Shown here: positions 1 to 64,000 of the stretch, one piece after another
Layout of the letters: each line of letters starts with the position of its first letter
Position numbering within the stretch: position 1 is the stretch's first letter
Assembly: GCA_020621865.1 (NCBI GenBank)
Contig: JAHRYW010000001.1
Location: 329,577-393,576 of the forward strand
Direction: 5' to 3'
Origin: Betaproteobacteria bacterium
GTDB lineage: Bacteria; Pseudomonadota; Gammaproteobacteria; Burkholderiales; Rhodocyclaceae
Length of the DNA stretch: 64,000 nucleotides
Notes under the pieces: model-generated
What the model was told of the DNA's origin: nothing
What the model saw: the letters and a program-made list of their open reading frames with translations, nothing else
Database searches by the model: none
Translations under genes and position numbers: made by a program

Positions 1-398
1 GGAACGATGCCGACAAGAAGGCAGCAATCATTGCCGAACTGGAAGAGCAGGGCATCTTCTTTGATGAGCTGGCCAAGGAAACCGGAAAGGAGATCGATCC
101 ATTCGATCTGATCTGCCACGTTGCCTTCGGGCAAAAGCCACTCACCCGGCGCGAACGCGCCAACCAGGTCAAAAAACGTGACTACTTCGCCAAATACGGA
201 GGCACGGCCCGCAAGGTGCTGGAGCTCCTGCTCGACAAATATGCTGACGAAGGCATCGGCAATATCGAACAAATGGAGGTGCTACGCGTGGCGCCACTGG
301 ACCAGTTCGGTTCGCCTGTAGAAATCATTCAGGCCTTTGGTGGCAAGCCCCAGTACCAGGCAGCTATCCGGGATCTCGAACAGCAGCTTTATCACTAA
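1..398 (+). CDS. hsdR: Type I restriction enzyme R subunit, C-terminal end (partial)
   Basis: The reading frame is open from base 3, so the gene begins before the window. The visible 131 residues match the helical C-terminal region of HsdR proteins (segments such as FDLICHVAFGQKPLTRRERA and GTARKVLELLLDKYADEGI). HsdR is the ATP-dependent translocase and nuclease subunit of type I restriction complexes. The motor and nuclease motifs lie upstream and cannot be checked. The assignment is supported by hsdM and hsdS just downstream. A small gene starts 5 nt after the stop. Confidence 0.85.
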   Translation, partial: NDADKKAAIIAELEEQGIFFDELAKETGKEIDPFDLICHVAFGQKPLTRRERANQVKKRDYFAKYGGTARKVLELLLDKYADEGIGNIEQMEVLRVAPLDQFGSPVEIIQAFGGKPQYQAAIRDLEQQLYH

Positions 399-403
399 CT
401 CAC

Positions 404-916
404 ATGCCTATTGATCAGTGCCCCCATACCTTCCAACAACTGGCGTCCCTAAGATTGCCGGAGTTGATGGCGCAGATGCGACGCAGCATGACTCAAGCGC
501 AGCCAATGGAAATCTTTGCCAGAGCGGGTTTAGGCGAGAAATCAGTGGCAAAGGAACTCGGTATTTCTGGAGATTTTCCCGGCTGCTATGTCTTGATTGA
601 AAATAATATGCCGCTGTATGTAGGCATTTCTCGTGGGGTTCTCAAGCGTCTTCGCCAGCATGTCCTTGGTAAAACGCATTTCGATGCCTCACTCGCTTAC
701 CGAATGGCCAGTCATGCCATTGGACATGAACTAACCCGCTCGGAGGCCATGCAGCATCCAGAGGTCAAGGCTGAGTTTGATGCAGCCCAAACCCGCTTGC
801 GGGCGATGCACGTAGCTTTTATCAAGATCCAGAACGATCTGGAAATCTACCTGTTCGAGGCATACTGCGCGATGGAACTCGACACCTCGGTTTGGAATAC
901 TTTCCGTACTCACTAA
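404..916 (+). CDS. GIY-YIG superfamily nuclease-like protein in the hsd operon
   Basis: A 170-residue protein with the layout of a GIY-YIG fold: GCY at 60-62 in place of GIY, LYVGIS at 71-76 in place of YIG, basic residues at 77-84 (R77, K81, R82, R84), then a C-terminal Glu (E152 in LFEAYCAME) and Asn (N165) where the metal-binding Glu and the conserved Asn of the family lie. It starts 5 nt after hsdR and ends 38 nt before hsdM, so it is probably co-transcribed with the restriction genes. The fold is inferred from motif order. Nuclease activity, and any role in restriction or in repair of restriction damage, is unknown. There is no clear Shine-Dalgarno sequence. Confidence 0.7.
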   Translation: MPIDQCPHTFQQLASLRLPELMAQMRRSMTQAQPMEIFARAGLGEKSVAKELGISGDFPGCYVLIENNMPLYVGISRGVLKRLRQHVLGKTHFDASLAYRMASHAIGHELTRSEAMQHPEVKAEFDAAQTRLRAMHVAFIKIQNDLEIYLFEAYCAMELDTSVWNTFRTH

Positions 917-954
917 ACCGGCAGCACAACTCAAGAATAAGAAAGCAGCACCGT

Positions 955-2424
955 ATGACCATCAGCACCACCTTCATCAAATCCATCCAGGACATCATGC
1001 GCCAGGATGCCGGCGTTGATGGCGACGCGCAGCGGATTTCGCAGCTTTCCTGGCTGCTCTTCCTGAAAATCTTCGACGATCAGGAAACGGAACTGGAGTT
1101 GTTGCGCGACAGCTACAAGTCACCCATCCCGGAGCACCTCCGTTGGCGCCACTGGGCGGCCAATACTGAGGGGATGACCGGTGAAGAACTGCAAGACTTC
1201 ATCAACAACACGCTCTTCCCCAAGCTCAAGGGCTTGAATGCCGACCCGGTGCGCAATCCACGCGGTTATGTCGTCCAGCAGGTGTTTGAAGACGCCTTCA
1301 ACTACATGAAGTCCGGCCAGTTGCTGCGTCAGGTGGTGAACAAGATCAACGAGATTGACTTCAACAATCGCAGCGACCGCCATCTCTTCAACGATCTCTA
1401 CGAAAAAATCCTCAAGGATCTGCAAAGCGCTGGGAATGCGGGTGAGTTCTATACGCCGCGTGCTGTCACCCAGTTCATGGTCGATCAGGTCAATCCTCGC
1501 CTTGGTGAAAAGATTCTCGACCCGGCCTGTGGCACCGGCGGCTTTCTCGCCTGCACGCTGGAACACCTGAAAGCCCAGCGCAAGAGTGTCGAAGATGACG
1601 CCCTGCTTCAAGCCGCTATCCACGGTGTGGAAAAGAAGCAAATGCCGCATCTGCTGTGCACCACCAACATGCTGCTGCACGGCATTGAAGTGCCCAGCCA
1701 GATTCGTCACGACAACACCCTGTCTCGCCCGCTGATCGACTATGGCCCGCGTGATCAGGTCGATGTCATCCTGACCAATCCGCCCTTCGGCGGTACAGAG
1801 GAACCTGGCACCGAAGCCAACTTCCCGGCCGACGTTCGCACCAAGGAAACCGCCGACCTCTTCCTCGTACTGATCATCGAACTGCTCCGCCACAACGGCC
1901 GCGCCGCCGTCGTCTTGCCCGATGGCACACTGTTCGGAGAGGGCGTCAAAACGCGCATCAAGGAAAAGCTTCTCAGCGAATGCAATCTGCACACCATCGT
2001 CCGTCTGCCCAACGGCGTCTTCGCACCCTATACCGGCATCAAGACTAATCTGCTGTTCTTCACCAAGGGTGTGCCGACCAGGGGAGTCTGGTACTACGAG
2101 CACCCCTATCCGGCCGGCTACAAGAGCTACTCTAAGACCAAGCCCATTCGCATTGAGGAGTTCGCCGCCGAAAAAGCCTGGTGGGGCGATGAGGCCGATG
2201 GTTTCAAGAGCCGTGTCGAAAACGAACTCGCGTGGAAGGTCGATATTTCCACTATCAAGGCCAACGGCTACAACCTCGACCAGAAAAACCCGCACAGCCC
2301 CGATGCCATCGCCCACGACCCCGACGCGCTTTTGGCCGAATATGGCCGGTTGACCGCAGAAGCCCAAAACCTGCGTGACCAGTTGAAGGGCATCCTCGCC
2401 CAGTCATTAGGAACGCAAGCATGA
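955..2424 (+). CDS. hsdM: Type I restriction-modification methyltransferase subunit M
   Basis: N6-adenine methyltransferase subunit of 489 residues, normal for HsdM. The helical N-terminal domain (about 1-150) is followed by the Rossmann methylase domain with AGEFYTPR, the SAM-binding motif LDPACGTGGFL near residue 190 and the catalytic motif TNPPFGG near 274. I chose the ATG at 955 because the protein then begins MTISTTFIKSIQDIMRQD, typical of the family; the same frame is open further upstream from a TTG at 892 that would overlap the GIY-YIG gene. The stop codon overlaps the hsdS start as ATGA, implying translational coupling. Confidence 0.95.
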   Translation: MTISTTFIKSIQDIMRQDAGVDGDAQRISQLSWLLFLKIFDDQETELELLRDSYKSPIPEHLRWRHWAANTEGMTGEELQDFINNTLFPKLKGLNADPVRNPRGYVVQQVFEDAFNYMKSGQLLRQVVNKINEIDFNNRSDRHLFNDLYEKILKDLQSAGNAGEFYTPRAVTQFMVDQVNPRLGEKILDPACGTGGFLACTLEHLKAQRKSVEDDALLQAAIHGVEKKQMPHLLCTTNMLLHGIEVPSQIRHDNTLSRPLIDYGPRDQVDVILTNPPFGGTEEPGTEANFPADVRTKETADLFLVLIIELLRHNGRAAVVLPDGTLFGEGVKTRIKEKLLSECNLHTIVRLPNGVFAPYTGIKTNLLFFTKGVPTRGVWYYEHPYPAGYKSYSKTKPIRIEEFAAEKAWWGDEADGFKSRVENELAWKVDISTIKANGYNLDQKNPHSPDAIAHDPDALLAEYGRLTAEAQNLRDQLKGILAQSLGTQA

Positions 2425-4130
2425 ACACCGTGCTCGATGCCTGCGAACCTAGTGCTCGCTACCTCGCCGCGCTTGAACCGCCATTGCTACAGCAGTTCGA
2501 ACTGATCGCCTCAGCCCCCAACGGCGTGACGCGACTGCGCGAATTGATCCTGACGCTGGGCGTGCAGGGCAAGCTTGTGCCACAAGACCCGAATGACGAA
2601 CCGTCCAGCGTGCTGCTTGACCGTATCCGGGATGAAAAGGCGCGACTGGTCCAGGACGGCAAGATTAGGAAGGGCAAGTCACTTCAAGAGATATCAGAAG
2701 AAGGCGTATTTGAATTACCTATCGCTTGGAAATGGGCTCGGTTAGGTGATCTTGGCGACTGGGGGGCAGGAGCTACGCCACCTCGAAGTAATGGCGAGTA
2801 TTACGGGGGAGACATACCCTGGTTCAAATCTGGCGAGCTAACTGCGGATTTCATCTCTGGCGCAGAAGAGCACGTAACGCCGCTTGCTCTGAAGGAATGC
2901 TCCCTCCGTGAAAACTGCGCTGGCGATGTCTTGATAGCCATGTACGGCGCCACTATTGGCAAGGCATCAATCCTTTCTCGGCCTGCAACCACAAATCAGG
3001 CTGTCTGCGCTTGCACCCCTTATTCTGGGCTGAATAACCGCTACCTTTTGCTTCTGCTAAAAGCGCTCAAACCGTACTTCGTTAGCATTGGTGCTGGTGG
3101 AGCTCAACCAAATATCTCCAGAGAAAAAATCATCGCGACGGTTATTGGGCTGCCGCCTCTCGCCGAACAATCTCGCATCGTCGCCCGCGTCGAAGAACTG
3201 ATGGCCCTCTGCGATGCGCTGGAGGCCAAGGGCAAGCTGGGGGCCGAGCAGCATGCCCGGCTGGTCAGCAGCCTGTTCGATTCGCTGGCCAATAGCGAGT
3301 CGGCCCACGCACTAGCCGAAAACTGGCAGCGCATAGCCACTCATTTCGACCTGCTGCTCGACCGCCCTGCTGCGGTTGACGCCCTGGAACAGACCATTTT
3401 GCAACTCGCCGTCCGTGGGCTGCTCGTCCCGCAAGACCCCGCCGACGAACCAGCCAGCACTCTGCTGCAGAAAGTCCGCCAAGAAAAAGACCGCCTGATC
3501 GCCGCTGGCCAACTCAAACGCGACAAACCGCTGCCACCTATCAACGATGAGGAAAAGCCGTTTGAGTTACCTGAGGGTTGGGAGTGGACCCGTTTGGGTA
3601 CCGTCGCGGACATTGCATCAAATCTTGTTAGCCCCGAACAGCATCAAGACATGTTGCAGGTAGCTCCTGACTGTATAGAAAAAGCAACCGGTTGCTTGCT
3701 TGAACGACGCACAGTAAAAGACGCTGGTGTGACAAGCCCAAATCACAGGTTTTACCCAGGCCAGATTCTTTATTCCAAGATCCGTCCGTCACTTTCCAAA
3801 GCGGTTGTGGTTGATTTCGAGGGGCTTTGCAGTGCTGATATGTACCCCCTTAATTCTTGGATAGATACAGGCTATTTGCACCGTTATATTCTCAGCCAAC
3901 CGTTCTTAGAGCAGGTGCGAACAGCGGAAAATCGGGTAAAAATGCCAAAACTCAACCAAGAAGCATTGAATTCCTTTTTGGTTCCAGTTCCTCCTCTCGC
4001 AGAACAATCCCGTATCGTCGCCCGCCTCACCGAACTGCGCGCCCTCTGCTCCGAACTGCGCGAGCATCTCGCCGCTGCCCGGCAAACCCAATCTCAACTG
4101 GCCGAAGCCTTGGTTGAGAGCGTTTGCTGA
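2421..4130 (+). CDS. hsdS: Type I restriction-modification specificity subunit S
   Basis: DNA-recognition subunit of 569 residues with the usual internal duplication. Two target-recognition domains (about 95-260 and 395-540) are each preceded by a similar helical segment (LTLGVQGKLVPQDPNDEP and LQLAVRGLLVPQDPADEP) and followed by PPLAEQSRIVAR, which starts the conserved spacer helices. The two recognition halves have lower GC and different codon use from the conserved helices, as expected when recognition domains are exchanged between alleles. The recognition sequence cannot be predicted from this. It is the third hsd gene of the operon. Confidence 0.95.
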   Translation: MNTVLDACEPSARYLAALEPPLLQQFELIASAPNGVTRLRELILTLGVQGKLVPQDPNDEPSSVLLDRIRDEKARLVQDGKIRKGKSLQEISEEGVFELPIAWKWARLGDLGDWGAGATPPRSNGEYYGGDIPWFKSGELTADFISGAEEHVTPLALKECSLRENCAGDVLIAMYGATIGKASILSRPATTNQAVCACTPYSGLNNRYLLLLLKALKPYFVSIGAGGAQPNISREKIIATVIGLPPLAEQSRIVARVEELMALCDALEAKGKLGAEQHARLVSSLFDSLANSESAHALAENWQRIATHFDLLLDRPAAVDALEQTILQLAVRGLLVPQDPADEPASTLLQKVRQEKDRLIAAGQLKRDKPLPPINDEEKPFELPEGWEWTRLGTVADIASNLVSPEQHQDMLQVAPDCIEKATGCLLERRTVKDAGVTSPNHRFYPGQILYSKIRPSLSKAVVVDFEGLCSADMYPLNSWIDTGYLHRYILSQPFLEQVRTAENRVKMPKLNQEALNSFLVPVPPLAEQSRIVARLTELRALCSELREHLAAARQTQSQLAEALVESVC

Positions 4131-4139
4131 GGTAGCACG

Positions 4140-5138
4140 ATGGCCTATGAAAAGCCCTGGTCGAGCTATGAGGAGCAGCTCGACCTATTGATAGCGCGGG
4201 GCATGGTTGTAACAGACCGCCCCCGCGCACTCGATTACCTTGAGCGGATTGGCTATTACCGCTTAAGTGGTTACTGGTTCGCCTTCCGCGAGCGCTCTGA
4301 GCTTTGCTGCCCATTTGATCCATCAAACTTTGCAAAGCCCAAGAAGGGACGCGTTGATCGTTTGGCTCTTGATACTTTCAAGCCGGGTACGACCTTCCAA
4401 CATGCTGTCGAGTTGTATGTGTTCGACAAAAAGCTGCGGTTATTGGCGTTGGACGCACTTGAACGGATCGAAATCGCATTGCGCGTCGATATTGCGCACA
4501 CTCTTGGAAAAACTGATCGCTTTGCCTACCTGAATCCCGATTTGTTTTTTCCTGGGTTCAGCAAGACGCTGGATAAGAAGTCTGGCCTGACTAAACACCA
4601 CGAATGGTTGGGCAAACATGCGGGGCTGATTGGTCGCTCCAAGGAAGAGTTCATTCGCCACAATCGTGACAAGTACGGCTTGCCGCTGGCTATTTGGGTG
4701 GTGTGTGAGATATGGGATTTCGGCACCCTATCCACCTTATTCGCAGGGATGCGAGAGGATGATCAGGATTTGATCGCCACCCAGTATGGTGTCAGCAATG
4801 GTCGCCTGTTTGCTACTTGGTTGCGCAGCTTGAACTACTTGCGCAATGTTTGCGCTCACCATAGCCGCCTATGGAACAGAAATATTGTTGATCAGCCAAA
4901 GTTGCCGGACGTGAGTGAGGTTCCGTGGGCAGCTCCGTTTATAGGTAATTCTCACCGGCAGGCCCGTCCATTCCTACTTTTTTGTATCGCGAAACACATG
5001 CTTGACAGGATCAACCCTACGTCGAGTTGGGGCTCTCGGTTTCGAGGTTTGCTCGCGGAATTCCCTGCTCAGGCAGGCTTGAGCCTAGAGGGGATGGGTA
5101 AGCCGACAGGGGATTGGGATGCAGAACTCTGGGGCTAA
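4140..5138 (+). CDS. Abi_2 family (AbiD/AbiF-like) protein with HEPN motif
   Basis: A 332-residue protein starting MAYEKPWSSYEEQLDLLIARG, followed by LERIGYYRLSGYWFAFR, both characteristic of the Abi_2 abortive-infection family. RNVCAH at 235-240 fits the R-x4-6-H active-site motif of HEPN ribonucleases. It starts 9 nt after hsdS with GAGG upstream, so it is likely read from the hsd operon. Members of the family abort phage infection in lactococci; that role here is inferred from family and position next to a type I restriction locus. Confidence 0.85.
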   Translation: MAYEKPWSSYEEQLDLLIARGMVVTDRPRALDYLERIGYYRLSGYWFAFRERSELCCPFDPSNFAKPKKGRVDRLALDTFKPGTTFQHAVELYVFDKKLRLLALDALERIEIALRVDIAHTLGKTDRFAYLNPDLFFPGFSKTLDKKSGLTKHHEWLGKHAGLIGRSKEEFIRHNRDKYGLPLAIWVVCEIWDFGTLSTLFAGMREDDQDLIATQYGVSNGRLFATWLRSLNYLRNVCAHHSRLWNRNIVDQPKLPDVSEVPWAAPFIGNSHRQARPFLLFCIAKHMLDRINPTSSWGSRFRGLLAEFPAQAGLSLEGMGKPTGDWDAELWG

Positions 5139-5151
5139 AAACGTAGGCAAT

Positions 5152-5200
5152 AAAAAACCCCCCAGCAATCTCATCACCGAAGTGAGTCAACCGAGGGGGG
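5152..5200 (-). terminator. C6/G6 hairpin with inner UUCG loop after the abi gene
   Basis: An outer C6/G6 pair (5158-5163 with 5195-5200) encloses an inner TCAC-CGAA-GTGA stem (5174-5185). Read on the minus strand the inner loop is TTCG and the outer stem is followed by TTTTTTATT, the form of an intrinsic terminator. No minus-strand gene precedes it, so it may act on a small unannotated RNA, or simply stop transcription of the abi gene in the other direction. Confidence 0.45.
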
Positions 5201-5293
5201 CCGTGTTAGGCACAATTCTCCGGATCCTGGAAAACACTGTCAAGAAATTGATGTGAAAATTTGCTGCAAAAATTTATCAGGAAATTTTGAGCT

Positions 5294-6784
5294 ATGAAAA
5301 GCGCCCTGTTTGTCGATTTCGATAATGTTTACTCTGGCCTGCGTCGCCTCGACCAGGAAACAGCAGACCAATTTGCCCGAAATCCGGCCATATGGATGAA
5401 CTGGCTGATCAAGTCACTCGAAATGCCTGAGCCATCTGCGCCGGGGGCCAAGCGCCGAGTTCTGGTCCGGCGCTGCTACCTGAATCCGCAGGCTTACCAG
5501 CGGTTTCGCCCCTCGTTTAATCTGGCGGGCTTCGAGATCATTGATTGCCCTGCGCTGACCAGTGAGGGCAAGACCAGCACCGACATTCACATGGTGTTGG
5601 ATATCGTCGATCTGTTGCAGCACGAAACCCGTTACGACGAATTTATCGTTTTCTCGGCCGATGCTGACTTTACGCCGGTATTGCGCAAGCTTAGGCGCTG
5701 GGATCGGCGAACAACGGTACTGGCCATCGGCTTTCCTTCAGCCGCCTACCGGGCGTCTGCCGACCTCCTGATCGACCAGGACGATTTTGTCCGGAAGGCG
5801 CTCTCATTTGACGAAATAGTTGTGGTTCCTCAGCCCATTGAGGTCAGCCCGCCGCCAATCGAATGTGGGCCTGCAGCCCTAAAACTAATTCAGCAAGCAG
5901 TTAAAGAAGCTTCTGGGCCGCTTTCGTTGGCCAAGGTGGCTTCGATGTTGTTGAGCAAAATTGAGGGGCTGGACGCATCCTCATGGGCTGGATTTGGCAG
6001 CTTTCGATCACTGATTGAGTCGCTGGATATGGGCCGGCTAGTTGTGACGTGGGAGGCCGGCGGAACGATTCACGATCCCAAGCGACATGCGCTTCCTGCA
6101 AATCCTTCTCCGGCTGCTGGTAACGGCAAGATCAACGGACTCCTGCCGAAGGTCATTGAGGCAATCAAAGGTGAGGTTGCCAAAGCATCGCAACCTGTAC
6201 CCTGTGGCCGACTGGCAACCCTGATTCTTGCTCTGGACAGCTCACTTGCTGCTGATTGGGCAGGTAAGGGCAGCTTTCGAAAATTCGTCGAATCACTGAA
6301 TGTGAAACCGATTGAGTTCAATTGGAACGGCTCGGGAGGTATCGCTTTCGATTCCACTAACAACGGGTCCAGCGTTGCATCTGTTCCGGTTTTATCGGCT
6401 GAATGGGCTGATAAAAATCTCTTCAAGATTGCCAAGCAAATCCATGAGGTCACGGATGTGCCGCTGCTGCCGCCTAACAAATATCGAAATCTGCTGGCGA
6501 TGATCGCTTTAGATGTGGTCGAGTCGCAATTTCACTTGATGGAGACAGGAAAGCGGGTGCGAGATCGATGCCGAGACTCTGGTCATCCGGTAAGTCGTGC
6601 AGACGTGAATCATGTGTTGCGTGGCTTGGTGATGCGTGGTCACGTCTTTGACAATGGTCCGAATGATGCCGCGACGCTAGCCAAAAGATTGACGGACAAT
6701 ATTCGATCACTTTGCCTGAGAGAGCAGATCGTCCTTGATGGAGCTATGGACAAGGCGATCAAGGACTGGATTGGCAGTAACTAG
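5294..6784 (+). CDS. NYN-domain nuclease-like protein with LOTUS/OST-HTH-type repeats
   Basis: 496 residues. The N-terminal 170 residues form a NYN (LabA/DUF88, PIN-like) domain with acidic positions D8 and D10 in VDFDN, D97 in STDIHMVLDI, and D122/D124 in FSADADFTPVLRKLRRW, the expected catalytic set. Two related segments follow (about 195-262 and 285-355, each ending in a W-x-G-x-GSFRx-hydrophobic-ESL pattern), consistent with OST-HTH/LOTUS RNA-binding domains, then a third helical region (375-496) that may be a divergent copy. NYN proteins are usually ribonucleases; an RNA target is inferred. The gene stands alone between the hsd-abi operon and the transposon. Confidence 0.8.
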   Translation: MKSALFVDFDNVYSGLRRLDQETADQFARNPAIWMNWLIKSLEMPEPSAPGAKRRVLVRRCYLNPQAYQRFRPSFNLAGFEIIDCPALTSEGKTSTDIHMVLDIVDLLQHETRYDEFIVFSADADFTPVLRKLRRWDRRTTVLAIGFPSAAYRASADLLIDQDDFVRKALSFDEIVVVPQPIEVSPPPIECGPAALKLIQQAVKEASGPLSLAKVASMLLSKIEGLDASSWAGFGSFRSLIESLDMGRLVVTWEAGGTIHDPKRHALPANPSPAAGNGKINGLLPKVIEAIKGEVAKASQPVPCGRLATLILALDSSLAADWAGKGSFRKFVESLNVKPIEFNWNGSGGIAFDSTNNGSSVASVPVLSAEWADKNLFKIAKQIHEVTDVPLLPPNKYRNLLAMIALDVVESQFHLMETGKRVRDRCRDSGHPVSRADVNHVLRGLVMRGHVFDNGPNDAATLAKRLTDNIRSLCLREQIVLDGAMDKAIKDWIGSN

Positions 6785-6803
6785 TGAAAAGGATTGGCCA
6801 GTC

Positions 6804-6959
6804 TCACATTGCGACAAACTGCAACGAGATGCCGTTGGTTTTGACAAACTGCAATTTATTGATCGAGGTGGTCAGCAGATAGCCTAGGAAAATGCCGAGA
6901 ATTACGCCGAAAACTGCAAAGAAATGCTTCGTAGTCGATGCAAAATTATGATTCCTGTC
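6804..6959 (-). pseudogene. Possible remnant of a small membrane protein
   Basis: An open minus-strand stretch of about 51 codons encodes a hydrophobic helix (FFAVFGVILGIFLGYLLTT) and ends at a TGA at 6804-6806. It has no ATG, GTG or TTG start and an in-frame stop at 6960-6962, 10 nt from the transposon end. It may be the 3' end of a gene broken by rearrangement, or chance. Confidence 0.25.
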
Positions 6960-6970
6960 TCATGATCTGT

Positions 6971-7070
6971 TGTGCCGTTAAGCATAAAGTGTCCGCCCGG
7001 ACAGCTTATGCTTTAACTTCCGATAGGACACATTTTGCTTTATCGGAAATTTATGGCTGTCGATAGACAG
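6971..7070. repeat. Left transposon end with motif repeats
   Basis: The outermost 47 bases hold one motif copy at 6977-6995 and an inverted copy at 6998-7017, together a near-perfect 41-bp palindrome with a 2-nt centre. A third copy at 7020-7046 is itself flanked by CCGATA/TATCGG. A partial palindrome CTGTC-GATA-GACAG follows at 7057-7070. The copies at 6998 and 7020 have the same orientation as those in the right end. Confidence 0.65.
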
Positions 7071-7098
7071 TTTTCCCGGGCCTCCAAACATCTGACGT

Positions 7099-7128
7099 AA
7101 AAAAACCGGCCATATAGCCGGTTCTTTG
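7099..7128 (-). terminator. Intrinsic terminator of the tni operon
   Basis: On the minus strand AACCGGC and GCCGGTT pair around a 6-nt loop and are followed by TTTTTTT. It lies just downstream of the tniQ stop, at the end of the tni operon. Confidence 0.85.
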
Positions 7129-7147
7129 TGTCCCCGAATGCGTTCGG

Positions 7148-8485
7148 TTATTTTTCTGCTTCAGATTCGAAATCTGGCCTCATCAGGTGACTTTGTACGT
7201 CCTTGAGATTGAGGAGGAGATTGCTCAAGGGGGCCAGGATTGGGGCTGGCACACGTGCGATGACCTCACGCAGCGTTACCGCTTTTCCTTCTGCCCAAAT
7301 ATCAATGCAAGCCTGTTCGAGATGCGGCCACGCATTTACGACATGTTCATCCTGGCGCCTGCGTAGGTACTCCTTCCAGCGCTCACCGAGTTGCCGAGTG
7401 ACCATATTCACACGCAGATACAGCAGTCTTGTGTCGATGTTCAGTCTCCTCGCTGCTTCGCGCACGGTGATTGGCGTTGGCGAAGCAAGAAATTCCCTGA
7501 GTTTGCTTTCGATTTCCGCCCAGTTACGCTCACGCTTTACAGTGCGAGTTCGTGCTTTGGGTTGGGGCAGGTTCAGAACCAGCTGAGGCTCAACTTGTGG
7601 GCACACCCAGGTTGATAAATCTCCGTTCAAGAGCTGTGTCAGGCTGGCGCCACTGTGAGCGGCAATCTTCAGACTGGCCTTCAGGCTCGGTGTCCCTTCA
7701 CCCTTTAACCAATTGTGGACGGTGCTTTTGGCGACGCCAATACGTCGAGCGAAGACAGCACTTTGACCGTTGTCCATCTCCTCGATGATTTGCGAGATGG
7801 CATTGATGAGGTTGCTGCGGGTTGGTGTGCTCGCCAAATTTTGCTGAGCATGAACCAACTCATCCATTTGCCGTGCAGTCCAACGCGCAGCGCGGTTGAT
7901 AGGGGCATCATTTGTCTCGGCACCGGCTTTGCCAAGAAATTCACCACAAGAGGTGCACCAACCCGGTACGACGTAGGCGGACGCGTGGCGAATATTGTCT
8001 TTCCCGCAATGAGGGCAATATCGTTCTAGGGGGCAGCCGTGTCGTGAACAAACGGAAACCTCAGCCGACTCCCATACCAGGCGGAAATACGGAGCCTGGT
8101 TTTGTGCCAGGTCGTCGGCAAAGCAGGCAGGGCAGAATTGGCCTCGTGTCACAATGGAGAGGCCGCTTTTGGATATGACGTCTTTCCATGGCAGGAAGGT
8201 TAAGTGGTCCAGTCTTGATACGGCGGTGAGTTTCGCCAGCGCAGCCGACCAGGTTTCAGCTGACTCACAAATGCTAGCCAGTCGCCGTTGATGCCAGTCG
8301 AAGTCTGGACTGACGTTGTGTTCGATGCGTTGTGCAATCGAGCGTGAAAGCGCCAATGTGGATACCGAGTGGGATACAGCAAGCCGACAGAAGTAACTGA
8401 GCAGACTTTCAATCTCGCTGGTGCCCTCGCCAATAGGTTGAAGGGCATGCAATTCGGAGCGCGGGTTGTTGAGCACTGAATTCAT
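7148..8485 (-). CDS. tniQ: TniQ/TnsD-family transposon target-selection protein
   Basis: 445 residues. The N-terminal half carries the TniQ zinc-binding pattern: FCPAC, then CSRHGCPLERYCPHCG and WCTSCGEF. The C-terminal half has two helix-turn-helix-like regions, one reading FARRIGVAKSTVHNWLKGEG and one reading VREAARRLNIDTRLLYLR. In Tn7 and Tn5053 relatives TniQ/TnsD binds the target DNA and recruits the AAA regulator. The start overlaps the tniB stop (ATGA), so the two are translationally coupled. The gene looks intact; the target it recognises is unknown. Confidence 0.85.
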   Translation of the reverse strand: MNSVLNNPRSELHALQPIGEGTSEIESLLSYFCRLAVSHSVSTLALSRSIAQRIEHNVSPDFDWHQRRLASICESAETWSAALAKLTAVSRLDHLTFLPWKDVISKSGLSIVTRGQFCPACFADDLAQNQAPYFRLVWESAEVSVCSRHGCPLERYCPHCGKDNIRHASAYVVPGWCTSCGEFLGKAGAETNDAPINRAARWTARQMDELVHAQQNLASTPTRSNLINAISQIIEEMDNGQSAVFARRIGVAKSTVHNWLKGEGTPSLKASLKIAAHSGASLTQLLNGDLSTWVCPQVEPQLVLNLPQPKARTRTVKRERNWAEIESKLREFLASPTPITVREAARRLNIDTRLLYLRVNMVTRQLGERWKEYLRRRQDEHVVNAWPHLEQACIDIWAEGKAVTLREVIARVPAPILAPLSNLLLNLKDVQSHLMRPDFESEAEK

Positions 8486-9522
8486 GCTGCCTCCAAGGGA
8501 TTGCGCGCAAAGCCCGGCTTGATGCGGGGCAGATTCCGGGTCAGGCTTGGATTGATGGCGGCCTCACCCTCCAGAATTTCATCAAGGATTCGAGTACGCT
8601 GAGCATCGGTCATCAGGGCGCGCTCCAAGGCACTAACCGTCCATCGCCCGTCCGCTTCGGCCAACTTCGCGGCACGCATCAATACGCCGCTCAAAGTGCC
8701 GATACAACCAAGAGTGTTCTCGTGGAGTGCCTGGGCATATTGAACCAGCTGGTCTCCCCACAAATGCGGGAGTACCGACTGAAATTTCTGAACACAGGCG
8801 GTGAAAGCCAGTACATCTTCAGGGCGGTCCTGGCGGTAACGCTCGCAGTGCACGACATGAATACGACGTGCCAGTTGCCCAGAGAGTGAAACCAGCTGAT
8901 ACAGGTCGTACGAGCCCACCATGACCATCTGGGAGCATCCTTTGTTGGCCAGGGACTTCAAAGTGTCGAGCTGGATTTCGAGGCGGCTGCGACGTGTTTG
9001 CCGAATGATGTGTGCAGCTTCATCGATGACGACAAAGCGCGTATCACGCTCCTTCAGGCAGCGCTCGACCGCAGTCCGCAGACCCGCTAATCCACCAGGG
9101 CTGATTCCGCGGGGGCGGACCATTTTGCCGGTGGCTGGGTTTATCCCATAGGCCACCTTGGGGGCACTCAAGTCCTCCCCCAGTTCGGCAAGCATTTGGG
9201 TATAAAACAGGCGCCACGAGAAGTCATCTTCACCCGATGCCGGGGCCTCGACATAGACCGCAGGAATCAATCCGGCATCCGAGTTCATTTCGGGCGTGGC
9301 ACTTTCCACGGCCTTTTTGACCATGTATTCGGCCAGGGTGCTCTTGCCAACCCCGCTCGGGCCAATCACGAGCAGGATGCTGCCCTGGCTGCCAGGGTAA
9401 ATCAGCGTGTTGAGCTCATCGATGACCTGCTTGATACGTGTGTGTTTGATACGCAGTTTCAGAATGGACTCGGAGGTGGCGAGAACCGGCGTCAAGGCGG
9501 GTTGGGAAGTTTTGTGAATCAT
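8482..9522 (-). CDS. tniB: TniB/TnsC-like AAA+ ATPase of transposition
   Basis: 346 residues with Walker A VIGPSGVGKST, Walker B RFVVIDEAAHII and a sensor-like VMVGSYDLYQL. TniB/TnsC proteins form ATP-dependent filaments on target DNA and link the TniQ target selector to the transposase. An AAGGTG ribosome-binding site precedes the ATG. It lies 8 nt after the tniA remnant and overlaps tniQ by 4 nt, the usual tniA-tniB-tniQ order. The coding sequence appears intact although its partner transposase is not. Confidence 0.88.
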   Translation of the reverse strand: MIHKTSQPALTPVLATSESILKLRIKHTRIKQVIDELNTLIYPGSQGSILLVIGPSGVGKSTLAEYMVKKAVESATPEMNSDAGLIPAVYVEAPASGEDDFSWRLFYTQMLAELGEDLSAPKVAYGINPATGKMVRPRGISPGGLAGLRTAVERCLKERDTRFVVIDEAAHIIRQTRRSRLEIQLDTLKSLANKGCSQMVMVGSYDLYQLVSLSGQLARRIHVVHCERYRQDRPEDVLAFTACVQKFQSVLPHLWGDQLVQYAQALHENTLGCIGTLSGVLMRAAKLAEADGRWTVSALERALMTDAQRTRILDEILEGEAAINPSLTRNLPRIKPGFARNPLEAA

Positions 9523-9530
9523 AGGTCACC

Positions 9531-10484
9531 TTAAAAAGTGTCAAAGTCTGGAAGGGGTTGCGGTGCTGTCGCCTCAGGCAGCGAGCCGCAGGAAGGGATG
9601 GAAGGTGATGACCTGTCTTCCGCCACGGATAGGGCGGTAGCTAATGTTTCCTTGTTGAGGCTAAATTTTTTCAGTGGGGCAACGGGGTTGATGCTGCCCA
9701 CTTGCAATGTGTTGTAGAGCGATTTGTTTTCTTGTTGGCGCTCCAGTGCAGCGGCCAATGCACCCTCGGGCGTAAAGACCTGCATGAATTCCCGCAGGCG
9801 CTGGCTGGCTTGCTCATCGTTCGTGTCGGTGCCACTACGGCGGGTGTATTCCTCGGTCAGGGCACGCCGCTCAAGTTCGGTCAGCTGACCCAGACCGACC
9901 AGGTTGCGGCAGGTCGCATGCAGCCAGCGGTCCTTGAAGCGGACGTACACGGATGAGGCATCCCACGGGTCATAGCGGACGGGCAGACTTTGGCCGGCGA
10001 GGCGAGGGTCGCGGAATTCGGGGTGCCAGTACAACTGGTCATTCACCTTGACGCCACGTTGGCGGTTGACGAGGCGAACGCCGCCGCGGTCGGCCGGTGG
10101 GCAGGTCGCAATCAGGAAATCCTGGTTGAAGAGAATCTGCCGCTGCGGGCGGGCGCCACTTTCTTTCAAGCCACGCCGAAAAGCTTCTCGGGGGCTGCAA
10201 TCCATGGCTGGATGGCGCTCGTTGTCGTAATACTCGGTGGCCCAGTATTCAAGGCCAAAGTACATCGCTTCCAGTGTCCATTCCGCAAAATTCACCGGCA
10301 GATGCTTGCCGGTCACCATCCGCACGTTCTTGGTGGCTTTGGTGTTGCCGGGCAAGTTATGGACATATTCGCTATGCGCACGCCCGAACATGCGTTCGAG
10401 AACTGCGCCGTGCCGCGGCTGGCCGGCCGGCCGAAAACGCAGATGCACCGCCATTACCTGGAGGAAGGTTTCAAAAGCTGGCAT
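9531..10484 (-). pseudogene. tniA: TniA/TnsB-like transposase, N-terminal half deleted
   Basis: The remaining 317 residues begin near the end of the RNase H-like catalytic core: GQPRHGAVLERMFG contains the third acidic residue (Glu) of the DDE triad, followed by YYDNERHPAMDCSPREAFRRG and the Mu-type C-terminal beta-barrel (YWHPEFRDPRLAGQSLPVRYDP is split across 140-170). The DNA-binding domains and the first two catalytic Asp residues are missing. Homology starts abruptly at about 10484, where the frame joins a small zinc-ribbon gene. An ATG at 10484 could start translation of the fragment, but it cannot be catalytic. Confidence 0.8.
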
Positions 10485-10707
10485 GTTCGGCACGGTACTT
10501 CTGCCAGTAACCGGGATTCTTGGCCGACCAGTCTTTGAAATACAGCGCATCGCTTTCCCGCATGATTGGACTCTCGCGACGTCGCTTGGCCTGCTTGCGC
10601 CGGCGCCGCTCGTTTTGGCAGCCTGGGTTTGAGCAAAACTGCTGATTTTTCGTCTGAGGCCAGGGCGTAAATGGGTTACCGCAGGCCTTGCATTGTCTGA
10701 TTGTCAT
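10471..10707 (-). pseudogene. Small zinc-ribbon protein gene, 3' end lost
   Basis: The frame encodes MTIRQCKACGNPFTP, then FCSNPGCQNERRRRKQAKRR and a tail ending YWQKYRAEHASF. Two Cys pairs and a basic stretch resemble small Cys-rich proteins often found beside transposase genes; I cannot name the family. After YRAEH the frame runs into tniA sequence and stops within four codons, so the natural C-terminus is probably missing. The same deletion removed the N-terminal half of tniA. The 78-residue product could still be expressed. Confidence 0.55.
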
Positions 10708-10828
10708 TACATTCTCCTAATGATGAGGAGGCTGCAATGCACTACTAGCCTGGATTTCGAGCAAATGCTGGCTTAGCTCGCTTGTCGTTCATGACATACC
10801 GGATGCAAAATCCATTCTTCATCAAAAA

Positions 10829-11671
10829 ATGACAAACAGTATGGCTCGTAAAAAATCATCCGTCCTCGATGACTTGGTCGATATTGCTGCCCAGCTTCCT
10901 TGGAAGGTCGGGGTCGGATTAGCCGTTATCGCCTATTTCATCCTGCACTACTACGCGACGCGGGCTCCGCTGACGACGAACCCGGTTGAATTGAAAGCGT
11001 TGGGCAAAACGATGGGGGATTCGGTGACGCATGGGGTAGGGACCATGCTGGCCACCGTATTCCAGTACATCGTTCCATTCGCATTTTTGGTGGGCGCATT
11101 CATTTCATTCTCACGCCGGCGCCGTAAGTCCGAGCTACACACTCAAGTAGCCAATGACCCAGCAGCGGATGCGTTGGAGAAAATGAGCTGGCGAGAGTTC
11201 GAAGGTCTGGTGGCCGAAGCGTTTCGCCAGCAGGGCTATCGCGTTGTAGAACGTGGCGGAGACGGCCCAGATGGTGGTGTCGACCTCGAACTCCATATGG
11301 GCAGCGACAAGTATCTAGTGCAATGTAAGCAATGGAAGTCACAGAAGGTCGGTGTGGCCATCGTCAGGGAGCTGTATGGTGTGATGGCCGCGGAACGTGC
11401 TGTTGGCGCCTTTGTAGTGGCATCCGGAGCCTTTACCGAAGAGGCGAAGAACTTTGCCGATGGTCGGGCCATCCAGCTATTCGATGCCAAAAAGTTACGT
11501 TCCATGATTGGCCATGCTCCCAGCGCTGTGCCGGTAGCTGAAGAAACGACGCCGGCGTGCCCGAAGTGTGGCGGTGAGATGGTCCGGCGGACTGCGAAGA
11601 AGGGCAGCAACGCCGGCAATCAGTTTTGGGGATGTTCGCGCTTTCCTAGCTGTACTGGGATTAGGAGCTAG
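10829..11671 (+). CDS. Membrane-anchored Mrr-type restriction endonuclease with C-terminal zinc ribbon
   Basis: 280 residues. Two predicted membrane helices (about 25-43 and 79-97) are followed by an Mrr_cat/PD-(D/E)xK domain: E130 in FEGLVAEAF, D152 in GGDGPDGGVDLEL and Q165-x-K167 in YLVQCKQWK. The end is a topoisomerase-type zinc ribbon with C244, C247, C269 and C275. Mrr-like enzymes cut modified or foreign DNA; membrane tethering suggests action on incoming DNA, which is inference. Starts at 10829 or 10841 are both possible, neither with a clear ribosome-binding site. It is transposon cargo and precedes the DUF3644 gene by 8 nt. Confidence 0.8.
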   Translation: MTNSMARKKSSVLDDLVDIAAQLPWKVGVGLAVIAYFILHYYATRAPLTTNPVELKALGKTMGDSVTHGVGTMLATVFQYIVPFAFLVGAFISFSRRRRKSELHTQVANDPAADALEKMSWREFEGLVAEAFRQQGYRVVERGGDGPDGGVDLELHMGSDKYLVQCKQWKSQKVGVAIVRELYGVMAAERAVGAFVVASGAFTEEAKNFADGRAIQLFDAKKLRSMIGHAPSAVPVAEETTPACPKCGGEMVRRTAKKGSNAGNQFWGCSRFPSCTGIRS

Positions 11672-11679
11672 GAGTATCG

Positions 11680-12690
11680 ATGAAGCCCAGGTCTAGGAAT
11701 CTCCTGAACAAGGCAGTAGATGCGCTGATTGCAGCCATAGAAATCTACAACAAGCCTGTTTTTCAGTATCGAGAAGAAACCTTTGCGATTCTCGCCATTA
11801 ACGCTTGGGAGCTACTGGTCAAGGCGCGTTTGCTGCAATTGGCTGGAAACAAGATGGCTGCCATTTTGGAGTACGAACGCCGCAAGAAGGCCGATGGTGA
11901 ATATTCGGAAAAGGCGTACCGGCGTCGGAACAAGGCTGGCAATGTGGTAACTGTCGGCCTATTCAAGGCCATCGAGCGTCTGAATTCAAGCTATGGTGCT
12001 GCCGTCGAATTGCCAATCCGACAGAATTTGGAGGCCTTGTCGGAGATTCGGGACAATGCGGTGCATTTTGCTAACAAGGACCTGGCATTTGCTAAAGCAT
12101 TCCATGAAATTAGCTCGGCTACCGTGGCAAATTTCGTGCAGGCCGCACGTATCTGGTTCGGTGATGACCTATCCGGACAGCGCATGTTTTTAATGCCATT
12201 AGCTTTCGTCTCAGGTGTGAACACGGTGCCTGGCCTCTGCATGAATGGAGAGGAGCGTCATCTGGCGAAGTATCTTGAAGCAATCAAAGCTAACGATTCT
12301 GGCCATGATGGTGACTTTTCTGTGGCATTGACTGTTGAAGTTGCCCTGAAGCGAACCAAGGAGGGGGCTGGTAACGTCTTCAGCGTTTCTAACCATCCAT
12401 CAGCATTACCGATAAGACTGGATGAGGCTGATATACGTGAGACTTACCCTTGGGAGTACAAAAACCTGACCCAACGTCTCCGCCTGAGGTATGAAAACTT
12501 CAAGGTGAACGGTCAATACCACCAAATTCGTAAGGCACTTGAGGGCGATAGTCGTTTCTGTAGGGAACGACTACTAGACCCACTCAAGCCGGATGGCACA
12601 AAGAAAAAGTTCTACAACTCCAACATATTGCGTGAATTTGACCCTCATTACGTGAGGCGGAAACAGCCTGCGAATCCAGAAACGGCCTAA
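11680..12690 (+). CDS. DUF3644 (HEPN-like) protein
   Basis: 336 residues. The N-terminal block AIEIYNKPVFQYREETFAIL followed by AINAWELLVKARLLQLAG is the DUF3644 signature, and RDNAVH at 124-129 fits the R-x4-6-H motif of HEPN nucleases. The AGGAG ribosome-binding site overlaps the stop of the Mrr-type gene and the gap is 8 nt, so the two probably form an operon. Function is not established; HEPN-like motif, pairing with a nuclease and position on a transposon suggest a defence or toxin role. A 10-bp hairpin lies 20 nt after its stop. Confidence 0.75.
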   Translation: MKPRSRNLLNKAVDALIAAIEIYNKPVFQYREETFAILAINAWELLVKARLLQLAGNKMAAILEYERRKKADGEYSEKAYRRRNKAGNVVTVGLFKAIERLNSSYGAAVELPIRQNLEALSEIRDNAVHFANKDLAFAKAFHEISSATVANFVQAARIWFGDDLSGQRMFLMPLAFVSGVNTVPGLCMNGEERHLAKYLEAIKANDSGHDGDFSVALTVEVALKRTKEGAGNVFSVSNHPSALPIRLDEADIRETYPWEYKNLTQRLRLRYENFKVNGQYHQIRKALEGDSRFCRERLLDPLKPDGTKKKFYNSNILREFDPHYVRRKQPANPETA

Positions 12691-12710
12691 GGCCTGAGGC
12701 AAAAAGCAAG

Positions 12711-12736
12711 AAGCCCATGTCGCTGAACATGGGCTT
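12711..12736 (-). terminator. 10-bp hairpin between DUF3644 and Bax-inhibitor genes
   Basis: AAGCCCATGT and ACATGGGCTT pair perfectly around a 6-nt loop. Read on the minus strand the stem is followed by CTTGCTTTTTG, a loose T-rich tract, so it may terminate the Bax-inhibitor transcript about 260 nt after its stop. It could work in both directions. The same hairpin is present in copy B at 21676-21702. Confidence 0.5.
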
Positions 12737-12992
12737 CGTAAATCTTGAACCTTGGCGCTCATGGCCAGGGCTTGCGGCTGATTGCCGTTGGGGTGTTACT
12801 CGGTCATCTTGTCGAACTGCGGCGGATTTTCAGTCATGCTGCCTCCAATCGCGTTGTTCCTGAAGGGCCTGACCAACTGCCCGTCAGGCTTCGATTCCAG
12901 ATTACTCCTCCAGACAAAAAAGTCCACGGGTAGAACGGAAAAACGGCCCGCCAATTGGCGAGCCGTTGTGCCACCGGTCTGCATCGAGCAGG

Positions 12993-13667
12993 TTAGTCGT
13001 TGCTGGAGAATCCAAGCAGTTGCAGCACCGACAGGAAAAGGTTCAGCACGTTCAGGTACATGCTGACTGCGGCCATCACATAGTTGTCCTCTTCGCCCCG
13101 CACCAGACGGTTGGTGTCGTACAGGATGAAGCCTGAGAACAGGAGCGCTGCGACGGCCGATACGCCAGCCTGCATGGCCGGGACAAACATCGCTGCAATG
13201 CTGGCCAGGATGACGACAATCAAGCCGGCGAACAGGAAGCCGCCCATGCGGGAGAAATCCTTGCCAGTCTTATGAACATACGCCGTCAGGGCCAAGGTGA
13301 CCGCGGTGGTTATCACGGCTGCGGTCAGCACGGTGCTGCTGCCACCAGGCATGTTGATGTAGTGGGTCAGTGTCGGGCCGATACCCATACCGCTGAGGGC
13401 GGTGAAGGTGAGCATAGCTGGCACGGCTGCTGCGGTATTCCGTTTCTTGTGCAGATAGAACAGCGGCACCAGGCCGAGCAGGGTAAATACGATGCCGGCC
13501 AGCGGGCCAAAACCGGCCAGCATGCTGATACCTGCGCCTACGCCGGCAACAGCTGTTGAAAGAGCGAGCAGTTGGTAGGTATTGCGAATGACACGGTTGG
13601 TGTCGGGCGCCGCAAACGTGCCATATTCGGTTCTGCTCAGGTCGATAACACGTGCTTCAGTGCGCAT
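12993..13667 (-). CDS. Bax inhibitor-1/YccA (TMBIM) family membrane protein, copy A
   Basis: 224 residues, about seven hydrophobic helices, and the family end segment FSGFILYDTNRLVRGEEDNYVMAA with the conserved acidic positions of the channel pore region. BI-1/YccA proteins are inner-membrane proteins; E. coli YccA modulates FtsH and bacterial homologues have calcium-leak activity. GGAGGAG lies just before the ATG. It differs from copy B at seven residues (F18L, N77S, M94L, I96L, T101A, N186S and D193N, counted by eye). It lies inside the transposon boundaries, on the opposite strand to the nuclease cargo. Confidence 0.9.
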   Translation of the reverse strand: MRTEARVIDLSRTEYGTFAAPDTNRVIRNTYQLLALSTAVAGVGAGISMLAGFGPLAGIVFTLLGLVPLFYLHKKRNTAAAVPAMLTFTALSGMGIGPTLTHYINMPGGSSTVLTAAVITTAVTLALTAYVHKTGKDFSRMGGFLFAGLIVVILASIAAMFVPAMQAGVSAVAALLFSGFILYDTNRLVRGEEDNYVMAAVSMYLNVLNLFLSVLQLLGFSSND

Positions 13668-13899
13668 GGTGGAAAACTCCTCCAGTGGTTGGTGACGTCA
13701 CTGTAAGTTGTAGCTCGTTACCAAAAAATCAATACACTACTGAGTTTGTATTCGAAAAAATCGAACCAATACGAATGGCTAGCGAGTTTTTTCAGGATGC
13801 TGACCCCAATCCGCGTACTCAGCCGTTGGCCGGGGTAGAGCGCGCAGTTCTCGTGGAGAACAGGTCGAAATCTGCCTGTTTTCTAAGCCAATATTTTTT

Positions 13900-14031
13900 G
13901 GACACCTTATGCTTTATTTTCTGCCGATAGGACAGGTTATGTTTTATCAGCATGCGAGTGACTCGGCGCGGAGCCTGATGTTGCGGACAGGTTATGCCTT
14001 ATTTTCCGGTCAACTTACGGCTAACGGCACA
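13900..14031. repeat. Right transposon end with three motif repeats
   Basis: Three copies of the GGACA-N2-TTATGCTTTAT motif share one orientation: 13900-13918, 13924-13948 (preceded by CCGATA) and 13984-14003. The terminal TTACGGCTAACGGCACA at 14015-14031 is the inverted partner of the left terminus. The spacing of the copies (about 25 and 60 bp) suits an array of transposase sites. Confidence 0.65.
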
Positions 14032-14041
14032 TCTGCAAAAG

Positions 14042-14075
14042 AAAAAGCCAACCGACATCGGTTGGCTTTTTTGTT
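14042..14075. terminator. Strong intrinsic terminator outside the right transposon end
   Basis: AAAAAGCCAACCG pairs with CGGTTGGCTTTTTT around ACAT, with T-tracts on both strands, so it can terminate in both directions. It lies 10 nt outside the transposon end and 40 nt after the stop of the hsdS relic, and may be that gene's terminator. A related 40-bp sequence occurs at 21522-21561. Confidence 0.8.
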
Positions 14076-14113
14076 GTCTGGTCGGTATCTGGTCAGAGCT
14101 GGGTAAAACTCAA

Positions 14114-14230
14114 TCAAGCGGCTTCCAGCGCTGATCCGATCAGGGTGTCGGCTAGCGTGGCTTCATGCTGCCCGGCGGTAGCGAGGTCAGTTTTCAATCG
14201 GTCGCATAGAGCCATGAGTTCGCCAACTTT
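14114..14230 (-). pseudogene. Relic of an hsdS C-terminus
   Basis: The minus strand reads KVGELMALCDRLKTDL, then ATAGQHEATLADTLIGSALEAA and a stop. This is the C-terminal helix of type I specificity subunits (compare RVEELMALCDALE in the intact hsdS of this window). No recognition domain is visible upstream, where the sequence becomes AT-rich. It is evidence of a second, lost type I restriction locus next to the transposon insertion. Confidence 0.65.
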
Positions 14231-14567
14231 ACAGGCACCTGTATACCCGGGTTGTACAACAAAGCCTCTATGTCGTAATATGAGTTGTTAAAAATATCAA
14301 AAGTTATAAATTTTTATCAAAGCCGAAGTGGCCGGACAGGCGTTAGCCTGGCTTATGCGAGCTAAAGATAAATTCAGCGCGCGGCGTATTCTCGGCGTAA
14401 CGTATGGGCTGAGCCGGTTCGCTGGCGTTGATTGTGGCAAGGTGAGTCATGGCCGATGAGGGCAATTCCACGCTTATCCGTGCGAAGCAGGGATTGATAC
14501 CCAGAACTAGAATGATGAATCGCAATGCCAAGTAGCCTGCCAACATCACTGTTCTTGAATCAGGAAA
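14231..14567. other. Gap between hsdS relic and HD-GYP gene
   Basis: The first 100 bases are AT-rich and contain a TTGTACAA palindrome. A minus-strand frame at 14343-14546 would encode 67 residues starting with a secretion-signal-like MLAGYLALRFIILVLG, but there is no ribosome-binding site and I do not call it. The promoter of the HD-GYP operon should lie here; no clear -35/-10 pair was recognised. Confidence 0.4.
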
Positions 14568-15842
14568 ATGAGTAGCGATCCCACCATCGATGTCAGCGAG
14601 CTTCGGATAGGGCTCTACGTCTATCTCGACCTGCGCTGGTTCGACCACCCGTTTGCCCTCAGTCACTTCAAGATCAAGACCGAGGAGCAGATCAAGACCA
14701 TCCGTGGCCTGGGGCTTAAGCGCGTGCGCTACAGTCCGGACCTCAGCGACCAGAAGGAGCCGGACGACAGCGCACCGGCCGCCGACCAGAAGGGCGCTGA
14801 CGAGGTCAGCCCGGTGATTGCCCAGGCGCTGGCCGCCAAGAAGGCTATGATCGAGCGCATCCGCAAGCAGCGCGAAACAGCTGCGCGCATCGAGAACGCT
14901 TTTGTAGTGACGGCCACGACGATCCGCGAAATCGAAAAGAATGTGCTGACCAAGCCGGCTGAAACGCTGAAATCGGCCAATCAGCTGATCACGCAGATTT
15001 CAGACTCCATTCTCAGTGCGCCAGAATTGGCCATCCACGTCATGGGTGACATGGTTGGCGGCGAAGAGTTGTATTTCCACTCGCTCAACGTCACCATGCT
15101 CTCGCTTATGCTAGCCCGAGACCTCGGCGTGCCGCAGGAGGTCGTATCCACCCTCGGTATGGGGGCAATGTTCCACGACCTCGGGCGCTCGGAAATCCCT
15201 AGCCGCATCCTGCTCAAGATGGAGCCTCTGACCCTGGCCGAGCAGCATCTTTACGAGCAGCATTGCGACTATGGCGTGACGCTCGGCAAGAAACTGGGTT
15301 TCTCGCCCGCCGTTCTCGCCATCATCCAGCAGCATCATGAGATGTTCGACGGTTCCGGCTACCCACAGCGGCTCAAGGGGGACAGCATCAACCTGCTGGC
15401 GCGCATCGTCGGGCTGGCAAATTACTACGACGAGCTGTGCAATCCGCACAATATCGCCAATGCGCTGATGCCGCACGAAGCGCTGTCGCTCATGTTCGCC
15501 AAGCTGCGCGGCAAGTTCGACCCGCGCCTGCTGCAGTTGCTCATCCGCCGGCTCGGGGTCTATCCGCCGGGCACCGTCGTGCAATTGTCGAATGGCGCCA
15601 TGGCCATGGTGGCGACGGTCAATACAAACCATCCCATGAAACCCATCCTCATCGTGTACGACGAATCTGTCCCCCGCGATGAAGCCATCCTTATCGACCT
15701 CTCGGTCGATTCGGAACTCAACATCGCCAAGGCCATCAAGCCAGCACTGGTCCCCCAGCATATCTACGATTACCTCAGCCCACGCAAGCGGGTCAGTTAC
15801 TACTTCGACGCCAATCATGGTCAGAAGGGGGAAAGGACATGA
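14568..15842 (+). CDS. HD-GYP domain cyclic-di-GMP phosphodiesterase
   Basis: 424 residues. A DUF3391-type N-terminal region (about 5-60) precedes an HD-GYP domain with HD at 203-204 (MFHDLGR), HHE at 256-258 and DGSGYP at 261-266, the metal and substrate signature of c-di-GMP phosphodiesterases. Charged segments at 80-125 look coiled-coil. AGGAAA sits just before the ATG. The stop overlaps the start of a histidine kinase gene (ATGA), so the pair is probably a signalling operon. This is the first clearly core-type gene after the accessory region. Confidence 0.9.
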   Translation: MSSDPTIDVSELRIGLYVYLDLRWFDHPFALSHFKIKTEEQIKTIRGLGLKRVRYSPDLSDQKEPDDSAPAADQKGADEVSPVIAQALAAKKAMIERIRKQRETAARIENAFVVTATTIREIEKNVLTKPAETLKSANQLITQISDSILSAPELAIHVMGDMVGGEELYFHSLNVTMLSLMLARDLGVPQEVVSTLGMGAMFHDLGRSEIPSRILLKMEPLTLAEQHLYEQHCDYGVTLGKKLGFSPAVLAIIQQHHEMFDGSGYPQRLKGDSINLLARIVGLANYYDELCNPHNIANALMPHEALSLMFAKLRGKFDPRLLQLLIRRLGVYPPGTVVQLSNGAMAMVATVNTNHPMKPILIVYDESVPRDEAILIDLSVDSELNIAKAIKPALVPQHIYDYLSPRKRVSYYFDANHGQKGERT

Positions 15843-17533
15843 GCTTGCTGGAAAAAAAGATGCTCGATCACAGCGCCAGCATGATGCTGCTGGTCGACAC
15901 GGACGGCTTGCGCATTACCCGGGCCAATCGCCTGGCTGCACAACTGCTGGGTTACACGCCGGAGGAACTGCTCGAACATCGCATCATCGACATCGAAAGC
16001 TCGCTGCAGGACGTTTTCTACTGGGAAGACGTGGCGGCCGGCGTGTATATCGAAATCGAATGGCAGGAAGGGGTTTACCAGGGGTGCGACGGTCGGCTCA
16101 TTGAGGTGTCGAAGTCAGTGTCGCTCATCCGGCACGAAGACAAAACCTATCTGCTCGTCCAGGCGCGCGATATCCGCCAGGAACGCAAGACCGAGGAGCA
16201 ACTCGAACATACCCTGTCGCAACTGCGGGCGACGCTGGAGGCAACCGGAAACGGTCTGCTCGCCATCAACTGGCAAGGTCAGATTGTCAGCATGAACCGG
16301 ATGTTCTGCGCCATGTGGGCGATCCCCGAGGCGTTGCTGACGCAGCACCGGGACGAGGAAGTCATCATCCACGTGTCGGCCAAAGTGAGAGAGCAGGAAG
16401 CCTGTCAGGCACGCCTCAAGGCCATCGTCGACGATGCCGAAAGCGAGGAATATTTCCACCTGACCGATGGCCGGGTTTTCGAATGCAAGTCCCGACCCCA
16501 ATATCTGGGCGAGCGCATCGTCGGCCGCGTTTTCAGCTTCGCTGACGTAACCCGCCGGTTAGCTGCCGAGGAAGCTCTGCGCGAGTCGCGGGACGAACTG
16601 GAACGGCGCGTCGAGGAGCGGACGTCCGAATTGCAGGCACTCAACCGGAATTTGCAGGCCGAACGCCAGCATCAGGCGGAACTGATCATCAAGCTGGAAG
16701 AGGCGCAAAACCAGCTGATTCAGTCCGAGAAAATGGCATCCATTGGTCAGCTGGCAGCCGGCGTGGCGCATGAAATCAACAACCCAGTTGGTTTCATCAA
16801 GTCCAACCTCGGCACCCTGCAGCGTTACGTTGCCGACATCGCCAAGGTACTCAAGGCTTATTCAGCCGTTGAAAGCGAACTCGGAGAGGGCGCTCGGGCC
16901 GGCGTGAGCAAACTCAAGAACGACCTCGAACTCGATTTCCTGCAGGAAGACCTCGATGCCCTGCTCGTCGAGACAAACGCTGGCGTTCAGCGCGTGCAAG
17001 ACATCGTCCGCGACCTCAAGAACTTCTCGCATGTCGGCAGTTCGGACTTCATCTTTGCCAACCTTGAGGCGGGGCTCGATAGCACCCTCAACGTGGTATG
17101 GAACGAACTCAAGTACAAGGCCAAGGTCGTCAAGGAATACAGCGGCATTCCTGAATTGATGTGCGCGCCCTCGCAACTCAACCAGGTTTTCCTCAACCTG
17201 CTCGTCAATGCATCGCAGGCCATTGAGGAGCAGGGCCAGATCACTATCCGCACGACGAGCACGAACGATAAAGTCTGCATCGAGATCGAGGACACCGGGT
17301 GCGGTATCCCTCCAGAAAGCCTCAGCCGCATCTTCGAACCCTTTTTCACGACTAAGCCGGTCGGCAAGGGTACGGGCTTGGGCCTGTCCCTGTCATATGG
17401 GATCGTCAAGAAACATCGTGGCTGGATCGAAGTCAGCAGCGAAGTGGGTAAGGGAACACGTTTTTCAGTGATTTTGCCGCGTCATGTCGATGACGCCACC
17501 ACGGGAGAGCCCGACGTAACGGCTGTCCGGTAA
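15839..17533 (+). CDS. PAS-domain sensor histidine kinase
   Basis: 564 residues with no membrane helix, so probably cytosolic. Two PAS domains (about 8-125 and 135-245) are followed by a coiled coil (245-300), a HisKA-type domain with the phospho-accepting His at about 311 in GVAHEINNPVGFI, and an HATPase domain with QVFLNLLVNASQAI, DTGCGIP and GKGTGLGLSL. No receiver domain is attached; an adjacent response regulator is also absent, while the coupled upstream gene is an HD-GYP phosphodiesterase. The pair may connect a PAS-sensed signal to c-di-GMP turnover. Confidence 0.9.
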   Translation: MSLLEKKMLDHSASMMLLVDTDGLRITRANRLAAQLLGYTPEELLEHRIIDIESSLQDVFYWEDVAAGVYIEIEWQEGVYQGCDGRLIEVSKSVSLIRHEDKTYLLVQARDIRQERKTEEQLEHTLSQLRATLEATGNGLLAINWQGQIVSMNRMFCAMWAIPEALLTQHRDEEVIIHVSAKVREQEACQARLKAIVDDAESEEYFHLTDGRVFECKSRPQYLGERIVGRVFSFADVTRRLAAEEALRESRDELERRVEERTSELQALNRNLQAERQHQAELIIKLEEAQNQLIQSEKMASIGQLAAGVAHEINNPVGFIKSNLGTLQRYVADIAKVLKAYSAVESELGEGARAGVSKLKNDLELDFLQEDLDALLVETNAGVQRVQDIVRDLKNFSHVGSSDFIFANLEAGLDSTLNVVWNELKYKAKVVKEYSGIPELMCAPSQLNQVFLNLLVNASQAIEEQGQITIRTTSTNDKVCIEIEDTGCGIPPESLSRIFEPFFTTKPVGKGTGLGLSLSYGIVKKHRGWIEVSSEVGKGTRFSVILPRHVDDATTGEPDVTAVR

Positions 17534-17642
17534 CAGCTACGTCTGGTCAGGTTCTGGTCGCAGCGGAATCTGGACTTTTTCTTTTTCAAAAGCTCGAACA
17601 AGGTTTGTGCTGGCGATAAGTGTCTAGACCGGTAGGGGCGAT

Positions 17643-19565
17643 TCAGCTACCGCAGGCAGCGGCAGCCTTTTCCAGCCGTGCCGTGAGCCAGAACTTGCTG
17701 CCCTGGCCTAGCTGGCTGGATACGCTGAGGTCACCCGACATCATCTGCGCTAGGCGCTTGCTGATGGCTAGCCCGAGCCCGGTGCCGCCGTATTCGCGGG
17801 TTGTCGATCCGTCCGCCTGTTCGAAGGCGGTAAACAGGCGTTTTTGCTGGTCATCGCCAATCCCTATCCCAGTGTCGCTGACCTCGACCCGCAGGAGCAG
17901 GCTCTCGGCGCTCTCCTCGGCGGCGGCTAGGCGGACGGTCACGGCACCGGCAGCGGTGAACTTGATGGCGTTGCTGGTCAGGTTGAACAGAATCTGGCCG
18001 AGGCGCACAGGGTCGCCCTGCAGCGCAAGGCCGGCTAGTCCGGCGGCGATCTCAATGGCGAACGACAGGCCCTTTTCCTGTGCCTTTTGTCGGGTCAGGC
18101 TGTCGAGGTTAGTCACCACTTGTGCGAGTGTGAACTCGATCTTGTCCAGCGTCAGGCTCTCAGCCTCGATCCGCGAAATATCGAGGATGTCGTTGATGAT
18201 AATCAGCAGCTTGTCGGCGGACTGGATCACCTTGTCGAGTTGGTCGACTTGCTTAGGATCGCTGGCCCGCCTTTTGGCGAGGTTAGCCATGCCCAGGACG
18301 CCGTTCATAGGGGTGCGAAGTTCATGGCTCATGTTGGCAAGGAAGGTGCTCTTGGCCCGATTGGCGGTTTCGGCGGCGTCCTTGGCGATCGACAGTGCCT
18401 TCGTCCGCGCCTGAACCATCTCCTCGAGATGATCGCGCTGGGTCTCGAGGTCCTTGCGTAGCCGCTCCATGGCGATCAGGTTGTCGCGGCTCTCGCCCAA
18501 GGCTCGCGAGAGGCGGCCGTTAACGAGGTAGATGTACAGGGCAATGACGCTGACGAGTGCCAGTAGAGCGAGCGCGACATAGAGCCTGGTCAGGTCGCGC
18601 TGTGGATCCGGCTCGTAAATGAAGCCGTCGAGGCGGTAGTCGCGAGGCAGCAGGCCGAGATCGGCATAGGTATCAGCTATGTGGCGCCAGCGTCCGCGGC
18701 TCATATAGCCGATTTCGATAAGGTCGGATCGCTGCAAGGCGGCTATGTGCTGGGCTTCAAACAGGTAGAACTCGCGCGGATGCCGGGTCGAATATTTGGC
18801 GACGATGAGATCGGCAATTTCGTCGGGGTGCTGCATCGCATACTGCCAGCCGCGCAGACTGGCCTCTCTGAATGCGCGAGCGCGCTCCGGATGGGTGTTG
18901 ATCTCTTTTTCGGTGGTGTACAGGTTGTCGCCGTAGAAATCGATGCCGCCGGTGCGCGGCGTATAGACCTGGTAATCGAAGTTGGCACGCTCCAGATAGT
19001 AAAGCTCGTTGCTGACGTAGGCAGACATGGCGTCCACGCGGCCCTCGATCAGGTCTTCCACTCGGAAGCTGTGCGGTACCTGGATCAGTCGATCGGGCGC
19101 AATGCCTTCTTGTTTGAGGTAGGCAATCAGTTCGTCTGATTGGGGTTCGATCATCACGCGCTTGCCAACGATGTCGTGGATGCCCTGGGTTCCCTTACTG
19201 GATTTGTCCTCGCGAGCAACGAGAACCAATGGCGAGTGCTGGAATATGGCGGCCAGAACGACGACCGGCTTGCCGGACTTGCGCGCCAGCAGCAGGCTGC
19301 TGGTGCCGACGCCATACTGGGCCTGATCGCTTAGGACCGATTCCAGCGGATCGATCCCCGGAGTTGCTTCAAGCAACTGCACATCGAGACCGGCATCGCG
19401 GTAATAGCCTTTTTCCAGGGCAGCGTAGTAACCGGCGAACTGGAAAGCGTGCGTCCATTTGAGTTGCAGCGTCACTTTTTCCACTGCTAAGGCAAAGCTG
19501 GAGGGCAGCAACAGGCCGGCAAGGAGGGCGAGCAGGAGGCGACGAAAGGGGAAAGTGCGGGACAT
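17643..19565 (-). CDS. Histidine kinase with periplasmic NMT1/THI5-like ligand-binding domain
   Basis: 640 residues from [20 protein letters not shown], a signal sequence; the frame is open further upstream but lacks such a start. Residues 30-250 resemble NMT1/THI5 and ABC-type solute-binding proteins ([21 protein letters not shown]). A membrane helix (about 327-345) leads to a coiled coil, HisKA with His near 413 in [11 protein letters not shown] and an HATPase domain ([25 protein letters not shown]). The fusion of a solute-binding domain with a kinase suggests direct sensing of a small periplasmic molecule, possibly pyrimidine-like. No receiver domain or cognate regulator is adjacent. Confidence 0.88.
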
Positions 19566-19871
19566 GTAATGGGTGTCGCCACGGTTAGGGCCACTTATTC
19601 TACAGCGCGCTCGGACAAGAGATGGGTCTTGCCAAACAATAGCCACATTTTCTCAACAGCGGTTAAAGTTGGGCCCCCAACCGGACGTATGAATGTCCCT
19701 GGTTCGCCGTTAATGAACTTCCGCTCCTGGCCGAATGTTCTCAGTGACGCATACGCCCCATAGCTGCCACTGGAAATTTCATGTCTTGACAAGCAGCAAT
19801 GCTAATTGAGATGCAACCTTGTGAGCGGATAAATGCCAAAAAGCCATGAAGGATTGTTGCAGGGACTGTAT
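19566..19871. other. Non-coding gap upstream of the solute-binding kinase
   Basis: About 300 bases between the kinase start and a small possible gene. I see no conserved reading frame and no hairpin of note. Promoters in both directions are expected here. Confidence 0.4.
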
Positions 19872-20039
19872 ATGCTGATACCACCGGGCAAATCGCCTAT
19901 TGAACCCGACACCCCCAACCCCAGAGATCCAATTCATCATCCCCATAAACCGGATCATCCTTTTCATGATGAGCGTGAAGAAGAAGGGCGCGAAACGGAT
20001 GATGATGAAGATACAGGGGCAGATCCTTGGTGGATGTAG
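19872..20039 (+). CDS. Small proline-rich acidic protein, hypothetical
   Basis: 55 residues starting MLIPPGKSPIEPDTPNPRDP and then rich in His, Asp and Glu, ending GADPWWM. AGGGA lies 6 nt before the ATG, a good ribosome-binding site, which is the main reason for calling it. The strongly biased composition could also be chance in an otherwise empty 660-nt stretch. No family recognised, no signal peptide, no membrane segment. Confidence 0.35.
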   Translation: MLIPPGKSPIEPDTPNPRDPIHHPHKPDHPFHDEREEEGRETDDDEDTGADPWWM

Positions 20040-20230
20040 AGCAACTACAGCAAGCAACCGGAGCCGACATTGGCTGTTCTCCACGAGCAGCCATTTGAGT
20101 GACCGCCTCGCTCCGAAAGGCGTCACTCGGCCACCTGCTCTGGGTATCCGCCCAATTAGTGACTAAAAGTCCGATTCTTTCGCCACTTCCGAAAATTGAA
20201 CTCCCTGCCGGCACACTAACCTGCGCTGCT
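20040..20230. other. Gap, nothing recognised
   Basis: 191 bases between the small acidic ORF and the deaminase stop; no hairpin or reading frame stands out on either strand. Confidence 0.4.
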
Positions 20231-20674
20231 TCAGGTCGTTTCCCCAATGTCTTCTTGCCAGAGCGCAGGATGTTGCGAGATGAACTCGCGCATCAGGGCA
20301 ATGCAGGTCTCTTCCTGAAGCAGTTCGATTTTTACACCGCGCGAACGTAAAAGCTCCTCGTCCCCCGTGAAGGTGACGTTCTCGCCGATGACGACTCTGG
20401 GGATGCCGTAGAGCAGAATCGCACCGGAACACATCGCGCAAGGCGATAAGGTGGTGTAAAGCACCGACTCGCGATAGACCTGTGCCGACTGCCGGCCGGC
20501 GTTTTCCAAAGCATCCATTTCGCCATGCAGGATGGCGCTACCCTGCTGGACGCGACGGTTATGACCGCGGCCAATAATCACGCCGCGATGAACCAGCACC
20601 GAGCCGATCGGAATGCCGCCCTCGGCCAAGCCGGCTTGGGCTTCCGCTATCGCTGCTTGCATGAAATCGTCCAT
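20231..20674 (-). CDS. Cytosine/nucleoside deaminase family protein
   Basis: 147 residues with the zinc and proton-shuttle motifs of the cytidine/deoxycytidylate deaminase superfamily: HGEMDALE and SPCAMCSGAI. Length and the pattern ETCIALMREFISQHPALWQEDIG at the end suit the yeast-type cytosine deaminase branch, in which the C-terminal helix covers the active site, rather than tRNA adenosine deaminase. The substrate cannot be fixed from sequence alone. It follows the cupin gene on the same strand after 61 nt. Confidence 0.85.
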   Translation of the reverse strand: MDDFMQAAIAEAQAGLAEGGIPIGSVLVHRGVIIGRGHNRRVQQGSAILHGEMDALENAGRQSAQVYRESVLYTTLSPCAMCSGAILLYGIPRVVIGENVTFTGDEELLRSRGVKIELLQEETCIALMREFISQHPALWQEDIGETT

Positions 20675-20735
20675 TCTGACTACTTCCAGTTTGTGATTGA
20701 TCGGGAAGCCAACTCCGGTTTCGGCCGGATTATGG

Positions 20736-21224
20736 CTACTTCTCCAGCATTACGTTGGCCGAACCTTCCGCACCGACATAGACGGCCAGAAGCTTGACGA
20801 CACCACTGCCAAGATTCATGCCGCGATGTGGCGCATTCATCGCTTCGACAATTGCATCGCCCTGGCGGAAGGTTTTCACACCCTTTTCACCGTAATCGAC
20901 GGTGAGTTCCCCTTCGAGAATGTAGGCTACCAGCGGTACCGGGTGGCGATGAAAGCCGGCTTGGGAGTTGGGCGCAACCGTCACCACGGCAACGGTAATT
21001 TTGGGCGCACCTGTGGTGGGATATTGAATTTTTTCGCCGACAACGGTCTCACCAGTGACCAGCAATTCCTGTACGGGATAGTAGCCTTCATCACGCGCCA
21101 GAGCAGCGGTGATCAGCGAGGCCAGGAGCAAGGTACCGACCGTCAAGCGCCGTGTGAGATAGCTGACTTTTTTGCTGCTCCGGACGGCAACTGTGTTGAT
21201 GTGCATACACTGTTCCTCTGGCAA
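20736..21224 (-). CDS. Exported cupin-domain protein
   Basis: 162 residues. An N-terminal membrane-targeting segment (LTRRLTVGTLLLASLITAALA) suggests export. The rest is one cupin: SQAGFHRHPVPLVAYILEGELTV holds the first metal-binding His pair and Glu, and GDAIVEAMNAPHRGMNLG the later His. A second in-frame ATG at 21206 is an alternative start. Substrate and function are unknown. Confidence 0.75.
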   Translation of the reverse strand: MPEEQCMHINTVAVRSSKKVSYLTRRLTVGTLLLASLITAALARDEGYYPVQELLVTGETVVGEKIQYPTTGAPKITVAVVTVAPNSQAGFHRHPVPLVAYILEGELTVDYGEKGVKTFRQGDAIVEAMNAPHRGMNLGSGVVKLLAVYVGAEGSANVMLEK

Positions 21225-21671
21225 ATCGGGAATATTGAAAGGGTATCATGGTGCGAAACCGGTGATTGAGGTAGCTTCAGCCGCTCTCTTAAGCGATAGG
21301 GTGAGCGAAGAGGCATTCCAGTTGCTCTGGTCACAGCAACGTCCGTTTTGGTCTAGTCCAGTCAAATAGAATGAGCCGAAGTGATTTTGCTCATTCGAGG
21401 TATATCCATCCGCATCAAGGAGCATCGGAGAATCACTGCTTTGCTGTATGACGAGGATGACGTGATCGATTCCCATCGCCAGTTCCACATCAAATTATCG
21501 CAGGTCATTGATCTGTATAAGAAAAAGCCGGCCGTAACGGGTTGGATTTTTTGTTGTCTGGCAAACACCCTACGAGCCACATCAAGTGGGTTTTTGATGG
21601 AGCGGCTTGCTTGGACTCGCGTGAAAGCCGGTTGGCTGGGCCTGCTAATTCTGGTCGGTGACCCGATAAAG
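21225..21671. other. Gap with a terminator-like block related to 14042-14081
   Basis: No gene was recognised. Bases 21522-21561 (AAAAAGCC...TTTTTTGTTGTCTGG) match the terminator region beside the transposon end with roughly 33 of 40 positions identical. CCGATAAAGCATAAAG at 21664-21679 resembles half of the transposon-end motif and abuts the duplicated block. The stretch may be remnant mobile DNA. Confidence 0.5.
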
Positions 21672-22837
21672 CATAAAGCCCATGTCGGTTAAACATGGGC
21701 TTCGTAAATCTTGGACCTTGGCGCTTGCGGCCAAGGCAACCGGCTACTCGCCGTTTGGGCGCTACTTGGTCATCTTGTCTGACTGCGGCGGATTTTCAGT
21801 CATGCTGCCTCCAATCGCGTTGTTCCTGAAGGGCCTGACCAACTGCTCGTCAGGCTTCAATTCCAGATTACTCCTCCGGATAAAAAAGTCCACTGGTCGT
21901 ACAAAAAAATGGCTCGCCAATTGGCGAGCCGTTCTAAAGCCTGTCTGGGGGGACTTACTTAGTCGTTGCTGGAGAAGCCAAGCAATTGCAGCACCGACAG
22001 GAAGAGGTTCAGCACGTTCAGGTACATGCTGACCGCGGCCATCACATAGTTGTTCTCTTCGCCCCGCACCAGACGGCTGGTGTCGTACAGGATGAAGCCC
22101 GAGAACAGGAGCGCTGCGACAGCCGATACGCCAGCCTGCATGGCCGGGACAAACATCGCAGCAATGCTGGCCAGGATGACGACAATCAAGCCAGCAAACA
22201 AGAAACCACCCATGCGGGAGAAGTCCTTGCCGGTTTTATGTACATAAGCCGTCAGCGCCAAGGTAACGGCCGTGGTGATGACGGCTGCGGTCAGCACCGT
22301 GCTGCTGCCACCCGGCATGTTGATGTAGTGGGCCAGCGTCGGGCCGAGACCGAGGCCGCTGAGTGCGGTAAAGGTCAGCATGGCGGGCACGGCTGCCGCA
22401 GTGCTCCGTTTCTTGTGCAGGTAGAACAGCGGTACCAAGCCAAGCAGGGTGAACACGATGCCGGCTAGCGGGCCAAAACCGGCCAGCATGCTGATACCGG
22501 CGCCTACACCGGCAACCGCCGTTGAAAGAGCGAGCAGTTGGTAGGTGTTGCGAATGACACGGTTGGTGTCGGGCGCCGCAAGCGTGCCGTATTCGGTTCT
22601 GCTCAGGTCGATAACACGTGCTTCAGTGCGCATGGTGGATAACTCCTCCTGTAGTTGGTGACGCCACTGTAAGTCGGCGCTCGTTACCAGGAAATCAATC
22701 CTCTGCTGAATAATGATTCGAAAAAATCGAATTGATGCCCCTTCTCGGTGATATTTGCAGGACTGTAAGTGCAGTGTGCTTGCTTGGCCGCCCAGGGGAG
22801 AGTGGGTGCGTAGCCTGATGTTGCGGTCAGGTTATGC
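21672..22837. repeat. Duplicated Bax-inhibitor block, copy B
   Basis: Partner of 12705-13997. It shares the 10-bp hairpin (21676-21702), the post-gene region, the coding sequence and the first part of the promoter region. After a diverged 70-80 nt it ends with the 26-base match at 22812-22837, 18 nt before the LysR stop codon. Differences are spread evenly, so the two copies have diverged independently for some time. Confidence 0.85.
21959..22633 (-). CDS. Bax inhibitor-1/YccA (TMBIM) family membrane protein, copy B
   Basis: 224 residues, about 97% identical to copy A, with the same hydrophobic helices and the conserved FSGFILYDTSRLVRGEENNY segment. A GGAGGAG-like ribosome-binding site precedes the ATG. 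It lies outside the transposon, between the cupin gene and the LysR-sbtAB locus, so it may be the resident chromosomal copy; that is inference. Role as in other inner-membrane YccA proteins, probably membrane protein quality control or ion leak. Confidence 0.9.
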   Translation of the reverse strand: MRTEARVIDLSRTEYGTLAAPDTNRVIRNTYQLLALSTAVAGVGAGISMLAGFGPLAGIVFTLLGLVPLFYLHKKRSTAAAVPAMLTFTALSGLGLGPTLAHYINMPGGSSTVLTAAVITTAVTLALTAYVHKTGKDFSRMGGFLFAGLIVVILASIAAMFVPAMQAGVSAVAALLFSGFILYDTSRLVRGEENNYVMAAVSMYLNVLNLFLSVLQLLGFSSND

Positions 22838-22854
22838 GGTATCTCCTGGCCGCT

Positions 22855-23754
22855 TCAACTCAGCGCGGCATGTTCGAGTAGTTCGTCGATGAAGGCCTGG
22901 GCAGGTAGTGACAGGACTTTGCGTTTCAGGTGCACGATGGACCAGGGTTGCTGTAGCGGGAAGCCTGCGACGTCGATGATGCGCAGGCCGTCCTGTTCTG
23001 GCTTTTCGCCGAGGACATGGCGGGAGAGTATGGCGAGGCCCATGCCGCTGGCGACCAGGTCGCGGATGGCCTCATTGCTGCCCAGAGATAGTTTGACGTT
23101 GAGTGCGAGCCCGCTTCTGGCGAGGTGCCGGTCGACAGCCTTGCGCGTTCCGGAACCGGTTTCGCGCATCAGAAAGGGGTGGTGAGCGAGGTCGGCCAGG
23201 CTTAGCGGTCCGGGGGGCAGGGGGAGGCTGGCGGGGGCGACGACGACGAGGGGGTTGTCGAGGAAGGGGGTGGCGACGACTTCGAGTTCCTCGGGTGGGA
23301 AGGACATGATGTAAAGATCGTCTTCGTTGGCACGCAGGCGTTCGACGATGCGGGCGCGGTTGGCGACTTCGAGTTCGATGTCGATTTCCGGGTAGCGCTG
23401 GCAGAAGGCGCCGAGCATGCGCGGCAGGAAGTATTTGGCAGTGGTGACGAGGGCGACGCGCAGGCGGCCTTTCCTGAGGCCCTTGAGGGCGTTGACGGCG
23501 GATTCGAAGCGGTTCCAGCTGTCGTCGAGTTCGCGGGCGGTCTGCAGCAGTTCCTGGCCGGCGGTGGTTAGGCGGATGTCGCGTCCGCTTTGTTCGAATA
23601 GCGGCAGGCCGACGACGTCGACGATCTGGCGGATCTGGATGGAGACGGCTGGCTGGGTCAGATGCAGGGATTCGGCGGCGCGCGAAAAGCTGCCAAGCCG
23701 GGCGACGGTGGCAAAGGTTTCGAGCTGGCGGAAGGTTAGGTGTCGACGCGACAT
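22855..23754 (-). CDS. LysR-family regulator, CbbR/CmpR-like
   Basis: 299 residues. The N-terminal winged helix reads LTFRQLETFATVARLGSFSRAAESLHLTQPAVSIQI split by residue 40, followed by the effector domain. The sequence style (VSIQIRQIVDVVGLPLFEQ, VTTAKYFLPRMLGAFC) is that of CbbR/CmpR regulators of carbon fixation and bicarbonate uptake. It is divergent from sbtA with 96 nt between, the typical arrangement of a LysR protein and its target. The shared region holds a TTA-N8-TAA site. Confidence 0.9.
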   Translation of the reverse strand: MSRRHLTFRQLETFATVARLGSFSRAAESLHLTQPAVSIQIRQIVDVVGLPLFEQSGRDIRLTTAGQELLQTARELDDSWNRFESAVNALKGLRKGRLRVALVTTAKYFLPRMLGAFCQRYPEIDIELEVANRARIVERLRANEDDLYIMSFPPEELEVVATPFLDNPLVVVAPASLPLPPGPLSLADLAHHPFLMRETGSGTRKAVDRHLARSGLALNVKLSLGSNEAIRDLVASGMGLAILSRHVLGEKPEQDGLRIIDVAGFPLQQPWSIVHLKRKVLSLPAQAFIDELLEHAALS

Positions 23755-23787
23755 ATAAGCTTTGGCAAATGATTGTGCTAAATAAGT

Positions 23788-23801
23788 TTAATTGGATTTA
23801 A
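23788..23801. promoter_or_regulatory. Candidate CbbR-type operator TTA-N8-TAA
   Basis: TTAATTGGATTTAA lies in the LysR-sbtA divergent region and fits the TTA-N7/8-TAA form reported for CbbR sites and the T-N11-A rule of LysR regulators. The surrounding bases are AT-rich, so a chance match is possible. Confidence 0.45.
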
Positions 23802-23850
23802 TAGTTCTCGGGTGGGATAGTTCGCGCCGTTTCGATAGCTGGTGCGTGCG

Positions 23851-24792
23851 ATGCCCTTTGAACCTGTGATCCTGTTTTTTCTGCTTGGTGTGCTGGCCGG
23901 GGTGGTGCGTTCAGACCTGAAAATCCCGGCAGTTCTCTACGAATCCTTGAGCATTTTCTTGTTGTTGGCCATCGGCCTGAAGGGTGGCGTCGAGTTGGCA
24001 CGCCAGCCGCTGGCCGAACTGGCCGGGCCAGCGTTGGTGGTGGTCGGTGTCGGGGCGCTGCTGCCGCTGATCGCCTTTCCGGTGCTGCAGCGCCTGGGCC
24101 GCCTGTCACGGTCCGACGCGGCGTCGGTGGCGGCGCACTACGGATCGGTCAGCGTCGTTACCTTTGCGGTCGGCGCTGCTTATTTAAGCAACCTCCGCCA
24201 AGCCTACGAGGGTTACATGGTGGTTTTCCTGGTTTTGCTTGAATTCCCGGCGCTGATGATCGGCGTTTGGCTGGCCAAGCGTGGTCAGGGTGATGCGAAC
24301 CTGGGCAAGGTGCTGCACGAGGTGTTTGCCGGCAAGAGCATTCTGCTGCTGGTCGGCGGCCTGCTCATCGGCTGGCTGGCCGGCGCGGAGGGCCTGAAGC
24401 CGCTCGACAAGGTGTTTTTCGACCTGTTCAAAGGCCTGCTGGCTATCTTTCTGCTCGAAATGGGCCTCGTGGCGGCCAGCCGCTTCGACGACCTGAAGAG
24501 GGCTGGGGCCTTCCTGCTCGGCTTTGCGATCGCCATGCCACTTTTTGCCGGGACGCTTGGGGCGCTGACGGCCAGTGTGCTCGGCTTTTCAGTGGGCGGC
24601 GCGGCGCTGCTCGCCACCCTCTATGCCAGCGCCTCCTACATCGCAGCGCCGGCGGCCATGCGCATCGCCGTGCCGGAGGCCAATCCCGCCCTGTCGATCG
24701 GCGCCGCACTGGGGATCACCTTTCCGTTCAACCTCGTGGTCGGGATTCCGACCTATTTCTGGCTGGCCAGGCAGCTCGAAGGCGTGGTGTGA
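23851..24792 (+). CDS. sbtA: SbtA-family sodium-dependent bicarbonate transporter
   Basis: 313 residues, about ten hydrophobic helices. Segments such as LKIPAVLYESLSIFLLLAIG followed by LKGGVELA, AHYGSVSVVTFAVG, and ASASYIAAPAAMRIAVPEANP are the hallmarks of the SbtA (formerly DUF897) family, which imports bicarbonate with sodium in cyanobacteria. I prefer the ATG at 23851 to the GTG at 23842; neither has a strong ribosome-binding site. The stop overlaps the start of the PII-like gene. Bicarbonate transport is inferred from family and from the linked sbtB and LysR genes. Confidence 0.88.
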   Translation: MPFEPVILFFLLGVLAGVVRSDLKIPAVLYESLSIFLLLAIGLKGGVELARQPLAELAGPALVVVGVGALLPLIAFPVLQRLGRLSRSDAASVAAHYGSVSVVTFAVGAAYLSNLRQAYEGYMVVFLVLLEFPALMIGVWLAKRGQGDANLGKVLHEVFAGKSILLLVGGLLIGWLAGAEGLKPLDKVFFDLFKGLLAIFLLEMGLVAASRFDDLKRAGAFLLGFAIAMPLFAGTLGALTASVLGFSVGGAALLATLYASASYIAAPAAMRIAVPEANPALSIGAALGITFPFNLVVGIPTYFWLARQLEGVV

Positions 24793-25100
24793 TGAGCTTG
24801 ACCCATACTCGTCGCACACTTTTGTGCGTGATCTGCGAATCATCGATCGAAGCGGCAGTGGTGGCCGATGCCAGGCGTCTCGGCGCGCACGGCTACACGG
24901 TCAGCGATGCGCGCGGCTGGGGCAACCACGGCGAGCGGGACGGGGGCTGGCCGATGAGCGGCAATGTGCGCATTGAAATCCTGTCCGAGGCCTCGGTCGC
25001 CGATGCCATCGCCACGCACCTCCAGAAGACCTATTTTGCTGCTTACGCGATGGTCTGCTACCTGAGCGAGGTATCGGTGCTGCGCTCGGACAAGTTCTGA
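24792..25100 (+). CDS. sbtB: SbtB-like PII-family regulator
   Basis: 102 residues with a GlnB/PII-like ferredoxin fold: an N-terminal strand (TRRTLLCVICES), helix, a T-loop-like turn (DARGWGNHGERDGGWPMSGN) and a second beta-alpha-beta unit. The short-Gly-rich loop and position directly after sbtA match SbtB, which binds adenine nucleotides including cAMP and gates SbtA. The Cys-containing C-terminal extension of cyanobacterial SbtB is absent. The TGATG overlap with sbtA implies coupled translation. Confidence 0.8.
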   Translation: MSLTHTRRTLLCVICESSIEAAVVADARRLGAHGYTVSDARGWGNHGERDGGWPMSGNVRIEILSEASVADAIATHLQKTYFAAYAMVCYLSEVSVLRSDKF

Positions 25101-25137
25101 AGCAACCAGCGGCTTGCCGACCTTGTTGGTCTCTGCG

Positions 25138-25185
25138 AAAAAATTCTGATTTTGGCCAAAATTTCCGGCTGACCGTAGGGTTGCC
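25138..25185 (+). repeat. Dispersed GACCGTAG repeat, copy 1 (divergent end)
   Basis: GATTTTGGCCAAAATTTCCG then GCTGACCGTAGGGTTGCC; the left arm is the best preserved of the set while the final CAT is replaced. Intergenic, after sbtB. Confidence 0.5.
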
Positions 25186-25188
25186 GGG

Positions 25189-25824
25189 TCAGGCGAGCAG
25201 TTTTCGCTGGCTCAGGTATTTCTCGAGGATTTCCAGCCGGGCCAGCGGGTCGTCGAGTTCGAGTAGCTTTTGCTTGGCCAGGTTCTGGATCGGCAGGACT
25301 TCGGTGATCCGGTAGCCGACCCATTCGGCTTCGTCGTAGCGGTGGGGTTCGGGCATGCGTTCGCTGCCGAGGTCGCCGACGATGCGGCGGAGCAGCGGGA
25401 GCAGGCGTTCGCGTTCGGGCGGCAGCGGTGTGGGGGCGGTTTCGGCCAGCAGTTCGACGGTGGCTTCAAGCAGGCCGCCAGCTCCGGGCTGGCTGTCGAG
25501 GATGCGAAAGCGCCGCCCGCCCTGGGCGGTGATCATCAGGATGCCGAGTTGTTCCATTTCCCAGTTGGCGATGCTGGCTAGCGTGCCGACCGGATGCGGC
25601 ACGGCACCGGCGCCGACTTCGCTGCCTTTTTCGATCAGGCAGATGCCGAACGGGGTTTGCGCCTTCATGCAGGCGGCAGCCATGTCGAGGTAGCGTTGTT
25701 CGAAAATCTTCAGCGGCAGCAGGCTGCCGGGAAAAAGTACGGTATTGAGCGGGAAGAGCGGGACACGCAGTGTCTCGACGGTGGTCCCGGCTGGCGAACG
25801 GACGAAGTCGAACCAGCCCATCAT
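25189..25824 (-). CDS. LON substrate-binding domain protein
   Basis: 211 residues corresponding to the N-terminal domain of Lon protease alone: [20 protein letters not shown] then [13 protein letters not shown], and IGTLASI-like [19 protein letters not shown]. No ATPase or protease domain follows. Stand-alone members are common in proteobacteria; their function is unclear. The start overlaps the ubiX stop by 4 nt, making it the last gene of an operon. Confidence 0.85.
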
Positions 25825-26426
25825 TCGCCCCAGCGCTGCATCAGCGTATGTGGCACGCCAAGTTGGTCGAGGATGCGGGCGACGACGAAATCGACGATGT
25901 CGCCGACGCTTTGCGGGTGGTGGTAGAAACCGGGGCTGGGCGGCAGGATGACGGCGCCGGCGCGTGACAGGCGCAGCATGTTTTCGAGATGGATGGCCGA
26001 GAACGGCGTTTCACGGGGGACGAGCACCAGCTTGCGGCCTTCCTTGAGAACGACATCAGCGGCGCGTTCGATCAGCTTGTCGGCTAGGCCCTGGGCGATG
26101 GCGGCCAGGGTGCCCATCGTGCAGGGGCAGACGACCATGGCGTCGGGCGGGTTGGAGCCGGAGGCGACCGGGGCGAACCATTCCTCGCGGCCGAAAACGG
26201 CCAGCTTTTCCGGGTTGGCGGCGGGATATCGGGCGAGCAGGGCAGCTTTGGCCTCGCTGGGGCGTGACGGCAGTTCGAAAGCCATTTCCTGCTGGGCGAC
26301 GATCTGCGCCGCCTGCGAATACAGCAACTGCACACTGCAACCGGCGGCGAGCAGGCATTCGAGCAGACGCAGGCCGTAGGGCATGCCGGAGGCGCCGGTC
26401 AGCGCGAGGCAGATGGTTTTAGGCAT
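25821..26426 (-). CDS. ubiX: UbiX flavin prenyltransferase
   Basis: 201 residues. It joins a dimethylallyl group to FMN to make the prenylated flavin cofactor of the decarboxylase UbiD. Family signatures: [60 protein letters not shown] and [12 protein letters not shown]. Length is normal. It overlaps the genes on either side by a few bases in an operon with a Gx-transporter-type protein. Confidence 0.95.
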
Positions 26427-26988
26427 GGGGAGTTTCCGAAAGCGCGGGTTCGCTCATCAGTTTAGCCGCGATCAGGCCGTTGATGGTGCCGAATACCAGC
26501 GCCGCGCCAGCGAACACCGGGGTGAGCAGAAAGACGCCGTCGTGCGGGATCAGCCAGGCGCGGGCGAGCAGCAGCTGGCCGCCGATGTGGGCGAAGGCGG
26601 CGAGGATGGACAGGCTGACCGGGCCAAACCAGCGCTTGGGCAGGTGGCGGGCGAGGCCGAGCGTCAGCAGGCTGAGCGTCGTGCCGGTCAGCGACAGGAA
26701 GAAGCCGGGGGCGAGGAAGAAGCCGAGCAGCAGGCTGCCGGCCAGCACGCGCAGGGCGCTGACCCAGACGGCAGTGCCCCAGCCATAGCGGGCCAGCACG
26801 ATCAGGGTGACGATGTTTGCCAGCCCCGGCTTGACACCGGGCAGCGGCGAGGGAATTGCCGCATCGACCAGCGACAGGCCGACCGCCGCGGTAGCCAGCC
26901 AGGCGACGCGGCGGTCTTCTTCGGTGACCGTGAGTTGCATCACCTCGGTGTCGGTGCCGGTGCCGTGTTCAGTAGCTGATCGAGTCAT
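26419..26988 (-). CDS. Gx transporter family membrane protein
   Basis: 189 residues with about five membrane helices. [20 protein letters not shown] and [16 protein letters not shown] are the signatures of the family once labelled heptaprenyl diphosphate synthase component I and now grouped with small-molecule transport components. The start at 26988 overlaps the preceding gene by 20 nt; an ATG at 26940 with GAGGTG before it is an alternative. The same gene is commonly paired with a NusG domain II protein, as here. Substrate unknown. Confidence 0.75.
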
Positions 26989-27346
26989 AGACCCTGGTCC
27001 GTCCGGCGATCTGGAGGCTGACGCGGTTGGGCGCGCAGATGGCGATTTCGCCGGGGCGCATCAGCCAGCCTTGCTTGACACAATACTGGCGGGGGCTGGG
27101 GTCGGCGACGACACGGGCGCGGCCGGGTTCGACGGCGATCAGCGTGGTGCCGAGCGGGCCGGCGACTTCATATTGCTTGCGCGCCTTGAGGTCGACTTCA
27201 GCGAAGATGCGGCCTTCCTGGCGGATGATGGCACGCTCGGCCAGGCCGCCCTGCCAGAAGATCGGGAAGCTGGCGCCGACAGCCAGTGCGCTGGCCAGCA
27301 TGATCAGCCAGTCGCCGGGGCGGATCAGGGGGAGCCAGGACTTCAT
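26969..27346 (-). CDS. NusG domain II-containing exported protein
   Basis: 125 residues. One N-terminal membrane segment (WLIMLASALAVGASFPIFW) anchors a small beta-rich domain of the NusG II type, ending with CVKQGWLMRPGEIAICAPNR, the most conserved part of the family. It is usually found beside Gx transporter genes and flavin-transfer genes; the biochemical role is unknown. It precedes the Gx gene with overlap. Confidence 0.75.
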   Translation of the reverse strand: MKSWLPLIRPGDWLIMLASALAVGASFPIFWQGGLAERAIIRQEGRIFAEVDLKARKQYEVAGPLGTTLIAVEPGRARVVADPSPRQYCVKQGWLMRPGEIAICAPNRVSLQIAGRTRVYDSISY

Positions 27347-27483
27347 GGGCGAGCAACGCCGGTCCGGGTAATTTTAATTTTGGCCATTTTTTCGGGCCGA
27401 CCGCGCCCCGAAGGAAGTCCCCTTGGGGGATAGCATCACTGGGGTCGAGGCCGCCTGACCCCGACACAGGCGCCGGTTCATCG

Positions 27484-28335
27484 TCAGTTGCAGGCCAGCG
27501 TGCGGTGGCGGACGAGGACACGCACCCGGTCGCCGAAGGCGCGGGCCAGCCATTCGGCGATGTAGACCGAGCGGTGCTGGCCGCCGGTGCAGCCGATGGC
27601 CACCGTCAGGTAGTTGCGGTTGTCGCGGATGTAGCTGGGCAGCCAGGTGGCGACGAAGCGGTGGATGTCGTCGCGCATCTGGGCGACTTCACCGGCCGCT
27701 TCGAGAAAGTCGATGACCGGCTGGTCCTTGCCGGTCAGCGGGCGCAGGTCCGGGTCGTAGTGGGGGTTGGGCAGGCAGCGGACGTCGAAGACGAGGTCGG
27801 CGTCGAGCGGGATGCCGTGCTTGAAGCCAAAGGACTCGAACATCAGCGTCAGGCCCCGGTCGGGTTTGGCCTCGATGAACTGTTGGACCCATTCGCGCAG
27901 GCTGCTGGCCTTCATGCCGCTGGTGTCGATGCGGTGACCGAGGACGGAGAGCGGTTCGAGCAAGGCCTGTTCGGCGCGGATTGCCTCAAGCAGCGTCTGG
28001 TCGGCGGTGGCCAGCGGGTGGCGGCGGCGCGATTCGGAATAGCGCTTGAGTAGCGTTTCCTCGTGCGAAAAAAGGAACAGGAAGGTGACGTCGATGCCGA
28101 CGGATTTCAACCTCTCGATCTTGCTCGGCAGCAGGTCGATGCCATGGCCGGAGCGGGAGTCGATGGCGACGGCGACCTTCTTCACGTTCTCGTCGCGCAG
28201 CATGCGGACGAGCACGGTCAGCATGACGACCGGCAGGTTGTCCACGCAGTAGTAGCCGGAGTCTTCCAGCAGGTTCAGGGCGACGGACTTGCCGGAGCCG
28301 GAGAGGCCGCTGATCAGCACGAGTTTCATGGGCAT
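27484..28335 (-). CDS. rapZ: RNase adapter RapZ (YvcJ family)
   Basis: 283 residues, normal length. Walker A ISGLSGSGKSVALNLLED, the DNLP motif in YYCVDNLPV, and the conserved C-terminal domain CTGGQHRSVYIAEWLARAF are present. In E. coli RapZ guides RNase E to the small RNA GlmZ to control amino-sugar synthesis; the small RNA here was not looked for outside the window. An internal ATG at 28329 is an alternative start. Divergent from the M20 hydrolase gene. Confidence 0.95.
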   Translation of the reverse strand: MPMKLVLISGLSGSGKSVALNLLEDSGYYCVDNLPVVMLTVLVRMLRDENVKKVAVAIDSRSGHGIDLLPSKIERLKSVGIDVTFLFLFSHEETLLKRYSESRRRHPLATADQTLLEAIRAEQALLEPLSVLGHRIDTSGMKASSLREWVQQFIEAKPDRGLTLMFESFGFKHGIPLDADLVFDVRCLPNPHYDPDLRPLTGKDQPVIDFLEAAGEVAQMRDDIHRFVATWLPSYIRDNRNYLTVAIGCTGGQHRSVYIAEWLARAFGDRVRVLVRHRTLACN

Positions 28336-28399
28336 GCAGCATAATCAAGCCTGCGTCCGGTATCAACCGCGGCATAATAGAAATAAACAGGAGATAACC

Positions 28400-29572
28400 A
28401 TGCCCCCCCAATTTCCCCTGCTCGAATTGCCCTTTCTGGCCGACCTGACCGCGTTGCGCCGCGACATCCATGCCCATCCGGAACTGGCCTTCAACGAGAA
28501 CCGCACCGCCGACATCGTTGCCCGCGAACTGGAACGCTACGGCCTGGAAGTGCATCGCGGCCTGGCCAAAACCGGTGTTGTCGGGGTGCTACGCGCCGGC
28601 ACTTCGCAGCGCATGATCGGCCTGCGCGCCGACATGGATGCGTTGCCGCTCTGCGAACTGAACGAATTTCCGCACCACTCCAAGCACCACGGCAAGATGC
28701 ACGCCTGCGGCCACGACGGCCATACCGCGACCCTGCTCGGTGCAGCCCGCTACCTGGCCGAACAGCCGGATTTCGACGGTATCGCCGTGTTCATCTTCCA
28801 GCCGGCCGAGGAATCGGAAGGCGGCGCCGCGGTGATGATCGAGGACGGCCTGTTCGAAAAATTCCCGGTCGAGGCGGTATTCGGCCTGCACAACTGGCCG
28901 GGCATTCCGGTCGGCGAGATGATGGTGATGCCCGGCCCCGTCATGGCCGGCACCTGTGCCTTCGAGATCACCGTGCGCGGCCACGGCTGCCACGCGGCGA
29001 TGCCGCATCAGGGCGTCGATTCCATCGTCGCCGGGGCGCAGTTGGTGCAGGCGCTGCAGACCGTCGTCGCGCGCACGTTGCACCCCTGCGAGTCGGCGGT
29101 GGTCAGCGTCACCCAGTTTCATGGCGGCGAGGCGTGGAACATCATTCCGGAAGAGGTCGTGCTGCGCGGCACCATCCGCAGCTTCAAGCCAGAGGTGCAG
29201 CAGACCGTCGAACTGGCCATCGAGCGCCTGTGCGGCGGTATCGCGGCGGCCAATGGGGCGCAGATCGGCGTCAGGTTCGACCATCGCTACCCGCCAACCG
29301 TCAATAGCGTGGCTGAGGCGAAGTTCTGCCAGCAGGTTGCGGCGGAGGTGTTCGGCAGTGAGCGAGTGCTTACTGACATCCTTCCGTCAATGGGCGCCGA
29401 GGATTTTGCCTACATGTTGAATGAGAAGCCGGGCTGTTACGTCTGGCTGGGCAACGGTCCGGGCACTGGCGGCTGTACGCTGCACAACCCGCACTACGAT
29501 TTCAACGACGAGCTGCTGACCCTGGGCGCCAGCTACTGGGTGCATCTGGTTCGCCGCTGGCTGCCGAAATAA
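28400..29572 (+). CDS. M20 family amidohydrolase (hippurate hydrolase-like)
   Basis: 390 residues. Metallopeptidase family M20D motifs: RRDIHAHPELAFNENRTADI, HACGHDGHTATLLGA with the metal-binding Cys and His, QPAEESEGGA, and the C-terminal MGAEDFAYML with the last metal ligand region. Members remove acyl groups from N-acyl amino acids such as hippurate or indole-3-acetyl amino acids; the exact substrate is not predictable. AGGAG sits 7 nt before the ATG at 28400, so I prefer this to the longer frame upstream. Confidence 0.9.
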   Translation: MPPQFPLLELPFLADLTALRRDIHAHPELAFNENRTADIVARELERYGLEVHRGLAKTGVVGVLRAGTSQRMIGLRADMDALPLCELNEFPHHSKHHGKMHACGHDGHTATLLGAARYLAEQPDFDGIAVFIFQPAEESEGGAAVMIEDGLFEKFPVEAVFGLHNWPGIPVGEMMVMPGPVMAGTCAFEITVRGHGCHAAMPHQGVDSIVAGAQLVQALQTVVARTLHPCESAVVSVTQFHGGEAWNIIPEEVVLRGTIRSFKPEVQQTVELAIERLCGGIAAANGAQIGVRFDHRYPPTVNSVAEAKFCQQVAAEVFGSERVLTDILPSMGAEDFAYMLNEKPGCYVWLGNGPGTGGCTLHNPHYDFNDELLTLGASYWVHLVRRWLPK

Positions 29573-30487
29573 TCAGCCGGCGACGATCATCCCGTCGTCC
29601 AGGCGCAGCGCGCCGACCAGCAGCAGTTCGCGTTCGACGCCGGAAATCAGCCGCTCATCGGAGAAGCTGAGAAAGCGCGCATTGACGTCGACAGCAAAAG
29701 GCAGCCCGAGAACGAAGGCGGGAAAATCGGCCCGGGCGATCCGGCGCCTTTCCAGCATGGCGAACGAGACGATGACCTTGATCGCATGCCAGGCCAGTTG
29801 TTCGATGTTGTCGCGGAATTGCCGGACCCGCCGGAAGGCGCGTTCGAAGGCGGCATCGACCTCGCCGAATGGCCGGCCGTGGCCGGGGATGACCGTGTCG
29901 ATGGCCAGCCGGGACAGCATCTCCAGCGTCGCCTGCGTGCTGGCCAGGCCGTCGGCTTCGCCGAGCAGTTCCGGGAAGATGACGCCGAAGCCGTTTTCCC
30001 AGAAGGCGTCGCCGGAAATCAGCAGGCGCTCGTCCGGGCTGTAGTAGGCCAGCGCCTCCATGTCGTGGCCGGGAACCGCCAGCGCCTGCCAGACCAGGCC
30101 GCCCATTTCGATCTCGCTACCGGCGGCAATCAGTCCGTCGTGCTGGAAACGGGCGCTTTGCTGGCCGAGCGGCGAGAGCAGCAGCGCGTCCTCGTCCCAC
30201 TCGGCAATAGCGGCGTGTAACCCGGTTGGCACGTCGATCCGGCATCCGAAAGCCGCTTTCAAGGCGGCGTTGCCGCCAATGTGGTCGGAATGCGAGTGAG
30301 TATTTACTAGTCGCGTCAGATTTTTGCCATCGAGTGCGTGGCGGACCAGTTCGACGGTCTGTTCGGCGTGGGTGACGTAGCCGCTGTCGACCAGTGTTGC
30401 CTGGTCGCCGTTGAAGCACAGGATGTTGTTGGCCGACAGCCAGCCGCGCTCGAGGACATGCAACGAGGCCGGCAGGCGGGCGCTCAT
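29573..30487 (-). CDS. Metallo-beta-lactamase fold hydrolase
   Basis: 304 residues. THSHSDHIGG is the HxHxDH zinc motif, followed by VPGHDME, LLISGDAFWENG and VIPGHGRPFG with the remaining ligands. C-terminal helices (LAWHAIKVIVSFAMLERRRI) resemble those of glyoxalase II-like and SoxH-like hydrolases. The start at 30487 overlaps the stop of a 59-codon Cys-rich gene (ATGA), which argues against the longer open frame upstream. Confidence 0.82.
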   Translation of the reverse strand: MSARLPASLHVLERGWLSANNILCFNGDQATLVDSGYVTHAEQTVELVRHALDGKNLTRLVNTHSHSDHIGGNAALKAAFGCRIDVPTGLHAAIAEWDEDALLLSPLGQQSARFQHDGLIAAGSEIEMGGLVWQALAVPGHDMEALAYYSPDERLLISGDAFWENGFGVIFPELLGEADGLASTQATLEMLSRLAIDTVIPGHGRPFGEVDAAFERAFRRVRQFRDNIEQLAWHAIKVIVSFAMLERRRIARADFPAFVLGLPFAVDVNARFLSFSDERLISGVERELLLVGALRLDDGMIVAG

Positions 30488-30663
30488 TCCGGTGCGTCCG
30501 CGTCGGCCTGAGCGGTTGCCGTATCGACTTGCGGGCTGACCGCTTCGGCGACGATGCCCGGTTCGCCGAGCGGTGGCCGGCCGCAGCCTAGGCAGTAGCC
30601 GGAATCGGGATCGGCCATGCAGACGCCGACGCAGAGATATTGGTCTTCTTGCTGGTTTTCCAT
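30484..30663 (-). CDS. 59-residue Cys-rich protein, DUF1289-like
   Basis: The minus strand encodes MENQQEDQYLCVGVCMADPD then SGYCLGCGRPPLGEP and an Ala/Asp-rich tail. The C-x3-C ... C-x2-C spacing copies that of the DUF1289 protein directly upstream (CINICQMD...CRGC) in shortened form. It starts 6 nt after that gene and overlaps the metallo-beta-lactamase gene by 4 nt (ATGA), good support for its being real. It may bind zinc or iron; function unknown. Confidence 0.7.
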   Translation of the reverse strand: MENQQEDQYLCVGVCMADPDSGYCLGCGRPPLGEPGIVAEAVSPQVDTATAQADADAPE

Positions 30664-30669
30664 GGTTTG

Positions 30670-30873
30670 TTACCGGTCGCAGTCGCCGCGCAGCTCGCCT
30701 TCCCACGGATCGTGGTCGCAGCGGCGCCGGGCGGCGGCGTTAATGATGGTGACGCGCTCGGCGTCGTCGATCCGCGTCCACCGGACGATTTCGTCGAGCG
30801 TGCGGAAGCAGCCGCGGCACAGGCCGCTGGCGGAATCCATCTGGCAGATATTGATGCAGGGTGAGGCGATCAT
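30670..30873 (-). CDS. DUF1289 domain protein
   Basis: 67 residues: MIASPCINICQMDSASGLCR then GCFRTLDEIVRWTRIDD, the complete DUF1289 pattern (SPCxxxCxxD, GxCxGCxRTxxEI). These small Cys-rich proteins are widespread in proteobacteria; metal binding is likely from the four Cys, biological role unknown. It sits directly after the hypothetical gene that ends at 30874. Confidence 0.85.
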   Translation of the reverse strand: MIASPCINICQMDSASGLCRGCFRTLDEIVRWTRIDDAERVTIINAAARRRCDHDPWEGELRGDCDR

Positions 30874-31863
30874 TTAGATAAGCATGAAGCGGTGTTGCTG
30901 GTCGCGGACCATTTCGACGGCCTCGATGGCTTCGTCGCGGCTGATCCGGGCCAGCATGGCGAGGTGTAGACGCCGGTCGCGGGCGGTCAGTTCGGGGAAA
31001 TTGAGCGTCTGGGCGTCGAGTTCGTGATCGGCTTGCTCGCGGACGACGCCGAGGCGGTCGACAGTGATGCTGACCGGCGTCAGGTGCAAGGCCGGTTCCG
31101 GTGCTTGCAGGTAGTCGGCCAGCGCCCCGAGCAGATGTTCCGGCTGCAGCGATTCGGCGCTATGCCGCAGGCGGTTCGACAGTTCGGCAAGGTGGCGAGT
31201 GCTTACTTCATATTCCCGGCCACCACTGCTGCCGCGCAACACGGTCAGGTGGGCGCGCTCGACCGAAAGATCGGCGCGCAGGCCTTCGCGTTCGTGGCGC
31301 AGGGCCTCGACGTGGGTGCGGAAGGTGTGGAGCAGGCTTTCCAGTGCCTTGCAGCGCAGGCCGTGCCGGGTTGCGTCGAGTTGGCAGTTCGGTTCGATCA
31401 GCGTTTGCCCGGAAAAATAAAGCACCAGCTGCGGCACGTCGTTGCGGATCAGGTCGCCCTGGCGGGCCATGCCGAGCTGCTTTTTCTGCTGCCGGCGGGC
31501 GGCGAACATGGCGTAAAAATAGTCGCTGTCCCAGCTGCAGGGTTCGGTCAGGTAGTCGCGCACAGCCTGGCTGCGGCCGAGCATCTGGTCGATGTCGTCG
31601 GCGGTGGCGAACAGCGCGTGGACCAGCGGGTCGTTGGCGAAAGCCTGGCGGTTGATGTCGACCGGGCCGGGCAGGGCGGCAACGAGGCCGTCGCAATAGC
31701 CGAGGGCATGCTGCAGCGGGCCGGCGAGTTGCCGCTCGAAGCCGGGGGCCAGCTTGAGCAGCGGGTCGACCAGCTCGGCGACGCGCGCCAGTGCCTGGTG
31801 CAGCGCCGGGTCGGGTGGTGGCGCCGGTTTCAGGAAATCGGCGACGGTGGAGAAAAGGCTCAC
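30874..31863 (-). CDS. Conserved-looking hypothetical protein
   Basis: 329 residues from a GTG start that overlaps the stop of the HMG-CoA lyase gene (GTGA). No family recognised. It is largely helical, with a likely coiled coil around 185-220 ([20 protein letters not shown]), no membrane segment or signal peptide, and a C-terminal helical stretch ERAHLTVL to [15 protein letters not shown]. Codon use and third-position GC match the neighbouring core genes, which supports its being genuine. Confidence 0.7.
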
Positions 31864-32764
31864 CCGGCCGTCCTGGCGCAGAGTGCACGGCCGGCCTTGG
31901 CGCCGTTCGGGCGGTTCAGGGCGCCGGAAATCCAGTCTCCAACCGCGGCCAGTCTGGCTAGGTCGATGCCGGTTTCAATGCCCAGGCCGTCGAGCAGATA
32001 GACCACGTCCTCGGTTGCCACGTTGCCGGAGGCGCCGCTGGCGTAGGGGCAGCCACCCAGCCCGGCGACCGAGCTGTCGAAAACGGCCAGCCCCATTTGC
32101 AGCGAGGCGTGGATGTTGGCGATGGCCATGCCGTAGGTGTCGTGGTAGTGGCCAGCCAGCTTGCCGAGCGGCACGCCGGCGGCGCAGGCTTCAAGCAGGC
32201 GGCTGACGCTGGCCGGGGTGCCGACGCCGATGGTGTCGCCGAGGGAGACTTCGTAGCAGCCCATGTCGAACAAGGTTTTGGCGACGGCGGCGACCGCTTG
32301 CGGCGCGATGGCGCCTTCGTAGGGGCAGCCGACGACACAGGAAACATAGCCGCGGACCGGGATTTCCAGCGCGCTGGCGGCGGAAAGGATGGGTTCGAAG
32401 CGTTTCAGGCTCTCGGCAATCGAGCAATTGATGTTTTTGCGCGAAAAACTCTCCGAGGCGGCGGCAAAAATGGCGACTTCCGTTGCGCCAGCCTCGATGG
32501 CGGCGTCGAAACCCTGCAAATTTGGGGTCAAGGCGGCATAAGTCGCGCCAATTTTCCGCCGGATGCCACGCAGCACGGCGGCGGCATCGGCCATCTGCGG
32601 CACCCACTTGGCCGAGACGAAGGCGGTCGCCTCGATGGCGCGCAGGCCGGCGTCGGTCAGGCGCTCGATCAGTTCGATCTTGGTCGTCGTCGGGACGACT
32701 TCCTTTTCGTTCTGCAGCCCGTCGCGTGGGCCGACTTCGACGATCCTGACGTGTGTGGGCAGAG

Positions 32765-32768
<4 letters not shown>
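31860..32768 (-). CDS. mvaB: Hydroxymethylglutaryl-CoA lyase
   Basis: 302 residues. It cleaves HMG-CoA to acetoacetate and acetyl-CoA in leucine breakdown. The family signatures are [11 protein letters not shown] with the catalytic Arg-Asp, [12 protein letters not shown], the metal-binding HYHDTYG and [20 protein letters not shown] with the active-site Cys. I place the start at [13 protein letters not shown]; the frame is open 8 codons further up. The gene overlaps its neighbours on both sides. Confidence 0.93.
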
Positions 32769-33364
<596 letters not shown>

Positions 33365-33366
33365 GC

Positions 33367-33972
33367 TCAGAAACCCCCGGTCGCCAGCCAGCGTTCGATC
33401 TGCGGCAGGCGGTCGGCGCCGAAGAAGGTTTCGCCGTCGATGATCACGGTCGGCGAGCCGAAAACGCCGCGGGCCATCGCCTGGTCGACCTCATCCTTGA
33501 GCCGGGCCTTGATTTCCGGGCTCTGCAGTGCGGGTTCGAGAATGCTACGGTCGATGGCATTTTTTGCCGAAATTTCAAAAATCGTTTCCGGGTCGGAAAT
33601 GTCGCGATCCTCGACGAACAGGGCGCGGTAAACAGCGTGGGCAAATTGCCGGGCCAGCGCGCAGTCCTGGCCATGCAGCCAGTAATAGGCGCGGGCGGCG
33701 ACCTGGGTCGGCAGCGGGAAGCGGCTCGGCTGCTTGAACGGGACGCCGAGAAAGCGTGCCGAGCGGGCGAAATCGCCGACGTAGTAGGCGGCCTTGGCCG
33801 GATGTTGGAGGGTTAGCGGCGCGCTGCCGGTGGTCTTGAAAATGACGCCGAGCAGGATCGGATGCCAGCGGACCTTCCGGCCGTGCTGGGCGGCCAGGGC
33901 GTCGATCTTCTCGCTGACCAGATAGCCGTAAGGGCTGGAGAAATCGAAATAGAAATCGATCGGTTCGGCCAT
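33367..33972 (-). CDS. 2-hydroxychromene-2-carboxylate isomerase family protein
   Basis: 201 residues of the DsbA/GST-kappa thioredoxin-fold family: DFYFDFSSPYGYLVSEKIDAL at the N-terminus with Ser in place of redox Cys, and GVFGSPTVIIDGETFFGADR at the C-terminus. Members isomerise hydroxychromene carboxylates in naphthalene breakdown or act in other glutathione-dependent reactions; no aromatic pathway genes are adjacent, so the substrate is open. Two nt separate it from the LOG gene. Confidence 0.85.
   Translation of the reverse strand: MAEPIDFYFDFSSPYGYLVSEKIDALAAQHGRKVRWHPILLGVIFKTTGSAPLTLQHPAKAAYYVGDFARSARFLGVPFKQPSRFPLPTQVAARAYYWLHGQDCALARQFAHAVYRALFVEDRDISDPETIFEISAKNAIDRSILEPALQSPEIKARLKDEVDQAMARGVFGSPTVIIDGETFFGADRLPQIERWLATGGF
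33541..33552 (-). repeat. Dispersed GACCGTAGCATT repeat, copy 2
   Basis: The minus strand carries the complete 12-base core, preceded by AAATTTCGGCAAAAAATGCC. It lies inside the isomerase gene, in the coding frame. Confidence 0.5.
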
Positions 33973-33983
33973 GCCGGGTCTCC

Positions 33984-34880
33984 TCAGGTAGTTCGGCGGG
34001 TCGTCATCCAGACGCCGCCGATGACGAGCATACCGCCGAACAGCACCGGCAGGCCAAGTCGTTCGTCAAGGAGCAGCGCCGACTGCAGTACGGCGAAGAC
34101 CGGCACCAGGTTGATGAACACCGAGGCATGGCCGGCGCCGAGCCGATGCACGGCCTCGGTGAACCAGGTATAGGCGATGGCGGTGCCGAACAGGGCAAGG
34201 AACAGCATGCTCGCCCAGACGCGCCAGGACCAGGCCAGCGGATCGATGTCGCCCTGGACCAGCGCCGCCAGGCCGAGCAGCAGGGCGCCGGCCAGGCTGG
34301 CGTAGAGCGTCGTGGCCAGCGGCGAGAGCAGTTCGGTCGCCCGGCGGCCAATGAAGGTGTAGGCCGTCCAGGTCAGCACGCAGCCGACGATCAGCCATTC
34401 GCCGATACCGATCGTGCCGCGCAGCAAGGCCAGCGGGTCGCCGTTGCCGAGCACGGTCAGGCAGCCGGCCAGCGCGACGGCGCTGCCGAGGGCCTTGCGC
34501 GGGGTCATCGCTTCCTGGCCGAGCAGCCAGGCGGTCAGCACGACGACGACCGGGTTGAGCGCGACGACCAGCGCCGCCCGCCCGGCCGGCAGGTGCTGCA
34601 GGCCGAAGAAGAAGCACAGGCCGTAGAGGAAGATGCCGAAGAAGCCCAGTCCCCAGATCGTGCCCCAGGCCCGTTTGCCCTGCGGCAGCGGAATGCGTCC
34701 GCTGCCCAGGCGGGCGACGGCGGCCAGTACCAGCGCGGCGATCAGGAAGCGGATCGCGGCGACGGCCAGCGGCGCGGACAGTTCACGGGCGACGATGCGC
34801 CCGGCGATCCAGGTGCCGCCCCACATGAACATGGCGCTGACCAGTTTGGCGTAGGTCAGCGACCTTGGGGCGGGACTCAC
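33984..34880 (-). CDS. EamA/DMT-family transporter
   Basis: 298 residues with ten predicted membrane helices in two EamA repeats (MFMWGGTWIAGRIVARELSA in the first, IGEWLIVGCVLTWTAYTFIG in the second). The GTG at 34880 gives the protein the usual family length; the frame is open into the preceding gene but the extra 59 residues are Arg/Pro-rich shadow sequence. Such permeases export amino acids or other metabolites; substrate unknown. Confidence 0.85.
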   Translation of the reverse strand: MSPAPRSLTYAKLVSAMFMWGGTWIAGRIVARELSAPLAVAAIRFLIAALVLAAVARLGSGRIPLPQGKRAWGTIWGLGFFGIFLYGLCFFFGLQHLPAGRAALVVALNPVVVVLTAWLLGQEAMTPRKALGSAVALAGCLTVLGNGDPLALLRGTIGIGEWLIVGCVLTWTAYTFIGRRATELLSPLATTLYASLAGALLLGLAALVQGDIDPLAWSWRVWASMLFLALFGTAIAYTWFTEAVHRLGAGHASVFINLVPVFAVLQSALLLDERLGLPVLFGGMLVIGGVWMTTRRTT

Positions 34881-34885
34881 GAGGC

Positions 34886-36034
34886 TCAGGCTTCCAGGGC
34901 CTTGAGCGCCGCGTCGTAGCGGACCGGTAGATCGGCCGGGCAGTCCACGGTAATGCCCAGGTCGTGCATCAGGCCGTCCTTGAGGCCGTAGATCCAGCCG
35001 TGGATGGTGATTTTCTGGCCGCGCCCCCAGGCGTCCTTGACCACCGGCGTGTTGCACAGGCTGACCACCTGTTCAAGGACGTTCAGTTCGCACAGCCGGT
35101 CGTGGCGCTGCGCCTCGGGCAGGTGGTCGACCATCGCCTGGTGGCGGGTATGCACCTGCTGGACATTGTGCAGCCAGAAATCGACGATGCCGACCCGCGC
35201 CTTCTGCAGCGCCGCGCCGACGCCGCCGCAGCCGTAGTGACCGACGACCATGATGTGCTTGACCTTGAGCACATCGACGGCGTACTGGATGACCGACAGG
35301 CAGTTGAGGTCGGTGTGCAGCACCAGGTTGGCGACGTTGCGATGGACGAAGACCTCGCCGGGCAGCAGGCCGACGATCTGGTTGGCCGGCACCCGCGAGT
35401 CGGAACAGCCAATCCACAGGAATTCCGGCGTCTGCAGCTTGGCCAGCTTGTCGAAGTAGCTCGGGTCAACCTCCTGCATGCGCTGCGCCCAGGCACGGTT
35501 GAAGTCGAACAGGTGGGACAGGTTCTCGTTGCGGATTTCCCGCTCCGACCAGTTCTCCAGGTCGAGGGCCAGGAACATCGTGCCTTCGACCGGCGTCTGG
35601 TAATAGTTTGGTGCTTCGGTGAAGCCGAGCTCGCGGTAGAGCTTCACGGCCATCCGCATATTGGGCAAGGTGTCGATGATCAGCTTGCGGTAGCCGATTT
35701 CCTTGGCTGCCTTGATCGCCGCCAACGCCAGCGCGGCGCCGACGCCGTGGCCGCGTTCCTCGGGGGCGACATAAAGACGCTTCATTTCGCAGACGCCCTC
35801 GCTGTCGTTGAGCGGCCGCACGCCGACGCAACCGGCCGGCCGGCCGGCCACCTCGGCGTAAAACAGCCGGCCTTGCGGCGCGCCGTAGCCACCGGGCAGC
35901 GAGGCCATCTCCTGGTCGAAGTTCTGGTACGACAGGTCAACCCCCAGCCAGCCAGCGTAGTTGCGGAAGAACTGGCGGACATGTTCGAGGGCCTGGGCAT
36001 CGTCGGCGCTCAGCGTGCGGAGGGTGAGGGGCAT
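34886..36034 (-). CDS. GNAT acetyltransferase-beta-carbonic anhydrase fusion
   Basis: 382 residues in one frame. Residues 1-160 are a GNAT domain (MKRLYVAPEERGHGVGAALA is the acetyl-CoA loop, KLYRELGFTEAPNYY the end). Residues 165-382 are a beta-carbonic anhydrase with zinc ligands C210 (GCSDSR, with the Asp212-Arg214 dyad), H266 and C269 (GHYGCGG), plus VHRNVANLV. The enzyme half is full length for Can-type carbonic anhydrases, so it should hydrate CO2. What the acetyltransferase acts on is unknown. No stop or ribosome-binding site separates the halves. Confidence 0.88.
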   Translation of the reverse strand: MPLTLRTLSADDAQALEHVRQFFRNYAGWLGVDLSYQNFDQEMASLPGGYGAPQGRLFYAEVAGRPAGCVGVRPLNDSEGVCEMKRLYVAPEERGHGVGAALALAAIKAAKEIGYRKLIIDTLPNMRMAVKLYRELGFTEAPNYYQTPVEGTMFLALDLENWSEREIRNENLSHLFDFNRAWAQRMQEVDPSYFDKLAKLQTPEFLWIGCSDSRVPANQIVGLLPGEVFVHRNVANLVLHTDLNCLSVIQYAVDVLKVKHIMVVGHYGCGGVGAALQKARVGIVDFWLHNVQQVHTRHQAMVDHLPEAQRHDRLCELNVLEQVVSLCNTPVVKDAWGRGQKITIHGWIYGLKDGLMHDLGITVDCPADLPVRYDAALKALEA

Positions 36035-36206
36035 GCGGGCAACTCCTGATCAAACGGCAGAGACTGCCTAGTTTACCCGTTCACTGCCAAGTTCCTTCGA
36101 TGTTCGGGTATTCCACCCTTGCCAGCCAGCCGGCAGGCCGGGAGAATTGGCCGCTGGCCAAGTTTGTCTGCCATCCCCGCCCAGAGTTTTTTCGTCAAGG
36201 TTGTCC

Positions 36207-37232
36207 ATGTCCCTGCATTTTCCCCACGCCCATCCGCCGGCTGCCGGCGAGCTGATCGAAGTCGCCCCCGGCGTCTTCTGGTTGCGCATGCCGCTGCCTT
36301 TCCAGCTCGACCATATCAACCTCTGGCTGCTGCGCGACGGCGACGGCTGGGTGATCGTCGATACCGGTTTTCCCGATGACGGCGTGCGCGCTAGCTGGTC
36401 GACGATCCTCGACCGCCTCGACGGCCCGGTCAAGCAACTGATCGTCACCCATTTCCACCCCGACCATCTCGGCCTGGCCACCTGGTTGATGGAAAAGACC
36501 GGCGCTCCGCTGGCGATGACCACCGGCGAATTCCTGACCGCGCACGCGGTGTGGCACGAAGTCGGCGGCCACGGGGCACGCTTCATGGTCGAGCAGTTCC
36601 GCCAGCACGGGCTCGACGACGCCCATCTGGCCAGGTTTGCGACCCGCGGCTCGGGCTATCGCCAGGCGGTGCCAGCGCTGCCGGAGCACTACCAGCGCCT
36701 GAAGGCGGGCGACCATGCGACGGTCGATGGCAAAAAATGGCAGATTTTGATCGGCCACGGCCACGCCCCGGAACACATGGCGCTTTACTGCGCAGAACTC
36801 GGCGTGTTAATTTCGGGCGACATGCTTTTGCCGAGAATTTCCACCAATATCAGCGTTTTTGCAGCGACGCCCGAGGCAGACGCGCTGCGCTGGTACCTGG
36901 ATTCGCTGGACGACATGGCGCGGGAATTGCCGGAATCGACGCTCGTGTTGCCCTCACACGGGTTGCCCTTCATGGGGGTGCAGGAGAGGGTGCAGGCTTT
37001 GCAGGCGCATCACGAAGAGCGTCTGCAGGTACTGGAAAATAGCTGTGAACAAGCGCCACAGAGCGCAGCCGGGTTGCTCGATGTACTTTTCAATCGGGCG
37101 CTCGATACACACCAAACCATGTTCGCGATGGGCGAGGCGATTGCTCATCTGAACTATCTAGAAAAAGCTGGTCGGCTGACGCGTCACCGGGGGGCCGACG
37201 GTGTGATTCGCTATTCGCGGTTGAAGCAATAA
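36207..37232 (+). CDS. Metallo-beta-lactamase fold hydrolase upstream of phaC
   Basis: 341 residues. VTHFHPDHLGLATWL is the zinc motif; GHGHAPEHMALY, ISGDMLLP and LPSHGLPF carry the other ligands. The C-terminal winged-helix-like region (ALDTHQTMFAMGEAIAHLNYLEKAGRLTR) is typical of the branch seen near fatty-acid or CoA-ester metabolism genes. I start at MSLHFPHAHPP; the open frame extends 20 codons further up. phaC follows after 31 nt, so both may share a transcript. Confidence 0.82.
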   Translation: MSLHFPHAHPPAAGELIEVAPGVFWLRMPLPFQLDHINLWLLRDGDGWVIVDTGFPDDGVRASWSTILDRLDGPVKQLIVTHFHPDHLGLATWLMEKTGAPLAMTTGEFLTAHAVWHEVGGHGARFMVEQFRQHGLDDAHLARFATRGSGYRQAVPALPEHYQRLKAGDHATVDGKKWQILIGHGHAPEHMALYCAELGVLISGDMLLPRISTNISVFAATPEADALRWYLDSLDDMARELPESTLVLPSHGLPFMGVQERVQALQAHHEERLQVLENSCEQAPQSAAGLLDVLFNRALDTHQTMFAMGEAIAHLNYLEKAGRLTRHRGADGVIRYSRLKQ

Positions 37233-37263
37233 TCCGCTACGTACTGACAGAGGGAGTTTCAAG

Positions 37264-39099
37264 ATGTCGCAGCAAACCGAAAATCCGGCCGTGAACCTGC
37301 CGAACCCGGCCGATATGGCCAAGACCTACGCCGAAGTCGCGCAGCGCGCTTCGCGAGTGATCACTCACTTCATGGAAAAGAAGGCCAAGGAAGGCGTCGA
37401 TGCGCCGGCCGACGAACTGGGCGTGGCCAAGGCCTTCATGGACCTCTCGGCCCGTCTGATGGCCAATCCGTACAAGATGGCCCAGACCCAGATGAACATG
37501 ATGTGGGACTACTTCTCGCTGTGGCAGGGTTCCATGATGAAGATGATGGGCATGCCCGGCGCCACTCCGGTCGCTGCCCCGAAGAAGGGCGACAACCGCT
37601 TCAAGGACGAGGACTGGGAACAGCATTTCCTGTTCGACTTCGTCAAGCAGTCCTACCTGATCGCCGCCCGTCATATTCACGACACTGTCAGCGGTACCGA
37701 AGGCCTGGACGAATCGACCCAGCAAAAGGTCAACTTCTTCACCCGCCAGTACATCGATGCCCTGTCGCCGTCCAATTTCGCCCTGACCAATCCGGAAGTC
37801 TTCCGTGAAACAGTCAAGAGCCACGGCCAGAACCTGATCAAGGGCCTGAACAACCTGCTGCACGACGTCGAATCCGGCGACGGCCAGTTGCGCATCCGGA
37901 TGACCGATACCTCGGCCTTCGAAATGGGCAGGAACGTCGCCACGACGCCGGGCAAGGTGGTCTTCCAGAACGAACTGTTCCAGTTGATCCAGTACAACCC
38001 GACCACCCCGGAACAGAACAAGAAGCCCTTCCTGATCGTTCCGCCGTGGATCAACAAGTACTACATCCTCGACCTGCGCGAGAAGAACTCGATGGTCAAG
38101 TGGGCGACCGACCAGGGCCACACCACCTTCATCATGTCGTGGATCAATCCGGACGAGAAGCTGGCCGCCAAGTCCTTCGAGAACTACCTGCTCGAAGGCT
38201 CGCTGGAAGCGATCAACCAGGTTTGCGCCCACACCGGCGAGGACAGCGTCAACCTGGCCGGCTACTGCCTGGGCGGCACGCTGACCATGACCACGCTGGC
38301 CTACATGGCCGCCAAGAAGGACAAGCGCGCCAATTCGGCGACCTTCTTCACGACCATGCTCGACTTCTCTGACCCGGGCGAACTGGGCATCTTCCTCGAC
38401 GAAGGCGCGGTTTCCGGCCTGGAAAAGAAGATGGCCGAGCGCGGCTTCCTCGAAGGCTCGGAAATGGCCGGCACCTTCAACATGCTGCGCGCCAACGACC
38501 TGATCTGGTCCTTCGTGGTCAACAACTACCTGATGGGCAAGGATCCGTTCCCGTTCGACCTGCTCTACTGGAACTCCGATTCGACCCGCATGCCGGCCGC
38601 GATGCACAGCTTCTACCTGCGCAACATGTACCTCGACAACTTGTTGAAGGAACCCGGTGGCATCACCCTGGGCGGCGTCAAGATCGACATCTCCAAGGTC
38701 AAGACCCCGTGCTACTTCATATCGACCATCGAAGACCACATCGCGCCGTGGAAGAGCACCTACATGGGCGCCCGCCTGCCGTCCGGGCACACCAAGTTCG
38801 TCCTCGGCGGTTCCGGCCATATCGCCGGCATCGTCAATCCGCCGGCTGCCAACAAGTATGGTTTCTGGACTAACGACGCGACCGACGGCAACCTGCCGGA
38901 AAGCCCGGAAGATTTCCTGGCCGGCGCGACGCAGAACGCCGGTTCGTGGTGGACGCACTGGAACCAGTGGGTGACCAGCCTGCCGGGCGGTTCCGCCAAG
39001 GTCAAGGCACGCAAGCCGGAAGATGGTGCCCTGAAGGTCATCGAGGATGCGCCGGGTAGCTACGTCAAGTTCCGCCTGGACACCCAGAAGAAGGACTGA
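37264..39099 (+). CDS. phaC: Class I polyhydroxyalkanoate synthase
   Basis: 611 residues, slightly longer than class I PhaC of Cupriavidus. It polymerises 3-hydroxyacyl-CoA to PHA on granules. The N-terminal PhaC domain is followed by an alpha/beta hydrolase core with the lipase-like box AGYCLGGTL, catalytic C335, and the C-terminal HIAGIVNPP region holding the catalytic His. GAGGGAG precedes the ATG. A strong terminator follows, so transcription ends here; phaA and phaB are not in the window. Confidence 0.95.
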   Translation: MSQQTENPAVNLPNPADMAKTYAEVAQRASRVITHFMEKKAKEGVDAPADELGVAKAFMDLSARLMANPYKMAQTQMNMMWDYFSLWQGSMMKMMGMPGATPVAAPKKGDNRFKDEDWEQHFLFDFVKQSYLIAARHIHDTVSGTEGLDESTQQKVNFFTRQYIDALSPSNFALTNPEVFRETVKSHGQNLIKGLNNLLHDVESGDGQLRIRMTDTSAFEMGRNVATTPGKVVFQNELFQLIQYNPTTPEQNKKPFLIVPPWINKYYILDLREKNSMVKWATDQGHTTFIMSWINPDEKLAAKSFENYLLEGSLEAINQVCAHTGEDSVNLAGYCLGGTLTMTTLAYMAAKKDKRANSATFFTTMLDFSDPGELGIFLDEGAVSGLEKKMAERGFLEGSEMAGTFNMLRANDLIWSFVVNNYLMGKDPFPFDLLYWNSDSTRMPAAMHSFYLRNMYLDNLLKEPGGITLGGVKIDISKVKTPCYFISTIEDHIAPWKSTYMGARLPSGHTKFVLGGSGHIAGIVNPPAANKYGFWTNDATDGNLPESPEDFLAGATQNAGSWWTHWNQWVTSLPGGSAKVKARKPEDGALKVIEDAPGSYVKFRLDTQKKD

Positions 39100-39117
39100 G
39101 TTCTACCTTCGTCAAGC

Positions 39118-39143
39118 AAAGGGAGGCTGCGGCCTCCCTTTTT
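39118..39143 (+). terminator. Intrinsic terminator after phaC
   Basis: AAGGGAGGC and GCCTCCCTT pair around a 4-nt loop and are followed by TTT. The hairpin begins 19 nt after the phaC stop. Confidence 0.9.
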
Positions 39144-39205
39144 CATTTGGCGAACCGCTTTGCCCCTTGGTGGTCTTACGGATATCGAGCGAAAGGAGGC
39201 CTGCC

Positions 39206-39490
39206 ATGTTCGATTCTCCCGTTGTCTCCGTTCATATTCCCCCGGTGCTGCGCGGCTACTCCGGCGGACACGATGAAATCACCGCCAGCGGCGATACCGT
39301 CGGTGAAATCCTGGATGCCGTCGGCCACGAATTCCCGGCCATTCGCAAGGTCCTGATGTCGCCGGAGGGTGAGCTGAATCCGGGGGTCGCCGTCTTCCTC
39401 GGGGCGCGCAGCATTCGCGAACTGCAGGGCCTGAAGACACCGATCGACCTTGAAGAGGTGCTCAGTATCGTGCCGGTCGGCAAGCTGTAA
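39206..39490 (+). CDS. MoaD/ThiS-like ubiquitin-fold protein without C-terminal GG
   Basis: 94 residues: SVHIPPVLRGYSGGHDEITA, SGDTVGEILDAVGHEFPAIR and DLEEVLSIVPVGKL follow the beta-grasp pattern of MoaD-like small sulfur carriers. The usual end (IPPVAGG) is replaced by VPVGKL, so the C-terminal diglycine needed for adenylation and thiocarboxylation is absent. AAAGGAGG precedes the ATG. It may have another, non-carrier role, or be cleaved; the first is only inference. No mo/thi genes are adjacent. Confidence 0.7.
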   Translation: MFDSPVVSVHIPPVLRGYSGGHDEITASGDTVGEILDAVGHEFPAIRKVLMSPEGELNPGVAVFLGARSIRELQGLKTPIDLEEVLSIVPVGKL

Positions 39491-39491
39491 A

Positions 39492-39538
39492 CCGGATTTC
39501 GATTTTCGCCGAAATATCGGCTCGACCGTAGCATTTGC
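39492..39538 (+). repeat. Dispersed GACCGTAGCATT repeat, copy 3
   Basis: Intergenic copy with left arm GATTTTCGCCGAAATATCGG and the 12-base core at 39524-39535. Confidence 0.6.
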
Positions 39539-39597
39539 CCTAGGAGCAATGCTAGGCGGCGGAATCGGCTGGCATCGGGTATGCTTCGTCCATAATT

Positions 39598-40875
39598 ATG
39601 AACACGCGGCCAACCGGGGAGGCGGGCATGACTGGAAAAATGGTAGACAGGATAGGTCAGGCGCTGGAGCGCCATGAGCATCACACGGCCTTCGCGATTA
39701 CGTTGATGGAGCATTTGGTCGTGCCGACCTTTGTCCTTGACGCCGAGCAGCGGGTTCTGATCTGGAACCGCGCCTGCGAACGGCTGACCGGCATCCCGGC
39801 CGCCGAAGTGATCGGCACGCGCGATCACTGGCGCGCCTTCTACGACGCAGCGCGCCCCTGTCTGGCCGATCTGGTGGCGACCAAGGGCTACGAGCAGATC
39901 GCCGATCTCTATACCGTCTTCGAAGACCCCGCCGAACCCAGTTTCGGCGTCCATGCCGAGAACTGGTGCTGGATGCCGCGGCGCGGCGAGCGTTTGTACC
40001 TGGCCGTCGATGCCGGCCCGGTCTTTGACGAGTCCGGCAAGCTGATCGCTGTGGTCGAGACCTTGCGCGACGTGACCGAGAAACATCTGGCGCAGACCAA
40101 GGTCGAGGAGCAGGCCAGCCTGCTCAAGGCACATTTCGACGAACACCAGCGCGAAACCGAACTTGCCCGGCGCATCCTCGACCACCAGATCCGCAGCGAC
40201 CTGATGGAGCAGGCCGGCGTCCGCTATTCGGTGATCCCCGCCACCAACTTCTCCGGCGACATGGTCCTTGCCGCCCGCTCGCCGGCCGGCCGGCTCTACG
40301 CGATCCTGGCCGACGCCACCGGCCACGGGCTGTCGGCGGCGGTCAGCGTGCTGCCCATGGTGCAGGAATTCTACCGACTGGTGGAAATGTCCTCGCCGCT
40401 GAATGTCGTCGTCGAGTCGATCAACTTCCTGCTCGCCAATTCCCTGCCGCTCGGGCGCTTCGTCGCGGCAGCCTTCGTTTCGCTCGACGAGTATGCCCGT
40501 GAAGGCGAAATCTGGGTGGGCGGCGTTCCCGACGTGCTGTTGTTCGATGCGAACGGTGGTCTGGAACGTCGATTCCCGTCAAACAACCTGCCCTTGGGGA
40601 TCATGCGTAGCAGCGACGGTCTTGGCGGCATCGAGCCCTTCCGCTGGACGCATCAGGGGCAATTACTGCTCACGTCGGACGGCATCGCCGAGGCCAGTGG
40701 TTCGGATGGGGTCCAGTTCGGTGAAGAGCGGCTGCATCACGCCATCAAGCAAAAGGCCGCCGGCGAAACCCTGATCGACGCCCTGCAGCGCGGGCTGAGC
40801 GAACATCTTCAGGGCTGCCACGCCCATGACGACATGTCGATGCTCGTCATCGACTGCCCGGTTGGCGCCGCCTAA
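39598..40875 (+). CDS. PAS-PP2C (RsbU/SpoIIE-type) serine phosphatase
   Basis: 425 residues. A PAS domain (about 35-165, VPTFVLDAEQRVLIWNRACE) and a coiled coil precede a PP2C/SpoIIE phosphatase domain: YAILADATGHGLSAAVSVLP and LLTSDGIAEASGS have the metal-binding Asp residues. Such enzymes dephosphorylate anti-sigma antagonists in partner-switch pathways. Starts at 39598 and 39628 are both possible. A response regulator with an RsbW-type kinase domain lies 2.7 kb away, but no antagonist gene is seen. Confidence 0.88.
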   Translation: MNTRPTGEAGMTGKMVDRIGQALERHEHHTAFAITLMEHLVVPTFVLDAEQRVLIWNRACERLTGIPAAEVIGTRDHWRAFYDAARPCLADLVATKGYEQIADLYTVFEDPAEPSFGVHAENWCWMPRRGERLYLAVDAGPVFDESGKLIAVVETLRDVTEKHLAQTKVEEQASLLKAHFDEHQRETELARRILDHQIRSDLMEQAGVRYSVIPATNFSGDMVLAARSPAGRLYAILADATGHGLSAAVSVLPMVQEFYRLVEMSSPLNVVVESINFLLANSLPLGRFVAAAFVSLDEYAREGEIWVGGVPDVLLFDANGGLERRFPSNNLPLGIMRSSDGLGGIEPFRWTHQGQLLLTSDGIAEASGSDGVQFGEERLHHAIKQKAAGETLIDALQRGLSEHLQGCHAHDDMSMLVIDCPVGAA

Positions 40876-41327
40876 TGTCGCAATAGCGGCAACCTGGCCG
40901 AAAATTTCGGCCACTCGACGGCGTCTAGCATGTTCTTGACGACCAGGCCGAGTTCGGTATCGCCGGTGATTTCCAGCTCACGGCTGAAAAACAGCGTATC
41001 CGGGTCTTCCTGGCGGGCCAGCAACTGTAGATAGGCAGACAGATTGGCGGCAAAGGCCAGGTCCGGTTCGCGTTGCAGGCTGAAAACCGGGCGGAAGAGG
41101 CCGTTGCGGTAGGTGTAGCAGGCTTCTCCGCCGGTATCGAGGACGCGGACGCGGAACAGCTTGTCTTCAAGCAGGGCCAGTTCGCTCTCCGGCAGCAGAT
41201 TCATCTTCAGCGCCGCATTCAGCCCGCCGACCAGTGCCAGCGCGTGCGGCCATTGCGGCAGCTTGCGGCCAAGGCTGGCGACGAAGGTGGGCAGGCGAAA
41301 TTTCGGAATGGTAAAGCTGCCGTTCAT
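40872..41327 (-). CDS. ubiT: SCP2-domain ubiquinone accessory protein UbiT
   Basis: 151 residues, a single SCP2-like lipid-binding domain (FRVRVLDTGGEACYTYRNG, FFSRELEITGDTELGLVVKNMLD). UbiT binds hydrophobic ubiquinone intermediates. It follows ubiV by 15 nt in the order ubiU-ubiV-ubiT, the three genes needed for oxygen-independent ubiquinone synthesis. That linkage makes UbiT more likely than the aerobic UbiJ. Confidence 0.88.
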   Translation of the reverse strand: MNGSFTIPKFRLPTFVASLGRKLPQWPHALALVGGLNAALKMNLLPESELALLEDKLFRVRVLDTGGEACYTYRNGLFRPVFSLQREPDLAFAANLSAYLQLLARQEDPDTLFFSRELEITGDTELGLVVKNMLDAVEWPKFSARLPLLRH

Positions 41328-41342
41328 GATCCTGCTCCTCAG

Positions 41343-42245
41343 TTAGCTACCCAATTGGGCCAGCGCCTGCGCATGGTGCTGGACGATGCCGGCATCGCCG
41401 AACCAGTAGCCATCGACCAGGCCGCTGGCGCTCCATGTGCTGCTGTCGACCTGCACCGCCTCGCCACGCCGGGCGGCGTCGAAGGCGGCGATGATCGCGT
41501 TGATTTGCTGCTTTTGCGGGCTGATCCGAACAATGTCGATGCCCATCTGCAACATGTCCGGAAGCTCGTGCAACAGATTGTAGCTCTGCGCTGACATGGT
41601 CTGGATGCCGTTGATGGTCAGAAAATCCTGACCCTCGCGGGTCTTCAACGTCAAGCCTTCACTGTGGTCCAGACACTTGAACTGGCAGTCATCCTTGTTC
41701 AGGTCGTAGTGGCGCGCCGTGAAACAGCGGGCCGAGAAGGCCAGCGGAATCTTGCCGAAGGCGAAAACCTCGGTCTCGACGCCGGCCGGCCGGCTGCGGT
41801 GCAGCGTCTCGATCAGCGTCCGCGTCGCTTCCAGTGGCGGTATCCAGCGCTTCAGGCCGAAGCGGGCGAAGGAGGCCAGCGTCGCTTCGTTGTAGATGTT
41901 CAGATGCGGGCCGGCGACAAAGTCCTGGCCATGTACCAGGTTGACCGCGCCAAGGTCGTTGGCTTCAAGCATGCAGCCGGCGTCGTCAACCAGGCGGCGC
42001 AAGGCCTTCAGGTCGCTCTCCGATTCGAGCAGGGCCTGGGCCGAGACGACAACCTGCTTGCCGGCGTCGGTCAGGTCGCGGGCCAGGCCGATCCAGTCGG
42101 CGGTGCGCAACTGCTGGCGGCGCGAACAGACGACTTCGCCGACGTAGATGATGTCGAGCGCCGGGTTCTCCGACATCTCGGCATAAAACTCCATGACCTC
42201 GGCTTTGGGCCAGAAATAGAGCAGGGGGCCAAGCGACAGTTTCAT
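41343..42245 (-). CDS. ubiV: Ubiquinone anaerobic hydroxylation protein UbiV
   Basis: 300 residues, peptidase U32-like fold. The Cys set typical of UbiV 4Fe-4S binding is present (one Cys in VVCSRRQQL and others in [21 protein letters not shown] split at 20). With UbiU it hydroxylates ubiquinone precursors using prephenate instead of oxygen. I start at [12 protein letters not shown]; the open frame upstream overlaps ubiU out of frame. It begins 2 nt after ubiU. Confidence 0.92.
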
Positions 42246-42247
42246 CG

Positions 42248-43264
42248 TTATCTCCACGGCCGGTTGTAGGCGCCGAGCGTCGCCTGGCTGCCTTCCGATA
42301 CCTTGGCCAGCTCGGCCTGCCAGGCCGGTTTGACGTGGAAGCGTTCGCTGCCGGCGCGCAGCGAGTCGAGTGCGGCGCGTAGGGTGCGGGTGACCTGGGT
42401 GACATAGGCCGGGCTGCGCTGGCGACCTTCGACCTTGATCGCGCGGACGCCGATCTTCAGGATCTCGGGCAGGATGGACAGCACATTGAGGCTGGTCGGT
42501 TCTTCGAGCGCGTAGTAGGTCTCGCCCTCGACTTCGAAGCGGCCCTTGCACAGCGTCGGGTAGCCGGCCGGCTCGTCGTCGCCGAAGCGGTCGATCAGGA
42601 TGCCGTTGAGTCTCGTTTCCATGACGCCGGGCTTCTTGTCCCATTTGACGTACTTGGCCGGCGAGCAGGCGCCGACGGTATTCGGCGATTCGCCACAGGC
42701 GTAGGACGACAGCCAGCAACGGCCCTCGTTCATCACGCACAGGCTGCCGAAGCCGAAGACCTCGATTTCGACGCTGGTGTTCTTGATCACATGCTCGACC
42801 TGGGCCAGCGTCAGCACGCGCGGCAGCACGGCGCGGCGGACGCCAAATTCGCGCTGGCAGAAATTGATCGCCTCGTAGCTGGTGGCCGAACCCTGGACCG
42901 ACAGGTGCAGGCGCTGCTGCGGATGGCGGTTGCGGGCGTAGTCGAGCAGCCCGACGTCGGCCAGGATGATCGCATCGACCCCCTGGTCGACGGCCGCATC
43001 GACGGCTTTCTGCCAGTCGGCGACGCGGCCGGCCTGGGCGAAGGTGTTGATTGCCAGCAACACCTCCCGACCCTTGTCGTGAGCGTAACGGATGCCTTCG
43101 GCCATGGTCTTCGGTTCGAAGTTCAGACCGGCGAAATTGCGGGCGTTGGTGTCGTTCTTGTAGCCGAGATAGACGGCATCGGCGCCGTTGTCGATGGCGG
43201 CCTTGAGGGCCGGCAGGCTGCCGGCCGGACAGACGAGATCGGGCAGGGAGGTCATGGCGGACAT
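42248..43264 (-). CDS. ubiU: Ubiquinone anaerobic hydroxylation protein UbiU (U32 family)
   Basis: 338 residues. [20 protein letters not shown] and [20 protein letters not shown] with the following [16 protein letters not shown] carry the Fe-S Cys residues of UbiU. Starts at 43264 (MSAMTSLPD) or 43255 (MTSLPD) are possible. First gene of the ubiUVT operon, with an FNR-type site about 50 bases upstream, consistent with induction without oxygen. Confidence 0.92.
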
Positions 43265-43310
43265 CCGGATTATCAAGCGCCGGAGTATAGCCAGCGGCGG
43301 AATTTCGCCA

Positions 43311-43324
43311 TTGATCCTGGTCAA
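43311..43324. promoter_or_regulatory. FNR/ANR-type box upstream of ubiU
   Basis: TTGATCCTGGTCAA differs from the TTGAT-N4-ATCAA consensus at one base. It lies 47-60 nt before the ubiU start, a plausible activating position, and 212 nt before the divergent response-regulator gene. FNR control of ubiUV is known in E. coli. Confidence 0.65.
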
Positions 43325-43535
43325 AGGCAATATGTTTGCCACGAAAGGCGGCAAAGCTGCCTATTACCAAAGTAACAAAAATCGAATTATTGGAAAGTAT
43401 GTTAACATCGCCACGAAATTGAAAACCGGGCGGTACGGACTTGTTGGACGCATGTTGTCCGCTTGCAGGATGGTCGTAGTACGATCGGATTGTCGGAAAA
43501 CCCGCCCGGCGGGTTGAGGAAAGAAGAGGGGCCTA

Positions 43536-44426
43536 ATGGACAAGGAACGAGTTCTCATTGTCGATGATGAGCAGTTGAACCTGTTTATCATCGAGGAGTT
43601 TCTCGAGAACGAAGACATCGAGTTGGAACTGCACGACAAGCCGCTCGATGCCTGGGCCAGCCTGAGTGCGCCGGACAGCAATTTCTCGCTGGTCGTGCTC
43701 GACCGGATGATGCCCGACCTCGATGGCATGGAGTTCCTGCGGCGCATGAAGCGCGAAGCGCGCTTCGCCGACATTCCCGTCATCATGCAGACGGCAGCCT
43801 CGTCGCCGGACCAGGTGCGCGAGGGTCTGGAAGCCGGTGCCTATTACTACCTGACCAAACCCTACGAACCGGAAGCGCTGATTTCCATCGTCCGCGTCGC
43901 AATGGACGACCGTCGCTCGCGTAGCCAGTTGCGCACCCGTGCGGCTCGCCTGGAAGTGGCGCAGAAGCTGATCAACAGCGTCGAGTATCGCTTCGTCACC
44001 CTGGACGATGTCAGCACCCTGGTACCGGTGCTCGCCAGCATGTGCCCGTCGCCGGGCGTCGTGGCGCCCGGTTTGTCCGACCTGATGGTCAATGCCGTGG
44101 AGCACGGCAACCTTGGTGTCAGTTACCAGGAAAAGTCGCTGCTCAAGTGGGAAGGCGACTGGGAGGCCGAAATCAACCGTCGGCTGGCCCTGCCCCAGTT
44201 CAGCGCTCGGGTGGCGACGGTCAGGGTCGAGCGCGACGCCGAAGGCGTGGTGTTTACGATTGCCGACCAGGGCGAGGGCTTTGAGTGGGAGCGATTCCTG
44301 ACTTTCGACCCGGACCGCGCCTTCGATCCCAATGGCCGCGGTATCGCGATGGCCAAGATGATGAGTTTTTCGACCCTGGAGTATCAGGGCTGCGGCAACG
44401 TGGTCGTTGCCCGCGTCAATTTATGA
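43536..44426 (+). CDS. Response regulator with RsbW-type ATPase domain
   Basis: 296 residues. The receiver domain has D10/D11, phospho-acceptor D56 (VVLDRMMPDLDG) and K108 (YYLTKPYEP). After a helical linker, residues 170-296 are an HATPase of the anti-sigma kinase type: LSDLMVNAVEHGN with N186, IADQGEGFEWE and RGIAMAKMM. There is no HisKA domain, so it is probably an RsbW-like serine kinase or switch rather than a histidine kinase. GAGGAAAG lies before the ATG. Confidence 0.87.
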   Translation: MDKERVLIVDDEQLNLFIIEEFLENEDIELELHDKPLDAWASLSAPDSNFSLVVLDRMMPDLDGMEFLRRMKREARFADIPVIMQTAASSPDQVREGLEAGAYYYLTKPYEPEALISIVRVAMDDRRSRSQLRTRAARLEVAQKLINSVEYRFVTLDDVSTLVPVLASMCPSPGVVAPGLSDLMVNAVEHGNLGVSYQEKSLLKWEGDWEAEINRRLALPQFSARVATVRVERDAEGVVFTIADQGEGFEWERFLTFDPDRAFDPNGRGIAMAKMMSFSTLEYQGCGNVVVARVNL

Positions 44427-44432
44427 TTGGTT

Positions 44433-45431
44433 TCAGCGGCTGACGATGGTCGGCCGGTAGCCTAGCGCGGCACGAATTCTTTCGGCCACGCGGTCGGCCT
44501 CGCCGCGGCTGGCGTAGGGGCCGAGATGCAGGCGGTGGATGCCGCCGCCCGGATTGACCCGCATCGTTTCAGTCAGCCAATCCAGTTCCCGCAGCAGGTG
44601 GTTCTTCAGGTTTTCGGCATTGTCGGCGCTGGCAAAGGCGCCGAGCTGCAGGAAAATTCCCCGGACCGGACTGCTATCGGCATTGGTGCTGGCTGTCACC
44701 ACTACGGCAGGCTTTTCTTCGGCGGCCATGCGCCGGGCCAGTTGTTCGATGTCGTCGGTTTCGGTGTTGCCGCCTGGACGCGGCGGCGGGGTGACCTGGG
44801 CGTAGGTGGTGCTTGCCGGCTCGCCCGGGATGATTGCCTCGACCTCGACCTGGCCGCTGCCGCCATTGATCAGGCCGAGCTTGTAGGCGGCGGTGTAGGA
44901 GAGGTCGATGACGCGGTCGGCGTGGAAGGGGCCGCGGTCGGTGATGCGGACGATCACCGACTTGCCGCTCTGCAGGCTGGTGACGCGGACATAGGAGGGC
45001 AGCGCCAGCGTCGGGTGGGCGGCGGTCATCGCGAACATGTCGTAGGGTTCGCCAATCGAGGTCTTCTGACCGTGAAATTTCTTGCCGTACCAACTGGCAA
45101 TGCCGCGTACCTTGTAGGGCTTGACCGCATTGTTCGGGACGTATTCCTTGCCGAGTACGACGTAGGGCTTGGTCGCCGGCTTGTGCAGTGGTTCCCATTT
45201 CGGTTCGGCATCGGGGATGTCGTCGAGTCCGTCCGGGATGTCGTCGGCCGGGCCGTCGTCCTTGTAGAAGCCGCCGCCACGCTTGAGCACGGCGGTTGGC
45301 TTTTTGGTCGGTGTCGGCGATTTTGAAATTGGCTGTTTTTCCGGGCTGACCGTAGCATCGCGCACTGGCGCCGACCCGCCGCAGGCTGCCAGCAGCAGGC
45401 TCAGGGTCAGCGGCGCGAAAAGGCGCTTCAT
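44433..45431 (-). CDS. rlpA: Septal ring lytic transglycosylase-like lipoprotein RlpA
   Basis: 332 residues. LSLLLAACGG is a lipobox, so Cys17 should be lipidated and the protein held in the outer membrane. A DPBB domain (GIASWYGKKFHGQKTSIGEP with the active-site Glu, VRITDRGPF with the Asp) and a C-terminal SPOR domain that binds denuded glycan are present. The start overlaps the rodA stop (ATGA): last gene of the mre-mrd operon. Confidence 0.93.
   Translation of the reverse strand: MKRLFAPLTLSLLLAACGGSAPVRDATVSPEKQPISKSPTPTKKPTAVLKRGGGFYKDDGPADDIPDGLDDIPDAEPKWEPLHKPATKPYVVLGKEYVPNNAVKPYKVRGIASWYGKKFHGQKTSIGEPYDMFAMTAAHPTLALPSYVRVTSLQSGKSVIVRITDRGPFHADRVIDLSYTAAYKLGLINGGSGQVEVEAIIPGEPASTTYAQVTPPPRPGGNTETDDIEQLARRMAAEEKPAVVVTASTNADSSPVRGIFLQLGAFASADNAENLKNHLLRELDWLTETMRVNPGGGIHRLHLGPYASRGEADRVAERIRAALGYRPTIVSR
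45317..45358 (+). repeat. Dispersed GACCGTAGCAT repeat, copy 4
   Basis: 11-base core at 45348-45358 after GATTTTGAAATTGGC and TTTTTCCGGGCT. It lies on the antisense strand inside rlpA, in the part coding for the linker after the lipobox. Confidence 0.5.
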
Positions 45432-46540
45432 TTCTTGACCAGCATCCGGTGGGTGTGGATCGACATCAGGATGCCGATACCCAGGAACAGCGTGACCAGC
45501 GCCGTGCCGCCATAGCTCATGAAGGGCAGCGGCACGCCGACGACGGGCAGGATGCCGCTGACCATGCCCATGTTGATGAAGGCGTAGGTGAAGAAACCCA
45601 GCGTGATGGCGCCGGCCAGCAGGCGCGAAAAAGTGGTCGGTGCGGCCGAGGCGATGATCAGGCCGCGGCCGATCAGCAGGGTGTAGAGAAAGAGCAGCAA
45701 AGCGTTGCCAAGCAGCCCCCATTCCTCGGAATAGACGGCGAAGATGAAGTCGGTGTGCTTTTCCGGGATGAATTCGAGGTGGGTCTGGGTGCCGTTCAGG
45801 TAGCCCTTGCCCAGGGCGCCGCCGGAGCCGATGGCAATGGTTGCCTGGATGATGTGGTAGCCGGCGCCGAGCGGGTCGGTGGTCGGGTCGAGCAGGGTCA
45901 GGACGCGCTTGCGTTGGTAGTCATGCATCATGCCCCAGAGGATGGGAGTGGCGGCGGCGCCACACGCGACCAGTCCGGCGATGATCTTCCACGGCAGGCC
46001 GGCGAAGAAAATGACGTAGAAACCCGCGGCACCGACCAGCAGGGCTGTGCCCAGATCGGGTTGTTTGGCGATCAGCGCGAAAGGGATCAGCAGCAGGAGC
46101 GCAGCCCCGATGTAGTGCTTCAGTTTCAGGGTCGCCTCGTACTTGTGGAAATACCAGGCGAGCATCAGCGGCATGGCAATCTTCATGATTTCCGAGGGCT
46201 GAATGCGGGTGAAGCCCAGCGATAGCCAGCGCTTTGCCCCGTTGACCTTGATTCCGAACAGAAACACGGCAATGAGCAGGATGACACCCGCGACGTAGAG
46301 CGGGATGGCGAAGCTCATCAGTTTTTGTGGCGGCAGGCGGGAGACGAACCACATGACAACCATCGCGATGCCCATGTTGCCGGCTTGCGAGAGCATCCGA
46401 TGGCTGCTGTCCCAGGTCGCCGAATTGACCGTCGCCAGGCCGACGCCCATGATCGCCAGGGTGATGAACAGCAGCGGGAAATCGATGTGGGCGATCAACT
46501 GCTGCCAGCTACGACGGAGGGTGCCGACGATATCGATCAT
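45428..46540 (-). CDS. rodA: Peptidoglycan glycosyltransferase RodA
   Basis: 370 residues with about ten membrane helices of the SEDS family (GVGLATVNSATWDSSHRMLS, WLSLGFTRIQPSEIMKIAMP, SVPLPFMSYGG-like VGVPLPFMSYGGTALV). It polymerises lipid II for cell elongation with the transpeptidase encoded just upstream. The gene overlaps mrdA and rlpA by 4 nt each. Confidence 0.95.
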   Translation of the reverse strand: MIDIVGTLRRSWQQLIAHIDFPLLFITLAIMGVGLATVNSATWDSSHRMLSQAGNMGIAMVVMWFVSRLPPQKLMSFAIPLYVAGVILLIAVFLFGIKVNGAKRWLSLGFTRIQPSEIMKIAMPLMLAWYFHKYEATLKLKHYIGAALLLLIPFALIAKQPDLGTALLVGAAGFYVIFFAGLPWKIIAGLVACGAAATPILWGMMHDYQRKRVLTLLDPTTDPLGAGYHIIQATIAIGSGGALGKGYLNGTQTHLEFIPEKHTDFIFAVYSEEWGLLGNALLLFLYTLLIGRGLIIASAAPTTFSRLLAGAITLGFFTYAFINMGMVSGILPVVGVPLPFMSYGGTALVTLFLGIGILMSIHTHRMLVKK

Positions 46541-48447
46541 TCGTCGCGCTCCTCTTCGACGGCCGTTGCGTCTTCCGCTGCCGCGCCGGCTGGCAGCTTG
46601 CCAAGCAGATAGTAATCGATGACCATGCGGGCGATCGGCGCTGCGGATTGCGCGCCAAAGCCGCCGTTCTCGACCAGCACTGCGAGGGCAATCTTCGGAT
46701 TGTCGGCCGGGGCATAGGCGATGAACAAGGCGTGGTCGCGTAATTCTTTCTTGATTGCACCTTCCTTGTATTGCGCCCCTTTCAGCGAAAAAACCTGCGC
46801 CGTTCCGGTCTTCCCGGCGGCCTCGTAAGGTGCTCCGGCAAAGGCCCGGGCACCGGTGCCTTCCTTGTTGACGCCGATCATCGAGCGTCGGATCACATCA
46901 ACGTTAGCTGGCTTCAGCTGCAGATCGCGTATCGGTTGCGGCTCGACCAGACGTTGCCCCCCGGTTTTGGTGTCGGCGATATGGCGGACCAGATGGGGGC
47001 GGAACATTACGCCGTTGTTGGCCAGGGTGGCCGTCGCCTGGGCCAACTGGATCGGTGTATAGGCGTTGTAACCCTGGCCGATGCCGATCGAAATCGTTTC
47101 GCCGGCATACCATTTCTGCTGCTCCGGCTTCTTGAAGCGCTGCTTCTTCCATTCCTGCGAGGGCAGCACGCCTTTCGATTCACCCGAATCATCCTTGCCG
47201 AGGTCGACGCCGGTGCGCTGGCCGAGACCGAGCGAACCCATGAACTTGGCGATGTTGTCGATCCCCATGTCGTTGGCCAGCATGTAGTAGTAGGTGTCGC
47301 AGGAGTGAACGATCGACTTGTACATGTCCACCATGCCGTGGCCGCCCTTTTTGTCGTCGCGGAACTGGTGGTTGCCGAAATTGAAGTAACCGGGGTCGCT
47401 GATTGCCTGGTTGGGCGTACGTTTGCCCATTTCCAGTGCAGCCAGCGCCATGAAGGGCTTGAAGGTCGAACCTGGCGGATAGGCCCCGTTGATCGCCCGG
47501 TTGATCATCGGCTTGCTCGGGTGTTCGTTCAGTTCTTTCCAGTTTTCCGGCGTGATGCCGTCGACGAAGAGATTGGGGTCATAGGTTGGTGTCGACACCA
47601 GGGCCAGGATTCCCCCGGTCGACGGTTCGATGGCGACCAGCGACCCCTTGCGGTCGCCGAAGGCCTTTTCGGTGATTTCCTGCAGCTTGATATCCAGCGT
47701 CAACTGCAGATTGTTTCCGGAAACCGGCGGGATACGCTTTAGGCTGCGCAGGGCGCGGCCGCCGGCATCGATCTCGACTTCCTCGTAACCGGTTTCGCCG
47801 TGCAACTCGAATTCGTAGTGCTGCTCAAGGCCGGTCTTGCCGATGTGGTCGGTGCCCTTGTAGTTGGCCTGCTTTTCCGACTCCTCGATCCACTTCAGGT
47901 CGCGATCGGTGATCCGGCCGATATAGCCGATGGCGTGAGAGGCAATGTCGCCCAGCGGATACTGGCGGAATAGTCGGGCCTTGACCTCGACGCCGGGGAA
48001 GCGATAGCGATGGGCCGCAAATTTGGCTACCTCGGCATCGGTCAGGCGTGTGCGGATCGGGATCGACTCGAAATTTTTTGCCTCGTCGAGCAGGCGTTTG
48101 AAGCGCTTGCGATCCTTGGGCTGGATATCGATGACTTCGGCCAGGGCATCGATGGTCTCATCGAGCTTACCGGTCTGGGAAGGGGTAATTTCGAGCGTAA
48201 ACGCGGAATAGTTGTGGGCCAGTATGACCCCGTTGCGGTCGGTGATGACGCCGCGGTTGGGGACGATGGGAATCAGCGCAATACGGTTGTCTTCGGCGCG
48301 AGTCTGGTAAAAATCGTGCTGAATCACCTGCAGCCAGACGAAGCGCCCGAGCAGCAGTCCGAAGGCGAGCAGAACGAAAATCGCGGCGAAACCGAGACGA
48401 AAGCGAAAGCGGTCGAGATCGGCTTCCGGATTGGTGAAATTGCCCAC
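46537..48447 (-). CDS. mrdA: Penicillin-binding protein 2
   Basis: 636 residues: one N-terminal membrane helix (FAAIFVLLAFGLLLGRFVWL), a pedestal domain and the transpeptidase domain with Ser-x-x-Lys in PPGSTFKPF near residue 327, then SxN-like SCDTYYY and KTG in AAGKTGTAQ. It is the elongation-specific transpeptidase, partner of RodA. It follows mreD by 17 nt. Confidence 0.95.
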   Translation of the reverse strand: MGNFTNPEADLDRFRFRLGFAAIFVLLAFGLLLGRFVWLQVIQHDFYQTRAEDNRIALIPIVPNRGVITDRNGVILAHNYSAFTLEITPSQTGKLDETIDALAEVIDIQPKDRKRFKRLLDEAKNFESIPIRTRLTDAEVAKFAAHRYRFPGVEVKARLFRQYPLGDIASHAIGYIGRITDRDLKWIEESEKQANYKGTDHIGKTGLEQHYEFELHGETGYEEVEIDAGGRALRSLKRIPPVSGNNLQLTLDIKLQEITEKAFGDRKGSLVAIEPSTGGILALVSTPTYDPNLFVDGITPENWKELNEHPSKPMINRAINGAYPPGSTFKPFMALAALEMGKRTPNQAISDPGYFNFGNHQFRDDKKGGHGMVDMYKSIVHSCDTYYYMLANDMGIDNIAKFMGSLGLGQRTGVDLGKDDSGESKGVLPSQEWKKQRFKKPEQQKWYAGETISIGIGQGYNAYTPIQLAQATATLANNGVMFRPHLVRHIADTKTGGQRLVEPQPIRDLQLKPANVDVIRRSMIGVNKEGTGARAFAGAPYEAAGKTGTAQVFSLKGAQYKEGAIKKELRDHALFIAYAPADNPKIALAVLVENGGFGAQSAAPIARMVIDYYLLGKLPAGAAAEDATAVEEERDE

Positions 48448-48464
48448 GAACTACGGTCCCTGAA

Positions 48465-48986
48465 CTAAATCGGGCGATTGGGATCCTGATCGACCGGCTG
48501 GTACTGCGGCAGAAGCAGGATAAAGGTTAAAGGGATCCAGAGCAGCGTGGCAACGAAGGGGCCAAGGAAATAACCCCAACCGGGGAAGTCGGCGCCGACT
48601 GCGAGGCGCATCAAGGCTTGCAAAACCTGGGTTGCGACCAGCAGTGGCATGACCTGCAGGGCCTGCTGGACCAGCGGAAACCACAGGATGCGCCGCGATA
48701 GCGACGAGGCCGCGTAGGCGAGCAGCACGTAGGCGAAGCAGTGCTGGCCGAGTACGGCCCCGTCAGCGACATCCATCATCAAGCCGAGCACGAAAGCCCA
48801 GCCCATACCGACGCGACGGAACTCGCGGATGCTCCAGAAGCAGAGGACCAGGGCCACCCAGTCCGGAACACCGGGCCAGTGGGCGGTGGGCATGAAGTTG
48901 AGCAGGGCTGCGGCGATCAGGCTGAAGAAAATAAACCAGGGGCGGACCGGTAACAGGATGCGCGAGGATGAAAAGGTCGGTTGCAT
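48465..48986 (-). CDS. mreD: Rod-shape protein MreD
   Basis: 173 residues with five predicted membrane helices; LLNFMPTAHWPGVPDWVALV and GLMMDVADGAVLGQHCFAYV are typical of MreD. Inner-membrane member of the elongasome. Overlaps the mreC stop by one base. Confidence 0.93.
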   Translation of the reverse strand: MQPTFSSSRILLPVRPWFIFFSLIAAALLNFMPTAHWPGVPDWVALVLCFWSIREFRRVGMGWAFVLGLMMDVADGAVLGQHCFAYVLLAYAASSLSRRILWFPLVQQALQVMPLLVATQVLQALMRLAVGADFPGWGYFLGPFVATLLWIPLTFILLLPQYQPVDQDPNRPI

Positions 48987-49927
48987 CAGTTTTCCTTCCC
49001 GGAAAGCTTCTTTTTCTTGCTGCGCAGACCGGGTTGGTCGGCCGAGCTGCCGGGACGCCCGGAGGCGGCTGGCGGGGGCGGCGGCATGGGCTGGCGCGGG
49101 TCGAGAACCATCACCTCGCCGAAGTTTTCGACGCCGGCAATCGGCACGCAGAAGATGCGGGCGAAGGAATAGGCGCTGTCGCGCTCGATGTTGACCACCT
49201 TGGCGACCGGGAATCCAGGCAGGTAGATGCCGTCGAGTCCGGAGGTGACCAGTACGTCGCCGACCTGGATGTCTGCGTTGGCCGGCATGTAGCGCAATTC
49301 CAGCTGACCGTTGCCCAGACCGAAGACGACTGAGCGCTGGCCGCTGCGTACGATCTGCACCGGCACCACCTGGTCCTTGTCGGTGATCAGCGTGATTTCG
49401 GCCGAGAACGGGAAAACACGGGTGACCTGGCCAACGACGCCGGTTTCGTCGATGGCCGGTTGTCCGGCAACGACGCCGGCCTGTTGGCCCTTGTCAACGA
49501 TGATCTTGCGCGAGAACGGGTCGCGTGCGGTGTACAGGATTTGCGTCACCTGGCCGTTGGCCTTCTCGCGTTCCTTGACCGACAGCAGCTTGCGCAGCCT
49601 TTCGTTTTCGACTTCCAGTTGGGCCAGACGCTGCAGATTCGGGGCGGTGGCCAACTGGCTATGCTTCAACTCCTGGTTTTCCTGCTGCAGTGCCTGCAAA
49701 CCCCGCAAATAGCCGGCGGCATAATCGACCAGGCTACCCGGCGTCTGGGCGACGCGCTGCACCGGATCGACGACCAGCGCGACGCTCTGCCGCAACAGGT
49801 CGAGGCTCTTGAAACGCAAGTCGAGTACGAAGATCGCCAGCGAAACGGCGATGTAGAAAGTCAGAAGGGCCAGCGGTGCTGGCCCTCGCTTGAAGAACGG
49901 TGGAGGTGCGTGGTCGATGCCGGCCAT
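48986..49927 (-). CDS. mreC: Rod-shape protein MreC
   Basis: 313 residues: an N-terminal membrane helix (LALLTFYIAVSLAIFVLDLR), a coiled coil (90-125) and the beta-rich periplasmic domain (VTQILYTARDPFSRKIIVDK, GVVGQVTRVFPFSAEITLIT). The Pro-rich tail PMPPPPPAASGRP ends in a Lys-rich stretch. Scaffold linking MreB to the synthases. 30 nt after mreB. Confidence 0.94.
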   Translation of the reverse strand: MAGIDHAPPPFFKRGPAPLALLTFYIAVSLAIFVLDLRFKSLDLLRQSVALVVDPVQRVAQTPGSLVDYAAGYLRGLQALQQENQELKHSQLATAPNLQRLAQLEVENERLRKLLSVKEREKANGQVTQILYTARDPFSRKIIVDKGQQAGVVAGQPAIDETGVVGQVTRVFPFSAEITLITDKDQVVPVQIVRSGQRSVVFGLGNGQLELRYMPANADIQVGDVLVTSGLDGIYLPGFPVAKVVNIERDSAYSFARIFCVPIAGVENFGEVMVLDPRQPMPPPPPAASGRPGSSADQPGLRSKKKKLSGKEN

Positions 49928-49940
49928 CGCTCAATCCCGG

Positions 49941-49952
49941 AATGCTACGGTC
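49941..49952 (-). repeat. Dispersed GACCGTAGCATT repeat, copy 5
   Basis: The complete 12-base core lies in the 30-nt gap between mreB and mreC, read on the coding strand of the operon. The AT-rich left arm is missing here. Confidence 0.5.
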
Positions 49953-49957
49953 AAGGC

Positions 49958-51040
<1,083 letters not shown>

Positions 51041-51105
51041 TTATGATACCTTATAACGCTTTCCATTTTAAGACTTTGTGCACTGCAAAAAAGTCTTTGG
51101 CACCC

Positions 51106-51393
51106 ATGTCGCTCACATTAGAACAGGTTAAGCGCATCGCCCATCTCGCCCGCATCGAGATCAGCGATGACGAAGCCCTGACCACCCAGGGTCACCTCAA
51201 CGGAATTTTCCAGCTGATCGAACAGATGCAGGCTGTTGACACCGCAGGTGTCGAGCCGATGGCGCATGCTCAGGATGTCTATCAGCGCCTGCGCGATGAC
51301 GCGGTCACCGAGGCCGACCGCCGGTGCGCCTACCAATCGGTGGCACCGGAAACCGAAGCCGGGCTTTACCTTGTGCCGAAGGTGATCGAATGA
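51106..51393 (+). CDS. gatC: Asp/Glu-tRNA amidotransferase subunit C
   Basis: 95 residues: [40 protein letters not shown] and the C-terminal VPKVIE are all conserved in GatC. It stabilises the GatA-GatB amidotransferase that makes Gln-tRNA(Gln) and/or Asn-tRNA(Asn). The stop overlaps the gatA start (ATGA). Confidence 0.95.
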
Positions 51394-52859
51394 TCAACAA
51401 GAGCCTGAAAGAACTGGCACAGGCGCTGGCCGCCAAGCAGATTTCCAGCGTCGAATTGTCGACCCTGTTCCTCGACCGCATCGAGCGCCTGAATCCGACC
51501 TTGAACGCCTTCGTGACGGTCGACCGGGAGAAGAGCCTGGCCATGGCCCGTGACGCCGATGCCCGCATCGCAGCCGCGAGTGGTGCCAAACCCGCCGGTC
51601 CGCTGACCGGTATCCCGATCGCCCAGAAGGACATCTTTTGTGCCGAAGGCTGGACGACGACTTGCGGCTCGAAGATGCTGGCCAATTTCGTCTCGCCCTA
51701 CGACGCGACGGTGATCGAGAAGATGCACCGCGATGCCGGTCTGGTGTCGCTAGGCAAGACCAATATGGACGAATTCGCCATGGGCTCGTCGAACGAAACC
51801 TCGTTCTTCGGCCCGGTGCGCAACCCGTGGGATACCAGTCGCGTGCCCGGTGGCTCATCCGGCGGTTCGGCCGCTGCAGTGGCCGCCCGTCTGGCCCCGG
51901 CAGCCACCGGCACCGATACCGGTGGCTCGATTCGCCAGCCGGCCGCGCTGTGCAACCTGACCGGTCTGAAGCCGACTTACGGCGTGGTTTCCCGCTACGG
52001 CATGATCGCCTTCGCCTCCTCGCTCGATCAGGGCGGCCCGATGGCGGCCAGCGCCGAGGATTGCGCCCTGCTGCTCAATACCATGGTCGGCTTTGACGAG
52101 CGCGATTCTACTTCGCTCGACCGGCCGGTTGAAGACTACGTCCGTGGTCTCGAAAAGCCGCTGAACGGCCTGCGCATCGGCCTGCCCAAGGAGTTTTTCG
52201 GCGAAGGCTGCGACGCCGAGGTGATGGCTGCCGTGCGCGCGGCGATTGCCGAATACGAAAAGCTTGGCGCCAGCACGGTCGAAGTCTCGCTGCCCAATTC
52301 GCATCTCTCGGTGCCGGCTTACTACGTCATTGCGCCGGCTGAGGCCAGTTCCAACCTGTCGCGCTTCGACGGCGTGCGTTATGGCTATCGCGCGCCGGAC
52401 TACGGCAATCTCGACGACATGTATGCCAAGACCCGCGCCCAGGGGTTCGGTGCCGAGGTCAAGCGACGCATCCTGATCGGCGCCTACGTGCTGTCGCATG
52501 GCTACTACGATGCCTATTACCTGCAGGCGCAGCGTATCCGCCGCCTGATCGCCAATGACTTCGTCGAAGCGTTTAAATCCTGCGATGTGATCATGGGGCC
52601 GACCTCGCCGTCCACCGCCTTCAAGCTCGGCGAGAAAGCCGCCGATCCGGTGCAGATGTATCTTTCCGACATCTACACCATCGCCGTCAATCTGGCCGGC
52701 TTGCCCGGCATGTCGGTGCCTTGCGGCTTTGTCGGCGGTTTGCCAGTCGGCCTGCAACTGATCGGCAACTATTTCGCCGAGGGGCAGTTGCTCAACGTCG
52801 CCCACCGCTACCAGCAGGCGACGGACTGGCATCTGCGTCGTCCGGCCAGCGCCGCGTAA
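51390..52859 (+). CDS. gatA: Asp/Glu-tRNA amidotransferase subunit A
   Basis: 489 residues of the amidase-signature family. Catalytic Lys in [11 protein letters not shown], the Ser-rich loop [18 protein letters not shown] and the nucleophile loop [16 protein letters not shown] are present. It hydrolyses glutamine or asparagine to supply ammonia to GatB. Normal length; coupled to gatC. Confidence 0.96.
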
Positions 52860-52861
52860 GC

Positions 52862-53398
52862 ATGCGGTTCGCCCTCGCCCTGCTGATTGGCGCGCTGGTG
52901 GCCGGTTGCGCGGATACCCCCAAGGCTCCGCCCGAGGAGCTGCCTGCCGAGCCGACCGTTGAAGCGCCACCGCCGAGTCCGGAAGAGGCCCCGAAATTCA
53001 AGAACTCGACCTTGAAATATCTGGCCAACCGCAATCTCAAGCCGCAGCCGACGCGGCCGCTCAATGTCCGTTCGCGTTGCTCGCACCGTGACGCCATTGG
53101 CACGCAAACCCGGCTTGAACTGCTGGTCAAGGAAGCGACGGTCAAGACCTTCAGTGCCCAGGTCAGCATGAAGGGCCATGGCACCTGCAGTTTCAACCTG
53201 AATGAATTCGAGCAGGTCGAGAAATTGCCGCAGGCCCTGCTCCGCCACAAGAAGCAGTCGGACTGCCTGGTTCGCATGTGGGAGCAAGGGCCGAAAGTAA
53301 CCATAGCCTTCAACAGTTGTCCGAAGTCCTGCGACGGCAAGGCCTTCGACTATCTCTGGCCGATCATGGTCGAGGCGAAGAGCGGACAGTGTTTCTGA
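52862..53398 (+). CDS. Hypothetical lipoprotein between gatA and gatB
   Basis: 178 residues. [13 protein letters not shown] is a lipobox with Cys16, followed by a Pro/Glu-rich linker (to about 45) and a globular part with six Cys (SRCSH, GTCSF, SDCLV, NSCPKSC, GQCF is a seventh), suggesting disulphides in the periplasm. No family recognised. It starts 2 nt after gatA and ends 13 nt before gatB, so it is read within the gat operon although its location is extracytoplasmic. Confidence 0.75.
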
Positions 53399-53411
53399 AA
53401 CGGATGAAGTC

Positions 53412-54866
53412 ATGACACAGTGGGAAGTAGTGATCGGTATCGAGACGCACGCGCAGCTCTCGACGGTTTCCAAGATTTTCTCGGGCGCTTCGACGGCCTT
53501 CGGTGCCGAACCGAATACCCAGGCCTGCGCGGTGGACCTGGCACTGCCCGGCGTCCTGCCCGTGCTCAACAAGAAGGCGGTCGATTGCGCCATTCGCTTC
53601 GGCCTGGCGATCGGTGCCGAAGTGGCGCAAAAATCAGTCTTCGCCCGCAAGAACTACTTTTATCCCGATCTCCCCAAGGGCTACCAGATCAGCCAGATGG
53701 ACCTGCCGGTGGTTGTCGGCGGCCAATTGGCGCTGCAGGTCGGTCAGGGTGACAAAGTCTACGAAAAACTCGTTCGCCTGACTCGCGCCCATCTTGAGGA
53801 AGACGCCGGCAAGTCGCTGCACGAGGATTTCCACGGCAAATCGGGGATCGACCTCAATCGCGCCGGCACGCCGCTGTTGGAAATCGTTTCCGAACCCGAC
53901 ATGCGCTCGAGCGATGAAGCCGTCGCCTACGCCCGTGCGCTGCACGCGCTGGTCCGCTGGATCGGCATCTGCGATGGCAACATGCAGGAAGGCTCCTTCC
54001 GCTGCGATGCCAACGTCTCGGTGCGTCCGAAAGGCCAGGCTGAATTTGGTACCCGGCGCGAGATCAAGAATCTCAACTCCTTCCGTTTCCTGAAGGAAGC
54101 CATCGACTTTGAAGTCCAATGGCAGATCAACGAAATCGAGGAAGGCCGCAAAATTCAGCAAGCGACCGTGCTGTTCGATCCGGATAGCGGCGAAACACGG
54201 ATGATGCGCAGCAAAGAAGACGCCCACGACTACCGTTACTTCCCGGACCCCGATTTGCTGCCCTTGGCCATTTCAACCGACTGGATCGCCAACGTTCGGG
54301 GTGAGTTGCCCGAACTGCCTGGCCAGAAGCGTGAACGTTTCGTCAGCGAACTGGGCCTGTCTGCCTACGATGCCTCCGCCCTGACTGCCAGTCAGGAAAT
54401 TGCCGATTTTTTCGAGGCGACCGTAGCATTGGCTGGCAAGAACAACGCCAAACCCTGTGCTAACTGGGTGATGGTCGACTTGGCCGCCCGCCTCAACAAG
54501 GAGGGCAAGGAAATCGCCGAATCGCCGGTGGCTGCCGGCCAACTGGCCGGATTGATCCTGCGCATCGCCGATAACACGATTTCCAACAACATCGCCAAGA
54601 AGGTTTTCGAGGCGTTGTGGAATGGCGACGGTGCGACGGCTGATGAAGTTATCGACAAGCAGGGACTGAAGCAGATCACCGATACCGGCGCCATCGAAAA
54701 GCTGGTGGATGAAGTGCTTGCCGCCAACGCCGCCAATGTCGCCGAATTCAAGGCCGGCAAGGAAAAGGCGTTCAATGCCCTGGTCGGGCAAGTGATGAAG
54801 GCGGCCAAGGGCAAGGCCAATCCGCAACAGGTCAACGACCTGCTGAAACAGAAGCTGGCAGGCTAA
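53412..54866 (+). CDS. gatB: Asp/Glu-tRNA amidotransferase subunit B
   Basis: 484 residues. [20 protein letters not shown], the kinase-like core [31 protein letters not shown] and [13 protein letters not shown] are conserved; the C-terminal helical YqeY-like domain binds tRNA. GatB phosphorylates and amidates misacylated Glu-tRNA or Asp-tRNA. A copy of the dispersed repeat core is embedded in frame at 54419-54430. Confidence 0.96.
54404..54430 (+). repeat. Dispersed GACCGTAGCATT repeat, copy 6
   Basis: GATTTTTTCGAGGC precedes the complete 12-base core at 54419-54430. It lies inside gatB on the coding strand and translates as FFEATVAL, a weakly conserved stretch. Confidence 0.5.
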
Positions 54867-55508
54867 TCAGCGCCCCGGCGTCGCTGTGCCCGATGCGGCC
54901 GGCGGCCGCCGGGTCAATTCGAAATAGCGCTTGCGATCGGCGTCGTACTTGGCCTTGATCGTCTCGAAATCCTTCTTCTTTAGATCAAGCAGTTCCTGCT
55001 GCAGCCTGATTTCGTGATCGATGGCCTTCAGTTCGCGGTCAAGATCAGGGGGGAGCGTCTTTTTCTTGTAGAACTCCGCTTCATCGGCAAATTTCTTGCG
55101 TTTGCTCTGTGCCGTGTCGATGCGTGCTATTGCTGCCAGGATGGCGAAATTGACATCGGCTTCGGCCTTCTTCTGAGCCAGGTCGATGTCTTCCGGCGTG
55201 CTGTATGTGTCGAGCAGTGCCTGATCGCGCCGTCGCAACTCGCGGTCCGCTTCCTCCTGCTTTTTCTTCCGACGGTTTTCCAGGGCCTGTTCGGCTTTTT
55301 GTTCAGCCGTCAGCGGTGGGCCAACTTCCTTGACGATGTTGCCGCCGCTGTCGAGAACACGATAGGCACGGCCGCGGCACTGTTCGGGCAAGGTATCGCC
55401 GCACACGCGGCGACCGCTGCTGGGGTCGTGGCAACAATAAAACTCGTTAGCCCCCTGTGCCGAGGTGGCCAATAAAAAGAGGATGGGAGCCAGGATGCGG
55501 CTACGCAT
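54867..55508 (-). CDS. Exported DUF4124-like protein with coiled coil
   Basis: 213 residues from [20 protein letters not shown], a signal peptide. A short Cys-rich N-terminal domain ([16 protein letters not shown] then LPEQC) of the DUF4124 type is followed by a long Lys/Glu-rich helix (about 65-190) likely to be a coiled coil. Members are periplasmic; function unknown. It overlaps the pyrE stop by a few bases. An ATG three codons earlier is also possible. Confidence 0.75.
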
Positions 55509-56142
55509 CGACACCATACTGCTCGCGATAATTGGCGACTGCGGCGCGATGAGCCGCGAAATCCGGGCGCCCGGAAAGGAAGGTCATCAGGTCCTTCAGG
55601 CCGGCTACCGCTACGACCGGGATACCGTAGTCCCGTTGTACTTCCTGGACAGCGGAAAGCTCGCCCTGGCCACGTTCCTGGCGGTCCAGCGCAATCAACA
55701 CGCCGGCTGGGGTGGCGCCTGCGGCGCGAATCAATTCCACTGATTCGCGTACGGACGTGCCCGCTGAAATCACGTCGTCCACGATCAGCACGCGACCGGT
55801 CAGCGGTGCGCCGACGATACTGCCGCCTTCGCCATGATCCTTGGCTTCCTTGCGATTGAAGGCAAACGGGAAGTTCCGCCCTCTTTGGGCAAGGGCAATG
55901 GCGATCGCCGCAACCAGCGGGATGCCCTTGTAGGCCGGGCCGAACAGCATGTCGAACTGAACGCCGCCAGCTTCGGCAGCTTTGGCGTAGAATTCCGCGA
56001 GGCGACCAAGCGAGTTGCCGTCATTGAACAAACCGGCGTTGAAAAAATAAGGCGACAACCGGCCGGCCTTGGTCTTGAATTCGCCAAAGCGCAAAACTTG
56101 GCAGTCGACCGCAAACTCGATGAAATCCTGACGAAAATCCAT
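55501..56142 (-). CDS. pyrE: Orotate phosphoribosyltransferase
   Basis: 213 residues. It converts orotate and PRPP to OMP in pyrimidine synthesis. The PRPP-binding loop [20 protein letters not shown] and the flexible loop [15 protein letters not shown] are intact, and [14 protein letters not shown] is the N-terminal signature. The start at [10 protein letters not shown] matches the family; it is divergent from xthA, with 47 nt between. Confidence 0.95.
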
Positions 56143-56189
56143 ATCTTCCCAATCTGAATGGCCGGGACAACGCGGCCAATTTGAGCACA

Positions 56190-56969
56190 ATGTTACGCAT
56201 CATCTCCCTGAATCTCAATGGTATCCGCTCCGCCTGGAACAAAAATGTTCTGCCTTGGGCTGCTGCGCAGAACGCCGACATCGTTTGTTTGCAGGAACTG
56301 AAAGCGCAATTGCCCGATCTGACGCCGGAAATGATGGCGCCAGATGGTATGCGGGCTTTCTATCATTGCGCTGAAAAAAAGGGTTACAGCGGGGTCGGCA
56401 TCTGGAGCAGACGCGAACCCGATCGCGTCGTCGAGGGCTTTGATGGGGGCGAGTTCGATGCCGAGGGACGCTATATTCGGGCTGATTTCGGTAATTTGTC
56501 GGTTATATCGCTCTATCTGCCATCGGGATCTTCCTCGCCGGAGCGGCAGGAGGCCAAATTCCGCTTTCTGGATGTGTTTTTCCCCCAGATGCAAGCCTTG
56601 AGGGATGAAGGGCGGGAGATCGTCCTGTGCGGTGACTGGAATATCGCGCACCAGGCTATTGATCTGAAAAACTGGAAATCGAATCAGAAAAATTCAGGTT
56701 TCTTGCCCGAGGAGCGTGCCTGGTTGACCAAGGTCTTTGACGAACTGGGCTGGGTCGACGTCTATCGCCGCCTGCACCCGGAGGCGACGGATGCTTGCTA
56801 CACATGGTGGAGCAATCGTGGTCAGGCCTGGGCCAAGAATGTCGGGTGGCGGATCGACTACCAGATTGCCACAGTGGGTATCGCTGAGACTGCGTGCAGA
56901 TCTGAAGTCTACAAAGCCGAGCGATTTTCCGACCACGCCCCCCTTATCATCGATTACAACTTTAAATAG
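56190..56969 (+). CDS. xthA: Exodeoxyribonuclease III / AP endonuclease
   Basis: 259 residues of the exonuclease-endonuclease-phosphatase family: [22 protein letters not shown] with the metal-binding Glu, [15 protein letters not shown], and the final [11 protein letters not shown] with the catalytic Asp-His. It repairs abasic sites and blocked 3' ends. The ATG at 56190 is preferred to an upstream TTG in frame. Confidence 0.94.
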
Positions 56970-57046
56970 ACATCCAAAGTGAATTGATTTCGCTACGCGC
57001 TAGGGATACTCTGTAGTTCTGCTTAACCGTCAAACGAGGTTCAAAA

Positions 57047-57361
57047 ATGTCTGACCAAATGACTGCTGCCAACAAGGAAAAACTGGTTTCCGATCTGAAG
57101 GTCGTAATCTCCGATACCGAGGAACTGTTGCGTGCAACGGCTGGTGCTGCCGGCGACAAAGTGGGTGAGTTGCGTGAGCGTCTGGGCGTTCGCCTGCGTG
57201 ATGCCAAGGAGCGCGTGGTCGATCTGGAAGTCGCGCTGATCGACAAGACCAAGGCTGCCGCCCGGGCAACGGACGATTTCGTCCATGAGGAACCATGGAA
57301 GGCTGTCGGCGTCGCCGCTGCGCTGGGTCTAGCGCTGGGCGTGCTGATCGGCCGTCGCTAA
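57047..57361 (+). CDS. DUF883 (ElaB/YqjD) membrane-anchored protein
   Basis: 104 residues: a long amphipathic helix (1-75) and one C-terminal membrane segment (AVGVAAALGLALGVLIGRR) ending in the Gly-x-x-x-Gly and Arg pair typical of ElaB/YqjD. E. coli YqjD binds ribosomes at the inner membrane in stationary phase. First of four co-directional small genes. Confidence 0.88.
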   Translation: MSDQMTAANKEKLVSDLKVVISDTEELLRATAGAAGDKVGELRERLGVRLRDAKERVVDLEVALIDKTKAAARATDDFVHEEPWKAVGVAAALGLALGVLIGRR

Positions 57362-57365
57362 GCGC

Positions 57366-57770
57366 ATGACCGAACCCGCAGGCGGCGAGGGGCGAGAGGG
57401 CCTCTTCTCCGCCTTGAAGAACATCGTCGCGACACTGATCGCGACAGGTAAGGCGCGTGCCGAACTGTTTGTTACAGAGCTTGAAGAGGAGAAGATCCGC
57501 TTCGTCGCACTCTGTTCGAAGGCAATCGGCGCCGCCTTTCTGCTCGCAATCGGTGCGATCCTGGCAGTCTGCTGCCTGGCGCTTGTATTCTGGGAGCAGC
57601 GGATAATCGTGTTCGGCGTATTTGCCTTGCTGTTCATTGGCACAGGCTTGTTTCTGGTCTCTTCGATCAGGCAACAAACCAGTCAGCGCGGCAGGATGTT
57701 CAGAGCCAGTTTGTCCGAATTCGAGGAAGATCTGGCGCAGTTGCGCCGCTATCGCGACAGGGCAGAATGA
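57366..57770 (+). CDS. Phage holin family / YqjE-like membrane protein
   Basis: 134 residues with two membrane helices (AIGAAFLLAIGAILAVCCLA and IIVFGVFALLFIGTGLFLV) and charged ends, as in YqjE/DUF1469. Despite the family name this is a chromosomal membrane protein, not a lysis gene. 4 nt after the DUF883 gene; overlaps the next by 4 nt. Confidence 0.82.
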   Translation: MTEPAGGEGREGLFSALKNIVATLIATGKARAELFVTELEEEKIRFVALCSKAIGAAFLLAIGAILAVCCLALVFWEQRIIVFGVFALLFIGTGLFLVSSIRQQTSQRGRMFRASLSEFEEDLAQLRRYRDRAE

Positions 57771-58060
57771 ATCCGAAGCTGCTCGAACTGGCGACGCGGC
57801 ATGGTGCGCTCAAGGCGCGTATTGACGAACAGCGTCGTACTCTGGCGCGGCAAGTTGCTCCACTGGAGGCTGCGCTGGCCAAGGGTGATACGGTACTCCG
57901 TGGCGTTGACTGGCTGAAGCATCATCCAGCCGCTATCGGAATCGCGGTTGCTGCGGCCGTTGCCATGCGCCCCAAGCGTGCTTGGCGCTGGGCGAGGCGT
58001 AGTTTCTTCCTTTGGCGCGGTTGGCAAGCCCTCAGAAAATCCCTGTCCGGAGATCGTTAA
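57767..58060 (+). CDS. YqjK-like protein
   Basis: 97 residues: LLELATRHGALKARIDEQRR is the YqjK-type start, and DWLKHHPAAIGIAVAAAVAM a weak membrane segment, followed by an Arg/Trp-rich tail. Completes the yqjD-yqjE-yqjK order known from enterobacteria. Function unknown. Confidence 0.78.
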   Translation: MNPKLLELATRHGALKARIDEQRRTLARQVAPLEAALAKGDTVLRGVDWLKHHPAAIGIAVAAAVAMRPKRAWRWARRSFFLWRGWQALRKSLSGDR

Positions 58061-58062
58061 AA

Positions 58063-58371
58063 ATGGCGGAACTGCCGCCCCAAGAGTTGGCGTTGCCCGC
58101 GTGGTGGCGGCAGATGATTTCATCACATAGACGAGAGGCTCGGCGTATTCTGGCCGAGCTGATGGCGACACGCGGCATCATGCCGCTCCTGATGAAGGCG
58201 CGAAACGGTGAGCGCTGGACACTGGCCGAAAAGGATGAGCTATTGACTCATTTGCGGCGGATGGCCCACCTCTCTCCTTATCTGATCGCCTTGCTGTTAC
58301 CGGGGTCCGTGCTGCTGCTGCCGATTTATGCTTGGTGGCTGGATCGGCGGCGTCTCAGGCGAGGCGACTAG
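58063..58371 (+). CDS. Small membrane protein of unknown function
   Basis: 102 residues. Amphipathic N-terminal helices are followed by LSPYLIALLLPGSVLLLPIY, a membrane hairpin, and an Arg-rich end. The pattern LLPGSxLLLPxYAWWLDRR slightly recalls the LETM1 membrane region, but I do not claim homology. It starts 2 nt after the yqjK-like gene and converges on ampG, overlapping it by 17 nt. Confidence 0.6.
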   Translation: MAELPPQELALPAWWRQMISSHRREARRILAELMATRGIMPLLMKARNGERWTLAEKDELLTHLRRMAHLSPYLIALLLPGSVLLLPIYAWWLDRRRLRRGD

Positions 58372-59626
58372 CTTCAGCCGGTTCGCCGCTCCATGGTGCA
58401 ACCTTGAGCAGCAGAAGCATTCCCGGTACGGCCAGTCCGGCACATAGCCAGAAAAAGTTGTACCAGCCCAGTGTTTCCACCAGCCAGCCGGCAGATGCGT
58501 TGATAAAAGTGCGCGGGACAGCAGCCAGGCTGGTGAACAACGCCATCTGGGTCGCGGTATAGGCAGGGTGGGTCGAGCGCGCGATGAAGGCGACGAAGGC
58601 GGCGGTGCCGAGACCGACCCCCAGCGCTTCGAGACCGATGACAAAGGCCAGCGCAAAGCGTTCACTGGCGCCGATGTTGTCATAATGTCCTTGAACCGCC
58701 AGCCAAGCGAAACCGAATATTGATACCAGCTGGACGATGCCGAATAGCCATAGTGCCCTATTGATTCCCAATCTGATCATCCACAAGCCACCGAGCAGGG
58801 CGCCGATTACTGCCGGCCACAAACCGGCATGCTTGGCGATCAGGCCGATGTCGGTTTTGGTAAAACCCATGTCAAGATAAAACGGGGTGGCCAACGCAGT
58901 GCATAGGCTGTCGCCCAGCTTGTAGAGAAAAATGAAGCCAAGGACCATCGCGGCGCCGCGCCAACCCTGGCGGCCGATGAATTCGTTGAATGGTTCGGTA
59001 ACAGCCTGGCGCAAGGACTTGGGCGCTCCCTTGATTTGCGGTTCACTGACCAGCCAGGCCATGACCATCCCGGGAATCATGAAGGTGCCGGTGATCCAGA
59101 AAACCTCGTTCCAGGGCAGGCGATCAGCCAGGATCAGCGATAGAGAACCTGGGACAAGGCCGGCGATGCGATAGGCATTGACATGGACGGCATTGCCCAG
59201 GCCCAGTTCATTGTCTTCCAGAATTTCCCTGCGAAATGCGTCTACCGCAATATCCTGAGTTCCGGACAGAAAGGCGAGCAGGGTGGCAAGCCACAGGATG
59301 GGCCAGATGCTTTCTTTGGGGTCGAAACCGCCAAGGGAGCCAATGGCGAACAACAGGCCGATTTGGGTGACCAGCATCCAGCCCCGGCGACGGCCGAAGC
59401 CGGGAATACTGAAACGGTCCAGCAAAGGCGACCAGAGGAACTTCCAGGTGTAGGGGAACTGGATCAGCGCGAAGAAGCCTATCGTTTTCAGATCGACCCC
59501 CTCGCTGCGCAGCCAGGCAGGCAGGAGGTTGAGCAGCAGATAGAGCGGCAGGCCGGACGAAAAGCCGGTGAAGATGCAGATCAACATCTTCCGGCTGAGC
59601 AGGGCAGCGAGCCAGGCCGGCATCAA
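58355..59626 (-). CDS. ampG: AmpG-family muropeptide permease
   Basis: 423 residues, twelve predicted helices of the major facilitator type. GFSSGLPLYLLLNLLPAWLR, LWSPLLDRFSIPGFGRRRGW and GTQDIAVDAFRREIL are AmpG signatures. It imports anhydro-muropeptides for cell-wall recycling and beta-lactamase signalling. Its start overlaps the metW stop by 4 nt, so it is the last gene after metX-metW. Confidence 0.92.
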   Translation of the reverse strand: MMPAWLAALLSRKMLICIFTGFSSGLPLYLLLNLLPAWLRSEGVDLKTIGFFALIQFPYTWKFLWSPLLDRFSIPGFGRRRGWMLVTQIGLLFAIGSLGGFDPKESIWPILWLATLLAFLSGTQDIAVDAFRREILEDNELGLGNAVHVNAYRIAGLVPGSLSLILADRLPWNEVFWITGTFMIPGMVMAWLVSEPQIKGAPKSLRQAVTEPFNEFIGRQGWRGAAMVLGFIFLYKLGDSLCTALATPFYLDMGFTKTDIGLIAKHAGLWPAVIGALLGGLWMIRLGINRALWLFGIVQLVSIFGFAWLAVQGHYDNIGASERFALAFVIGLEALGVGLGTAAFVAFIARSTHPAYTATQMALFTSLAAVPRTFINASAGWLVETLGWYNFFWLCAGLAVPGMLLLLKVAPWSGEPAEASRLA

Positions 59627-60234
59627 TGCTTTTGGGTCAGGCGATAAACGGCCAGGCTACCCAGGAAATTGACCTCGCGATTGTCCTTGGCCTGGACAAT
59701 GTTGCCGCCCTCATCGAGGACGTGGCGTTCCCGGATGATCAGTCCCATCTGGTCGCACAGTGCCTCGAAATCGAGCAGTGTGAAAAAGCGCACGTTGGGC
59801 GAGTCATACCATTGGTAGGGCAGATCCTCTGATACCGGCATGCGGCCATCCAGAACAGAACGCAGGTTTTTCCAGTAGGCGAAATTCGGGAAGGAAACCA
59901 CTGCTTCACGACCTACGCGCAGCATTTCACGCAGTATTCCCTCGGTGTGACGGACCGTTTGCAGGGTACGCGACAGGACGACATGATCGAAGGCCTGATC
60001 GGCGAATTCATCGAGGCCTCGCTCCAGGTTGCCTTGGATGACATTGACGCCCTTTTTTATTGCAGCAAGGATATTGGCATCCTCGATCTCGACGCCCCAG
60101 CCCTTGACGCCTCGAGTATCGATCAGGTGCTTGAGCAGGGTGCCGTCGCCGCAGCCGAGGTCGAGAACACGATGTCCGGGTTCGATCCAGCCGGCGATCA
60201 CTTCGAAATCCGGGCGGTCCAAGGTATGGGTCAT
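59623..60234 (-). CDS. metW: Methionine biosynthesis protein MetW
   Basis: 203 residues with a SAM-dependent methyltransferase-like fold: [27 protein letters not shown] and [12 protein letters not shown]. MetW is always coupled to MetX and is needed for full acyltransferase activity in several proteobacteria. Overlaps metX by 4 nt. Confidence 0.93.
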
Positions 60235-61355
60235 AGCTTGATGTTCCGCAGATAGGCATCGACCACACCGTGATAATGGGGGTCAGCCATCAGGAAAGAA
60301 TCGTGGCCAAAATTGAGATCGATCTCGGCATAGGATACGTTGCGGCCATTGGCCAGCAGGGCGGCAACGATTTCTTTCGAGCGGGCTGGCGTGAAACGCC
60401 AGTCGGTCGTGAAGGAAACGATCAGGAAATTGGCCTGGGTGCGTCCCATTGTGGCCGTCAGATTGCCATCATCCTCACGCGACGGGTCGAAATAATCGAG
60501 CGCCTTGGTCATCAGCAGGTAGGTGTTGGCGTCGAAATACCCGGCAAACTTGTCGCCCTGGTAACGCAGGTAGGACTCCACCTGGAATTCGACATCGAAA
60601 TCGAAGGAGAAGGAACCGTTGCGTAGTTCTCGTCCAAATTTCTCGCCCATCTGGTCGTCGGACAGGTAAGTGATATGGCCGAGCATGCGCGCCAGGCGCA
60701 GGCCGCGTAGCGGCCGGGTGTTGTGTTCGTAGTAATAACCGCCGTGGAAATCCGGATCGGTCAGGATGGCCTGGCGGGCAACGTCATTGAAGGCGATGTT
60801 CTGTGCCGATAATTTGGGCGCGGCGGCGATTACGATGGCGTTGCGGACGCGTTCGGGGAAGGTGATGCTCCAGCGCAAGGCCTGCATGCCGCCCAGGCTG
60901 CCGCCCATGACGGCTGCCCAGGTATCGATGCCGAGCAGGTCGGCAAGTTTGGCCTGCGCATGCACCCAGTCGTTGACGGCAACGATGGGAAAATCGGCAC
61001 CCCAGGGTTTTCCAGTCGCCGGATTAATCGAGGACGGGCCGGTCGAGCCGTGGCAACCGCCCAGATTGTTCAGGCAGACAATGAAGAAGCGATCGGTGTC
61101 GAGAGGGCGACCAGGGCCGACAATGTTGTCCCACCAGCCGATGTTGTCCGGTTGGTCTGCATAACGACCGGCAAGGTGGTGGTGGCCGGAAAGCGCGTGG
61201 CAGACCAGGATGGCGTTCGACTTGGCTGCGTTGAGCGCGCCGTAGGTTTCATAGGTCAGATCGTATGCCGGCAGTACGCTGCCGCTACGCAAGTGCAATG
61301 GCTGGTCGAAGTGAGCGTGCTGTGCGGTGACGATGCCGACGGATTGTCCTGACAT
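60231..61355 (-). CDS. metX: Homoserine O-acyltransferase MetX
   Basis: 374 residues, alpha/beta hydrolase fold. [38 protein letters not shown], nucleophile elbow [11 protein letters not shown] and the final FGHDSFLM with the catalytic Asp/His region fit MetX. Acetyl- versus succinyl-CoA preference cannot be settled from motifs; MetW linkage suggests the proteobacterial succinyl type. A terminator-like hairpin lies 15 nt before the ATG. Confidence 0.93.
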
Positions 61356-61369
61356 GCTGTTCCTGAAAC

Positions 61370-61417
61370 AAAAAAACCCAGTTGGCCTGAAACGCGAACT
61401 CGTCGGGCGCACTGGGT
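61370..61417 (-). promoter_or_regulatory. Terminator-like hairpin in the metX leader
   Basis: On the minus strand ACCCAGT and ACTGGGT pair across a 28-nt loop and are followed at once by seven T residues, 15 nt before the metX start. The neighbouring gene upstream points away, so nothing else is transcribed into it from that side. This arrangement suits attenuation or a riboswitch; I could not match a known SAM or SAH riboswitch by eye. Confidence 0.5.
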
Positions 61418-61538
61418 GGTTCCCGTTTTAGCGGTATTTGTACGCGCCCGCAATCAGAGTTCAAATCGGCGCGGCTGGATGTTTCCAGCGTTTTCGGACA
61501 ATACCGAGCAGGGGGGCAAAAGTCAATTGATCGCAACG

Positions 61539-61551
61539 CTTATGCGATAAG
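61539..61551. promoter_or_regulatory. CTTAT-GCG-ATAAG inverted repeat between metX and pilZ genes
   Basis: A perfect 5-3-5 inverted repeat in the divergent promoter region, 57 nt before the PilZ gene start. It could be an operator for either gene; no known consensus recognised. Confidence 0.3.
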
Positions 61552-61607
61552 TGGTAGCTCTGCTAAATTTTGTTAAACTCCAGAGAAATCAATTTTCTAG
61601 AATACAT

Positions 61608-62216
61608 ATGGCGCACATTCAGGAACAACGGCGACACCAGCGTATCCGTTTCTCCACTCCGCCAACGGTAAGGATTGGATACGGCGGTGCGGTTAGCGAG
61701 GGAACGATCGAGAATCTCTCCTTGTCCGGATTGATGCTGCGCACGGAACTCCCATTGGAAATCTCGCGCAACATTGGTTGCGAGTTCAGGATTTTCGATT
61801 CACCGGTAATCGATGTGCCGGCTAACGTGGTTAGTCGTGTCGGGAACCTGTTCGGTGTGCGTTTCCAGCCCGGTCCGATCAGCCAGGTCCTGATTGAAGA
61901 TGCGATCAACGTCGCCCTGGCTTCCGGCAAGGCCTCTATCCTTGCCATGCGCGAGCTCGGCGGGAAAAAAATCATGCGTATCTCCGGTGGCCTGTCAGGT
62001 GCCTTGCGCAGTGACTTCATGCATGCCTTGACTCGCGTCGGCGTCGATGAGATTGACGTCGAGGGCGTAACCTCGGTTGAACAAGCGGGCTTGGCCTTGT
62101 GTCTGGTTGCTGTCACCCGGCACGGCGTGCCTATCGGCGCCCAATCCGCCTGTTTTTCCGAGGCATGGAAATCGGCACTGGCCGTACCTGGTGACTATGC
62201 CGAGCAGGGGCTTTGA
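61608..62216 (+). CDS. PilZ-domain protein
   Basis: 202 residues. RRHQRIRFSTP supplies the RxxxR and IENLSLSGLMLR the (D/N)xSxxG motif for c-di-GMP binding in the first 100 residues. The second half (KKIMRISGGLSGALRSDFMH, EIDVEGVTSVEQAGLALC) may be a STAS-like domain, only a suggestion. The receptor gene starts 3 nt after its stop, so both are probably one transcript. Confidence 0.82.
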   Translation: MAHIQEQRRHQRIRFSTPPTVRIGYGGAVSEGTIENLSLSGLMLRTELPLEISRNIGCEFRIFDSPVIDVPANVVSRVGNLFGVRFQPGPISQVLIEDAINVALASGKASILAMRELGGKKIMRISGGLSGALRSDFMHALTRVGVDEIDVEGVTSVEQAGLALCLVAVTRHGVPIGAQSACFSEAWKSALAVPGDYAEQGL

Positions 62217-62219
62217 GCA

Positions 62220-64000
62220 GTGAATACCGGATTTCGACCATCACTCCCGCTGTTGGTAATGCTGGCAGGCTGGGAGTTCTGTAGTGCAGCCCTGGCGGCC
62301 GACGAGGACATTTATTTCAGCGAGTTGCCGGTGGTGGCCTCCGTCAGCCGTTTACCCCAGCGTCTGGCCGATGCGCCCACTGCCGTGACGGTTATCGATC
62401 GAGACATGATCAGGGGGTCGGGCGCGCGGGATCTCAATGATGTCTTTCGGCTGATTCCGGGTTTCCAGACCTATCCGAACAATACCGAACCCGCCAAGGT
62501 CACCTACCACGGCATGGGGGATGGCGATTATTCCTCGCGGGTACAGGTGTTGATAGACGGACGTTCGATGTATTCGCCGCTATTCGACGGCGGTGTGAAT
62601 TGGGTTACCTTGCCGGTGGCGCTGGAGGATATCGAACGCATCGAGGTGGTACGTGGCACCAATGCGGTTTCCTACGGCAGCAATGCCTTCCTTGGCGTCA
62701 TTAATATCATTACCGTCGATCCGGCCTTGGTGCGCGGGGTTTCTGTTTCGACCAGCTATGGTAACCAGAACGTCCGCGACTATACCTTGCGGACCGGCGG
62801 CAAGATCGGCGAGGTCGGAGATTTTCGTTTTACCTTCAAGCAGCAGAATGATGATGGTCTGGCGAATAAATTCGACTGGATAGACTCGTATCACTCGCGG
62901 CTGTTTGATTTTCGGGCCGATTTTGCACTGTCCGAGCGCGATAGCCTGCAATTCAGTGCAGGACAGGTTGAAGCCATCACCCAAGCGGGCAGGTTGAACC
63001 TGAAACCAAACCCTGATCTGGTGTTCGGTCAATGGACCGACCCGATTCGCCCTGTGCGTCAGACGAATACCTACGCCCAACTGCTGTGGCGCAGAGTATT
63101 GTCGCCGGTTTCCGATCTCCAGGTGCGCTATTCCTACATGGTTGATCGGTCGGACGATACCTTCAGCATTAATGTCCCCCCTCTTCCTTTTCCAGGATGG
63201 GGAGCAGGAAGGAGGGTCGATATTAACCAGACCGGGGACGAAGGCACTCGTCATGAACTGGAGTTGCAGCACAGCCTGAAACTGGCCGATGTGACGCGCC
63301 TTGTCTGGGGCGCAAGTTGGCGTAACGACGCGGTGCGGTCGGCGTGGACATTTCCAGGTCAAGGAACCTTGCACCGGGACATAGGGCGGGTTTTCGGCAA
63401 TCTGGAATGGAAGCCGGTCAATTGGTTCACCGGCAATCTCGGCTTGGCCGGGGAGCATGACTCGATGGCAGGTTCGCACGCTTCGCCGCGAGTCAGTACG
63501 AATTTTCACCTGAATCAGGAAAACACGATTCGCCTGGGTTTTTCGCGGGCAAATCGTACCCCCAGTACCTCCAATCTGTTCGGTGACCAAAAGTATCCGC
63601 TGCCGCCGGCTTTGTCTGTGCAGTTATATACCGGCAACCCGAATCTGCCGTCCGAGCGCCTGGATACCTGGGAAATTGGTTACCTAGGCGATTGGCGTCA
63701 ACTACGGGCTAGCCTTGATGTACGCCTGTTCGACGAAAGCATTTCTAATCGTTTATACAATCTCGAGTTGCCAGCGGGCGATCGGACCACTATTCCGATT
63801 CAGGACGTTCATATTCGGGGCCTGGAATACCAGTTTAAATGGCAGCCTTTCGATGCTACCCGTATCGTCCTGAGCCAGACTTACAGCAAGATCGACAGCG
63901 AATATTTGCCGGGAGTGCTCTCGATCGTTGGAACCTCTAGTGAAAAAATTGCGAATTTCACCAATTACTCGATGCCGCGCCAGTCGACTTCGGTGCTGTT
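62220..64000 (+). CDS. TonB-dependent receptor, partial (runs off the window)
   Basis: At least 593 residues from a GTG start directly after the PilZ gene. A signal peptide (LPLLVMLAGWEFCSAALA) is followed by a plug domain (LADAPTAVTVIDRDMIRGSG, DLNDVFRLIPGFQTY, VLIDGRSMYSPLF, IERIEVVRGTNAVSYGSNAF) and beta-barrel strands. The TonB box may be DIYFSELPVVASV. The frame is open to the last base, so the C-terminus is missing. Ligand unknown; receptors of this kind coupled to PilZ or kinase genes often have sensory roles. Confidence 0.88.
   Translation, partial: MNTGFRPSLPLLVMLAGWEFCSAALAADEDIYFSELPVVASVSRLPQRLADAPTAVTVIDRDMIRGSGARDLNDVFRLIPGFQTYPNNTEPAKVTYHGMGDGDYSSRVQVLIDGRSMYSPLFDGGVNWVTLPVALEDIERIEVVRGTNAVSYGSNAFLGVINIITVDPALVRGVSVSTSYGNQNVRDYTLRTGGKIGEVGDFRFTFKQQNDDGLANKFDWIDSYHSRLFDFRADFALSERDSLQFSAGQVEAITQAGRLNLKPNPDLVFGQWTDPIRPVRQTNTYAQLLWRRVLSPVSDLQVRYSYMVDRSDDTFSINVPPLPFPGWGAGRRVDINQTGDEGTRHELELQHSLKLADVTRLVWGASWRNDAVRSAWTFPGQGTLHRDIGRVFGNLEWKPVNWFTGNLGLAGEHDSMAGSHASPRVSTNFHLNQENTIRLGFSRANRTPSTSNLFGDQKYPLPPALSVQLYTGNPNLPSERLDTWEIGYLGDWRQLRASLDVRLFDESISNRLYNLELPAGDRTTIPIQDVHIRGLEYQFKWQPFDATRIVLSQTYSKIDSEYLPGVLSIVGTSSEKIANFTNYSMPRQSTSVL

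Follow-up and report, generated by a model that had tools for sequence, protein, structure and literature searches.

An internally deleted Tn7-like element at a tRNA-Gly(CCC) site in Rhodocyclaceae and its relatives at tRNA and tmRNA genes

A 7-kb segment of the window, as the whole 64,000-nucleotide stretch of Rhodocyclaceae DNA analysed here is called (C3:329577-393576), had been proposed in a sequence-only reading to be a Tn7/Tn5053-like element carrying defence cargo. The locus raises the question of whether this segment is a real transposon and, if so, of which kind, how it came to lie where it does and whether it could still move. The account favoured here, to which we assign a probability of roughly nine in ten, is that of a Tn7-like TnsAB-TnsC-TnsD element homing to the 3' flank of tRNA-Gly(CCC), whose copy in the window is old and internally deleted and was joined later by a second transposon.

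Boundaries and genes of the element

The element spans positions 6971-14031 (7,061 bp) and carries TGTGCCGTTA at both ends, at 6971 (+) and 14031 (-), in agreement with the inverted termini 7.06 kb apart reported previously. The bordering 5-mers, TCTGT on the left and TCTGC on the right, agree at 4 of 5 bases as had been stated, and the motif arrays described at both ends were located as copies of GGNCANNTTATGCTTNA. Three such transposase-site-like motifs, at 6994(-), 6999(+) and 7026(+), lie in the tniQ-side terminus (6971..7045, + strand), and three more, at 13900, 13930 and 13985(+), in the right terminus (13900..14031, - strand), which closes with TGTGCCGTTA read inward. The TGTGCCGTTA inverted repeat alone is not beyond chance, since 32 inverted pairs were listed in the same 8.1 kb and, with the TGTGCCGTTA pair ranked first, the others are similar in length and complementarity. 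The terminal repeat gains its significance because the boundary is shared in relatives and because the insertion site is continuous in other genomes, and the ends first proposed from the window can be taken as real.

Relatives were sought with TniQ in 199 genomes of the family; in 35 a match passed E<=0.001, and for 22 of the 35 it was weaker than 1e-20. At four strong loci from other genera (L061, L062, L063 and L064) DNA similarity at the tniQ-side end begins at window 6966-6971, and in these other genera it stops at 6971 or at most 5 bases from it. The terminus TGTGCCGTTAAGCATAAAGTG is common to relatives with small variants whilst their flanks differ. Perfect 5-bp duplications were observed around relatives in three genomes (ATCTG in G069, TTCAG in G030 and TTGAG in G073), bearing out the duplication proposed for the window, where terminal transposase-site arrays are accompanied by a 4/5 copy. 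A search for the distal end by a matching 5-mer gave one candidate among 31 named-genome loci (L210, AGGCC, 5,634 bp). Judged from these sequence comparisons, the 7,061-bp unit is a real element.

Both a TnsC ATPase and a TnsD-like TniQ are encoded within it. The tniQ gene (7148..8485, - strand; 445 aa, Pfam TniQ 1.3e-15, with an HTH_3 match) specifies a putative target selector whose family profile matches chain 8v32_J 'TnsD' at 6.6e-58, and the tnsC/tniB gene (8482..9522, - strand; 346 aa) an AAA+ ATPase matching Pfam TniB at 3.6e-18 and 8fcu_Q 'TnsC' at 1.4e-43. The genes of the tniA'-tniB-tniQ operon described earlier are present, but what had been called tniA' encodes the C-terminal third of a fused TnsA-TnsB protein. 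This tnsAB 3' remnant (9531..10480, - strand) corresponds to about residues 587-900 of a 900-residue relative, is 76% identical to those residues of the L061 protein and matches only Mu-transpos_C in Pfam, the TnsA domain and catalytic core being absent. TnsAB proteins of relatives are approximately 900 residues long; TnsA, rve and Mu-C domains were found by Pfam in the L061 and L065 transposases, full-length TnsAB alignment was obtained in L137, L143, L140, L064 and L066, and no TnsA Pfam match was found in the transposase of the more distant relative L068. The best solved match of the full-length proteins is 9bw1_M (7.8e-138). A deletion junction was placed at 10476..10480, a 5-base overlap at which the cargo match to L146 ends and the full-length tnsAB match to L137 begins. 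On these alignments the window copy has lost TnsA and the catalytic core through internal deletion and is probably not autonomous. The earlier description did not include either the deletion or the missing core.

Beyond the junction lies what by eye is the 5' portion of a short cargo gene with a zinc-ribbon-like product (10476..10708, - strand), with homologous DNA in L146 and, up to approximately 10574, in L098. It is followed by an Mrr-type nuclease with a topoisomerase-type zinc ribbon (10829..11671, + strand; Pfam Mrr_cat 3.6e-31), which also has weaker PADLOC matches to ZorD, PDC-S02 and type IV models (best of each 1e-11 to 8e-9), and by a DUF3644 protein (11680..12690, + strand; Pfam 5e-44) assigned by PADLOC at 1.8e-122 to PDC-S19, the PDC families being defence candidates rather than proven defence. 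These matches agree with the proposal of Mrr-type nuclease and DUF3644 genes as defence-type cargo, and we infer that a defence function is probable.

The last gene, for a YccA/Bax1-I membrane protein (12993..13667, - strand; Pfam 1.9e-48), had not been described in the sequence-only reading. It starts 364 bp from the right terminus and has no PADLOC match. Close copies of yccA are patchy and occur in different contexts, near full-length matches at >=85% being present as 19 copies in 17 of 76 genus genomes, and for this reason yccA was rejected as a host target gene. When 20 copies were examined with terminus variants chosen after viewing relatives' ends, 11 had a transposon terminus upstream and in nine none was detected. 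The distance from terminus to start codon was 364 bp in five, 333-382 bp in five and 1,710 bp in one, in which a transposase-like ORF intervenes. Two types of end are represented among the ten close termini, and one of them is the type of G030, in which TnsC shares 52% identity with the window TnsC. In Escherichia coli YccA acts through FtsH, and it is a guess that yccA is retained at the right end for an FtsH-linked role.

The insertion site and a second transposon

There is no tRNA gene within the window; the tRNA-Gly(CCC) gene lies at C3:307352-307425, 29 kb upstream of the element. When this gene and the next 25 nt were joined to window 14033 onward, the resulting 148-base site proved to be continuous in 25 of the 76 genomes of the genus (one piece, >=136 bases, >=84% identity). 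Since the joined site is a single piece elsewhere, C3:307451-343607 (36.2 kb) has been inserted between the tRNA and a terminator-like hairpin. Comparison with the uninterrupted sites identified 6963..6970 as a remnant of the original site, TGATCTGT, the last five bases of which (TCTGT) are the left duplication copy, and 14032..14075 as its other half, comprising the right copy TCTGC and the hairpin (14042-14071), which follows tRNA-Gly(CCC) in the uninterrupted genomes. The joined site places the element 29 nt past the tRNA, within the fixed-distance rule seen in relatives, and it is this match together with the close relatives that links the window element to tRNA-Gly. Several genomes of the genus, and the window itself at 21466-21561, also contain partial tRNA-Gly 3' copies followed by the hairpin. 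A group II intron in tRNA-Gly was noted as well. The HD-GYP neighbour was tried as a guide to the empty site and abandoned, relatives matching only from approximately 14539 on.

An integrase-type genomic island at tRNA-Gly, with the TGTGCCGTTA repeats incidental, would account for a tRNA-Gly(CCC) hotspot with such partial copies and hairpin. The ends, spacing and duplications instead fit Tn7-type insertion downstream of an intact tRNA, and no integrase was found among the element's scanned ORFs; an island of this type is thus a most improbable origin for the element, whilst it may explain window 14.1-21.5 kb.

The remainder of the 36.2 kb is occupied by a second Tn7-like transposon of approximately 29.1 kb, situated between tRNA-Gly(CCC) and the window element. 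Its right terminal repeat, TGAGACAGGAATCATAATTTTGCA on the - strand, lies at 6939..6962 and its partner, TGAGACTGGCACCATAATTTTGCA, at C3:307451, 25 nt past the tRNA; the two give a local alignment score of 49, the best of 300 shuffles scoring 32. Its TniQ and TnsC are respectively 27% and 28% identical to those of the window element, its transposase has rve and Mu-C matches and no TnsA Pfam match, and the duplication flanking it is not exact (TGAT, or 4 of 5 bases). Because this transposon intervenes, the left flank of the window element consists of the second transposon's end plus 8 bp of old site, and the empty site is not simply 6970 joined to 14032. The sequence-only reading had named an empty site with other boundaries as evidence against it; the right boundary held, but the left flank proved to be that of another element. 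From the position of the terminal repeats, the genes at 892..6784 would belong to the second transposon. They comprise, all on the + strand and with Pfam matches, HsdM (892..2424), HsdS (2421..4130), AbiD/Abi_2 (4140..5138; PADLOC AbiD 1.9e-60) and NYN (5294..6784; no PADLOC match), and HsdR is also present, giving a type I RM set. Between the tRNA-side end of this transposon and its tniQ there are 12.8 kb, and a third element may possibly be nested within the transposon.

The arrangement is reversed in G073. There a window-family element, its tniQ-side end worn to 10 bases, adjoins the 3' portion of the tRNA and interrupts the terminus of a second-type element, making the perfect TTGAG duplication; the unsplit junction is kept in the window genome. 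The second element is therefore nearest the tRNA in the window genome and the window family nearest in G073, a reversal that supports more than one round of insertion at a single site. The order of arrival in the window we infer from position.

A longer relative is present in G069 (contig C62, 4832-33735; 28.9 kb), with full-length TnsAB, its perfect duplication, the same right flank and site as the window element, and a cargo of HsdM, HsdS, HsdR, Abi_2, Wadjet JetA, JetC and JetD, PDC-S52 and yccA. The G030 relative (approximately 36 kb) lies at tRNA-Val and carries Dpd/DISARM-like and HEPN-RES genes with yccA. Among the 76 genomes, a close tnsC is present only in G000, G025, G069 and G073, with copies 50-52% identical in G030 and G075, whilst in G001, G036, G053, G064 and G074 the right end and yccA occur with no close tnsC, which fits decayed or non-autonomous copies.

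These five genomes bear on whether the window copy is a working non-autonomous element, mobilized in trans by TnsAB from elsewhere, as would also be suggested by its two ends and its open and complete tnsC and tniQ. A helper may be absent from the data because the window genome is 74.65% complete. However, a TnsC search of that genome gave, besides the element's own TnsC, only the 28% identical homologue of the second element and one weak match, and the duplication is already decaying. We therefore regard a working copy as unlikely, though it is the alternative we take most seriously, and prefer an old, internally deleted insertion.

Targets of the relatives

In relatives the flank at the tniQ-side end is formed by the 3' end of a tRNA or tmRNA gene. 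Scanning of named genomes with TnsC yielded 39 loci, mostly from Betaproteobacteria; all carry a proteobacterial label apart from one MAG known simply as 'bacterium', and a few come from genomes already sampled (for example L179 = G025, L180 = G069 and L193 = G073). In 24 of the 39, ARAGORN called a tRNA or tmRNA gene that ends 26-31 nt before the tniQ-side end, and a recount of distances added L061, L063 and L064 to give 27. In L187, L189 and L200 a tRNA-like 3' end was seen by eye only, and 12 loci (L192-L196, L198, L211 and L213-L217) provided no usable end/target pair. The RNA genes that appear to serve as targets number at least seven: Gly-CCC, Ala-CGC, Val-CAC, Ser-UGA, a CAU tRNA, an unidentified Ralstonia tRNA and tmRNA. 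Some ARAGORN calls were odd, namely the unidentified tRNA in Ralstonia loci L181 and L182, 88-nt CAU tRNAs and the L201 tmRNA, which has an atypical tag. The genes gph, sua5 and rlmD, considered by eye as targets, were given up once tmRNA, tRNA-Ala and tRNA-Ser had been located at these sites.

Across the 27 rows no common sequence was seen by eye in the spacers between RNA gene and element, whilst the last 30 nt of the RNA genes keep the T-arm and CCA; tRNAs share these anyway, so the conservation does not prove which bases the selector reads. On a TniQ tree of 39 rows with nine labels (seven targets, 'none found' and 'unclear'), 10 label changes were counted where the minimum possible is 8; shuffling gave a mean of 27.3, none of 200 shuffles being as low as 10, although near-copies among the rows favour such clustering. 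The Ala, Gly, Ser, Val and Ralstonia tRNA labels change once each, CAU twice and tmRNA three times. On this tree TniQ lineage follows target, which is indirect support for TniQ as selector. One tentative reading, which we hold to be somewhat less than even in likelihood, is of a CRISPR-free betaproteobacterial family in which TniQ has radiated into a tRNA/tmRNA-reading code, with its own TniQ sublineage or sublineages per target and, in two divergent sublineages, a right end of which a YccA-like protein is a constant, functional component. No title among the literature matches listed (mostly open literature) concerned either tmRNA as a TniQ target or YccA in Tn7-like elements, and judged from those matches the tmRNA target and the constant yccA gene might be new.

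Affinities, proposed mechanism and meaning

The solved proteins nearest to the window family are 9bw1, 8fcu and 8v32, which we take to be PmcCAST entries. They point to the type I-B2/I-D CAST branch (Tn7744/PmcCAST, CyCAST), which the family resembles in the TnsAB fusion of relatives, TnsC and a TnsD-like TniQ. The family differs in being betaproteobacterial, in using other tRNAs and tmRNA as targets and in having mostly one TniQ adjoining tnsC. No CRISPR array was found by a crude exact-repeat scan of window 1-20000, L137, L138, L140, L141, L142 and L054, nor any Cas family among the proteins scanned, a subset of ORFs. In the excerpt of PMC10293859, CyCAST homes 30-33 nt past tRNA-Leu, compared with 26-31 nt past tRNA or tmRNA here. 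Excerpts of the same report and of PMC11406308 attribute tRNA-targeting TnsD to type I-B2 and I-D elements and describe fused TnsAB and unstudied non-CRISPR targeting systems in this branch, and an excerpt of PMC8649781 states that Tn7-like elements bear numerous defence systems and seem to insert on the downstream side of tRNAs. Given these published accounts, as excerpted, the kind of element is already known. With Tn7 itself the family shares terminal transposase-site arrays, a 5-bp duplication, TnsA, TnsB and TnsC functions together with a selector of TnsD type, a landing site downstream of a conserved gene and defence cargo, the last a habit of Tn7-like elements according to the same excerpt (PMC8649781); it differs in the fusion of TnsA to TnsB and in targeting a tRNA/tmRNA gene rather than glmS.

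The Tn7 half of the original assignment therefore stands, but not the Tn5053 half. An element of Tn5053/Tn402 type would have TniA without TnsA and would use replicative transposition and a resolvase while hunting plasmid res sites, an assignment suggested by the tniA'-tniB-tniQ gene order and the Pfam names TniB and TniQ. Membership is contradicted by the fusion of a TnsA domain to TnsB in the L061 and L065 transposases and by relatives lying at tRNA and tmRNA genes rather than res sites, and no resolvase match was found among the six window ORFs scanned, leaving this origin extremely improbable. By eye, a serine-recombinase-like ORF was observed outside the element end in L062 (4608-5183).

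By analogy with its family, TniQ would recognize the tRNA gene by its 3' portion and recruit the TnsC ATPase, and the TnsA-TnsB fusion would insert the element by cut-and-paste approximately 28-30 bp downstream of the tRNA, with the tniQ end facing the tRNA and a 5-bp duplication being made. Insertion would separate the tRNA from its terminator without damage to the tRNA itself, and the element ferries defence-type genes. In the old window insertion an internal deletion then took TnsA and the catalytic core, with TnsC, TniQ, the ends and cargo remaining, and a distantly related Tn7-like transposon would later have hit the same tRNA, moving it 29 kb away.

The relatives provide a natural series of TniQ/TnsD proteins paired with a variety of tRNA and tmRNA genes at an almost constant offset, and the recognition rules of protein-guided homing are therefore directly testable; the series is possibly also useful for targeted insertion. 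Two different Tn7-like transposons are stacked at a single tRNA, and their order differs between the window genome and G073, being opposite in the two, which shows how a defence island grows.

Insertions at the tRNA-Gly(CCC) site

A second Tn7-like transposon occupies C3:307451-336538 (C3 being the contig from which the window is taken), with its right limit at window position 6962, and shares the same tRNA with the studied element. Genes for type I RM, AbiD, a UmuC-like polymerase and a ShosT-like protein lie within it. In genome G037, a TniQ related to that of this transposon (locus L221, 8046-9377) was observed approximately 180 bp past a tRNA-Ala(CGC) gene.

Further downstream, window 21466-21561 holds a degenerate copy (83%) of the tRNA-Gly 3' part together with the terminator-like hairpin that follows this tRNA in uninterrupted genomes. 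This copy is followed by a second yccA block at 21668-22731, with 89% identity to window 12703-13765, and then by a decayed right end, block and end region together spanning 21668-22862. Judged from the sequence, these two stretches (21466-21561 and 21668-22862) are putatively what remains of a further insertion at this tRNA-Gly site.

A group II intron carrying a tRNA copy

In several loci the tRNA-Gly(CCC) gene is split near nucleotide 39 by an intron of group II, matching Rfam RF02012 and RF00029, and inside this same intron lies an intact tRNA-Gly(CCC) copy, as if it were a spare for the gene that the intron breaks. The intron was complete in five loci, namely L145 (2604-4738; genome G073), in which an RT-like ORF was recognized by eye, L226 (G005), L227 (G037), L228 (G016) and L229 (G057), and partial in three more (L230, L234 and L235), with the tRNA alone visible in L231-L233. 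Among the literature matches listed, no title concerned a tRNA-Gly intron with its own tRNA copy.

Atypical loci among the relatives

The 13,696 bp contig of L066 and L212 is a near-perfect palindrome carrying tnsAB-tnsC-tniQ and tRNA-Ala in two mirror copies; as this is probably an assembly artefact, the copies were counted as one locus. In L183 (12568-12599) and L213 (from 12521 onward), second, partial terminus copies were present between the tRNA and the element, as if an end had been left behind by an earlier insertion. In Paraburkholderia bryophila (L192) a single tnsC is followed by two consecutive tniQ-like stretches (10972-12255 and 12412-13674), with neither transposon end nor tRNA found at the locus, and this pair perhaps represents a second target pathway.
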